Positions 1 to 38,816 of a DNA stretch of 38,816 nucleotides are shown piece after piece. The translations under genes and the position numbers were made by a program. The stretch's first letter is position 1; each line of letters opens with the position of its first letter. Under the pieces are notes generated by a model. It was not told where the DNA came from. It made no database searches and saw only the letters and a list, made by a program, of their open reading frames with translations. Origin of the DNA: Paludibacteraceae bacterium (GTDB lineage: Bacteria; Bacteroidota; Bacteroidia; Bacteroidales; Paludibacteraceae); the NCBI GenBank assembly GCA_017471285.1, contig JAFUUZ010000021.1, positions 1 through 38,816 on the forward strand, read 5' to 3'.

Positions 1-103
1 AAACAAGACTAAACTAAACTAAATAAAACAAAACAAAACGTGCCAAGACAAAACAAGACAAACAAAACAAAACAAGACTAAACTAAACTAAATAAAACAA
101 AAC
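1..103. repeat. 34-bp direct repeat in an A-rich AAACA/AAACT tract
   Basis: Positions 1-34 and 70-103 are identical over 34 bases, a period of 69. Between them are further AAACAAGACA-like copies. The tract is almost free of G and runs up to the start of the first gene; the window edge cuts it, so its full length is unknown. No clear TTG / TAnnTTTG promoter is visible in it. Confidence 0.85.
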
Positions 104-117
104 TGAATTTGAAAACA

Positions 118-960
118 ATGAATACCATGAAAAGAAAAATTACCCTATTCATCTCTTTTGCAGGGATGGTTTTGATGAGTTTAGTATTTGTGTCATGCAA
201 GAAGGACGCTCTCCAAGCACGCGCGGAAATGCCTATTGAGGGTCAATGGGACGGTAACACGTACACAAACGAGCGGGCGAATTTCTCCGTTACGCTGCCG
301 GAAGGAGTAACAATGACCGACCCGGTCAACTACGACGATGAGATGGCGGACAAAACGGCACATCATTTCGTGTGGGGGATCACTTCCAAGGAAGGGAACG
401 GAAGTCTTTTTTACAACGAGATCCGGTACACCACAGAGTGTTACAGGTTCGGTTCTATTGTCGATCAATACAAGAAAAAACCGGAAATCAGCAACCTCCA
501 ATACGAGCCATGGTACAAACTGTACCGCTATAAAATAGAAAACGACCGCACCTACAACGGCGTAACCTATCATGAGATCACTTACGTGCGCGTGTATGAC
601 TACTTATTATTATCTTATCCACTGGACGCGGAGATGCATAACGCCCAGATGGAGCAACTGGTGCAGCAGCTGGATGCTAAATTCCGCTACAGCGACTGTA
701 TGATGAATTATGATGAGGAATTAGGAGCCCTGTTCTTTATAATCGTGTTCGGTATCGCTACTTTACTGCTCTTGACCGGTATCCATTTCGGTTTTGCCAC
801 AGGCATCCTGTCTCTGCTTGTTTCAGCAGGTGCGTGCGGATGGTTAGGTTGGTTCATGACCGGCGTACCTTGCACCTTCACCTACGTATTTATCGGCGTA
901 ATGGTGGTTGTACCGATCGGCATCTTTATCGCCTTATGGTGCAACCGGGATGGTATTTAA
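118..960 (+). CDS. Membrane-anchored lipoprotein, unknown function
   Basis: A 280-residue protein I do not recognise. The N-terminus is a lipoprotein signal: basic MKRK, a hydrophobic core, then LVFVSC with Cys27 as the likely lipidated residue. Residues of about 30-195 form a soluble, aromatic-rich extracytoplasmic domain. The last 75 residues hold about three hydrophobic segments, so it is held in the membrane at both ends. A TTG nine bases upstream could also initiate, but ATG 118 or ATG 127 fits the signal peptide better. The gene is convergent with the next one, and the two stop codons overlap in TTAA (957-960). The neighbour has the same plan of export signal, soluble domain and C-terminal helices, so the pair may be functionally linked; that is inference. 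Confidence 0.75.
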   Translation: MNTMKRKITLFISFAGMVLMSLVFVSCKKDALQARAEMPIEGQWDGNTYTNERANFSVTLPEGVTMTDPVNYDDEMADKTAHHFVWGITSKEGNGSLFYNEIRYTTECYRFGSIVDQYKKKPEISNLQYEPWYKLYRYKIENDRTYNGVTYHEITYVRVYDYLLLSYPLDAEMHNAQMEQLVQQLDAKFRYSDCMMNYDEELGALFFIIVFGIATLLLLTGIHFGFATGILSLLVSAGACGWLGWFMTGVPCTFTYVFIGVMVVVPIGIFIALWCNRDGI

Positions 961-1724
961 GCGCTGAAATAGAATATTTCTCCCGACATCCGCGCGTAGA
1001 AACCCAAGCCGAAAGCCACCGCAGCATGGATGGCTGCTACGTCCCATTGACCGCCGCAGATAAGTGCGAAGGTCAGTAGCGTGGCTATCGCACAGACAGC
1101 ACCATAGGCAATACTCTTGCGGAAACGATCCGTTTTTCCGTATTTGGCACGTAGTTTGGCTCCCGGGATCATGACCGGTAGGATAGCTATCATCAGTATC
1201 CAGAAATTGCGGCCGGAATATAACCGCCACCTGTCCCATAGGTTCGAATGACCATAGACCGTAGCGCAATAGCGGTCAAATACCTTGCTGCGCGTGCCTG
1301 TAAAATCCTTGAAACGGACTGCTATTATATAATCCGCCTGCACCTGACGGGTATCGCACCGCAAAGTATCTCCTTGTGCGGTGAGATAGGTTCGGGTACA
1401 ATATGTCTCTCGGGGATTTAGCATAAATGTCTTGCTCTCGGATAGTATCGTGAGCGAGTCGTAGCCGTAATATTGGTTTTGAATCTCTACTACATCCTGC
1501 CAAGGCGAAGGAAGATTACTCAGTTTGATCAGTTCCAGATACAATAATGTCTTCTCATCCGGACTGACGTAGAAAGATTTGTAGTCGGTAATATAACGGT
1601 ATATATAGTCCGCCGGGATATCAGCACTTATACTACCGGTCAGTTCGCGATATTCAGCTTGCGCAGGAACCGATAATCCCACGAGCAGCAAGCAAAGGGA
1701 GATGAAATTCAGGATTTTTCTCAT
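957..1724 (-). CDS. Exported membrane protein with C-terminal helices, unknown function
   Basis: A 255-residue protein with a cleavable signal peptide (residues 1-23, ending AQA), a soluble domain at about 24-172, and two to three hydrophobic segments at about 174-190, 206-226 and 229-246. I do not recognise the family. Its ATG overlaps the stop of the upstream PatB-like lyase in ATGA (1721-1724), so the two are very probably translationally coupled. Its own stop overlaps that of the converging lipoprotein gene. Function cannot be named from sequence. Confidence 0.75.
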   Translation of the reverse strand: MRKILNFISLCLLLVGLSVPAQAEYRELTGSISADIPADYIYRYITDYKSFYVSPDEKTLLYLELIKLSNLPSPWQDVVEIQNQYYGYDSLTILSESKTFMLNPRETYCTRTYLTAQGDTLRCDTRQVQADYIIAVRFKDFTGTRSKVFDRYCATVYGHSNLWDRWRLYSGRNFWILMIAILPVMIPGAKLRAKYGKTDRFRKSIAYGAVCAIATLLTFALICGGQWDVAAIHAAVAFGLGFYARMSGEIFYFSA

Positions 1725-2857
1725 TGCAGATATTCTTTTAGGCGGTTGAGGGCTTGGGCGAGGACGGCGCGGGAGGTAGCCAGATTGATGCGGACATAGC
1801 CTTGCCCTCCGTACATCTCCGAGGGATTGAAAAGGACATGCGCCTGCTGCGCCAGGTCATGGCAGAAACGCTCGGAAGAAACACCCAGCGCCTCTATATT
1901 CACCCATGCCAGATAAGTACCATCCGTCTCATGGATGCGCAGTTGCGGCAGGTAATCGCGGATAAAATCACGGAGGTAGCAGAAATTGCCATAGACATAT
2001 TCTTTCAGTTCATCCAGCCACTCCTCGGACTCATTATAAGCCGCCACCTGAGCCACCAGTCCGAACGGGTTCAGGCCGTTCACCTCATGTATCTCCAAAG
2101 CATGGTTGATCCGTGCAAAGAGTTCCTTATTGGGCACGAAGATATTAGCGCAAAGCAGACCGGCTATATTGAATGCCTTGCTGGCGGAGGTACAGACACA
2201 GAAATCCGTATCATTGATAGCAACGGATGCAAAGGGAGTGTATGTATGTCCGGGGAACGTGAACTCGCAGTGGATCTCATCGCTTAGGACAAAGAGGTGC
2301 TCACGCCGCATGATAGCCGTCAGCCGTTCCAGTTCGTCCCTGCTCCATACGCGTCCTGTAGGATTATGAGGATTGCAGAGCAGAAAGACATCCGCCCGTT
2401 TCGCCTTCTCCTCCACATCCGCCCAGTCTATCTCGAACCGGTTGCCGCGAAGCACCAAGGGAGAAGGTACCAACTCGCATCCCATATTCTCGATGCATGA
2501 GAAGAAACAGTTGTACGCCGGAGTAAAAGTGAGCACGCGGAGCGGCGATGCGCCCTGCAGCGCAGCGAAGATAGCAGAGATAGCGGGTACGACGGCGGTT
2601 GTATAGAGCAGGTTGTCTTTGCTGATCCCGTTCCATCCATGGCGGCGCGAGAACCACGACGCTACCGCATCATAATTAGCCTGCGGCACGGTTGAATAGC
2701 CGAAGACGCCATGATCCAGACGGCGCTGCATCGCTTCCCGAATCGGCTTGGCTGCCGCAAAATCCATATCCGCCACCCACAAGGGAAGGCATCCTTGCGC
2801 ACACTCCGAATCCCATTTATAACAGTCGGAATTTCTACGATCGATATATTCTAACAT
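1721..2857 (-). CDS. patB: PatB/MalY-type cystathionine beta-lyase (class I/II PLP aminotransferase fold)
   Basis: A 378-residue PLP enzyme of the MalY/PatB branch, whose members cleave the C-S bond of cystathionine or cysteine conjugates in the cytoplasm. The family N-terminus with PLWVADMDF (residues 25-33) is present. NPHNPTGR (162-169), SDEIH (192-196) and SASKAFNIAGL with the Schiff-base lysine at about K227 are all intact. Length is normal. The gene has its own promoter (2923-2953) with a leader of about 65 nt that holds a TTCACAA tandem repeat. It overlaps the following membrane-protein gene by ATGA. A role in methionine biosynthesis or in cysteine breakdown is equally compatible with the sequence. 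Confidence 0.88.
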   Translation of the reverse strand: MLEYIDRRNSDCYKWDSECAQGCLPLWVADMDFAAAKPIREAMQRRLDHGVFGYSTVPQANYDAVASWFSRRHGWNGISKDNLLYTTAVVPAISAIFAALQGASPLRVLTFTPAYNCFFSCIENMGCELVPSPLVLRGNRFEIDWADVEEKAKRADVFLLCNPHNPTGRVWSRDELERLTAIMRREHLFVLSDEIHCEFTFPGHTYTPFASVAINDTDFCVCTSASKAFNIAGLLCANIFVPNKELFARINHALEIHEVNGLNPFGLVAQVAAYNESEEWLDELKEYVYGNFCYLRDFIRDYLPQLRIHETDGTYLAWVNIEALGVSSERFCHDLAQQAHVLFNPSEMYGGQGYVRINLATSRAVLAQALNRLKEYLQ

Positions 2858-2862
2858 AAGAG

Positions 2863-2910
2863 TTCACAATTCACAATTCACAATTCACAATTCAAAATTA
2901 AAAATTAAAT
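2863..2910. repeat. Four tandem 7-bp TTCACAA units plus AT-rich repeats
   Basis: TTCACAA occurs four times head to tail at 2863-2890, followed by degenerate ATTCAAAATT / TTAAAAATT text. It lies in the untranslated leader of the PatB-like gene, between promoter and start codon. A similar AT-rich text recurs at 2963-2990 and 21133-21180. Confidence 0.8.
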
Positions 2911-2922
2911 TGAATTGAGGTG

Positions 2923-2953
2923 CAAAGGTACTGCTTTTTTTGCACATACGCAA
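2923..2953 (-). promoter_or_regulatory. Bacteroidota promoter for patB operon
   Basis: Reading the minus strand: TTG (2953-2951), exactly 20 bases, TACCTTTG (2930-2923). This fits the phylum's -33 TTG and -7 TAnnTTTG. The -33 element is extended to TTGCGTATGTGCAA, identical to that of the mnmE promoter. Confidence 0.85.
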
Positions 2954-2962
2954 GAAAATCAG

Positions 2963-2990
2963 GAATTAAAAATTAAAAATTACGAATTAC
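2963..2990. repeat. AT-rich TTAAAAATTA repeat
   Basis: A GGAATTAAAAATTAAAAATT-type stretch upstream of the clpB control region. The same text occurs at 2891-2910 and 21133-21180. Confidence 0.6.
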
Positions 2991-2994
2991 GGAT

Positions 2995-3007
2995 GGTTAC
3001 GGGTGAC
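2995..3007. repeat. Short GGTTACGGGTGAC repeat copy
   Basis: This 13-base text recurs, extended, inside the barrel gene at 5903-5940 and 6423-6453. Here it is intergenic, next to the clpB control region. Confidence 0.5.
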
Positions 3008-3049
3008 TGACAAAATGGCAGGTCTGCGGTATTTGGCGCGGAAATTGAA
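3007..3049 (+). promoter_or_regulatory. Candidate clpB control region: imperfect palindrome and sigma54-like element
   Basis: CTGACAAAATGGCAG (3007-3021) is an imperfect inverted repeat. Downstream, TTGGCGCG, four bases, TTGAA (3033-3049) resembles the sigma54 -24/-12 form, with GG and the following G in the expected register but A instead of C at -12. No convincing TTG-N20-TAnnTTTG promoter is visible upstream of clpB. Low confidence: the match is imperfect and no activator gene is in view. Confidence 0.35.
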
Positions 3050-3058
3050 GGAAAGACG

Positions 3059-3087
3059 ATGTACGATGTACGATGTACGAAGTACGA
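3059..3087. repeat. GATGTAC tandem repeat in clpB leader
   Basis: The unit GATGTAC is repeated about three times, then degenerates to GAAGTACGAAAGG. Relatives in the other orientation lie in the gaps of the mnmE-yicC-gmk operon (17131-17147, 18063-18075). Confidence 0.65.
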
Positions 3088-3122
3088 AAGGTGAAAAAGT
3101 AATAACTAAACATTATACAACT

Positions 3123-5189
3123 ATGAATACGACGAATCAAAACAACCAGAATGAAAATCTGAACAAGTTCGCGATTAACCTCTGCGAACGTGCCCGCGAG
3201 GGCAAGCTGGACCCGGTTATAGGCCGGGACGACGAGATCCGGCGTGTGCTGCAAATCCTGTCACGAAGGACGAAAAACAACCCTATCCTGATCGGAGAAC
3301 CGGGTGTGGGCAAGACGGCTATCGCCGAAGGTCTGGCGCACCGGATTATGCGCGGTGACGTACCGGAAAACCTGAAGAAAAAACAGATCTATTCGCTTGA
3401 CATGGGTGCGCTCATCGCGGGCGCAAAATATCAAGGTGAGTTCGAGGAAAGGCTCAAAGGCGTAGTAAACGAAGTAGTAGCCTCAGCCGGCGAGATCATC
3501 CTCTTTATCGATGAGATCCACACGCTTGTAGGCGCCGGCAAATCCAGCGGTGCCATGGACGCAGCGAACATCCTGAAACCGGCGCTGGCGAGAGGTGACC
3601 TGCGCGCCATCGGAGCTACCACTTTGGACGAATACCAGAAGTATTTCGAGACCGACAAAGCACTTGAGCGGCGGTTCCAGAAAGTGATGGTGGACGAGCC
3701 TGACGAGGCGGCCACGATCTCCATCCTCCGGGGACTGAAAGAGCGTTATGAGACCCACCATAAAGTGCGTATCAAAGACGATGCTATCATCGCTGCGGTC
3801 ACTCTCTCCGCGCGTTACATCACCGACCGTTTCCTGCCTGACAAAGCAATCGACCTGGTGGATGAAGCAGCCGCCAAACTAAGGCTGGAGGTGGATTCCA
3901 AACCGGAAGAGATCGATACGCTTGACAGGCAGATCAAACAGCTGGAGATCGAGCGCGAAGCGATTAAGCGCGATAAGGACGAAGTCAAACTCAAAGCCAT
4001 TGAAACACAGTTGACGGAGCTGAAAAAGCAATCCAACGAACTCAATGCGCGCTGGAACAAAGAGAAAGGCTACGTAGCCACCATCCAGAACGAGAAAGCA
4101 CGTATCGAGACCCTCAAACACCAAGCCGAAGTAGCCGAACGCGAAGGTGACTACGGCAAAGTAGCAGAGATCCGTTACAGCCAGATCCCGGCTGCAGAAG
4201 GCAATATCAAGGCCGCTCAGGATTCGCTGCATGCCATCTCCGCGGAGACGCTTATCAAAGAGGAAGTGGACGAGGACGATATAGCCGAGGTAGTAGCGCG
4301 CTGGACCGGCATACCAGTAGCCAAGATGATGCAATCGGAGCGTGACAAACTGCTCCATCTGGAGGAAGAGCTCCACAAACGTATCATCGGACAGGACGCA
4401 GCTATCGAAGCCGTCAGCGATGCTATCCGCCGCAGCCGTGCCGGCCTGCAGGACCCCAAGAGACCTATCGGCTCTTTCATCTTCCTCGGTACGACCGGTG
4501 TAGGAAAGACCGAACTGGCGAAAGCCCTGGCAGACTACCTCTTCGACGACGAGAACATGATCACCCGTATTGATATGTCCGAATACCAGGAGAAGTTCAG
4601 TGCCACCCGTCTTATCGGAGCCCCTCCGGGATATGTAGGATATGACGAGGGAGGCCAGCTCACCGAAGCGATCCGCAGGAAACCGTACTCCGTCGTTCTC
4701 TTCGACGAGATCGAGAAAGCGCATCCGGATGTGTTCAACGTACTGCTTCAGGTGCTGGACGACGGCCGACTGACGGATAACAAAGGCCGCCTCGTCAATT
4801 TCAAGAACACGCTCATCATTATGACCTCCAACCTCACGGAGGAGCAGTTGCGCGCCTCCGTCCGTCCGGAGTTCATCAACCGTATTGACGAGATCATCCA
4901 CTTCAGCGAGTTGAGCGAAGCAGACATCCGCGCGGTTGTCAAACTGCAGGTAGGCCGCATCCACAAGATGCTGGAGGAGCAAGGCATAGACCTGCGCGTG
5001 ACGGACGACGCTATCTCCTATATCGCGAAAGAAGGGTTCGATCCGCAGTTCGGTGCGAGACCTGTCAAGAGAGCATTGCAACGGCTGGTACTCAACGAAC
5101 TGAGCAAGGCTATCATAGCCGGAAAAGTGGATCACAAGAAACCAGTCATTGTCGAACTGCGGGACGGCGAGCTCCGATTCCGCAACTAA
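3123..5189 (+). CDS. clpB: ClpB disaggregase lacking the N-terminal domain
   Basis: An AAA+ disaggregase that threads proteins out of aggregates together with DnaK. From ATG 3123 it has 688 residues against about 860 in the family, because the Clp N-domain is absent: the protein begins about 30 residues before NBD1. NBD1 has Walker A GEPGVGKT (58-65) and Walker B LFIDEIH. A full coiled-coil middle domain follows, then NBD2 with [19 protein letters not shown] and [11 protein letters not shown]2 is also shortened by about 20 residues between TSNL and RPEFINRID. The open frame extends upstream to 3003, but that part encodes repeat and promoter DNA and resembles no N-domain. It is a single gene, with a strong terminator after it. 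Disaggregase activity is likely, since N-domainless ClpB works in other bacteria. Confidence 0.93.
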
Positions 5190-5190
5190 G

Positions 5191-5218
5191 AAAAAGCGCC
5201 CGCGCGGCGCTTTTTTTT
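5191..5218 (+). terminator. Rho-independent terminator of clpB
   Basis: A GCGCC/GGCGC stem with loop CGCGC, extended by five A-T pairs and running into eight Ts. It starts two bases after the clpB stop. Confidence 0.93.
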
Positions 5219-5238
5219 GTATAAAACTATACAAACTC

Positions 5239-5269
5239 TTGCACATGTCCCAAAAAAGTTGTAATTTTG
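5239..5269 (+). promoter_or_regulatory. Promoter of the thiol-lipoprotein / dnaE operon
   Basis: TTG (5239-5241), 20 bases, TAATTTTG (5262-5269). The start codon is 19 bases further on. It is the only clear promoter before the mostly overlapping genes that end with prmA at 16571. Confidence 0.85.
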
Positions 5270-5288
5270 CGGCCTAAAAAAGTTTATA

Positions 5289-5762
5289 ATGATGAAACGA
5301 CTATTATTTATCATATGTCTCGCCCTTGGGGTAATGAGCATGGAGGCGGCTTTACCAGCAGTCAGTCTGGACGATATAGACGGAAAAAGCGTGAACATAG
5401 GTTCTCTCGCGCAGGATGGCAAACCGGTCATTATCTCTTTCTTTGCCACGTGGTGCAAACCCTGCATGCGTGAGTTGAAAGCGATCAACGAGTTATACCC
5501 GGACTGGCAGGACGAGTACGGCGTGACGGTGTATATCGTCTCGACAGACCATGCTCAGGACATTCATAAAGTGAAACCGTTAGTAAACGGCAACGGATGG
5601 GAATACAAGGTACTGCTCGACCCTAACGGCACGCTCAAACGCGCCATGAACGTACAGAATATCCCCCATCTGTTTGTAATAGACGGCAAGGGCAAGATCG
5701 TTTACAACCACATCGGCTACGCGGAAGGTGACGAAGAAGAGATTGCGAAATATCTGCGTTAG
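5289..5762 (+). CDS. TlpA/ResA-like exported thioredoxin
   Basis: A 157-residue thiol-disulfide oxidoreductase of the TlpA/ResA type, acting outside the cytoplasmic membrane. The signal peptide covers about residues 1-21. The active site is WCKPC (55-59) after the strand PVIISFFAT, and the cis-proline region is QNIPHLFVID. The family is known to reduce or isomerise disulfides in exported proteins. It opens an operon with two Omp28-like thiol lipoproteins, which suggests a shared role in envelope disulfide handling. The barrel gene overlaps its 3' end by 35 nt. Confidence 0.9.
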   Translation: MMKRLLFIICLALGVMSMEAALPAVSLDDIDGKSVNIGSLAQDGKPVIISFFATWCKPCMRELKAINELYPDWQDEYGVTVYIVSTDHAQDIHKVKPLVNGNGWEYKVLLDPNGTLKRAMNVQNIPHLFVIDGKGKIVYNHIGYAEGDEEEIAKYLR

Positions 5763-7407
5763 TCTGTTCTGCTGTACGAGCCTATGGGCCGGCGACACGG
5801 TGTTTGTGAGCGGAGCTATCCAGCATGACGGATTGCTGGACTGGACTCCCGTTATGTACCACAGCAACAGTTACCTCGATCTGGGCGTCAACTGGCAGAG
5901 AGGGGTTACGGGTGACGGGTTATCGGTGACGGGTGGACGGAAGAAGACTTCCTTTCGGGAGTTAAGAGCCAAGACTCGTCTGGAGTTGACGCAATGGCCC
6001 TTACCGGGATACGAAGCGGACTTCAACGGCTACGGCATGAGCCATCTCAGCATCGCCGCTTCATTCACATGGGGCGAGATCACGATAGGCGATGTCTATG
6101 GCCAGTTCGGTTCGGGTCTGATCCTCAACCTCTACGAAGACCGTGCGTTAGGTATCGACGGAGCCTTACGCGGCGCGAAAATAGAAGCCACGCCCTACAA
6201 GGGCATTCATCTCACGGCGATAGGCGGCAAACAGAGACGGTATTGGAACTGTTACAAGGACAATGCTTTCGGCTGGAACTACGCCCGCGACGCAGCCATA
6301 GGCGCAGACGCGGAACTGCATATAGAGGAATGGATCCCGCAGATGCAAGCCCGAGACATAAGTTGGACGGTAGGCGGCAGCTGGGTCTCCAAATACGAAG
6401 CGCAGGACACGATCATTGCTTCGGGTGACGGGTTACCGGTGACGGGTGACGGGATGTACATGTACAACCTGCCCCGCTGGATAGGCGCAACGGACGTGCG
6501 CACCGGGCTGCAAGTGAAGGGGTTTGACCTGCTCGCGGAGTTTGCCTATAAATTCAACGACCCCGGCACAGAGAACCACTTCAGTTACAAAAACGGGATG
6601 GCAGGACTCATCAGTCTCGGCTACTCCCGCAAAGGGCTGTCCGTGCTGGCGCAGATGAAATATTCGGAGAACATGTCCTTCCGTTCGGAGCGACTTCGTA
6701 CGGGTCTGGCAGGCAGGCTGAACCATATGCCGGCTTTTGCACAGCAGCACACCTATGCGTTAGCGGCACTCTACCCTTACGCCACACAATATACCAAACA
6801 GGAATGGGCGGTGCAGGCGGAGGTGCGCTACACGTGGCCGCGCAAGACCAAGATGGGCGGACGGTACGGCACTACCATGCGGTGGGCGGCGAGTCATATC
6901 CGCGTGCCGGCGGAGAACGGGCAGAACGAGGCCTATACGGATGTCAACATGGAGCTTAACAAACGCCTCTCCAAGACATGGTGGCTCAACGCCATGCTGA
7001 TGTACCAGGCTTATAACCAACAGACGATAACCGGTCACGGGGGTATGATACGCTCCGGAATAGCGGTCATCGACGCACGGACCCAGGTGAACACCAACAT
7101 CTCCATGCGGGGCGAGATCCAGTATCTCTATTCGCCGGACCATGAGGGTCAATGGCTCTTCGCCTTGTACGAACTGACCCTTTACCGCCACTGGATGCTC
7201 AGCGGACAATGGATGTACAATATCGGCTACGCGCCGGATGCGACCAACAAACATTACTACACGGCAGGGCTGACCTTTACCTACGGCGCCCACCGCGCTA
7301 ACATAGGATATACCAAGACAAGGGAAGGATATAACTGTTCCGGCGGTATTTGCCGGTACGTACCACAAATGGAAGGAGTATGCGCAAGTTATTCATTTAC
7401 ATTCTAG
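5728..7407 (+). CDS. Outer-membrane beta-barrel protein, DUF6029-like
   Basis: A 559-residue outer-membrane barrel: a signal peptide ending LWA at about residue 21, alternating aromatic strands through the whole length, and a terminal YSFTF with C-terminal Phe. The order thioredoxin, barrel, Omp28 matches my memory of DUF6029 neighbourhoods in Bacteroidales; the family name is inference. The only start that keeps the signal peptide is GTG 5728 (or TTG 5743), 35 nt inside the preceding gene. Two copies of a 26-bp repeat (5910-5935, 6423-6448) are read in the same frame and give GDGLSVTG and GDGLPVTG, probably in loops. The last 28 nt overlap the next gene. Confidence 0.8.
   Translation: MTKKRLRNICVSLFCCTSLWAGDTVFVSGAIQHDGLLDWTPVMYHSNSYLDLGVNWQRGVTGDGLSVTGGRKKTSFRELRAKTRLELTQWPLPGYEADFNGYGMSHLSIAASFTWGEITIGDVYGQFGSGLILNLYEDRALGIDGALRGAKIEATPYKGIHLTAIGGKQRRYWNCYKDNAFGWNYARDAAIGADAELHIEEWIPQMQARDISWTVGGSWVSKYEAQDTIIASGDGLPVTGDGMYMYNLPRWIGATDVRTGLQVKGFDLLAEFAYKFNDPGTENHFSYKNGMAGLISLGYSRKGLSVLAQMKYSENMSFRSERLRTGLAGRLNHMPAFAQQHTYALAALYPYATQYTKQEWAVQAEVRYTWPRKTKMGGRYGTTMRWAASHIRVPAENGQNEAYTDVNMELNKRLSKTWWLNAMLMYQAYNQQTITGHGGMIRSGIAVIDARTQVNTNISMRGEIQYLYSPDHEGQWLFALYELTLYRHWMLSGQWMYNIGYAPDATNKHYYTAGLTFTYGAHRANIGYTKTREGYNCSGGICRYVPQMEGVCASYSFTF
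5903..5940. repeat. GGGTTACGGGTGACGG repeat inside the barrel gene, copy 1
   Basis: The core at 5910-5935 matches 6423-6448 in 25 of 26 bases. It is translated in frame as GDGLSVTG. A shorter relative lies at 2995-3007. Confidence 0.8.
6423..6453. repeat. GGGTGACGGG repeat inside the barrel gene, copy 2
   Basis: Second copy of the 26-bp element, one base different from copy 1 and in the same reading frame (GDGLPVTGDG). Confidence 0.8.
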
Positions 7408-8078
7408 CCTTCTTCTTTACCGGATGCGAGATCATTCCGGCTGACGAACAGTTAATCCCGATCGATACGGGAGAGAGCGGAAGGAGGCATGTGCTGGTGG
7501 AGTACACCGGTTTCCGCTGTGTCAACTGCCCTGCGGCGGCGGAGAAGGCACGGGAACTGGAAGAGAGGTACGAAGGGCAGTTATATATCGTTTCCCTCCA
7601 TCCGGCGTCCAACCCCTTCACGCAAGGTAAATACGACTACACATGTCCGGAGGCAGACAGTATCTACCGATGGATGGGCGGAAACGCTTCCACCCCCTTC
7701 CCGACCGGTAACATAGATCTGAAGCCCTATAACGGCAACTGGTTTATCGATCCGCAGGAATGGGCAACCGCCCTGTACGAGACGATGAAAGACAACACCG
7801 TCCCTTCTACGGAGAAGACAGAAACGGCTTACTGGCTGATAGAAGACAGCGTGAAAGGAGCACAAGCCATGCCGGACAACTCCGTCAACATGGAATACTA
7901 CCACCGCCATGTGCTCCGCGCGATAGCGGACAAAGAGCCGATCGACATTCCCGAGGGATGCGACGCGAGACACCTCAGCGTCCTTGTTCTCACGCTGGAC
8001 CCGAATGACAAACATATTTTACAAGCATATGAAAAGAAATTGTATTCTGACACTCCTGTGTCTTTTGTCAGTCACTAA
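7380..8078 (+). CDS. Omp28-like thiol lipoprotein with CVNC motif
   Basis: A 232-residue lipoprotein (FFFTGC, lipid Cys16) with a thioredoxin-like fold of the Omp28-related kind: VLVEYTGFRCVNCPAAAEKA holds CVNC at 47-50, followed by helix and strand YIVSLHP. Omp28-type proteins are surface or outer-membrane lipoproteins of Bacteroidales whose exact reaction is not settled. ATG 7380 is chosen over an in-frame ATG at 7350 because it gives the lipoprotein signal and has GGAAGGA just before it. The gene overlaps the barrel gene by 28 nt and the next gene by 50 nt. Confidence 0.82.
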   Translation: MRKLFIYILAFFFTGCEIIPADEQLIPIDTGESGRRHVLVEYTGFRCVNCPAAAEKARELEERYEGQLYIVSLHPASNPFTQGKYDYTCPEADSIYRWMGGNASTPFPTGNIDLKPYNGNWFIDPQEWATALYETMKDNTVPSTEKTETAYWLIEDSVKGAQAMPDNSVNMEYYHRHVLRAIADKEPIDIPEGCDARHLSVLVLTLDPNDKHILQAYEKKLYSDTPVSFVSH

Positions 8079-8556
8079 CATCCATGCGCTCACCGTAACA
8101 GTGACCGGCTATGGCAACATACCTGAAGAAGGAATGGATATCACGCTCACAGAGGCGGAAGAGGACATTCTGACGGGCGAGATGGTGATGGGTATAAACG
8201 GAAGTCTGATTTGCAACGGTACGCTGAGTGTTTCCATCACCCGTTCCGAGACAGGCCTGACGGATGAGTTCTGCTGCGCAGGCAAATGCACCGGAGGCAA
8301 CAAAGAGCAAGAAGAGACTCTGCAGTTCACCCCGGGCGGCATGGCCGATTGGTATATCCACTATATGCCCGCTGCCAGTTCAGAGACCGAAATAACTTAT
8401 CTTTTCTCCGAAGGAACGCAGTCCAGAAAACTCACCGTCCGTTACATCTTCGGGGCACAGGCACTGGAGAGCGTCCAGGAGGAGACAAAGACCACCAAAA
8501 TCCTCCGAGACGGCATCCTCTATATCGTCAAAGATAACAAAGTTTATCATTTGTAA
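8029..8556 (+). CDS. Exported protein with FCCAGKC motif, unknown function
   Basis: A 175-residue exported protein, signal peptide at about 1-20 (ending IHA). The body looks like a beta-sandwich, with a DEFCCAGKC cysteine cluster followed by IHYMPA and ITYLFSEG. From memory this resembles a beta-sandwich module in secreted Bacteroidota proteins with an FCW..C motif. The C-terminus ILRDGILYIVKDNKVYHL looks like the start of the short tail many secreted proteins of the phylum carry, but it stops early. ATG 8029 lies 50 nt inside the previous gene; an in-frame ATG at 7984 would spoil the signal peptide. As it lies between two thiol lipoproteins, its cysteines could be their substrate; this is inference. 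Confidence 0.7.
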   Translation: MKRNCILTLLCLLSVTNIHALTVTVTGYGNIPEEGMDITLTEAEEDILTGEMVMGINGSLICNGTLSVSITRSETGLTDEFCCAGKCTGGNKEQEETLQFTPGGMADWYIHYMPAASSETEITYLFSEGTQSRKLTVRYIFGAQALESVQEETKTTKILRDGILYIVKDNKVYHL

Positions 8557-8574
8557 TTTGTGGTTTGTAATTTG
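8550..8574. repeat. TTTGTAATTTG repeated twice
   Basis: Two exact 11-base copies at 8550-8560 and 8564-8574. The first carries the stop codon of the 8029 gene. They fill most of the 33-nt gap before the next gene. Confidence 0.7.
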
Positions 8575-8589
8575 TAAATTGTTAATTAT

Positions 8590-9987
8590 ATGAAAAAGAT
8601 TCTTTTCAGTACATTGTACTTGGTTACTCTGTTGTTTTTTGCGGCCTGCGAGCCAAACACTCCGGACAAAGAAACCCCGCAGGAGGAAACAATCCCTACT
8701 TCTTTCCCCAAGAAGCACCTGATCGAGGAGTTCACGGGCCAAGGATGCGGCTATTGTCCCTACGGCATGGATTGCATCCATAAGTTCGTCGGTAATGACA
8801 CCAACTATGTTCTGGTGCTGCACCACTACGGCTACAGTCCCGACCATTTCACGGTGAAGGGGAGCAACACGATCACTTCGGCGCTGAAGGTAAGCGGAGC
8901 CCCCAACGTGACTGTCAACCGCGCTGCTACGCAATACCAGGATGAAAAAGGCAGGAGTCAAAGCTCTGTGGTCTTCCATCCCGCATACTTCCAGACGACA
9001 AATGCCTCCCAGTTCGAGAAAGAGACCTATGCCTCCATCCTCATCAATAACGAATACGACCCTGCCACCCGCGAACTGACAGTCCGTCTCTCGGGCAGAA
9101 TCCTCAAGGAAGAGCATCCGGAGCTGAAACTAACCGTGCTCGTGAAAGAATCCGGTATGATAGACACCCAGGCAGACTACTACAAGACCTTCGAGGGCTG
9201 GAAGGAGTTCCGCCATACCAATGCCGTCCGCGCCTTTCTCTCTGCGGCGAAAGGCGATGACATGCTCATCATTGATGGCAAGTATTCGGATATCTTTACC
9301 CTGACGTTGGACGAGAAATGGGTACCGGAGAACTGCATGGTAGTAGCCTTTATCAGCGAGGCTTTCCAGCCGGTAGTGCAGGCAGAGCAGAAGCCTGTTG
9401 TCAGCGGCACGCAAGGCGGAGCGGACATTCTGCACGGAGGTATCACCCCTGTATCCGTGCCGGATTACTACCCGGAGCCGGATGCCGTTTCAGGTCCCGG
9501 CGATCTCTCGGGCAACAAACATGAGACCCTCACCACCACGCAGGCAAACTCGGAGGCGGAGGGCGATCTGCGTCTCTGGACACTGATGACATACGACGCA
9601 ACCGCCAACATCACTGTCTCCGGCGCGGCATGCGTTCCGTTCGCCTATATCTATCTTGTCACCTCATCCAGCGAGACGACGATCCCAGCCGGAACCTATC
9701 CAATCAACGTCTCCGGAGAAGCCGGAACGGTCTTTGCCGGCTATCGCGACAATGAGCAGCAGCTGATAGACGGATCTATCTTCTATTTTACCGACAAGGC
9801 ATATTTTAACGAAGGCTATCTGAATCCTGCTGCGCAATGGCTCATTACGAGCGGCAGCATGACCGTGACCGACAAGGGCTGGAGCCTCTCGGGACAAGCC
9901 CTCAACGGAGCAAGCATCCATCTGGAAGGCACTACACCTATCACATACCCTAAATCAAACGCACCTGCTAAACTGAAAAGGAAATGA
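8590..9987 (+). CDS. Omp28-like thiol lipoprotein with CGYC motif
   Basis: A 465-residue lipoprotein (LFFAAC, lipid Cys20). The first half is an Omp28-type thioredoxin-like domain: HLIEEFTGQGCGYCPYGMD with CGYC at 53-56, then VLVLHHYGY and a SGAPNVTVNRA segment in the place of the cis-Pro loop. The second half (about 270-465) is a beta-rich domain that I cannot name. It is the larger of two Omp28-like proteins in this operon. Its stop overlaps the dnaE start in ATGA (9984-9987), so a replication gene is translationally coupled to a surface lipoprotein. Confidence 0.85.
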   Translation: MKKILFSTLYLVTLLFFAACEPNTPDKETPQEETIPTSFPKKHLIEEFTGQGCGYCPYGMDCIHKFVGNDTNYVLVLHHYGYSPDHFTVKGSNTITSALKVSGAPNVTVNRAATQYQDEKGRSQSSVVFHPAYFQTTNASQFEKETYASILINNEYDPATRELTVRLSGRILKEEHPELKLTVLVKESGMIDTQADYYKTFEGWKEFRHTNAVRAFLSAAKGDDMLIIDGKYSDIFTLTLDEKWVPENCMVVAFISEAFQPVVQAEQKPVVSGTQGGADILHGGITPVSVPDYYPEPDAVSGPGDLSGNKHETLTTTQANSEAEGDLRLWTLMTYDATANITVSGAACVPFAYIYLVTSSSETTIPAGTYPINVSGEAGTVFAGYRDNEQQLIDGSIFYFTDKAYFNEGYLNPAAQWLITSGSMTVTDKGWSLSGQALNGASIHLEGTTPITYPKSNAPAKLKRK

Positions 9988-12900
9988 GTTTCACACATTT
10001 GCATGTTCACTCCCACTACTCGTTACTGGACGGACTATCCAAGGTAGAAGAGATCGTGGACAAATGTATCGCCTCCGGCATGAATGCTGTAGCGCTTACC
10101 GACCACGGTAACATGTACGGCATTAAGGAGTTGCTGGACTACACCAAAGGGCTTAACAAAAAACGCAAAGCCGCCGCCGAAGAGCAAGGCACACCGTTCG
10201 AGCCCTTCAAGCCGATTGTGGGCTGCGAGGTCTATTGCGCACGTCGGGGACGCCACTCGCGCGGCGACGACAAAGCCATGAACGGCGAGGGAAGGTCCTA
10301 TTATATAGACCGGTCCGGATGGCACCTCATCCTGCTGGCGAAGAACATGACCGGCTATCACAACCTCTGCCGCATTGTCTCGCAGGGATACATGTCCGAC
10401 GCTTATTACTACACCCCGCGTATCGACCGCGAGTTGCTGGAGAAATACCACGAGGGGATCATCTGTTCGTCAGCCTGCCTCGGCGGCGAAGTGCCGCAGA
10501 AAATCCTGTCAGGCCTCGCCCAATTCACCCCTACGAAAGAAGAGTTGAGCACAGAAGAGATGGTGGAGCAAGGCGTTTTCAAGGAGGCGGAGGAGACGGT
10601 CAAATGGTTCAAAGATCTCTTTGGCGAAGACTACTACATCGAACTCCAGCGGCATGAGACGCAGAAGCCCGACGGCGACCAGGAGGTCTATGAGCGGCAG
10701 AAACAAGTGAATCCCTTCCTTATCGCGCTCGCGCGCAAGTACGATATTAAGGTCATAGCCACCAATGACTCGCACTTTGTCAACGAAGAGGACGCCGAAG
10801 CGCATGACCGGCTGATATGTTTGAGCACCAACCACTTTGTCAACGACGCCAACCGCATGCACTACACCAAACAGGAGTGGATCAAGACCCCCGAAGAGAT
10901 GGCTGCTATCTTCTCCGACATACCCGAGGCTCTGGAGAACACCCAGGAGATTGCAGACAAGGTGGAGATATACGATATCGACCATGGTGCAATCATGCCC
11001 AAATTCGACATCCCCGCTTCGTTCGGCAAGGAGGAAGACTACCCGGACCGTCTGGCGTTCGAATCCGCCTATCTGCGCCACCTCACCATGGAGGGCGCCA
11101 GAACCCGGTATGGAGAAGAGCGGTTGGAGAACGACGAGGAGTTGAAAGAGCGTATTGAGTTTGAGCTGAATACCATTATCAAAATGGGGTTCCCGGGTTA
11201 TTTCCTTATCGTCATGGATTTCATCCGCGCGGCACGGGAAGAGTTGGACGTGTCTGTCGGTCCGGGACGTGGCTCGGCTGCCGGTTCGGTAGTAGCCTAC
11301 TGCCTGCGGATCACCGATCTGGACCCGCTTAAATACGACTTGCTGTTCGAGCGTTTCCTGAACCCCGACCGTATTTCCCTCCCGGATATAGATACCGATT
11401 TTGAGGATTGCGGCCGCGGCAAAGTGCTGGATTATGTCAGCCGCAAGTACGGCGAGACACATGTCGCACATATCGTCACCTACGGCAAACTGGCTACCAA
11501 ATCCGCCCTTGCCGACATGGGGCGCGTGCAGCAAGTACCCTTACCCAAGGTGAACGAACTGAAAGCGCTAATCCCCGACCGCGAGTTCCCGGATTCGGTC
11601 ATGAGCAAACTGCCCAAAGGAGCCAAGAAGCCCAAGGTAAACCTCCGTTCGTGCTATGAGTTAGTGGACGAGCTGGAGCACGAGTATAAATACGGAGACC
11701 CCAATATCCGCTCTACGCTCGAGTATGCGGCACGGCTGGAAGGAACGATCCGCCAGGTAGGTGTACACGCTTGCGGTGTGATCATCGGAGCGGACGACCT
11801 GACCAATTTCGCCCCGTTGAGTTCTGTAGAGGATAAAGCCAGCAAACGGCGCGTGCTGGTAACCGAATACGACGGCCATGTGGTGGAGTCAGTCGGACTG
11901 ATCAAGATGGACTTCCTCGGGCTCATCACCCTGACCATCATCAAAGAATGTCTGCGGAACATCAAGAAAGCCCGCGGCATAGACATCGATATCGATCATA
12001 TACCTATTGACGATGCAGAGACCTACAAACTATTCCAGGAAGGGCGCACAGTAGCGGTCTTCCAGTTTGAGTCAGGAGGCATGCAGAAATACCTCCGCGA
12101 ACTGAAACCTACCGTCATCGGGGACCTCATCGCCATGAACGCCCTCTATCGTCCGGGTCCGATGGATTATATTCCCCAGTTCATCCGTCGCAAGCAGGGT
12201 CTGGAGCCTGTCACCTATGACCTTCCCGTCATGGAGAAATACCTCAAGGACACCTACGGCGTTACCGTCTATCAGGAGCAAGTCATGCTTCTGAGCCGCC
12301 TGCTGGCTAACTTCACCCGCGGCGAGAGCGACAAACTGCGTAAGGCGATGGGTAAGAAACAGTTAGCCGTGCTGGCGTCACTCAAGGACAAATTCATGGA
12401 AGGCGGCAAGGCGAACGGACACGACCCCAAGATACTAAATCAGATATGGGAGAAATGGGAGAAATTCGCTTCTTATGCGTTTAACAAATCGCACGCGGCA
12501 TGCTATTCATGGGTAGCGTACCAGACCGGCTATCTCAAAGCCCACTACCCCGCTGAGTTCCTGGCGGCCAACCTCACCGTCCACAAGGACGATATCAAGG
12601 AGGTGACCAAACTGATGGACGAATGCAAGGCTCTGGGACTGAGCGTGCTCGAACCCGATGTCAACGAATCCGAACTATCCTTCACAGTAAACAAAGACGG
12701 CGCCATCCGGTTCGGTCTGGGAGGCATCAAGGGCGTAGGAGAAGGAGCGGCGGAGGCTATCATACACGAACGAGAGGCACACGGCAAATACACCGGGATA
12801 TTTGATTTTCTGGAGCGCGTCAATCTGCAATCATGCAACAAGAAGACAATCGAGAACCTCGCCAAAGCGGGTGCTTTCGAGTGCTTTGACGACATCTACC

Positions 12901-13985
12901 GCGAACAGTTCTTCGGCACGGACGAGTATGGCGACACAGGGCTGGAACTGCTGATGAACTACGGCAACAAATGGCAGGCGGACCAAGCCTCCAATGCCAA
13001 CTCGCTCTTCGACGATTTCGACATCGCGGTGGAGGTGAAGCACCCCGATCTGCCGCAAGTACCGCGGTGGAACACGATCGAGCGGCTCAACAAAGAGAAG
13101 GAACTGATCGGTATCTATCTCTCCGCCCACCCGTTGGACGAGTACGAATACGAGGTTCGGGAACTATGCAACCTCACCGCGCATGAGTTGTCGCTTTTCG
13201 ATATATGGCGCCGTGCGGATGCGCGTGCAGACGCCGAATACCACATACGGGCTGCCATTGCGGAGATGACGCCCAAGGAGGACCTGCCGCAGGAAGAGAC
13301 ACTCGACTACGGCTCTCCGGAAACCGAAGAGGACGAGGTGCCGGTAGTAGTGGCACAGAAGCCCGTACAACCCGCTGCACCCGAAGAAGATAGACCGGTG
13401 CTCCCGTCCGAATTTATCGCGGCGCACAAGAACCAGATCAGCCTCTTCGGAGGTATCGTCACCGAAGCCGAACAGCGTATCAGCCAGAAAGGAAACCCCT
13501 ACGGCAGATATACAATAGAGGACTATTCCGGCAGCTATACCATTACGCTCTTCGGTTCCGCCTACTCCCAGTTTGCCCACATGATGCTGAAGGATCTGTA
13601 TGTCCTCATTACCGGCGTCATCCAGCAGAAAGGAGCCGGACAGCGGTGGTTCAAGGAGCAACCGGAGGAGAATGCCGAATATGAGTTTATGGTGCAGAAA
13701 GTAGAGATGCTGAATGAGGCTCAGGAGAAGCGCACCGAGGGCATAAACATTACTCTCCCGCTGAACAGGCTGACGCGTGAAGTAGCCGACGAACTGGCGG
13801 AGCAGGTACGTTCCTCCAAGGGACACGGACGGCTGCATATATCGGTCTATAACCCTACCAACCGCCAGACGGTAGCGCTCACCAGCCGAGACCATGCCAT
13901 ACATGTCACACCGGGTTTCTACCGATGGCTCTCCAGACGAAGACAAGATGGGATTTTGGATTTTAAAGTAGTCAGCAACCAATGA
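9984..13985 (+). CDS. dnaE: DNA polymerase III alpha subunit
   Basis: The replicative polymerase, 1333 residues, a little longer than E. coli DnaE (about 1160). The N-terminal PHP domain starts FTHLHVHSHYSLLDGLS. The palm has GPGRGSAAGSVVAYC, then PDIDTDF (about 467-473) with the two catalytic aspartates, and the third in KMDFLGL (about 642). YRPGPMDYI and the helix-hairpin-helix and OB regions follow. A variable acidic and proline-rich linker lies at about 1110-1145. The gene overlaps both neighbours by ATGA. The set of motifs is complete, so this should be the main polymerase. Confidence 0.97.
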   Translation: MSFTHLHVHSHYSLLDGLSKVEEIVDKCIASGMNAVALTDHGNMYGIKELLDYTKGLNKKRKAAAEEQGTPFEPFKPIVGCEVYCARRGRHSRGDDKAMNGEGRSYYIDRSGWHLILLAKNMTGYHNLCRIVSQGYMSDAYYYTPRIDRELLEKYHEGIICSSACLGGEVPQKILSGLAQFTPTKEELSTEEMVEQGVFKEAEETVKWFKDLFGEDYYIELQRHETQKPDGDQEVYERQKQVNPFLIALARKYDIKVIATNDSHFVNEEDAEAHDRLICLSTNHFVNDANRMHYTKQEWIKTPEEMAAIFSDIPEALENTQEIADKVEIYDIDHGAIMPKFDIPASFGKEEDYPDRLAFESAYLRHLTMEGARTRYGEERLENDEELKERIEFELNTIIKMGFPGYFLIVMDFIRAAREELDVSVGPGRGSAAGSVVAYCLRITDLDPLKYDLLFERFLNPDRISLPDIDTDFEDCGRGKVLDYVSRKYGETHVAHIVTYGKLATKSALADMGRVQQVPLPKVNELKALIPDREFPDSVMSKLPKGAKKPKVNLRSCYELVDELEHEYKYGDPNIRSTLEYAARLEGTIRQVGVHACGVIIGADDLTNFAPLSSVEDKASKRRVLVTEYDGHVVESVGLIKMDFLGLITLTIIKECLRNIKKARGIDIDIDHIPIDDAETYKLFQEGRTVAVFQFESGGMQKYLRELKPTVIGDLIAMNALYRPGPMDYIPQFIRRKQGLEPVTYDLPVMEKYLKDTYGVTVYQEQVMLLSRLLANFTRGESDKLRKAMGKKQLAVLASLKDKFMEGGKANGHDPKILNQIWEKWEKFASYAFNKSHAACYSWVAYQTGYLKAHYPAEFLAANLTVHKDDIKEVTKLMDECKALGLSVLEPDVNESELSFTVNKDGAIRFGLGGIKGVGEGAAEAIIHEREAHGKYTGIFDFLERVNLQSCNKKTIENLAKAGAFECFDDIYREQFFGTDEYGDTGLELLMNYGNKWQADQASNANSLFDDFDIAVEVKHPDLPQVPRWNTIERLNKEKELIGIYLSAHPLDEYEYEVRELCNLTAHELSLFDIWRRADARADAEYHIRAAIAEMTPKEDLPQEETLDYGSPETEEDEVPVVVAQKPVQPAAPEEDRPVLPSEFIAAHKNQISLFGGIVTEAEQRISQKGNPYGRYTIEDYSGSYTITLFGSAYSQFAHMMLKDLYVLITGVIQQKGAGQRWFKEQPEENAEYEFMVQKVEMLNEAQEKRTEGINITLPLNRLTREVADELAEQVRSSKGHGRLHISVYNPTNRQTVALTSRDHAIHVTPGFYRWLSRRRQDGILDFKVVSNQ

Positions 13986-15778
13986 AAATAGGTATTTACG
14001 GAGGCAGTTTCAACCCCGTGCATTTCGGGCATACAGGTCTGGCAGAATGGGTGCTCGGGCATACCGATCTGGACGAGATATGGTTCATGGTTTCGCCCAA
14101 CAACCCTCTCAAAGAGGCGCATACCCTCGCCCCCGAACAGGAGCGGCTGGAGGGAGTACGCAAGGCTGTGCAGGACATTCCGGGGCTCAAAGCATCGGAT
14201 TTCGAGTTCTCCCTACCCCGTCCTTCATACACTGCCAACACCCTGCGTGAGCTTCAGAAAGCCTATCCGCAGCATGAGTTCTCACTCATCATCGGCGAAG
14301 ACAACTACCGGATCATTGACCGGTGGAAGGAATACGAATACATTCTGTCCCATTTCCGCATTTTCGTCTATCCCCGCCACGGGGGCCAACAGGAAGAAAT
14401 GCCTCAATATTCAACGTACAATATTCAACTCCTCTCCGGCGCGCCGCTTTTCGACATATCCTCGTCTTTTCTCCGCGCCCAGGAGTACCTGTATTCTTCG
14501 CGGCCGCCGTTTCATATCGTAGGTGCCGCAGCCTACAAACCGGGTTTTGACAACATGCTCCGTCTTATGGCGCATTTAGGCAACCCGCATGAGCAGCTGC
14601 GCGCCGTGCATGTAGCCGGTACCAACGGCAAAGGCTCCACCTCCCATCTTATCGCCGCAGCACTACAGGCTGCCGGACTCAAAGTAGGGTTATACACCAG
14701 CCCCCATCTCGTCTCTCTCACGGAACGCATCCGCATCAACGGCACGCCGATTCCCGGAGACGAAGTGGTGCGTTTTGTAGAGCAGAACAGGGCTTTTCTG
14801 GATAAGATACAGCCTTCTTTCTTTGAGACAATGACCGCCATGGCTTTTGCCTATTTCGCGCAGGAGAAAGTGGATGTAGCGGTAGTAGAAGTAGGGTTGG
14901 GAGGACGGCTGGACAGCACCAACATACTGACACCTATCCTGTCTGTCATCACCAATATAGGAATGGATCACACCGAGTTTCTGGGTTCTACGCTGCCTCA
15001 GATAGCCCGGGAGAAAGCCGGAATTATCAAACCCGGCGTTCCCTGCGTCATCGGGGAGACCCATCCGCAGACGATGAATGTCTTTCTCGACCGCGCGCGC
15101 GAGTGCGATATATTAGGAGAAGGTCTCGAAACGACCCGTTGCCGCATCTGGTTTGCCGACCAGTGCGGGTATCTGCGTTCACGCCGGCTTCGCGAGGCAC
15201 CGGAATGCGATCTCAAAGGAATCTACCAGGACCTCAACCTCCAGACCGCATATGTGGCACTGCAGGTATTACGTAATTACGTCATTACGTCATTACGACA
15301 CTACGAGAAATTCACGCCCTTGGGGCGGGAAGCCATCGCGGAGGGTTTCGCCCATTGCGCAGCAATGACCGGTCTGCACGGCCGGTGGGAGACGCTCCGT
15401 GAGCACCCGCTCGTCATATGCGACACCGGGCATAACAGCCATGGTCTCCAGTATGTTGCCAAACAACTCAAGACCCTGTCCAACCCGCATGTTTGGATCG
15501 TGTTCGGGATGGTGAACGACAAAGACACAGATGTCGTCATGCGCCTTCTGCCGACAGGAGAGAAATACCGCTATCTCTTCACGCGCCCGGACACGCAGCG
15601 CGCACGGTCCGCAGAAGAAATGCTCAGCCTGTGGGGAAAAGAAGGGAAGGCTATAGACAAACCCGATGAAGCTATCCGTTACGCGTTGGAACATGCCGGA
15701 GCGGAAGATGCGGTCTTTATCGGAGGAAGTAACTATTTAGTAGGATATGCTATATCGTTGTTTGCACATAAAGACTGA
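13982..15778 (+). CDS. nadD-folC: NadD-FolC fusion: nicotinate-nucleotide adenylyltransferase / folylpolyglutamate synthase
   Basis: A single 598-residue frame joining two enzymes. Residues 1-165 are NadD (NaMN + ATP to NaAD): GGSFNPVHFGH (7-17), DEIWFMVSPNNPLK, the DFE and PSYT region, LIIGEDN and ISSSFLR (159-165). The usual last 20-25 residues of NadD are absent; at about residue 167 the sequence goes straight into FolC, which also begins slightly short, with EYLYSS..F. FolC (dihydrofolate / folylpolyglutamate synthase) has GTNGKGST (213-220), YTSPHL, VEVGLGGRLDSTN, TNIGMDHTEFLG and ICDTGHN. A four-unit 8-bp tandem repeat is translated in frame at about 430-440. It overlaps dnaE by ATGA and prmA by 32 nt. 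Confidence 0.9.
   Translation: MKIGIYGGSFNPVHFGHTGLAEWVLGHTDLDEIWFMVSPNNPLKEAHTLAPEQERLEGVRKAVQDIPGLKASDFEFSLPRPSYTANTLRELQKAYPQHEFSLIIGEDNYRIIDRWKEYEYILSHFRIFVYPRHGGQQEEMPQYSTYNIQLLSGAPLFDISSSFLRAQEYLYSSRPPFHIVGAAAYKPGFDNMLRLMAHLGNPHEQLRAVHVAGTNGKGSTSHLIAAALQAAGLKVGLYTSPHLVSLTERIRINGTPIPGDEVVRFVEQNRAFLDKIQPSFFETMTAMAFAYFAQEKVDVAVVEVGLGGRLDSTNILTPILSVITNIGMDHTEFLGSTLPQIAREKAGIIKPGVPCVIGETHPQTMNVFLDRARECDILGEGLETTRCRIWFADQCGYLRSRRLREAPECDLKGIYQDLNLQTAYVALQVLRNYVITSLRHYEKFTPLGREAIAEGFAHCAAMTGLHGRWETLREHPLVICDTGHNSHGLQYVAKQLKTLSNPHVWIVFGMVNDKDTDVVMRLLPTGEKYRYLFTRPDTQRARSAEEMLSLWGKEGKAIDKPDEAIRYALEHAGAEDAVFIGGSNYLVGYAISLFAHKD
15268..15299. repeat. Four tandem 8-bp ATTACGTC-type units inside folC
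   Basis: ATTACGTA, two copies of ATTACGTC, then ATTACGAC, head to tail. They are translated as part of NYVITSLRHYE in a variable part of FolC, where relatives have a short linker. The unit length is not a multiple of three, so loss or gain of one unit would shift the frame. Confidence 0.85.
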
Positions 15779-16571
15779 TTTTGCCGAGGAATGGCAGAAG
15801 GACCTGTTTGACCAGCACATGTGTGATCTGGGCGTGGACACTATTGACGCCGGTTCATCCCCGGAGCAAGGCGGAGCGGACTATTATATCCCTTCGGACC
15901 TATGGCAGCAGCACCAAGGGGAGATCAGAGAATACCTTTCATCTTTCAATTTTCCATTTTCCGTTTCCGAGGTCCCGGACGAGAACTGGAATGCTGTATG
16001 GGAGTCTGAGCACCCGGTTCAGGAACTGCCGTTGGGCGTAAGGATTGTTCCCCATTGCGCGTTCGGAGCCGGATACCATGAGACGACCTCTATGATGATT
16101 GAGCACCTGTTAGAGACCGACCTGACCGGCAAGAGAGTACTGGATAACGGGTGCGGGACGGGGGTCTTGGGAATCTTCGCCAAGAAACGCGGTGCCGAAG
16201 AAGTGACAGCCATTGACATAGACGACAAGAGCGTAGAGAACACGCTTGAGAACGCAGCGCTCAACGGGGTCAGGATAGACGCAAGGCTGGGAGATCTATC
16301 TGCTTTCGACTTTCGGCCTTCTGCTTTGAGCGAAGCGGTCTTTCGACTTTCCTCTTTCGACTTAATAATAGCTAACATCCACCGCAATATCCTTCTTGCC
16401 CAAATGCCTCTCTATGCTCGTCTGCTGTGTCGTGAAGGCGAGTTATGGATCAGCGGCTTCTATGAAACAGACTGCCCTGCTCTCCTCGCCGCAGCGGAAG
16501 AACAGGGCCTTCAGTATCTCGAAACCCGTGAGAAGGGCGAATGGCGTATGATGCTATTCCGCCACCCGTAA
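15747..16571 (+). CDS. prmA: Ribosomal protein L11 methyltransferase
   Basis: A SAM-dependent methyltransferase that trimethylates ribosomal protein L11, 274 residues. Visible: DENWNAVWE, FGAGYHETTSMMIEHL, motif I VLDNGCGTGVLGIFA, AIDIDDKSVENTLENAALNG, and FDLIIANIHRNIL (the NPPY-like site). Between GDLSA and FDLIIANI there are about 15 extra residues (FRPSALSEAVFRLSS) encoded by interspersed repeats at 16303-16361. The stretch between WESEH and CAFGAG is shorter than in the relatives I remember. ATG 15747 lies 32 nt inside the fusion gene. The gene ends the operon and faces gmk with only 4 nt between stops. Confidence 0.92.
   Translation: MLYRCLHIKTDFAEEWQKDLFDQHMCDLGVDTIDAGSSPEQGGADYYIPSDLWQQHQGEIREYLSSFNFPFSVSEVPDENWNAVWESEHPVQELPLGVRIVPHCAFGAGYHETTSMMIEHLLETDLTGKRVLDNGCGTGVLGIFAKKRGAEEVTAIDIDDKSVENTLENAALNGVRIDARLGDLSAFDFRPSALSEAVFRLSSFDLIIANIHRNILLAQMPLYARLLCREGELWISGFYETDCPALLAAAEEQGLQYLETREKGEWRMMLFRHP
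16303..16361. repeat. CTTTCGAC and CTTTGAGCGAAGCGGTC repeats inside prmA
   Basis: CTTTCGAC occurs at 16303-16310, 16340-16347 and 16354-16361. The 20-base CTTTGAGCGAAGCGGTCTTT (16324-16343) is identical to 18484-18503 in mnmE, and 17 of its bases recur inverted at 20038-20054. All of it is open and in frame in prmA. Confidence 0.88.
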
Positions 16572-16575
16572 CTTT

Positions 16576-17124
16576 TTACCTTTCAACTATCGCATCTAAG
16601 CGGGCGAACGCTTGCTCCAGATCGTCATTCACCACAACCCGGTCGAACTGAGGTTTGAAACTCAGTTCGTATTCCGCTTTCGCCAGGCGTTTCTCTATCA
16701 TCTCGGGCGAAGTGTCTCCTCGTCCCTCGAGCCTGCGTCGCAGTTCGTCTATCGACGGAGGACAGATAAAGACCGATACCGCCTTGTCGCCCAATATCCG
16801 TTTGAGGTTCACTCCCCCTTTGACATCCACGTCAAAGAGCACTTGTCTGCCAGCCGCCTCGATGCGCTCGATCTCGCTTTTCAGCGTGCCGTAATAGAGG
16901 CCTTCATAGACCTGCTCGTATTCGATGAACTCATCGCGGGCGATACGTTCTCGGAACTCATCAGCGGAGATGAAATAGTACTCCCTGCCGTTCACTTCCT
17001 GTCCCCGCGGAGGTCTGGTGGTGCAAGAGACAGACAGTTCAAATTTCCCGGGGTATTTATGCAGCATGTGCTGCACCATTGTTGATTTGCCGCTCCCCGA
17101 AGGCGCACAGAAAATATAAATCAT
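16576..17124 (-). CDS. gmk: Guanylate kinase
   Basis: GMP + ATP to GDP + ADP, cytoplasmic, 182 residues (normal length). P-loop APSGSGKST (7-15), SCTTRPPRGQEVNGREYYF for GMP binding, EYEQVYEGLYYGT, VLFDVDVKGG, and the lid with RRLEGRGD. It is the last gene of mnmE-yicC-gmk, 20 nt after yicC. That gap is made of the ATCGTACATCGTAAAT motif. Confidence 0.96.
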   Translation of the reverse strand: MIYIFCAPSGSGKSTMVQHMLHKYPGKFELSVSCTTRPPRGQEVNGREYYFISADEFRERIARDEFIEYEQVYEGLYYGTLKSEIERIEAAGRQVLFDVDVKGGVNLKRILGDKAVSVFICPPSIDELRRRLEGRGDTSPEMIEKRLAKAEYELSFKPQFDRVVVNDDLEQAFARLDAIVER

Positions 17125-17130
17125 AATTAT

Positions 17131-17147
17131 TTACGATGTACGATTTA
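17131..17147. repeat. TTTACGATGTACGATTT motif before gmk
   Basis: On the coding strand it reads AAATCGTACATCGTAAA, sitting between the yicC stop and the gmk start. A shorter relative precedes yicC (18063-18075), and AATCGTA directly precedes the mnmE ATG. Confidence 0.55.
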
Positions 17148-18059
17148 GAGCACATTGAGGACTTGTTCTTTGATTTGCTCCAGTATGTCTTTCATCTTGA
17201 CGACGATGATCTGCATTTCGCTTTGGTTCGATTTGGAGCCGAGGGTGTTGATCTCGCGTCCCATTTCCTGTGCTATGAAGCCTAATTTCTTCCCTACTCC
17301 GGCTCCGCTCCCCGAATGTTTTATCTGCGTATCGAGGCTCTCTCCCATTGTCTCGCGGAAATACTTGATATGGTTGGTGAGCCGCACTTTCTCCTCGGTT
17401 ATGTCCAGTTTCTCGAGGTAATAGATCATCTCCTGTTCCAGTCTGTTTCGGTCAATCTCCGCCTGTGTCTGTGCGGAGAGTTGCGCGAGGTTCTGCTCCA
17501 GCCTCTCTTTGATCTTTGCGACCCTGCCTTTCTCAAACGGCTCCACCTGCGCCAGCAGATTGGCTATAGCGTCCAGTTTCTCTGTGAACATTGCCTGCAA
17601 CGCCGCTCCTTCCTGTATCCGGAAAGCGACGAACGCATCCAGCGCTTCATCCAGCATCGTCTGTATCCCCTGCCATTCCTCGTCCGTCAGGTTCGTCTCC
17701 TCGTCCGGGTTCTTCATCACGTCCGGCAGCCTCATTATAGCCGCCATCACCTCAGCCGGGACAGGCGTACCGAAATGTTCGCTGTACTGCCGTGCGTACT
17801 CCTCCGCCGCCGACCAGTTCAGCGCTGCCTTCGTACTTGGTACTTCGTCACATTGTACTTCAATAACGAGGTCCACTTTTCCTCGCTCGATTCTCTTCGT
17901 CACGAGGTTGCGCAACTCCAACTCCCGTGCACGCAGTGCGGGAGACAGCCGGACGGTCAGGTCCATTGCTTTGGAGTTCAACGATCGGATCTCGCAAACG
18001 ATCTTGTGGCCTCTGAATTGGCTTTCGGTTCTGCCATAACCTGTCATGGATAATATCAT
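17145..18059 (-). CDS. yicC: YicC-family endoribonuclease
   Basis: A 304-residue YicC protein; the family is a conserved endoribonuclease. It starts with SMTGYGR and has EIRSLNSKAMDLTVRLSP in the YicC_N domain (about 1-155). It ends with the DUF1732 domain, with HIKYFRETM, GKKLGFIAQEMGREINTLGSKSN and VKMKDILEQIKEQVLN. ATG 18059 is taken; the ATG four codons later (MTGYG) is an alternative. The gene lies 20 nt after mnmE and 20 nt before gmk; yicC next to gmk is a common arrangement. A GTACTT-rich text at about 17829-17860, coding for VQCDEVPSTK, resembles the interspersed repeats. Confidence 0.93.
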   Translation of the reverse strand: MILSMTGYGRTESQFRGHKIVCEIRSLNSKAMDLTVRLSPALRARELELRNLVTKRIERGKVDLVIEVQCDEVPSTKAALNWSAAEEYARQYSEHFGTPVPAEVMAAIMRLPDVMKNPDEETNLTDEEWQGIQTMLDEALDAFVAFRIQEGAALQAMFTEKLDAIANLLAQVEPFEKGRVAKIKERLEQNLAQLSAQTQAEIDRNRLEQEMIYYLEKLDITEEKVRLTNHIKYFRETMGESLDTQIKHSGSGAGVGKKLGFIAQEMGREINTLGSKSNQSEMQIIVVKMKDILEQIKEQVLNVL

Positions 18060-18062
18060 GTC

Positions 18063-18075
18063 ATTTACGATTTAG
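18063..18075. repeat. ATTTACGATTTAG motif before yicC
   Basis: On the coding strand it reads CTAAATCGTAAAT in the 20-nt gap between the mnmE stop and the yicC start. It is a shortened form of the motif before gmk. Confidence 0.45.
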
Positions 18076-18079
18076 TCAT

Positions 18080-19444
18080 TTATTTTCCGATGCAGAATTT
18101 ACTGAATATGTTTGCCAGCACCTCCTGGTTGGTTATCTGTCCTGTCACTTCTCCCAGTGCATCGATGCAGTCCTTCAGATCCATAGCCAGCAGTTCGCCG
18201 GACAGGCAGTCATGCATCCCCTGCTGCACGCGGGTGATGGCTTCATGTGCCCGGCAAACCGCCTCATAGTGCCGTGCGTTGGAGAGGGTGACGGCTCCGG
18301 TGTGCATAGTCTCCCTTGCTGCCCGCACGAGTTCCCGCCGCAGCGGCTCTATATCCCCCTTCTTCGCAGATATATATATCCTTTCGTCCTTGGTAGCCGG
18401 TAGATGGTCCGATAGTCCTTCTATCAGGTCCGCCTTGTTCACCACCTCAATCACCGTTCCGGAACATGGTACATCGCTTTCTACTTTGAGCGAAGCGGTC
18501 TTTTCTCTTTCCGCGCAGCGGTCATTGGGCTCCCTTACCACTACCACTATCTGCGCCTTCTCTGCCGCTTGCCGGCTGCGTTCGATACCCATGTTCTCCA
18601 GTTTGTCGCCTGTCTCCCGCAGACCGGCGGTGTCTATCAGCCGGAATAGGATTCCGTCGATGACGAGTGTGTCTTCTATCGTGTCGCGGGTGGTACCTTG
18701 TATGTCGCTCACGATAGCGCGCTGTTCGCCCAGCAAGGCATTCAGCAGCGTCGATTTGCCTACGTTCGGTGCACCGATGATAGCCACCGATATACCGTTT
18801 CTGATGGCGTTTCCCGTTCTGAAAGAAGCCATCAGGTCCGCCAGTTTGCCCTCTATCTCATCCGCGAGACGGTTCAGTTCGGAGCGGTCGGCGAACTCCA
18901 GTTCCTCATGGTCTGCGAAGTCCAACTCCAGTTCTACCAGCGATGTGAAATGGAGCAGCCGTTCTCTTAGTTCGTTGAGTGCGTTGGATACCGCTCCTCT
19001 GAGTTGGCTCAGCGCGAGGTCTTTCTCCGCTTTGCTCTGCGCAGCGATGAGGTCCGCCACCGCCTCCGCCTGACTGAGGTCAATCTTGCCGTTGAGGAAT
19101 GCTCTCCGTGTGAACTCTCCCGGCTCTGCAGCGCGGCAACCGGCGTCAATCAGCCATTGGAGCAGCTCCTGCTGGATGAAAAGACTGCCGTGGCAGGCTA
19201 TCTCCACCGTCTCTTCGCCTGTGAACGAATGGGGGGCACGGAAGACCGTGCACAGCACCTCATCCAATACCTCCTTGTCTCTTTCAATCCTCCCGAAATG
19301 CACGGTATTGGCTTTGGCTCCGGCCAAGGGCACACGTCCGCAAAAGAGCGTATCCACGATAGCGATACTCCCCTCTCCCGAGACCCGTACGACGGCTATT
19401 CCCCCCGTTCCGTACGGTGTTGATATGGCGCAAATAGGTTCCAT
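18080..19444 (-). CDS. mnmE: tRNA modification GTPase MnmE
   Basis: With MnmG this makes the (carboxymethyl)aminomethyl group at U34 of certain tRNAs. 454 residues. The N-terminal domain starts PICAISTPYGTGGIAVVRVSG. The G domain lies within the helical domain: GAPNVGKST (224-232), the G2/G3 region with TTRD and DTAG (271-274), NKAD (336-339). The C-terminus is the characteristic FCIGK. Between VVVRE and NKAD the variable segment contains EKTASLKVES, encoded by the 20-bp repeat shared with prmA. First gene of mnmE-yicC-gmk. Its promoter ends only 14 bases before the ATG, which gives an extremely short leader. Confidence 0.96.
   Translation of the reverse strand: MEPICAISTPYGTGGIAVVRVSGEGSIAIVDTLFCGRVPLAGAKANTVHFGRIERDKEVLDEVLCTVFRAPHSFTGEETVEIACHGSLFIQQELLQWLIDAGCRAAEPGEFTRRAFLNGKIDLSQAEAVADLIAAQSKAEKDLALSQLRGAVSNALNELRERLLHFTSLVELELDFADHEELEFADRSELNRLADEIEGKLADLMASFRTGNAIRNGISVAIIGAPNVGKSTLLNALLGEQRAIVSDIQGTTRDTIEDTLVIDGILFRLIDTAGLRETGDKLENMGIERSRQAAEKAQIVVVVREPNDRCAEREKTASLKVESDVPCSGTVIEVVNKADLIEGLSDHLPATKDERIYISAKKGDIEPLRRELVRAARETMHTGAVTLSNARHYEAVCRAHEAITRVQQGMHDCLSGELLAMDLKDCIDALGEVTGQITNQEVLANIFSKFCIGK
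18484..18503. repeat. 20-bp CTTTGAGCGAAGCGGTC repeat inside mnmE
   Basis: Identical to 16324-16343 in prmA, but mnmE is on the minus strand, so it is read in the opposite sense (KTASLK instead of ALSEAV). Confidence 0.9.
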
Positions 19445-19458
19445 TACGATTCAGCGTG

Positions 19459-19489
19459 CAAAGGTACAACAAAAATTGCACATACGCAA
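19459..19489 (-). promoter_or_regulatory. Promoter of mnmE-yicC-gmk
   Basis: Minus strand: TTG (19489-19487), 20 bases, TACCTTTG (19466-19459). It shares TTGCGTATGTGCAA with the patB promoter. The ATG of mnmE is at 19444, so only about 8-10 nt of leader would precede it. Confidence 0.88.
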
Positions 19490-19516
19490 GAAAAAAACAG
19501 AAAAACGCGCGTGCTC

Positions 19517-19547
19517 TTGCATAATTCAAAAATTTGTTGTACCTTTG
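19517..19547 (+). promoter_or_regulatory. Promoter of the 19582 lipoprotein gene
   Basis: TTG (19517-19519), 20 bases, TACCTTTG (19540-19547), divergent from the mnmE promoter with 27 bases between the two. The ATG is 34 bases downstream. No separate promoter is clear before the following genes. Confidence 0.88.
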
Positions 19548-19581
19548 CAGCCAAATTGGGATTTTAACTAAAAAAACGATT

Positions 19582-20031
19582 ATGAGAAAATACTTATTTA
19601 TCTGTATGATGGCAGTAATGGGCGTATTGCTCTCCGGATGCGAGAAAGGACAGCCGTTCCATAAGAAGACCATTGACCTGACGGTGACTTCGGCGCAATG
19701 GGATTTTGACCAGAGCGCGAACATGTTCTTCTGCCATTTCGACATTCCCGAACTCACGGAGAACGTATATAACTACGCCGAGGTGAGCGTGAGCCACGAG
19801 TACAACAGCGGCAAGAACAACGCCTACCAGGTAGCGCTTCCGGAGACGATCTACAAGCAGATTGAGATCCAGGATACCGACAGCACCACCACCCCCTATT
19901 TCTACCAGCAACATATCGACTATGCCGTAGGTGTAGGGTTCGTAGAGGTATTCTGCACCATCTCCGATTTCTATTACGAGGAAGGCTGGACACCGGATCC
20001 TATGCTGTTCCGGTTGCAGATGAGCTATTAA
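19582..20031 (+). CDS. Small lipoprotein, unknown function
   Basis: A 149-residue lipoprotein with a clear signal, MGVLLSGC (lipid Cys at about 19). The rest looks like one beta-sandwich domain: DLTVTSAQWDFD, FFCHFDIPELTENVYNYAEV, then ISDFYYEEGWTPDPMLFRLQMSY. Small lipoproteins with a similar W-x-F start and PELT segment are common in Bacteroidales, but I know no assigned role. ATG 19582 is used; an earlier in-frame start at 19534 lies in the promoter. Repeat-rich DNA follows the stop. Confidence 0.8.
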   Translation: MRKYLFICMMAVMGVLLSGCEKGQPFHKKTIDLTVTSAQWDFDQSANMFFCHFDIPELTENVYNYAEVSVSHEYNSGKNNAYQVALPETIYKQIEIQDTDSTTTPYFYQQHIDYAVGVGFVEVFCTISDFYYEEGWTPDPMLFRLQMSY

Positions 20032-20037
20032 TAGAGA

Positions 20038-20121
20038 GACCGCTTCGCTCAAAGAAAAAAGCGCCAAACAGCGGCTTTTAGCAACCCAAGGTTGCTGTCT
20101 TTCGACTTTTGACTTTCGACT
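20038..20121. repeat. Repeat cluster between the lipoprotein and DAHP synthase genes
   Basis: Three parts: an inverted 17-base copy of the prmA/mnmE repeat (20038-20054); a hairpin AGCAACC-CAA-GGTTGCT (20080-20096); and CTTTCGAC text at 20099-20121, whose 23 bases are an exact inverted copy of 20832-20854 inside the DAHP synthase gene. The cluster occupies the place where the start of that gene should be. Confidence 0.85.
20056..20080 (+). terminator. Possible degenerate terminator after the lipoprotein gene
   Basis: AAAAGC and GCTTTT arms surround a poorly paired centre, like a decayed version of the clpB terminator (AAAAAGCGCC arm). The T tract is only four long. A further 7-bp hairpin follows at 20080-20096. 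Weak. Confidence 0.3.
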
Positions 20122-20127
20122 CAAATT

Positions 20128-20143
20128 TGTAAATCGATTTACA
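20128..20143. promoter_or_regulatory. Perfect 16-bp palindrome TGTAAATCGATTTACA
   Basis: A perfect self-complementary 16-mer just before the first conserved DAHP synthase residues (GPCSAES). It could be an operator or part of the repeat text; it overlaps the only possible start region of that gene. It resembles the TyrR box but has four instead of six central bases. Confidence 0.4.
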
Positions 20144-21132
20144 TATTAGGTCCCTGTTCTGCGGAGAGTCGCGAGCAGGTAGTACTCACCGCGGGGCAGA
20201 TAAAGGCCGTTTGCGGTGAGATGCCTTTTATTTTCCGCGCGGGCGCATGGAAGCCGCGCACGAGTCCGCACACGTTCCGCGGCGTAGGCGAAGAGGCATT
20301 GGTATGGCTGGCTGAGGTGAAGAGGGTGTTTGGCATGGATGTTGCAACAGAGGTAGCGACGCCGGAGCATGTACAGAAAGCCATAGCCGCCGGTATTGAC
20401 TACCTGTGGATCGGTGCCCGGACAAGCGCTAACCCGATGGCGGTGGAAAACCTCACCCAGGCCCTCTCCTCAAGAGAGGGAGGACAGATAAAGGGCATAT
20501 TGATTAAGAACCCGGTGAACGAAGACGCGGCGCTATGGATAGGCAACATAGAGCGGTTGGAGAAGACAGGCATCCCCGTCCTGGCGGTACATAGAGGTTG
20601 CGGGCACCGTCCCTGCTGGGCGATGGCGCATCAGGTGCGGCTGGCGCGGCCGGACATACCGATGCTGCTGGACCCGAGCCACATGAGCGGCGATTCCGCC
20701 AAAGTGCCGGAACTGATGAACAAGATATTCGAGCTGGGTCTGGACGGAGCGATGGTAGAGGTGCATTGCCATCCGGAGCAAGCGCTGTCGGACGCCAAGC
20801 AGCAGATAGAGCCTTCTTCGTTAGCGAAGATAGTCGAAAGTCAAAAGTCGAAAGTCGAAAGCAAAAAGACCGAATTGAATTGGTTGCGGGCGGAGATAGA
20901 CGAGCTGGACGAGAGACTATGGGACACGATAGCCGCACGAATGGATGTCAGCCGGCGGATAGGAGAATGGAAGAAAGCCAACGGCGTAGCACCACTCCAG
21001 CCCGAGAGATACGAGATGATAGTTGAAAGACTAAAAGCCCCCCAGCCCCCTAAAGGGGGAGGATTGCGGACGGAGTTTAAGTTGGCGTTATGGGAGTTGA
21101 TTCATGAGGAGAGCCTGCGTCAGCAAAACTGA
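20137..21132 (+). CDS. Bifunctional DAHP synthase / chorismate mutase, start codon unclear
   Basis: First step of aromatic amino acid synthesis (PEP + erythrose 4-phosphate to DAHP) fused to chorismate mutase. The DAHP synthase part has GPCSAES (20149-20169), FIFRAGAWKPRT, GVGEEAL, ATEVATPEHV, WIGARTSANP, ILIKNPVN, AVHRGC, LLDPSHMSG and VEVHCHPE. The AroQ-type mutase follows: LRAEIDELDERL...ARMDVSRRIGEWKK and IHEESLRQQ at the end. The frame is open back to TGA 20110 but holds no ATG, GTG or TTG before GPCSAES; ATG 20221 would remove that motif. The start is set at ATT 20137; ATT 20125 is an alternative. Three repeat inserts are in frame: LSSREGG, VESQKSKVESK and PQPPKGGG. It may be functional with a rare start, or a damaged gene. 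Confidence 0.75.
   Translation: MYILGPCSAESREQVVLTAGQIKAVCGEMPFIFRAGAWKPRTSPHTFRGVGEEALVWLAEVKRVFGMDVATEVATPEHVQKAIAAGIDYLWIGARTSANPMAVENLTQALSSREGGQIKGILIKNPVNEDAALWIGNIERLEKTGIPVLAVHRGCGHRPCWAMAHQVRLARPDIPMLLDPSHMSGDSAKVPELMNKIFELGLDGAMVEVHCHPEQALSDAKQQIEPSSLAKIVESQKSKVESKKTELNWLRAEIDELDERLWDTIAARMDVSRRIGEWKKANGVAPLQPERYEMIVERLKAPQPPKGGGLRTEFKLALWELIHEESLRQQN
20452..20487. repeat. GC-rich palindromic element in DAHP synthase gene, copy 1
   Basis: CCCTCTC (20462-20468), loop CTCAA, GAGAGGG (20474-20480), preceded by CTCACCCAGG. It is read in frame as LTQALSSREGG, about six residues longer than relatives at this point. Confidence 0.75.
20832..20861. repeat. AGTCGAAAG repeat at the synthase-mutase junction
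   Basis: 20832-20854 is the exact inverted copy of 20099-20121 (23 bases). It is read in frame as VESQKSKVESK in the linker between the two enzyme domains. Confidence 0.88.
21035..21066. repeat. GC-rich palindromic element in chorismate mutase part
   Basis: CCCCC-TAAA-GGGGG (21046-21059) within AGCCCCCCAG text. It is read in frame as KAPQPPKGGGL between VERL and the last helix. A related element lies in the radical SAM gene (38254-38290). Confidence 0.82.
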
Positions 21133-21180
21133 CGAATTAAAAATTCAAAATTAAAAATTCAAAATTAAGAATTACGAATT
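21133..21180. repeat. AT-rich TTCAAAATTAAAAA repeat before the DUF5686 gene
   Basis: Alternating AATTAAAAATTCAAAATT text fills the 46-nt gap; its last TT forms part of the TTG start codon of the next gene. The same text occurs at 2891-2910 and 2963-2990. Confidence 0.7.
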
Positions 21181-24028
21181 GAAAAAGTTAAGGTACATAG
21201 TAATTTTGATCCTGTGCTTCGCCGGGATGGCGAGTGCGCAGGAGGTGACAAGTATATCGGGTACGGTAGTGGACGGCGACACGGGCGAGACACTGCCGTT
21301 CGTACAGATATATTTCTTGAAATCAACCACCAGCAAAGGCATGATCCCGTCGGAGATAGGTACGACGAGCGATATAGACGGTAACTTCTCTATCAGCAAC
21401 AGTGCCGGCTACAACACGCTGAACTTCCAGATGTTGGGCTACAAGACCGAAATGCTGACCCTCCGCAAGGGTCAGAACCGCAAGAACGTGAAGGTCAAGA
21501 TGACTCCGGACGTTTACGGTCTGCAAGATATCGTCGTGACGCCGAAGCACCGCAAGCGGGATTACAAACGCAAAGGCAACCCTGCGGTAGAGCTGATCAA
21601 GAACGTGATCGCACACAAGGACTCGTTCTGCGTGAAGACCGTTGACCAATACACCGCCAAGAGTTACAGCCGTATGTCTTTTGCGCTGGATAACATCAAG
21701 GTGAACTGGGAAAAACCGTTCTGGAAAGATTTCGCCTTCGTGAAGAAATACGTTGACACGACGGGCGTGTACCCGAACGTGACTGTCAGCATCCGCGAAC
21801 ACCTGAACACGGAATACTACCAGAAACGTCCTCACCGCGAGAAGAAGATCCTGGACAAGAAACGTATCTTCGGTATCGAGAGCGTGATCGGCTCGGAGTC
21901 GTTCCAGCAGAATATAAACGCTATCTTCAAGGACGTAGATATCAACGACAACAGCATGAACCTGCTGTTCAACCGCTTCGTCTCGCCGCTGAGCAGCACG
22001 CTTGCCGTGAGTTTCTACCAGTACTACATCATGGACACAATCATGGTGGACGGCTATCCGTGTATAGACCTGGCGTTCGTGCCAGTGAACTCGGAGAGTT
22101 ACGGCTTCACAGGGCACCTCTATATCGTGAACGACAGCACGTTCCGCCTGAAGAAATACGCGATCAACATCCCGCCGGACATCAACCTCAACTTCGTCAG
22201 CAACTTCTCTATCGAGCACAGTTACAAGCAGCTGGAGAACGGTCTATGGGCACCGGACAGGACAAGCACCTACGCCAAATTCTATATCATCAACAACAAA
22301 CGCGGTATGTTAGCCCGCCAGACCAAGATATACACAGGCTGGGACATGGAGACACCGATAGCAAGGGAGACCTTCTCCAACCTGAACGGTCCGGAGCCGG
22401 AGGTCAACGACACAACGGCAGAGCTGGTATGGGAGGGTCAATGGACGGACGAGATGCGCCCGGAGCCGCTGACTAAATACGAGAGTTCGGTGGTCGATCT
22501 GGTTCGCGAGTTCACCAACACGCCTAAGTTCAACAGTCTGGCGCTCTTTGTGAACGCCGTCACGACCGAGTACATACCTACCCGCAAAGCGGAGTTCATG
22601 TATCTCAGCAAGTTCGATTTCGGACCGATATATAACTTCGTCAGCTGGAACATGTTAGAGGGCGTCCGTCTGCGCGTCGGCGGCGGTTCGACGGCGCGGC
22701 TGCACGACCAGTTCTTCTTCCGCGGATATGTAGCCTTCGGCACCAAAGACCTGCTGCCTAAATACAGCGCGACACTCGTCTATTCGTTCAACAAGCACAA
22801 GAACCAGCCATACGACGGACTGCGCCACCACTTGCAATTCATGGCGCAATACGACATCGAGGAACCGGGCCAGGTGAACGACGTAGTGCGGCGGGATAAC
22901 ATCTTGATGTCTATTCCTACCAGCAGGCCGACCATGCCGTTCGCGCAGTATGTCTTCCACGCCAAGGCGGAATACATGAAAGAATGGCGGAACAACCTGA
23001 TGCTGAAAGCCAGTTTCGATTTCACGAATAACCGCGCTGCCGGTTCGCTGCGGTACGACCGCGTGGACTACACGAGGCATATTAACGGAACGGACACCAC
23101 TTTCTCGCAATCGCTGAGCAATATAGGCTCTTACCGCAACTACGAGGGTGTGTTTGAGTTGGAGTACTCCCCCGGCTCCATGATAGGTATCGACCGCGAG
23201 GGAATAAAGAACCCGTGGGGACTGGAGAAAGATGCGCCGACAATCAATCTGCGGCACACCGTGGGCTATCTGGACGACCGGCACAACGGCGGCGACGGAT
23301 TTATCTACAACAAGACGGAAATCATGTTTGACAAGCGTTTCTGGTTCTCCGCTTTCGGACATTTGGACATGCGTATCAAGACCGGCATGATATGGCAGAA
23401 AACGCCGTTCACCAAACTGCATATACCCGAGACGAGCACCAGTATCCTGTTGGGTCAGCGAAGCTTCAACCTGATGAAACCGATGGAGTTCATGATGGAC
23501 GAATATGTGTCGCTTTTCGCAACCTATTACTTCAAAGGCTGGATCCTGAACCGTATTCCGGGTATTAACAAACTGAAGCTGCGCGGCGTAGTGTCCTTCT
23601 CCGGTGTCTATGGCGGTCTGACCAAGAAGAACAACCCTTATCTGGAGACAGGAAGCGGACTGTATGACTTCCCGCACACGGCGTGGGAGAACGGAATCGT
23701 GGACAACGCGTTTGACCAGCAAGGCTATATCAAAGACGGCTATCGCACCAGTTCCCCGATCGGCAAACTGCCGTACATGGAGATCACTGCCGGATTTGAG
23801 AATATCCTCAAATTCATCCGTATCGATTACATCCGCCGAATCACGTACAACGACTATGAGCTGCCGTATATGATCCAGAAGATGGAGATGATAGACCCGA
23901 CACGTCCTACCATGGGCTACAGACCCGCCGTGGACGAGAACGGCGACCCGGTCATGATCCATGGCCGCAGACGAATTGCCGCCTGGGGACGAAACGGCGT
24001 CAAGATAACTGTCAGAATCTCGTTGTAA
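21179..24028 (+). CDS. DUF5686 outer-membrane protein with carboxypeptidase-regulatory-like domain
   Basis: A 949-residue exported protein. The signal peptide ends MASA at about residue 20. Residues of about 25-115 form a carboxypeptidase-D regulatory-like domain (ISGTVVDGDTGETLPFVQI...DIDGNFSI), as at the N-terminus of many outer-membrane proteins of the phylum. Then comes the DUF5686 region (GNPAVELIKNVIAHKD, YTAKSYSRM) and a long C-terminal barrel ending in VKITVRISL. The role of the family is not known; a TonB box or plug domain is not evident. The start must be TTG 21179, since no upstream ATG is in frame and the next ATG would cut the signal peptide. No promoter is visible in the gap, so it is probably cotranscribed with the gene upstream. 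Confidence 0.88.
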   Translation: MKKLRYIVILILCFAGMASAQEVTSISGTVVDGDTGETLPFVQIYFLKSTTSKGMIPSEIGTTSDIDGNFSISNSAGYNTLNFQMLGYKTEMLTLRKGQNRKNVKVKMTPDVYGLQDIVVTPKHRKRDYKRKGNPAVELIKNVIAHKDSFCVKTVDQYTAKSYSRMSFALDNIKVNWEKPFWKDFAFVKKYVDTTGVYPNVTVSIREHLNTEYYQKRPHREKKILDKKRIFGIESVIGSESFQQNINAIFKDVDINDNSMNLLFNRFVSPLSSTLAVSFYQYYIMDTIMVDGYPCIDLAFVPVNSESYGFTGHLYIVNDSTFRLKKYAINIPPDINLNFVSNFSIEHSYKQLENGLWAPDRTSTYAKFYIINNKRGMLARQTKIYTGWDMETPIARETFSNLNGPEPEVNDTTAELVWEGQWTDEMRPEPLTKYESSVVDLVREFTNTPKFNSLALFVNAVTTEYIPTRKAEFMYLSKFDFGPIYNFVSWNMLEGVRLRVGGGSTARLHDQFFFRGYVAFGTKDLLPKYSATLVYSFNKHKNQPYDGLRHHLQFMAQYDIEEPGQVNDVVRRDNILMSIPTSRPTMPFAQYVFHAKAEYMKEWRNNLMLKASFDFTNNRAAGSLRYDRVDYTRHINGTDTTFSQSLSNIGSYRNYEGVFELEYSPGSMIGIDREGIKNPWGLEKDAPTINLRHTVGYLDDRHNGGDGFIYNKTEIMFDKRFWFSAFGHLDMRIKTGMIWQKTPFTKLHIPETSTSILLGQRSFNLMKPMEFMMDEYVSLFATYYFKGWILNRIPGINKLKLRGVVSFSGVYGGLTKKNNPYLETGSGLYDFPHTAWENGIVDNAFDQQGYIKDGYRTSSPIGKLPYMEITAGFENILKFIRIDYIRRITYNDYELPYMIQKMEMIDPTRPTMGYRPAVDENGDPVMIHGRRRIAAWGRNGVKITVRISL

Positions 24029-24040
24029 ATCCTATATATT

Positions 24041-24829
24041 ATGAAAGACAAAATAGCAGGAATAGCACTCCTAATGGCTCTTGCATTACTGCCGGTATCC
24101 ATTACCGCTCAGGAAGACAGCAAGATACAGTTAAAATTAGACGAAGCGAAAGCCAAGTTAGTGGAGTTCAACACGGAGCACATGATCGATTCGCTGGACC
24201 AGGAGAAGTTACCCCGGCTTGTTTCCGGCGGATTGCTGGCGAACGCCAATATGAGCAATTTTATCATCACCCGCAACAACAAGCCCATGAGTTCCTACAT
24301 GCATATCGGAGGCGAGTTCGGCGGATTCATGGATTTCCGGATTACCAAGCATTTCTCCATCCAGCCGCAGGTGATTTTTACGGCGCACCAGAACTATTTC
24401 GCAGCCACCGACACAGCCAACCACCTATGGTCGTTCGGCATGGACATACCGGTGTATTTCTTAGGCCGGTTCGGCAATATGGAGAAGGGTTATATCCAGT
24501 TCGGCGGCGGAATATTCACCCATTTCACTTTCGCGTCCAACATAGCGGGCAAGTTCAAGAACGTAGATGAGTCGGCAGCCGTGGCAACTCCCGCCACTCC
24601 TACCGACACCCACGACTACAGCAGACTGTACAGCCTGCATGATAATCATTTCGGCGTAGCGGTGACGGTAGGATACGAGTTCCCGATAGGTATTCAGATC
24701 AACGCCCATTACAAAGTCAGTCTGTCCGACATAGCCGGGTTCTACAAGGAATACAAAGGCCAGGAGATAGCTAACGCCATGATTTACCCGCAGTCCGTTT
24801 CCTTAGGAATCGGGTACAGGTGGAAGTAA
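24041..24829 (+). CDS. PorT-like outer-membrane beta-barrel protein
   Basis: A 262-residue exported protein: signal peptide at about 1-23 (ending ITA), a short charged helix at about 25-65, then an eight-strand-like small barrel of the PorT / OmpA-like type (SYMHIGGEFGGFMDFRITKHFSIQPQVIF, GYIQFGGGIF, HFGVAVTVGYEF), ending VSLGIGYRWK. A Thr/Ala/Pro-rich loop at about 186-195 is atypical. It follows the DUF5686 gene by 12 nt and is presumably cotranscribed. Convergent with the next gene; the 17-nt gap holds repeated GTTCAGC text and no terminator. Confidence 0.82.
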   Translation: MKDKIAGIALLMALALLPVSITAQEDSKIQLKLDEAKAKLVEFNTEHMIDSLDQEKLPRLVSGGLLANANMSNFIITRNNKPMSSYMHIGGEFGGFMDFRITKHFSIQPQVIFTAHQNYFAATDTANHLWSFGMDIPVYFLGRFGNMEKGYIQFGGGIFTHFTFASNIAGKFKNVDESAAVATPATPTDTHDYSRLYSLHDNHFGVAVTVGYEFPIGIQINAHYKVSLSDIAGFYKEYKGQEIANAMIYPQSVSLGIGYRWK

Positions 24830-24846
24830 CGTTCAGCAGTCAGCGT

Positions 24847-25623
24847 TCAGCGGCGGTGGAAGAAACGATAGACCGGCAGGAAAAAGCGTAGCCAGCGGCG
24901 ATAAGATGGAGGCAGAATGAACGGCTGGATAGCAGCATTGCGGATCGAGCACGCCACCCAATAGCGGCGGATAGCCATTCCCTCCGGATAGCGCATGAGA
25001 TAGGCCCTTGCTTCATCACGAGCAAGGGTGTTTTTATGCACATCGCCCTTGGGATGGGTGATAGAGAGGCGGTCGTCTATCTCTACCCGCATTCCCCAAT
25101 GGCGCGCATAGAAACAAGCCACGAGATCCAGTCCCCATCCGTGCGGATTGATGTCCAGCGGCTCCAGCTGCTTATATACCGGAGCAGCATACATACCCAG
25201 CATACCCTCCGCGAAAGCCACGGAGCGGCGGCGTCCGCTATGACGCGAATAAGACCACGCCACCCAGGTATAGGAGTCATCCGCATGAGAAGGACAATAG
25301 ACACCTACCCCCTCGAAAGACTCCGAGAGAAGAATATCTTTGAGCTGCATCAACGCCTCATGCGAGATCTGCACATCCGAGCAGATAAAGAACAAGTAAG
25401 GGTAATGCCCCTCGTCCGCCATAGTCACCGCATGGTGCATCATTCCGGAATAGAACACATTAGGAAGATAGACCGTGTCGCCGTCGCACGGATCGGGACG
25501 CTGGCCACTGTCTGCATCTATGATATGACACCGGAAATACGGACGAAGCTCATGGTAGAAGAACTCCGCATTGGACGCTTCATGATAATTGAAGATACAA
25601 AAAAGAATCTCACTTGCTTGCAT
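24847..25623 (-). CDS. GT2-like glycosyltransferase
   Basis: A 258-residue protein with a GT-A-like plan: ILFCIFNYHEASN at the start, a YLFFICSDVQIS segment in the place of the DxD motif, and GWGLDLVACFYARHWG where the acceptor-side catalytic residues usually lie. No long transmembrane segment; a basic, aromatic C-terminus (RRWLRFFLPVYRFFHRR) could bind the membrane. It is the last gene of a three-gene operon with a GT28-like transferase and a flippase-like protein, overlapping the latter by 14 nt. The donor and acceptor cannot be read from sequence. Confidence 0.7.
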   Translation of the reverse strand: MQASEILFCIFNYHEASNAEFFYHELRPYFRCHIIDADSGQRPDPCDGDTVYLPNVFYSGMMHHAVTMADEGHYPYLFFICSDVQISHEALMQLKDILLSESFEGVGVYCPSHADDSYTWVAWSYSRHSGRRRSVAFAEGMLGMYAAPVYKQLEPLDINPHGWGLDLVACFYARHWGMRVEIDDRLSITHPKGDVHKNTLARDEARAYLMRYPEGMAIRRYWVACSIRNAAIQPFILPPSYRRWLRFFLPVYRFFHRR

Positions 25624-26692
25624 TGCGTTTTCGGATTAGTTTGCTTTTTCCCAGCCATTGGGGCAGGATAATAACTCCGGCTACCAGGTAATAGTAATAG
25701 GTACACAGACGCCAGATAGAGGTGATGACGACAGTGGACATCTTCTGCGTGATAAACTCGCCCAGGAAGCCGTCAAACATCACTTCGGCGAAGCCGCTTC
25801 CGCCCGGAGTAGGAACGATCATCGTGACGATTCCCAAGATATACTGGCGTGCGAAACACATCATATTGTCTGCTCCGGTAAGGGGATTGAAGATCATAAT
25901 AGCCATGTTCGCTATCAGGAAGCGGAAGCCCCAAATACCCGCCGTAGAAACGATCATTCTCACCCAATAGCCTATCTTCTCATGTTTGATCTCCTGGGCG
26001 CACTGGCGGATCTCCACCGCCGTACGCAACGCCCGATAGCGATAGCGACGGAGGAATTTGAGGGAGCAGACAAGCCCCACTATCTTGATAAAAACTGACG
26101 GCTTGCAGAACAGGCCGATGAAGAGCAAGGTGACCCATACGAACTTCATTACATAGCCAATGATAAACGCCCAGAGGTAACCGTATTGGAAATAGCCTTC
26201 GGCAGTAAACAGCTCGCCATAAGGTATTAACAGCAACAGAAGGGGGAAAAGCACGATCATCAGCATCTCGTCCAGGAAAAGCGCCAGGACCGTCATGGAG
26301 GTTGCTTTGCTATATTTAATGCCCTCCCTATGCAGGAAAATGACCTCCAAAGACGATCCGCCGGCAGCAGAAGGAGTGACCGCCGAAGTGAACTCATAGA
26401 GCATGCGCACCCGGAACAGCTGGCTGAACCTCAGCGGGAGTCCGGACATGACACGCATCCTGTACATACCCGAGAAATCCTTGAAGAGCGTAAACAGAAT
26501 CACCAAGAGCACAAAGACCCACCAATTCTCAGCAAGAGTGATCGGGCCCTGCGGTATGTCGTCGTGCATCTCGCGCCAGAGCATATACCCTACTCCGATC
26601 AGGCCGAAGAGAATCGGCCAGACGACCATCGAGGGTTTGAAGCGCGAAGCTACAGAACGGTTTTCCGAGACTGTCTTATTGGTGTTGCTCAT
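25610..26692 (-). CDS. Flippase-like membrane protein (LPG synthase TM / UPF0104 family)
   Basis: A 360-residue polytopic membrane protein with about eight hydrophobic segments. The family hallmarks are the conserved SAVTPSAAGGSSLEVIFLHREG (about 106-127) and the second re-entrant motif IVPTPGGSGFAE (about 293-304). It is related to the N-terminal flippase half of MprF, but no lysyltransferase domain is present. In this operon, between two glycosyltransferases, it probably takes part in making or flipping a glycolipid; the substrate is unknown. It starts 5 nt after the GT28-like gene. Confidence 0.85.
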   Translation of the reverse strand: MSNTNKTVSENRSVASRFKPSMVVWPILFGLIGVGYMLWREMHDDIPQGPITLAENWWVFVLLVILFTLFKDFSGMYRMRVMSGLPLRFSQLFRVRMLYEFTSAVTPSAAGGSSLEVIFLHREGIKYSKATSMTVLALFLDEMLMIVLFPLLLLLIPYGELFTAEGYFQYGYLWAFIIGYVMKFVWVTLLFIGLFCKPSVFIKIVGLVCSLKFLRRYRYRALRTAVEIRQCAQEIKHEKIGYWVRMIVSTAGIWGFRFLIANMAIMIFNPLTGADNMMCFARQYILGIVTMIVPTPGGSGFAEVMFDGFLGEFITQKMSTVVITSIWRLCTYYYYLVAGVIILPQWLGKSKLIRKRNASK

Positions 26693-26697
26693 CGGTT

Positions 26698-27861
26698 TTA
26701 TGCTTCGTATGTTTGGATAAATTTCGCTATGTTCACAGCTCCGTTTCCGTCATTGCGGATAGCTTCCTCCGCCTCCTTGTATATATCCAGGATGGAGGGG
26801 TCCGTCACACATTCGTTCACCCAACGGACAATCCGGTGCGACTGGGTGAAGAAACGTCCGCAGTTAAGAATCGAGGTAAAGAGGTGCATCGATTCATATT
26901 CGATATGGGAGGCGCAATAGAAGACACCGATAGGAACCCCCATGAGCGCACTATCCAGCATGGCGTTAGGTCCTCCCTTGGTCAGCAGTATATCCGACGC
27001 CCGGTTCAGCTCATATACCTTAGGCACGAACTCATACGGGCGTAAATCGATCTTAGGAGCCACACGGTCCCTGAGTTTCATCAGACGGTGATAAAGCCGT
27101 TTGTTCGTACCGCAGACAGCGATCAGCGTAATCGGATGCTTGACATGCGCCAGCAACGCCATCACCACCCTGCTCATGCCGGAGCGGCCATACCCTCCTG
27201 CCGCCACCATTACGGTAAAGCGGTCTTGCGGCAGTTCGTATTTGGTGCGGTAGAAAGACTTGTCCTCCGTCACGTCCATGATCTCCTTGCGGGTCACAAA
27301 AGGCACAATCATCAGCTGCTTGCGGGTAAAATCATGGCGTAGCGCGTCGTGGAAAGCCAGACGGCAGTTGACCACAAATTTATCCACGCGGATATTCCAC
27401 CAGTTATGGACGTTGTTATCGGGATCGTAAGTAACCACCTTGACATGCGGGTCCACCATGTCCCTATACTGGGTAGCGAGGAAGGAAGTCAGGTAGTGGG
27501 TGTCAATAATAATATCCGGCTGAATCTCTTTCAGAATATCAAAATATACCTTTCTCTGGCGGCGATATAACGTATTGACCACAAACGGCAAGGAATTATG
27601 AATACCGAAAATATGGGTAGCCGCCATCTGGATATAGTTATGCCAAGGGAAGGTGTTCGCCCATTTGACATCACGGATGAATTGCTTCTCCAGTTTAAGC
27701 AAAGAGGGATGAGCTTGAAAGGTATATTTGCGAATCACCTCTATATCGGGCTCATGGAGCGCGTCAATGGCATCCGCGATAGAGTTAGCCGTAGTAATAT
27801 GGCCAAACCCCGCCTCGATATAAGTCACCAGCACACGTTTCTTGGTATGTTTTTCAGTCAT
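26698..27861 (-). CDS. GT28-like glycosyltransferase (MGDG synthase / MurG type)
   Basis: A 387-residue GT-B transferase. The N-terminal part starts VLVTYIEAGFGHITTANSIADAI, as in MGDG synthase-like enzymes, and PDIIIDTHYLTS follows. The C-terminal sugar-nucleotide site has VAAGGYGRSGMSRV and LLTKGGPNAMLDSALMGVPIGV. Such enzymes move a sugar from UDP- or another nucleotide donor onto a lipid at the inner face of the cytoplasmic membrane. First gene of the three-gene operon, with its own promoter 29 nt upstream. The lipid acceptor is inferred from family and operon. Confidence 0.85.
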   Translation of the reverse strand: MTEKHTKKRVLVTYIEAGFGHITTANSIADAIDALHEPDIEVIRKYTFQAHPSLLKLEKQFIRDVKWANTFPWHNYIQMAATHIFGIHNSLPFVVNTLYRRQRKVYFDILKEIQPDIIIDTHYLTSFLATQYRDMVDPHVKVVTYDPDNNVHNWWNIRVDKFVVNCRLAFHDALRHDFTRKQLMIVPFVTRKEIMDVTEDKSFYRTKYELPQDRFTVMVAAGGYGRSGMSRVVMALLAHVKHPITLIAVCGTNKRLYHRLMKLRDRVAPKIDLRPYEFVPKVYELNRASDILLTKGGPNAMLDSALMGVPIGVFYCASHIEYESMHLFTSILNCGRFFTQSHRIVRWVNECVTDPSILDIYKEAEEAIRNDGNGAVNIAKFIQTYEA

Positions 27862-27890
27862 ATTGATTTATGATGATTTACTTTGGGCGG

Positions 27891-27921
27891 CAAAGTTACA
27901 AAAAAAATCCCACATACGCAA
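27891..27921 (-). promoter_or_regulatory. Promoter of the glycolipid-type operon
   Basis: Minus strand: TTG (27921-27919), 20 bases, TAACTTTG (27898-27891). The extended -33 text TTGCGTATGTG is shared with the patB and mnmE promoters and lies inside the terminator of the upstream giant gene. Confidence 0.85.
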
Positions 27922-27933
27922 ATATATGTGGGA
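27900..27933 (-). terminator. Terminator of the giant surface-protein gene
   Basis: Minus strand: TCCCACATA (27933-27925), 8-base loop, TATGTGGGA (27916-27908), then eight Ts (27907-27900). A perfect 9-bp stem, 30 nt after the giant gene's stop codon, overlapping the next promoter. Confidence 0.9.
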
Positions 27934-27963
27934 CTTTTTCTAAATTATAACTTATTTTCAGGC

Positions 27964-30900
27964 TTATTGGCAGATAATTTTGCCGGATACCAGTCTCTTG
28001 GCGGTGTCACCCTTGAGCATTTGCATGAAGGTCTTGTCGCCGTAGAGGAAGGTATAGAAATATATCTGCCCCGGATTAATATCCACTATCAGACCGGAGC
28101 CGGTATTCATTACGTCATTAAGGCGTTCGCCCGTTACCAGGTCTTCTACCAGATCTACATCGTTCGGGTCTGCCGTAGGCACTTTCTCGTAGAAGAGACG
28201 ACGTCCGTTCTGATCGAAGAGGGCGAAATGAACGTCCTTGCGGATCGTACCTACAAAGAGTTGGTTCGTACCTGGCAGACGCTTGATTACTACGTCGTTC
28301 GCCGTAGGTTCGAGCGTCTCATTGATAGACGAGACAGCGAAATGGATATAATAATGCATCTCGGATCCGTCGTCCGCCGTAACAATAATCATACATGTAT
28401 CTCCGGCAGAAACCTCGCGAACCGACACTTCGGCGTTCTCCGAATGCGGTATTGCTTCTACGCCCGGCGCAGTAGCACCCTCGCGGAGGTAATAAGTATA
28501 GAAGGTGACATCCGAGGCAAAATTGCTGATCGTGTCTCCGTCCAGAAGGATCGCGCTCAAGAAGCAGTCGTTATCTTTGGCGATCGACTGGGAGATAGTA
28601 TAAGTGATCTCGGTATTGCCGTCCTGCGCTACTACACGGATGAAGATCGTTCCTTCCTCGTTGTCCGTGATTGTATAGGTAGCCAGCGGGTCGCTGAGCA
28701 GGGCCTGTACATCCGCCGCAGAGAAGAAGTCCGTCGAATCCGACCCGTACGGGTGCGCATACATATACTCGGTCTGGAGAGGCAGGAAGCCAACCAGTTC
28801 CTCGTCTTTGATCAGGACATTCACCAAGGTAGCATCCGTCGGCTTCAGGAAATGGAAGACGAGCGAATAGATAGCCTGGTTCTCTCCGTTAGGAGCCGTG
28901 ACGGTAATATCCACCTGGATATCTCCGTTCGGCAGAAGGTAATGAACGCTATCCGTCATCTGCTGCGGGTCTCTTACTATGGTCTCCACAGAAGGCAGTT
29001 GCTCCTCCAGCGGTTTCTCCGCCGAGTACGGGATATCGATCGTATAGCTATACTTGTCATAGCGGAATGGGAACTGCGCTGCGGGCAGCTGAACGCCCTC
29101 TTCGTCGCGGAGGATGATATCCTGGAGAGTAGTGATAGAAGACATGATGCGTTCGAAGGTCAGGGTATAAGTAGCCTGTGTACCGTCTTCCGCAGTTACC
29201 AGCACAGTAACGACATCTTCATTAATCGTGATCTCCACCACCTGGATCTCCTCTTTCTTGATAACCGTGACAACAGGAACGGAAGCTTCCACATCTATCT
29301 CCACTCTGTAGTTGAAGCGCTCAGCATCGTAGTTAGCCAGCGGCTTTCCGGCAAGGTTAATCATATTCAGCGTTGCTTCGCCGGATTTCTGAACCGGATA
29401 GTGGATCGTGTAAGTCCTCGTAGCGCCTGTAGCAGCTGTTACTGTAATAACCGTCTTGTAACCAAGCGACTTGCTCTCCAAGGAGTCACGTACCTGCGAA
29501 ACGAGCACGCTCTGGTACTCATCGCCGCTGAGGTACTCAACCGCAGGCAACTGACCATTGAGTTCCGCTGCATACGAAGCGGTCAGTTCGTAATAATACT
29601 CATAGGTAGCCGCGTCGAAATCAGCGAGTTGCTTCTGGTCAATGAAAATCATTTGCAGCCAGTCCACATCCGATTTCTCAATCGTATAAGAAACCGTGTA
29701 GGTATTCTTCTTTCCGCTCTCGGAAGTAACAATGATCTGACGGATGAGCTGGTTGGCCGTGGACTCAACGGTGTCCATCGTCACGGTCTGCCAGTCGTCT
29801 GCCTCCTCCCAACCCAGTTCCGGGAATGCCATAGTACCTACCGGCAGGGTCAAGGCATAGTACTTGGTTTGCGGAGCAAAGGTCTCGAGCGCCTTACCAT
29901 CCTGATAAATCATAGCCAGTGTATCTGCATCGGACTGGGTGAAACGGAAGACAACAACGTAGGTGTTCTCACGGGTAGCAGGATCTTCCGCCTGTACCTT
30001 AATAGTAACCCGGTTTTTATCCGTATCCACCTCCGTGGACAGAATCTTCTGTGCCACCTCTGCTTTCTGCGCCACTACTTCCGGCAGTTCGTACGTACCT
30101 ACAGGCAGGTCCACCTGATAGAAGTAGTAAGCAGGATCGAACGAAGGCAATGGTTCGCCGTCAAGGAAGATCATGCTGAGGTTCGCGTTCTTGGACAGAG
30201 GTACTACGAAGTGCAGCACGTATTGGTTTTTCGTCGTACCATCCACCGCGGTTACATTCAGCAGAACGGAGTCGCCTTGTTGGTCGATTTCTACCGTCTG
30301 ACCGTCCATCTTCAGTTGTGCGTTCACCTCAGGCAGGAGTGTTGTTCCGGACGGCAGGTTGATGGTATAGTTATTGTTATCCGGGTCGAACGCGAGGTCT
30401 TCATTCAGCGCACGTTCGAAGTCCACAAAGTTCTTGCCATCCAATGTAATGTTCGCCAGTGTACGGTCGTTGGATTTGTTCTCGACATAGATATTTACCT
30501 GATAGTCGGCAGTAGTAACACCATCCTTAGCCTCTACATGCAGCACATAGCGATATTTGCTGCCTTCCTCCAGGTCGGTACGGATAATCGTCACTTTCTG
30601 GAAGCGGTCGTCGGAGGTATAATCCACGTCTATCTGGCTCGTCTTGAGGGAGAGCGAATAGAAGTGACGGCCCGACTCAAAGTGCTCGTCCTTATCCCCC
30701 TGGATTGCTTCGCCGTTGACGGTTATACCCGTCAGATCCACGCAGTGACTCGGCTCGGCATTGACGGTGAGATAGTAGTACTTGGTAGCCTTGCGGTCCT
30801 CCGACTCGACAGTGAAGACGATAGGTTCGCCCAGTTTGGCAGGCTCAACAGATATCTTCTGTCCTGCGTTAGCGGCGACATACGATATATTCGGCATCTG

Positions 30901-33900
30901 CGGCTGGGCACGTTTCACGCCGTCAGCCGGCAGAGGCAGGGTAACGGTATAAGACTCTGTAGCAGGGTCAAAGCCGTCGATGAGCACGCTATCCAGCATG
31001 ATTCCAGCCAGCGATGCATCGCTGCTCTTCGGCCGCAGGACGCGGACACGGTAGGTTCGGGTAGCAACACCGTCTTCCGCCGTAACGGCGATGGTATATT
31101 CAACGCCTTCCGTGACGCCTTCGTCCTCATTCACGATAGCCTGCGTGGTGACAATATGCTGTTTGTCTTCCGCTGCAACGGCCTCCAAGAGCAGCGTCGT
31201 GTCGGCATAAATCTCATACGGATCATCGCTGAGCTCCGGCACGAAGTCGTTGTAGTTCGCTTCATCCATCAGGATCTGTGCCAGTTTGGTGTTATTCGAA
31301 AGCGCAGAAGGATAGGACCAAGTATAGGTCTTGCCTGTACCCGGCACAGCCCATGTCATCTGTGTCTCGGTCTGGACGAAGATCACGGAGTCTGCATCCT
31401 GCTCACGGATGAAGGACACGGCCTCAGTCGGTCTCGCCTCATCCTTTGTGAAGTTAGCCGCACCGAAGTCAGCTATCACGTTATCTCCGAGTGAGAACTC
31501 ATGGATTGTACCATTCGGCGCGATAACAGGATCTACGCGCGTAATAGTATAGGTACCTTTCGTTCCGTCCTCTGCAGTAACGGTCAGTACGCCGTTCTGC
31601 AGCGACACTTCCTGAAGGTCGGATTTCTTAACGAACGAGATAACAGGCATTTGCTCTGCCGCCAGTTCGTAGGTCTTCACATCCGGGTCGTAAGTCAAGC
31701 CGTCTGCGATAATATTTGTCAGCGTAACGTCGTTGCTGCGCGGAGAGGTAAACTTAACGGTATAAACCAGCGCTTCACCCTTCTCCGGCGTAACGGTGAT
31801 CGTTACTGTAGAATCAGCAGGGTTGAAAGAGGTTGTTACCTGTTGCAATGACGAAGCCGGAACGGGTTGAATATCCGGCAAGTTACGACGAGAAGCCGGC
31901 AGGGTCACAACATAATCGGTCTTGTTGGTAGCAAAACCGTTGATCATGACGGTGTCCAAGAGAATGTTAGCCAACTCGTTGCGGGTGTCAAGCGGACGTT
32001 TGACGGTCAGCGTGTAATCAGTGTAGTCCACTCCGTTCTCCGCCCAGTTGCGGATAGTAGCGGTGCGGGTCTCGAAGTCCGCATCCTTGGTCGGTGCAGC
32101 CCATGTTACATCTTGCGCCTGATCGCTTACTTCTCCTGTAAAAGAGAGTATCGGTTTCTCAATACGCTCCGGATCCGTCAGGGTAGCCTCGAACGCATTG
32201 ACGGACTTGGTAGCCGTAAACTCATCGACCTTCATCGAAGCGAGGGTATGGTTGAAAGAGAATTGCAGCCAATCGACATACATCTTTGCTTCGCCACCTA
32301 CTGTACCGTTCTTTCCTGACTCGGAGTCAAAAGAGTTAAAGGTGATATTCAATTGCGTCGGTTCTTCTGCTACAGCATTGGCCGGTGTTAGGTCCATTGT
32401 GCGGGTCACATAACCGCTCGTTTTTGCTTCTTCACGCAACAAGGTCTCTTCTCCTCCACTCCCATTGAGCGTGTATAGGACGCGGGCATTATTGTTCACC
32501 TGATCCACCTTTATGCGGTAGGACATCTCATCCGGTGTATTACGGAAGGTCATACCTCCGCTGATAGAGAAGGCACTACTACCCCACCGCTGGTAATGAT
32601 ACTCAATATTTCCAAGTGTCATATAACCTGGAATATATCCTGCTAAAGGAACAGTATTATATTGGGTATGCAGATAAGCCACACTATTGGATCCGTCTTG
32701 TTTTACTTCATCGCCCGGAGTAAATGTCAATGCCAAATAACTATAAGCCGGTGCGAAATCTGCCAATACGTGCCACCCCGTCGGTTTCTTTGCGGATGTC
32801 GTGGTGCTTGCGTTAGACCATTCTGCAAAATCCATATTCGGCACGACGTCGTTCTGGTAGTAATACCAAACATCGTAGGTATTGGTGCGCTCGCCGTAGG
32901 TCACTTCCGCTTTCCAGTGTTTGGATGTCTGCTCCAAGATATTGATCTCTGCGCCCTTGTTGAGTGTGTAGCGGAGAATCGGCTTATCTGTTACCTTTAC
33001 GATATACGAGAAGTGCTCGCGCTCAAATCCATTGATAGTGGCGCCATTTACCTTAATATCAGTCAGTACAGCAGGGTCAGCGGTAGGAACGATCGGGTTG
33101 ATGGTATAAATCTCATCCGCTACGGTGTCGTTGTTCGCCTTGACTGTAATGATCGTCGGGTTATGTACTCCACCCGGCTGGATGAATACCGTTTGTGCCT
33201 CGTAGGATTTCTCATACTCCACCGTGAGCGAACGAGAGCCGAACGGCATCTCTACATCAAAGTCGCGTTTTGCTTTATCCTTTAGGCTCAGTTCCTGATC
33301 CAACTCCTTGATTCGAATCATGGAGAGCAGGTTCTTGGTCTTGAGCACTTCGCGTTTGAAGAGGATGTTATAGGTGCGTGTGTCGCCGTTCTCTGCAGTA
33401 ACGATGATCTGGCTGGTCTGGCCGATAGGACGTGAGATCACGTCTATCCGCTGCTCCGGCTCGTCTTTCTCAAAGACCATCTGCGGACAGATCGTTGCGC
33501 TATACGGCAGGATCACTTCATAATCCGTCTTGTTGGCTCTGAACGCTATCTCTGCATCTTCGGAAGAGAGGTACAAGTCCCCCAGCGCGGTGTTGTTGGA
33601 TTTGCGAACCGGGAACGTAACGAAATAATCCTTGCTCGTCACGCCGTCCTGGGCTACTACATGTATCTTCGTTGTGCCGTTCGGGCGGCTGAAATAGGTA
33701 GTGATCGTCTGGTTAGGCAGTTGACCTACCGGGAACACATGGGGTACGAAACGGCTGCGCCATGCAATCGAATCCTCGTAGTGGGTAGTGTCCGGGTCAA
33801 AGCCCTCGATGCTGACGCCGTTGATGAGGATGTCCGCCAGAAGAGCATTGCTACTCTGAACGCGGTTATAGGTGACGGTATATGTCTTGGTAGCACCGCT

Positions 33901-36900
33901 CTCCGCGAGAACGATCACCTGCTGGAGAGTGTCATTCATGTTACCCTGCATGATCGTCTGACCCTCGCGTGCCTCTACCGTCAGTTTCGGCAGTTGGGCA
34001 CCCTCGTCGATGTCTTGCGTATAGTTCAGCGTAGCAGGATCGAAACCGGCTATCTGCACGCCGTCCAGCAGCAGGTTCTTCAGCGTAGCGTCATTGTATT
34101 TCTTGATCACAAAGCGGACGGTGTAAGTAGCAGGAGTGCCGTTTTCGGCAAGCACTGTGATCGCCCATTTGCCGTTTTCCGTTTGTCCGAAATAAACGAC
34201 TTGCGCATTTGCAGCCGCTTTGTAGCTGATCTCAGGATAAGTGCTTCCCGCTTCGAGCGAGTCCTCGTAATTCTTTATCTCCGGAGCAAAGCCGTTGATG
34301 AGCACTCCGTTGACATAAATCGCTTCGAGTGCGTTGTCGGCAGACAGTTCACGATGGAAATGAATGACGTACGCCGCTTTGTTTCCCTCTGCGTCGGAGA
34401 CATGCAGGGAAGCCGTGTCGCCTTTCCAGAGGACCTGTACGGTCTGCGACGGATCCGCTACTTCGCCTTCTACCGTCGGCAGCGCGCCGGCATAAGAGAG
34501 CTCATACTCCAGCGTCGTAGGAGAGAAGTCTGCAAGGGTATCGCTGCCTATCTTAATACCCGCCAGACGTACCGAAGCTACCGCTCCGGCCTTAAACGTG
34601 ATCTCATAGATATTCGCTGCACCCTGCTCCGGCTGCACTTTGATCTGCGCCACGCCGGCACCGTAAGGAGCCGTGATTGTCACTTGCTGCCCCGCCGCTT
34701 TTTTCACGGTGATCAACGGGCAGGTGGTGCTCTCCAGCAGGATTTCGTAGTTCAGCGTTGTAGGAACGAAGCCCGGCAGAGGCACGCTGTCGGCGCCCAG
34801 GTAAATCATCTCGAGATACGCGTTCTCCGAAACCGTCACAATGAACGTAATGGTGTACGTACGTGTAGCGCCGGACTGCGCGGTCACCGTTATTGTCTGG
34901 ACGCGGCCGTCCAGCACGCTCAGCACGCGCTGCGAGGTCTCCGCTTTGTCGAAGGTGACTGTAGGGATCTTGCTTACGCCTTCCGGCAGCGTGATCTCAT
35001 ACTCCGTCACTTCCGCGTCGAAGTTCTCCAATGCCGTACCACCCACATAGATCATGGAGAGGTCCACGTTGGTGGAAGTAGCCACCGAGAAATGGATGAT
35101 GTAAGTGCGGCTTGCCCCGCTGCTGGGGCGAACCGTGATCTTATAATCGCCGGAGAGACCTCCTGTTAGCGGACGGACAGAAGCGGTCTGGAAATTATCA
35201 TTGACCAGCGTATAGCTTACTGCGGGCAGGGAAGTAGTTCCTTGCGGCAGGTTTACCCAATACTCATTGGTCTCCGGCTGGAAACCGATATCATAGCCGT
35301 CCACGGCGAGAGAAGCCAGCGTGTTGACACTGAAGGTCTCCACGGAGAACGAGATGATATAGATGGTAGTGCTTCCGTCTCCGGCAGTAACCGTGATACG
35401 GCTCTTGCCATTCGGTCCGGCGTATGTCGGCGAGACGGTCTGAAACTCATCGCCTGCTTCCCATGTGATCTCAGGAAGAGCGGTCGTACCTACCGGCAGG
35501 ACGTAGTTATAGGAAGTCACATCCGGGCTGAAGCCCTCAAGCGCCACACCTCCGATGAAGATATTATTCAGCGTAGATTTGTCCGATTTCTCCGTAGAGA
35601 AAACGAGTTTATACACCGACTGGTCTCCGTTTCCGGCTGTAACCGTCACACGTACCGTTCCGTCCAGCACTCCTGCGCCCAGCGGCGTTACAGCTACGGT
35701 CTGGAACTCGTCTCCTACCGTATAAGTAATATCCGGGATAGCAGTAGTACCGAGGGGGAGGTTGATATAATAAGTGAAGTTATCCGGTTGGAAATTAGCG
35801 ATATAGCCACCTGCCACCTGCAATGTCTTGAGGTACGAATACGAAGACTCTTCCAGTCTGAAGTTCAGTTTATATACCTTGGCAATCTGGTTTCCCGGTG
35901 TTGTCACCGCGAGGGTATACTGGCCTCCGTCAATGATCGACGGCGCAGTAGCGACCACGGTCTGTTCGCCCGCCGGATATTTGGACACATAGGTCACAGA
36001 GGGCATCTGGGTCGTTCCTACCGGCAGCGACACTTTGTAGATCGTCTGCGACGGATTGAATCCCGGGATGGATTTGCCGTTGACCAGGATGTCCTGCAGT
36101 TCATTGTCCGCCAATAGTCCCACCTTGAAGTTGATGGTATAGGTCTGGGTGGCTGTTTTGTTCGCTGCGGTCACCTTGATTGTTGCGGTACCGTTGACCG
36201 ACGTAGGCTGGGTGATGTTGATAACCTGGGCGTCTTCCTGACCTTCGGCTGTCACTACAGGAGCGTCAGTTGTTCCGTACGGCAGATCCACGCTGTAGTT
36301 GTATTTCGTTGCGCTGAATCCCGTCAACGCCTCGCCGTTAACGGATATACCAGCCAACTTGGCATTGCTGCTGGCAGCTTTCTGGAACTGGATCCTATAG
36401 GTCGTTGTGCTAGAGTTGTCCTCGGCTTTGACGGTGATGACCGTCGGCGTGTTGTTGAGGTCTCCGGGAACGATAGTGATCTCGTTTCCGCTCAGTTTGC
36501 GTCCGGGGAAAGACTTGGTCGTTCCTTTCGCGTTTGTCAGCGATCCTGCTCCGCGCATCGCCTCGATAGTAGGGATCGCGGTGGCGTTCTCTCCCAGCGA
36601 ATAATACTGAATCTCCGTGCTGTTGGGGTCAAAGCCTTTCCACTCCTTGTTGTCCACATACAGTTTCTGGATTTTGGACGAATAGATCAGACTCACGTCA
36701 TCAACGTAGAGTGAGTTGCCCTCGTACAATCCGTCATTGGCGCGGAAGTTAGGATAGTTGGAAGCCGAGAAGATGATATTCATGTAGTTCGGCTTGTTGT
36801 CGTTGAAATAATATATCGGCAGCACGATTCTCGTCCAGTTGTTGTAGTTAGCGCGCTCACGCCACATTCCTTCGCACACCTGCTCACCGGGAACCGTAGT

Positions 36901-37476
36901 ATTACACTCGTTTCCGTTCATGGCGATACGTATATCCGACTCCTCGTTGGTCTCCGAGTGGTTGGTACAGGAACCGTTCTTGCCTTTATAGGATGTTCCT
37001 TTCGCCTCTTTCACCCAGGCATAATAGAGGAGGTAGTAATCCTCCTTGTTCCAATTGGATCCCGTACGTTTGATCCATACCTCCATGGAGTCCGGTCTGT
37101 AATGCCAGTTGCTCTGCCCGCCGGAAGTACCCGCGGTGGCATTGTTGATCTGGGTGATACTCGGCAGGTACGCCCATGGTTTACCGATCGAGAAATAACC
37201 CGGCGAGGTCTCGGTAATACCCATAGCGCCTACTGCCTGGTCCTGAACCATCATACAATAGCCGCCGTTGCGGCCAGCTTCCTTGTGGGCGAAGTTGAAT
37301 TTCATTCCCACCTGCTCTACATTCGAAGCGTTCCATCCTTTCGGCTGCGCCTCACCATTGAAAGCAGTTCCGGACCAATCCTCAAAATTCGCGTTGGTCA
37401 ATTGTTGTGCAAAAAGGGTAGCTGAAACCAAGATCGCTGTTCCGAGCGCCCATGCACGTTGTAAAAATTTACTCAT
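27964..37476 (-). CDS. Giant secreted protein with about 30 cadherin-like beta-sandwich repeats and two PCMD-like domains
   Basis: 3170 residues. Signal peptide at about 1-23 (SATLFA). A PCMD-like domain (putative carbohydrate-related) at about 27-270 starts LTNANFEDWSG; a second at about 1543-1742 starts VPNMDFAEWSN. Around them are about 30 units of 70-100 residues of the cadherin-like beta-sandwich kind (PF12733-like): L..I.V.G..I.GF.P....Y...LP.GT...P.V, then a VTAEDG..TYTI.F end. About 15 units precede and 15 follow the second PCMD-like domain. The last 120 residues (from about 3049) form a different tail with FALFDQNGRRLFYEKV and GQIYFYTFLYGD, like a type IX secretion sorting domain. 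It is probably a cell-surface or secreted stalk or adhesin; ligand unknown. Calcium-binding cadherin motifs are not obvious. Single gene with its own promoter and terminator. Confidence 0.9.
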   Translation of the reverse strand: MSKFLQRAWALGTAILVSATLFAQQLTNANFEDWSGTAFNGEAQPKGWNASNVEQVGMKFNFAHKEAGRNGGYCMMVQDQAVGAMGITETSPGYFSIGKPWAYLPSITQINNATAGTSGGQSNWHYRPDSMEVWIKRTGSNWNKEDYYLLYYAWVKEAKGTSYKGKNGSCTNHSETNEESDIRIAMNGNECNTTVPGEQVCEGMWRERANYNNWTRIVLPIYYFNDNKPNYMNIIFSASNYPNFRANDGLYEGNSLYVDDVSLIYSSKIQKLYVDNKEWKGFDPNSTEIQYYSLGENATAIPTIEAMRGAGSLTNAKGTTKSFPGRKLSGNEITIVPGDLNNTPTVITVKAEDNSSTTTYRIQFQKAASSNAKLAGISVNGEALTGFSATKYNYSVDLPYGTTDAPVVTAEGQEDAQVINITQPTSVNGTATIKVTAANKTATQTYTINFKVGLLADNELQDILVNGKSIPGFNPSQTIYKVSLPVGTTQMPSVTYVSKYPAGEQTVVATAPSIIDGGQYTLAVTTPGNQIAKVYKLNFRLEESSYSYLKTLQVAGGYIANFQPDNFTYYINLPLGTTAIPDITYTVGDEFQTVAVTPLGAGVLDGTVRVTVTAGNGDQSVYKLVFSTEKSDKSTLNNIFIGGVALEGFSPDVTSYNYVLPVGTTALPEITWEAGDEFQTVSPTYAGPNGKSRITVTAGDGSTTIYIISFSVETFSVNTLASLAVDGYDIGFQPETNEYWVNLPQGTTSLPAVSYTLVNDNFQTASVRPLTGGLSGDYKITVRPSSGASRTYIIHFSVATSTNVDLSMIYVGGTALENFDAEVTEYEITLPEGVSKIPTVTFDKAETSQRVLSVLDGRVQTITVTAQSGATRTYTITFIVTVSENAYLEMIYLGADSVPLPGFVPTTLNYEILLESTTCPLITVKKAAGQQVTITAPYGAGVAQIKVQPEQGAANIYEITFKAGAVASVRLAGIKIGSDTLADFSPTTLEYELSYAGALPTVEGEVADPSQTVQVLWKGDTASLHVSDAEGNKAAYVIHFHRELSADNALEAIYVNGVLINGFAPEIKNYEDSLEAGSTYPEISYKAAANAQVVYFGQTENGKWAITVLAENGTPATYTVRFVIKKYNDATLKNLLLDGVQIAGFDPATLNYTQDIDEGAQLPKLTVEAREGQTIMQGNMNDTLQQVIVLAESGATKTYTVTYNRVQSSNALLADILINGVSIEGFDPDTTHYEDSIAWRSRFVPHVFPVGQLPNQTITTYFSRPNGTTKIHVVAQDGVTSKDYFVTFPVRKSNNTALGDLYLSSEDAEIAFRANKTDYEVILPYSATICPQMVFEKDEPEQRIDVISRPIGQTSQIIVTAENGDTRTYNILFKREVLKTKNLLSMIRIKELDQELSLKDKAKRDFDVEMPFGSRSLTVEYEKSYEAQTVFIQPGGVHNPTIITVKANNDTVADEIYTINPIVPTADPAVLTDIKVNGATINGFEREHFSYIVKVTDKPILRYTLNKGAEINILEQTSKHWKAEVTYGERTNTYDVWYYYQNDVVPNMDFAEWSNASTTTSAKKPTGWHVLADFAPAYSYLALTFTPGDEVKQDGSNSVAYLHTQYNTVPLAGYIPGYMTLGNIEYHYQRWGSSAFSISGGMTFRNTPDEMSYRIKVDQVNNNARVLYTLNGSGGEETLLREEAKTSGYVTRTMDLTPANAVAEEPTQLNITFNSFDSESGKNGTVGGEAKMYVDWLQFSFNHTLASMKVDEFTATKSVNAFEATLTDPERIEKPILSFTGEVSDQAQDVTWAAPTKDADFETRTATIRNWAENGVDYTDYTLTVKRPLDTRNELANILLDTVMINGFATNKTDYVVTLPASRRNLPDIQPVPASSLQQVTTSFNPADSTVTITVTPEKGEALVYTVKFTSPRSNDVTLTNIIADGLTYDPDVKTYELAAEQMPVISFVKKSDLQEVSLQNGVLTVTAEDGTKGTYTITRVDPVIAPNGTIHEFSLGDNVIADFGAANFTKDEARPTEAVSFIREQDADSVIFVQTETQMTWAVPGTGKTYTWSYPSALSNNTKLAQILMDEANYNDFVPELSDDPYEIYADTTLLLEAVAAEDKQHIVTTQAIVNEDEGVTEGVEYTIAVTAEDGVATRTYRVRVLRPKSSDASLAGIMLDSVLIDGFDPATESYTVTLPLPADGVKRAQPQMPNISYVAANAGQKISVEPAKLGEPIVFTVESEDRKATKYYYLTVNAEPSHCVDLTGITVNGEAIQGDKDEHFESGRHFYSLSLKTSQIDVDYTSDDRFQKVTIIRTDLEEGSKYRYVLHVEAKDGVTTADYQVNIYVENKSNDRTLANITLDGKNFVDFERALNEDLAFDPDNNNYTINLPSGTTLLPEVNAQLKMDGQTVEIDQQGDSVLLNVTAVDGTTKNQYVLHFVVPLSKNANLSMIFLDGEPLPSFDPAYYFYQVDLPVGTYELPEVVAQKAEVAQKILSTEVDTDKNRVTIKVQAEDPATRENTYVVVFRFTQSDADTLAMIYQDGKALETFAPQTKYYALTLPVGTMAFPELGWEEADDWQTVTMDTVESTANQLIRQIIVTSESGKKNTYTVSYTIEKSDVDWLQMIFIDQKQLADFDAATYEYYYELTASYAAELNGQLPAVEYLSGDEYQSVLVSQVRDSLESKSLGYKTVITVTAATGATRTYTIHYPVQKSGEATLNMINLAGKPLANYDAERFNYRVEIDVEASVPVVTVIKKEEIQVVEITINEDVVTVLVTAEDGTQATYTLTFERIMSSITTLQDIILRDEEGVQLPAAQFPFRYDKYSYTIDIPYSAEKPLEEQLPSVETIVRDPQQMTDSVHYLLPNGDIQVDITVTAPNGENQAIYSLVFHFLKPTDATLVNVLIKDEELVGFLPLQTEYMYAHPYGSDSTDFFSAADVQALLSDPLATYTITDNEEGTIFIRVVAQDGNTEITYTISQSIAKDNDCFLSAILLDGDTISNFASDVTFYTYYLREGATAPGVEAIPHSENAEVSVREVSAGDTCMIIVTADDGSEMHYYIHFAVSSINETLEPTANDVVIKRLPGTNQLFVGTIRKDVHFALFDQNGRRLFYEKVPTADPNDVDLVEDLVTGERLNDVMNTGSGLIVDINPGQIYFYTFLYGDKTFMQMLKGDTAKRLVSGKIICQ

Positions 37477-37509
37477 ATTATTATTTTTATTAATTTTAAG
37501 CGGTTCTCA

Positions 37510-37525
37510 GGCTCTCAAATGAGCC
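37510..37525 (-). promoter_or_regulatory. Small hairpin in the leader of the giant gene
   Basis: GGCTC-TCAAAT-GAGCC inverted repeat between the -7 element and the start codon, about 15-20 nt into the predicted transcript. It might stabilise the mRNA; no known riboswitch or leader is recognised. Confidence 0.4.
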
Positions 37526-37540
37526 GAATTTTATCGGGTG

Positions 37541-37571
37541 CAAAATTACTGCTATTTTGTCAATCCCACAA
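37541..37571 (-). promoter_or_regulatory. Promoter of the giant surface-protein gene
   Basis: Minus strand: TTG (37571-37569), 20 bases, TAATTTTG (37548-37541). The leader is about 60 nt. Unlike the others, the -33 element reads TTGTGGGATTG. Confidence 0.82.
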
Positions 37572-37605
37572 TAGCACATATTACGAAAAAGTATACAATT
37601 ATTAA

Positions 37606-37626
37606 GCCCCACTCTAAGAGTGAGGC
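37606..37626 (-). terminator. Probable terminator of the radical SAM gene
   Basis: Minus strand: GCCTCACTC-TTA-GAGTGGGGC, a 9-bp stem with one G-T pair, 61 nt after the stop codon. The following tract (TTAATAATTG) is AT-rich but not a pure T run, so termination may be partial. Confidence 0.55.
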
Positions 37627-37687
37627 AAAATTTCAGGTTTAGAACATTCAAATTTTAAGAATTTCCTAAATTATGTATTTTTTTATC

Positions 37688-38794
37688 CTATTGTCCCAGC
37701 CTGTGCAGATGGCATAGCATGAGCGATCCGTCCTCACGCCGGAGGTGCATTCCGTTTCCTTCGCAGAAAGTCCACGCTTTGCAGTCCTTGCATGGTTCCA
37801 TTTTGCGCATCCATGAGCGGTCCCGGTAGGGTTTGAAGCCGTTCTCCCAGACAGACCAGAACGAATCGCGATAGATATTGCCTTGGTAATACTTGCCTCG
37901 GATAGAGGTGCAGGCGGAGATAGAGCCGTCAATGAGGATTGAAGCGACAGAGATTCCCGCTGCGCACTGGTAGAGGTGGTCGCGGACGCGTCCTTCGTAG
38001 GTACCCAGATAGCCCTCGCATGAATAGGAGACATGCCTACCCGCCTCGCGTTCGGAAGCGATATAGTCCATCAGATACCGGAACTGTTCATCCGTCAGGA
38101 GAAGTTCGGGATTAGAGGCGGCACGGCCCATAGGATCAATGCCAAAGACGCGCCAGTCCCGCACGCCGAGGGACCAGAGGTACTCGCGGATCTCGGGCAA
38201 GTGGTCTATCGTGCGCTGGTTGACGCAGGTGACGACATCGAAAGATAAAAACCCCACCCCGCCCCTCCCCACAAGGGGAGGGAGTAAAGAAGCATTGTGG
38301 TCAATTATTAATTTGATGGCACGGGTTGCACCTTCGAAAGCCAAGGGGTGCTGGCGAAGCCAGACATGGTCCTTTTCGAGTCCGTCAAGCGAGACGGTTA
38401 TGGAACGAAGTCCGGCAGAGACCAGTTCATCGAAGCGCTCTTTGGTAAGTGCCAGACCGTTTGTGACCATTCCCCAAGGATAGCCGCGCGATTTGAGGGC
38501 TCGTCCTATATCCGCCAGGTCTTTGCGCATGAGCGGTTCACCACCGGAGATGATGATCAGCACTTTATGCGGATCCACGTGCGGCGTGACTTCCGTATCT
38601 ATCACTTTGAGAAAATCTTCCGCGGGCATGTCGGGCGTTTCAACAGACGAGACACAGTCGCTTCCACAGTGGAGGCAGTGGACGTTACAACGGAGCGTGG
38701 ATTCCCAGAAGAGCTGGCGAAGTGGGTGTAGCTCTTTCAGGTTTTTCCGCCGCAGGCTCTCAAGCCATAAGGCTATTTTCAGACGCAGTTTCAT
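37688..38794 (-). CDS. Radical SAM/SPASM-like enzyme of the rSAM/lipoprotein system (TIGR04133-like)
   Basis: A 368-residue radical SAM enzyme. The 4Fe-4S cluster motif is C36-x3-C40-x2-C43 in FWESTLRCNVHCLHCGSDC, and SGGEPLMRKDL is the SAM-binding GGE motif. The C-terminal half has further cysteines in a SPASM-like pattern (YQCAAG, SACTSIRG, EPCKDCKAWTFCEGNGMHLR, CHLHR). The whole reads like my memory of TIGR04133, the Bacteroidota rSAM/lipoprotein system, in which the enzyme sits beside a small Cys-containing lipoprotein gene. No such gene lies downstream; only 22 bases are visible upstream, so the partner is probably outside the window. About 14 extra residues (SLLPPLVGRGGVGF, about 169-183) before DVVTCVNQ come from a palindromic repeat. 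The modification made is unknown. Confidence 0.85.
   Translation of the reverse strand: MKLRLKIALWLESLRRKNLKELHPLRQLFWESTLRCNVHCLHCGSDCVSSVETPDMPAEDFLKVIDTEVTPHVDPHKVLIIISGGEPLMRKDLADIGRALKSRGYPWGMVTNGLALTKERFDELVSAGLRSITVSLDGLEKDHVWLRQHPLAFEGATRAIKLIIDHNASLLPPLVGRGGVGFLSFDVVTCVNQRTIDHLPEIREYLWSLGVRDWRVFGIDPMGRAASNPELLLTDEQFRYLMDYIASEREAGRHVSYSCEGYLGTYEGRVRDHLYQCAAGISVASILIDGSISACTSIRGKYYQGNIYRDSFWSVWENGFKPYRDRSWMRKMEPCKDCKAWTFCEGNGMHLRREDGSLMLCHLHRLGQ
38254..38290. repeat. GC-rich palindromic element inside the radical SAM gene
   Basis: CCCCTCCCC (38262-38270), loop ACAA, GGGGAGGGA (38275-38283), 8 of 9 paired, preceded by ACCCCACCCCG. It is read in frame on the minus strand as LLPPLVGRGGVGF. 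Related to the elements at 20452-20487 and 21035-21066. Confidence 0.85.
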
Positions 38795-38816
38795 ACGTTT
38801 TTCATAATTTAAAATT

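Follow-up and report, generated by a model that had tools for sequence, protein, structure and literature searches.

Small interspersed repeats with a hairpin slot in genes and spacers of a Paludibacteraceae genome and its sister

The small dispersed repeats (SDRs) of Nostoc and other cyanobacteria were reportedly tied by Elhai et al. in 2008 to heptameric tandem repeats and found to be present or absent between close strains. Possible mobility is noted for these repeats of about 20 bp (PMC2884548); this and the following descriptions are drawn from excerpts of the cited papers. Rickettsia palindromic elements (RPEs), 100-150 nt long, look selfish and enter both spacers and coding sequence without breaking reading frames (PMC4316617). 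REP and REPIN sequences are short hairpins with one unpaired tag (GTAG or CGTC) and alternative complementary stem letters, located mostly downstream of genes and in some cases within them; REPs favour head-to-head dimers, and a CGTC type with stems of 8-9 bp is reported in Bacteroidetes (PMC3733652, PMC3116915). Heptameric tandem repeats include the TAACTGA type, described from Beggiatoaceae, from cyanobacteria and from five Bacteroidetes (PMC4679880), and the GGGAATC type (PMC4692102); in Xanthomonas, relatives differ extensively in the length and sequence of such arrays. In Cardinium, also of the Bacteroidetes, a small non-autonomous MITE derives from IS982 (PMC9769881). A literature search for a Bacteroidota description of elements like those below, with subscription papers mostly outside its scope, found none.

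The window, a 38,816-nt stretch of a Paludibacteraceae bacterium (GCA_017471285.1, contig JAFUUZ010000021.1), holds three copies of a 20-mer, with a mean of 0.01 expected and none of 100 shuffles reaching three. Two are exact and lie within prmA (15747-16571, plus strand) and mnmE (18080-19444, minus strand), genes whose identities are backed by Pfam/NCBIfam and whose frames stay open across the copies, just as the preliminary description had claimed. The inverted intergenic copy, which it gave as 17 bases at 20038-20054, extends over 20035-20054 with one mismatch. By our own gene calls it lies 12 nt past a stop codon, and its GGTC end points to this codon, that of the gene ending at 20031. 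PrmA had also been called about 15 residues longer than its family; over the aligned stretch it exceeds the shortest congener form by 14 residues, near that figure, and this short form is present in 16 of the 28 aligned congeners that cover the site (loci from the 30 of 39 genomes with a PrmA match, own genome included; L227 misses the site).

Table 1. Features of the repeat family along the window; G079 is the sister genome.
Feature	Positions	Strand	Remark
Heptad array (CTTTCGA-type units) carrying the element, in prmA	16303..16363	+	G079 keeps the array without the element
30-bp stretch of prmA, in frame, missing in G079	16323..16352	+	
Element copy 1: CTTTGA - GCGAAGC hairpin - GGTCTTT	16324..16343	+	mini-hairpin 16330-16336
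27-bp stretch of mnmE, in frame, missing in G079	18477..18503	+ (gene on minus strand)	
Element copy 2	18484..18503	+	mini-hairpin 18490-18496
Second hairpin core GCGCAGC-GGTC adjoining copy 2, beyond the strict slot	18513..18523	+	G079 sequence differs
Element copy 3, intergenic	20035..20054	-	mini-hairpin 20042-20048
62-bp window-specific stretch 3' of stop codon, missing in G079	20036..20097	.	
Inverted repeat AAAAAAGCG...CGGCTTTT next to copy 3	20055..20079	.	terminator-like by eye only
CTTTCGA heptad array adjoining copy 3	20099..20121	+	CCGTAAT heptads there in G079
Related heptad array, in frame between DAHP synthase and chorismate mutase domains	20832..20861	+	identical in G079

The family consists of small interspersed repeats in which a short hairpin occupies a conserved slot, CTTTGA-hairpin-GGTCTTT. 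Slots stand alone or form units with a period of 16 or 23 nt, 7-bp repeats often surround them, and one slot accommodates many different hairpins. The 20-mer is one version: it holds as an interspersed repeat, but not as a fixed unit, the true unit being the hairpin slot among heptad repeats. Stems of at least 3 bp are formed in 23 of 81 distinct slot fillings, compared with a mean of 6.5 and a maximum of 13 in 1000 shuffles, and the stem letters co-vary on both arms. At several loci a composite form combines a long-stem hairpin, a 16-nt linker and a GCGNAGC hairpin.

Loop and stem are linked. Where the stem has 2 bp, the loop is GNA/GNNA in 211 of 243 slots, mostly on GC/GC stems, part of this 2-bp GNA excess being ascertained by the search patterns used; the counts are 16/21 at 3-4 bp and 3/22 at 5 bp or more. 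In small subsets with little or no ascertainment, GNNA is found in 8/8 paired tetraloop slots and GNA in 9/10 paired 7-mers with stems other than GC/GC. Stems of 0-1 bp (54 of 340 slots) are in many cases the regex starting one heptad early and in others chance. DNA mini-hairpins in which two or more G-C pairs close a GNA/GNNA loop are described as extraordinarily stable (excerpt of PMC4686876), a class to which the element belongs by sequence fit; bare 7-mers give no structure in nearest-neighbour folding with RNA or DNA parameters. The stem-loop trade-off is a physical rule and suggests that a folded DNA strand is what persists.

The family shares with REPs the short hairpin with one unpaired tag and alternative complementary stem letters, as well as positions both downstream of genes and within them. 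Its tag, however, is GGTC, with CTTTGA on the opposite side, and GTAG or CGTC tags are absent from the slots read, where the regex demands GGTC and leaves variant tags uncounted (a congener mnmE, L239, has GTCC after its hairpins). Stems are mostly 2-6 bp, shorter than in the CGTC type, units are direct tandems rather than head-to-head dimers, and no link to Y1_Tnp (RAYT) is found. The known heptameric arrays, partly from Bacteroidetes, resemble the 7-bp arrays here, whereas the excerpts of PMC4679880 and PMC4692102 describe a single unit type and mention no hairpin module. The Cardinium MITE is likewise a small non-autonomous repeat dispersed in a Bacteroidetes genome, but it has a parent insertion sequence; here a search for Y1_Tnp, the one family sought, gave no parent. 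With SDRs the family has in common a dispersed repeat of about 20 nt that is present or absent between close relatives. The phylum is another, and SDRs are not known to have a conserved slot whose stem letters are free, or to follow the GNA loop rule.

Across the window the sister genome is 95% identical and lacks all three copies. Its prmA is shorter by 30 bp and its mnmE by 27 bp, with the frame kept in each, and the spacer by 62 bp; the aligned window holds just 27 indels, those at these copies included. The prmA difference is a pure 30-bp insertion with clean edges, and contig C17 of the own genome contains the 27-bp mnmE insert a second time, without a single letter changed. In a 162-kb sister alignment, 31 merged regex sites were curated to 23 by removing eight that match ordinary sequence by chance (C76 35163; C29 40199, 45759, 125243 and 145324; C17 15613; C27 34244 and 37387). 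Ten of the 23 are common to both genomes, seven occur only in the own genome (G000) and six only in G079, so that 13 are confined to one genome. C17 17353 passed from the G079-only class to the shared one when the alignment was read, and two sites that misfit the regex stand outside this count: C29 123587, a coding site seen in G000 alone, and C29 151191, common to both genomes. At all nine polymorphic coding sites, called coding by our own uncurated codon-usage script and two of them (C29 148117 and 148657) in one gene, the length difference is a multiple of three; frame tolerance thus extends past prmA and mnmE.

Two species about 5% apart thus differ at fixed loci, where a copy may be present in one and absent from the other, or exchanged. 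The differences in length are not uniform (15, 21, 27, 30, 42 and 62 bp), and many sites are replacements; at C29:131938, at C29:148657 and from 20036 onward in the window, for example, the two sisters carry different repeat families at the same locus. When heptad targets were inspected by eye, no fixed ends or target-site duplication could be defined. The empty sites expected in a relative are found, with clean edges, and agree with mobility by insertion as the preliminary description had it, but at several sites, including mnmE and the spacer, one repeat has replaced another. Its likeness to the Rickettsia elements stands for frame tolerance (prmA +30, mnmE +27) and fails for size: the length differences span 15-62 nt and the hairpins 7-17 nt, far below the RPE (PMC4316617, in part). 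The phylum also differs, as do the free stem letters, the tandem 16/23-nt units and the heptad setting. Overall, the interpretation as a protein-tolerated interspersed element is supported. Sequence gain inside conserved proteins can be counted here between species about 5% apart, one insert having an exact match within its genome, and this makes it testable by sequencing how small repeats originate and spread when no enzyme is evident. As a warning for the reading of Bacteroidota proteins, repeat inserts may be the source of extra loops and of gaps in alignments.

The many copies anticipated genome-wide are there: the core AGCGNAGCGGTC occurs 63 times in the own genome (55% complete) and the reversed-pattern control not at all. 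Congeners hold 0-202 copies, and the sum over 37 genomes of the genus is 1,164 against 23 for the control. Among 394 genomes sampled across the phylum, the 17-mer is found in just seven, own included, hence a patchy distribution. A set of 29 genomes, all chosen for having a match, comprises five likely genus members and 24 others; eight of these 24 hold 44-72 copies (control 0-1) and the remainder 2-29. In the IMG/VR collection only two stretches match the 20-nt pattern, little sign of phage spread.

The preferred reading, given a probability of about 0.5, is that a small dispersed repeat persists in the form of a DNA hairpin and is copied when replication switches template. The element would have no enzyme of its own. 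Its hairpin strand would fold while single-stranded, the polymerase would slip or switch template at the hairpin with CTTT-rich repeats as microhomology, and 15-60 nt would be copied from another repeat copy, yielding a new insert, a swap of repeat family or a swap of a single hairpin. Alternatively, one arm may be copied from the other, which would keep stems paired. Selection would then remove frame-breaking copies, so that survivors would sit in variable protein loops and 3' flanks. That template switching makes and keeps hairpins is in print (PMC8794818, in part). The excess of genomic copies over the control, the absence of all three window copies from G079, the exact C17 match, the locus swaps, the change confined to hairpins and linker at C27:46259, the stem pairing beyond shuffles, the loop rule, the coding differences in multiples of three and the similar copy numbers with and without Y1_Tnp argue for such copying. 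Against it, the donor matches traced extend no further than the repeat itself, and the bare 7-mers do not fold in nearest-neighbour calculations. A bolder version, in which a selfish element inherits DNA shape rather than sequence and spreads as a heat- and nuclease-resistant single-stranded mini-hairpin with no protein of its own, is doubtful. At replication gaps, single-stranded DNA would be either the form in which the hairpin survives or its template, with annealing by its heptad arms; a GNA/GNNA loop would go with a 2-bp stem and almost any loop with 5 bp or more, and many 15-nt forms would contain paired G-A mismatches.

Much as RAYTs are believed to mobilise REP doublets, some structure-reading recombinase or single-strand transposase could act in trans on a true small mobile element. 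This is a tentative alternative, to which the clean prmA insertion, the recurrence of the composite form and the 0-202 spread among congeners, with high copy numbers in scattered distant genomes, all lend weight. PF01797 (Y1_Tnp), the single enzyme family tested, has matches in 17 of 38 genomes, 13 of them over the cut-off of 23 bits, including the own genome and G079 with one each (23.9 and 25.3 bits). The median copy number is 23 with a match and 10 without, which is not significant (Mann-Whitney p 0.32, 38 genomes), and matches are lacking in four genomes that are among the richest in copies: G023 (202), G002 (106), G004 (74) and G033 (72). Y1_Tnp does not explain copy number, and a RAYT/REP origin as general driver is unsupported; the variable lengths and many replacements also speak against an element moved in trans.

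Rather improbable is a selected function at gene ends, where, on the strand that faces the gene, a GC hairpin plus T-rich sequence would stop or slow antisense transcription or protect the mRNA 3' end, with internal copies as by-products. It would suit the orientation of copies at most 60 nt from a stop codon, whose GGTC end is toward the stop in 21/21 (18/18 clusters); neutral copying, the preferred reading, predicts this only given a bias in the target strand or in selection. A gene-end function would also suit a long-stem form that has TCTTTT behind it and an RNA folding energy of -10.3 kcal/mol. The commonest form, however, has a 2-bp stem, 28 of the 63 copies are in coding sequence by our own gene calls (17 same strand, 11 opposite), the 13 of 23 curated sites confined to one genome are unshared with a sister about 5% away, and G011, G027 and G032, each 97-98% complete, hold 0, 1 and 1 copies.

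Homologous recombination with unsampled strains could make some of the presence and absence. That old repeats were merely shuffled among strains, with no recent copying, is very unlikely as a full account. Divergence is raised beside some polymorphic sites, such as the right flanks in prmA and mnmE, but at C27:46259 only two hairpins and their linker differ between flanks identical as shown, at C27:41737 the repeat alone changes between nearly or fully identical flanks, and the short PrmA form in 16/28 congeners points to a young copy in prmA. The genomes used are mostly metagenome assemblies, yet chance or assembly artefact has next to no standing, being already refuted by 63 matches against none and further opposed by the ten curated sites common to two separate assemblies and by a tandem array with 15 copies (control 1) in Lentisphaera marina strain IMCC 11369.

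A known RNA family was considered and discarded, the three matches at positions 15700-21300 all scoring far below gathering scores. AAGCGGT resembles Pasteurellaceae uptake signals; the free variation of the loop base and of the stem letters is the reason to put a DNA uptake signal aside. The repeat is dispersed dozens of times in rumen Bacteroidales genomes and in some distant relatives. Counting against the template-switching reading, lag-7 matching in the flanks, with coding and intergenic labels assigned by position, is only modestly raised (0.294 coding and 0.307 intergenic, control 0.250); lags 2 and 4 almost equal lag 7 at intergenic sites (0.291 and 0.288).

Both 20-bp copies that the preliminary description placed in prmA and mnmE are exact, the third is inverted with one mismatch over 20, and three matches of this type within 38.8 kb lie far above shuffled sequence. 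Profile matches confirm the host genes as PrmA and MnmE; the third copy occupies the gap separating the stop codon at 20031 from the following gene. The genome-wide search proposed there returned many copies: in the window's own genome, G000, which is 55% complete at 1.55 Mb, 42 matches to the 17-mer core (two mismatches or fewer) and 63 to AGCGNAGCGGTC were counted, versus 0 for each reversed pattern. The 20-mer is just one filling among many of a slot read as CTTTGA/CTGTCA ... GGTC. Short fillings include GCGAAGC, GCGCAGC, GCGTAGC, GCGGAGC, GTGAAAC and ACGAAGT, and further ones are GGCGAAGCC, GTCCGAAGGAC, GCGGCTTAGCCGC, GCAGGCACCGCCTGC and GGTCACTCGGTGACC. Across the fillings, the flanks remain constant and both hairpin arms vary jointly. 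In one set of genus loci, 23 of the 81 distinct fillings form perfect stems with 3 bp or more; re-dealing the right halves 1000 times gave 6.5 on average and never more than 13. The units repeat with a period of 16 nt (hairpin + 9) or 23 nt (hairpin + 16), their linkers differing by 7 nt, and a composite form recurs in which a 16-nt linker joins a long-stem hairpin to a GCGNAGC hairpin. Lag-7 matching in the flanks is modestly raised (0.294 for 28 coding sites and 0.307 for 34 intergenic ones, against a control value of 0.250), with lags 2 and 4 nearly equal to lag 7 in the intergenic flanks.

Among 340 slots, a GNA or GNNA loop closes 211 of the 243 with 2-bp stems, a share partly ascertained because the search patterns favoured GNA. 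The same loops are found in 16 of 21 slots with 3-4 bp stems and in 3 of 22 with stems of at least 5 bp; in the remaining 54 the stem is 0-1 bp, often because the search pattern began one heptad too soon. In a fairer, small subset, all 8 fully paired tetraloop slots carry GNNA, and 9 of the 10 fully paired 7-mers whose stems are not GC/GC have GNA. By eye, about half of the 15-nt forms have a triloop whose inner pairs are separated from outer pairs by a GA/GA mismatch. DNA hairpins with GNA or GNNA loops and at least two G-C pairs are described in PMC4686876 as extraordinarily stable and nuclease-resistant. Since the GNNA set contains loops outside the RNA GNRA type (GTCA, GATA, GTTA, GCTA), its composition suggests that the form which folds may be DNA. 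Nearest-neighbour folding, which gives the special loop no credit, leaves the bare 7-mers unfolded.

By our own gene calls, 28 of the 63 core copies in G000 lie within genes, on both strands (17 and 11), and 35 between genes. For 21 of these 35, a stop codon lies no more than 60 nt away, and the GGTC end is directed toward that codon in 21/21 copies (18/18 clusters). Selection on post-stop sequence, strand-biased copying or a gene-end function could each account for this orientation.

The prmA-mnmE stretch, searched in 178 genus genomes including G000, has one close sister, G079 (93%); the next-best genome reaches 73% with partial coverage. Contig C13 of G079 is 95% identical to the window, with 27 indels in total, including a 59-N run. 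The element stretches of 30 bp in prmA, 27 bp in mnmE and 62 bp in the spacer all lack a counterpart there. The empty site expected in a relative is clean in prmA, where the heptad array is retained and the element alone is missing, but at mnmE and in the spacer the adjoining sequence differs too, the sister's spacer carrying CCGTAAT heptads. An exact duplicate of the 27-bp mnmE stretch is found in contig C17 of G000. The PrmA loop is short in 16 of 28 aligned congeners; in others it contains heptads of a different kind, and L202 has the CTGTC subfamily there. The loop is therefore a repeated target, and from this comparison of sequences the prmA copy in the window is probably young.

Over 162,273 aligned bases of G000 and G079 (four contigs, blocks 87-97% identical), 10 sites are common to both, 7 are restricted to G000 and 6 to G079, after 8 chance rows were dropped and one row was reassigned on reading the alignment. 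All 9 polymorphic coding sites (two in one gene) differ in length by a multiple of three; the five intergenic comparisons gave differences of 62, 30, -15, 1 and 32. At C27:46259, the two genomes share the slots and differ in the hairpins that fill them (GCAGGC-TT-GCCTGC versus GCAGC-TCC-GCTGC; GCGCAGC versus GCGAAGC) and in the linker; the flanks, as far as shown, are identical. At C29:131938 and C29:148657, the hairpin family in one genome is matched by heptads or a CTCTCCC...GGGAGAG palindrome in the other.

Such copies would arise by slippage and template switching on a strand prone to folding. In line with this route, lengths vary, whole families and single hairpins are swapped, one insert has an exact match elsewhere in the genome, and the targets are heptads; template switching is reported to create and keep hairpins (PMC8794818, PMC7202029). 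Mobilisation in trans by an enzyme is a less likely alternative. Y1_Tnp (RAYT domain) matches occur in 17 of 38 genomes, 13 over the cut-off, and both G000 and G079 carry a marginal one, barely over it, which makes such mobilisation very slightly more likely. Yet four of the most copy-rich genomes gave no Y1_Tnp match, and copy number does not differ significantly between genomes with and without one (medians 23 versus 10, p 0.32), so Y1 enzymes, the sole family tested, are not required. The existence of the family, its paired arms, its turnover and its rules of frame and orientation are demonstrated by the data; from them we infer that the single-stranded fold is the cause and template switching the route, with no enzyme involved.

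AGCGNAGCGGTC is present at least once in 36 of 37 genus genomes (1-202 copies among carriers), summing to 1,164 versus 23 reversed-pattern matches; in other families of the order, 5 of 24 genomes have 1-2 matches, not above the control. The 17-mer occurs in 7 of 394 sampled phylum genomes, counting G000. The GTDB matches listed include rumen Paludibacteraceae, scattered Flavobacteriales, Chitinophaga-labelled and Prevotellaceae genomes, and one Lentisphaera. Of 29 genomes counted, all chosen for having a match, 24 are outside the genus by title: eight hold 44-72 copies versus 0-1 in the control (L081, L090, L100, L120, L123, L127, L156, L188) and 16 hold 2-29. Their loci show the identical slot; 7-nt hairpins predominate in it, and long stems such as GTCAGCCGCGGCTGAC are few. 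In a Lentisphaera marina genome, beyond Bacteroidota, L109 4188-4290 is a tandem array of the family's 16-nt unit.

The likeness to Rickettsia palindromic elements holds for the way the family works but not for size. It also works like cyanobacterial small dispersed repeats, and differs from REPs in both tag and transposase. The supposed lack of any such description in the phylum stands for this family, of which the literature searched gave no description, but not for short repeats per se, since CGTC-type REPs (PMC3733652) and TAACTGA heptads (PMC4679880) are reported in Bacteroidetes.

Coordinates of repeats and genes in the window
Feature	Position	Remark
20-mer in prmA	16324-16343	
20-mer in mnmE	18484-18503	
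Third copy, intergenic	20035-20054	inverted
Second palindromic family, CCCTCTCC...GGAGAGGG / CCCTTTAGGG type	20451-20480, 21040-21060, 38268-38282	in frame within genes; also L201, L230, L233
Unrelated heptad arrays (AATTCAC, GGGTGAC, AAAATTC)	2854-2996, 5895-5951, 6422-6448, 21135-21178	one lies within an ORF and differs by 12 bp from G079
DAHP synthase-chorismate mutase gene	20099-20221 region	truncated match, profile from position 50
ORF, NadD-like nucleotidyltransferase domain joined to FolC	13982-15778	looks like an unusual fusion
ORF (-)	27964-37476	3170 aa, many internal repeats

In the DAHP synthase-chorismate mutase gene, a GPCSAES-like domain start can be read 5' of the ATG at 20221, and by eye no ATG, GTG or TTG lies between the heptad array and this start in the window or G079. 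The usual start may have been replaced by the repeat array, or a rare start may be used. The second palindromic family occupies some loci in one species where heptads or the hairpin family stand in another.
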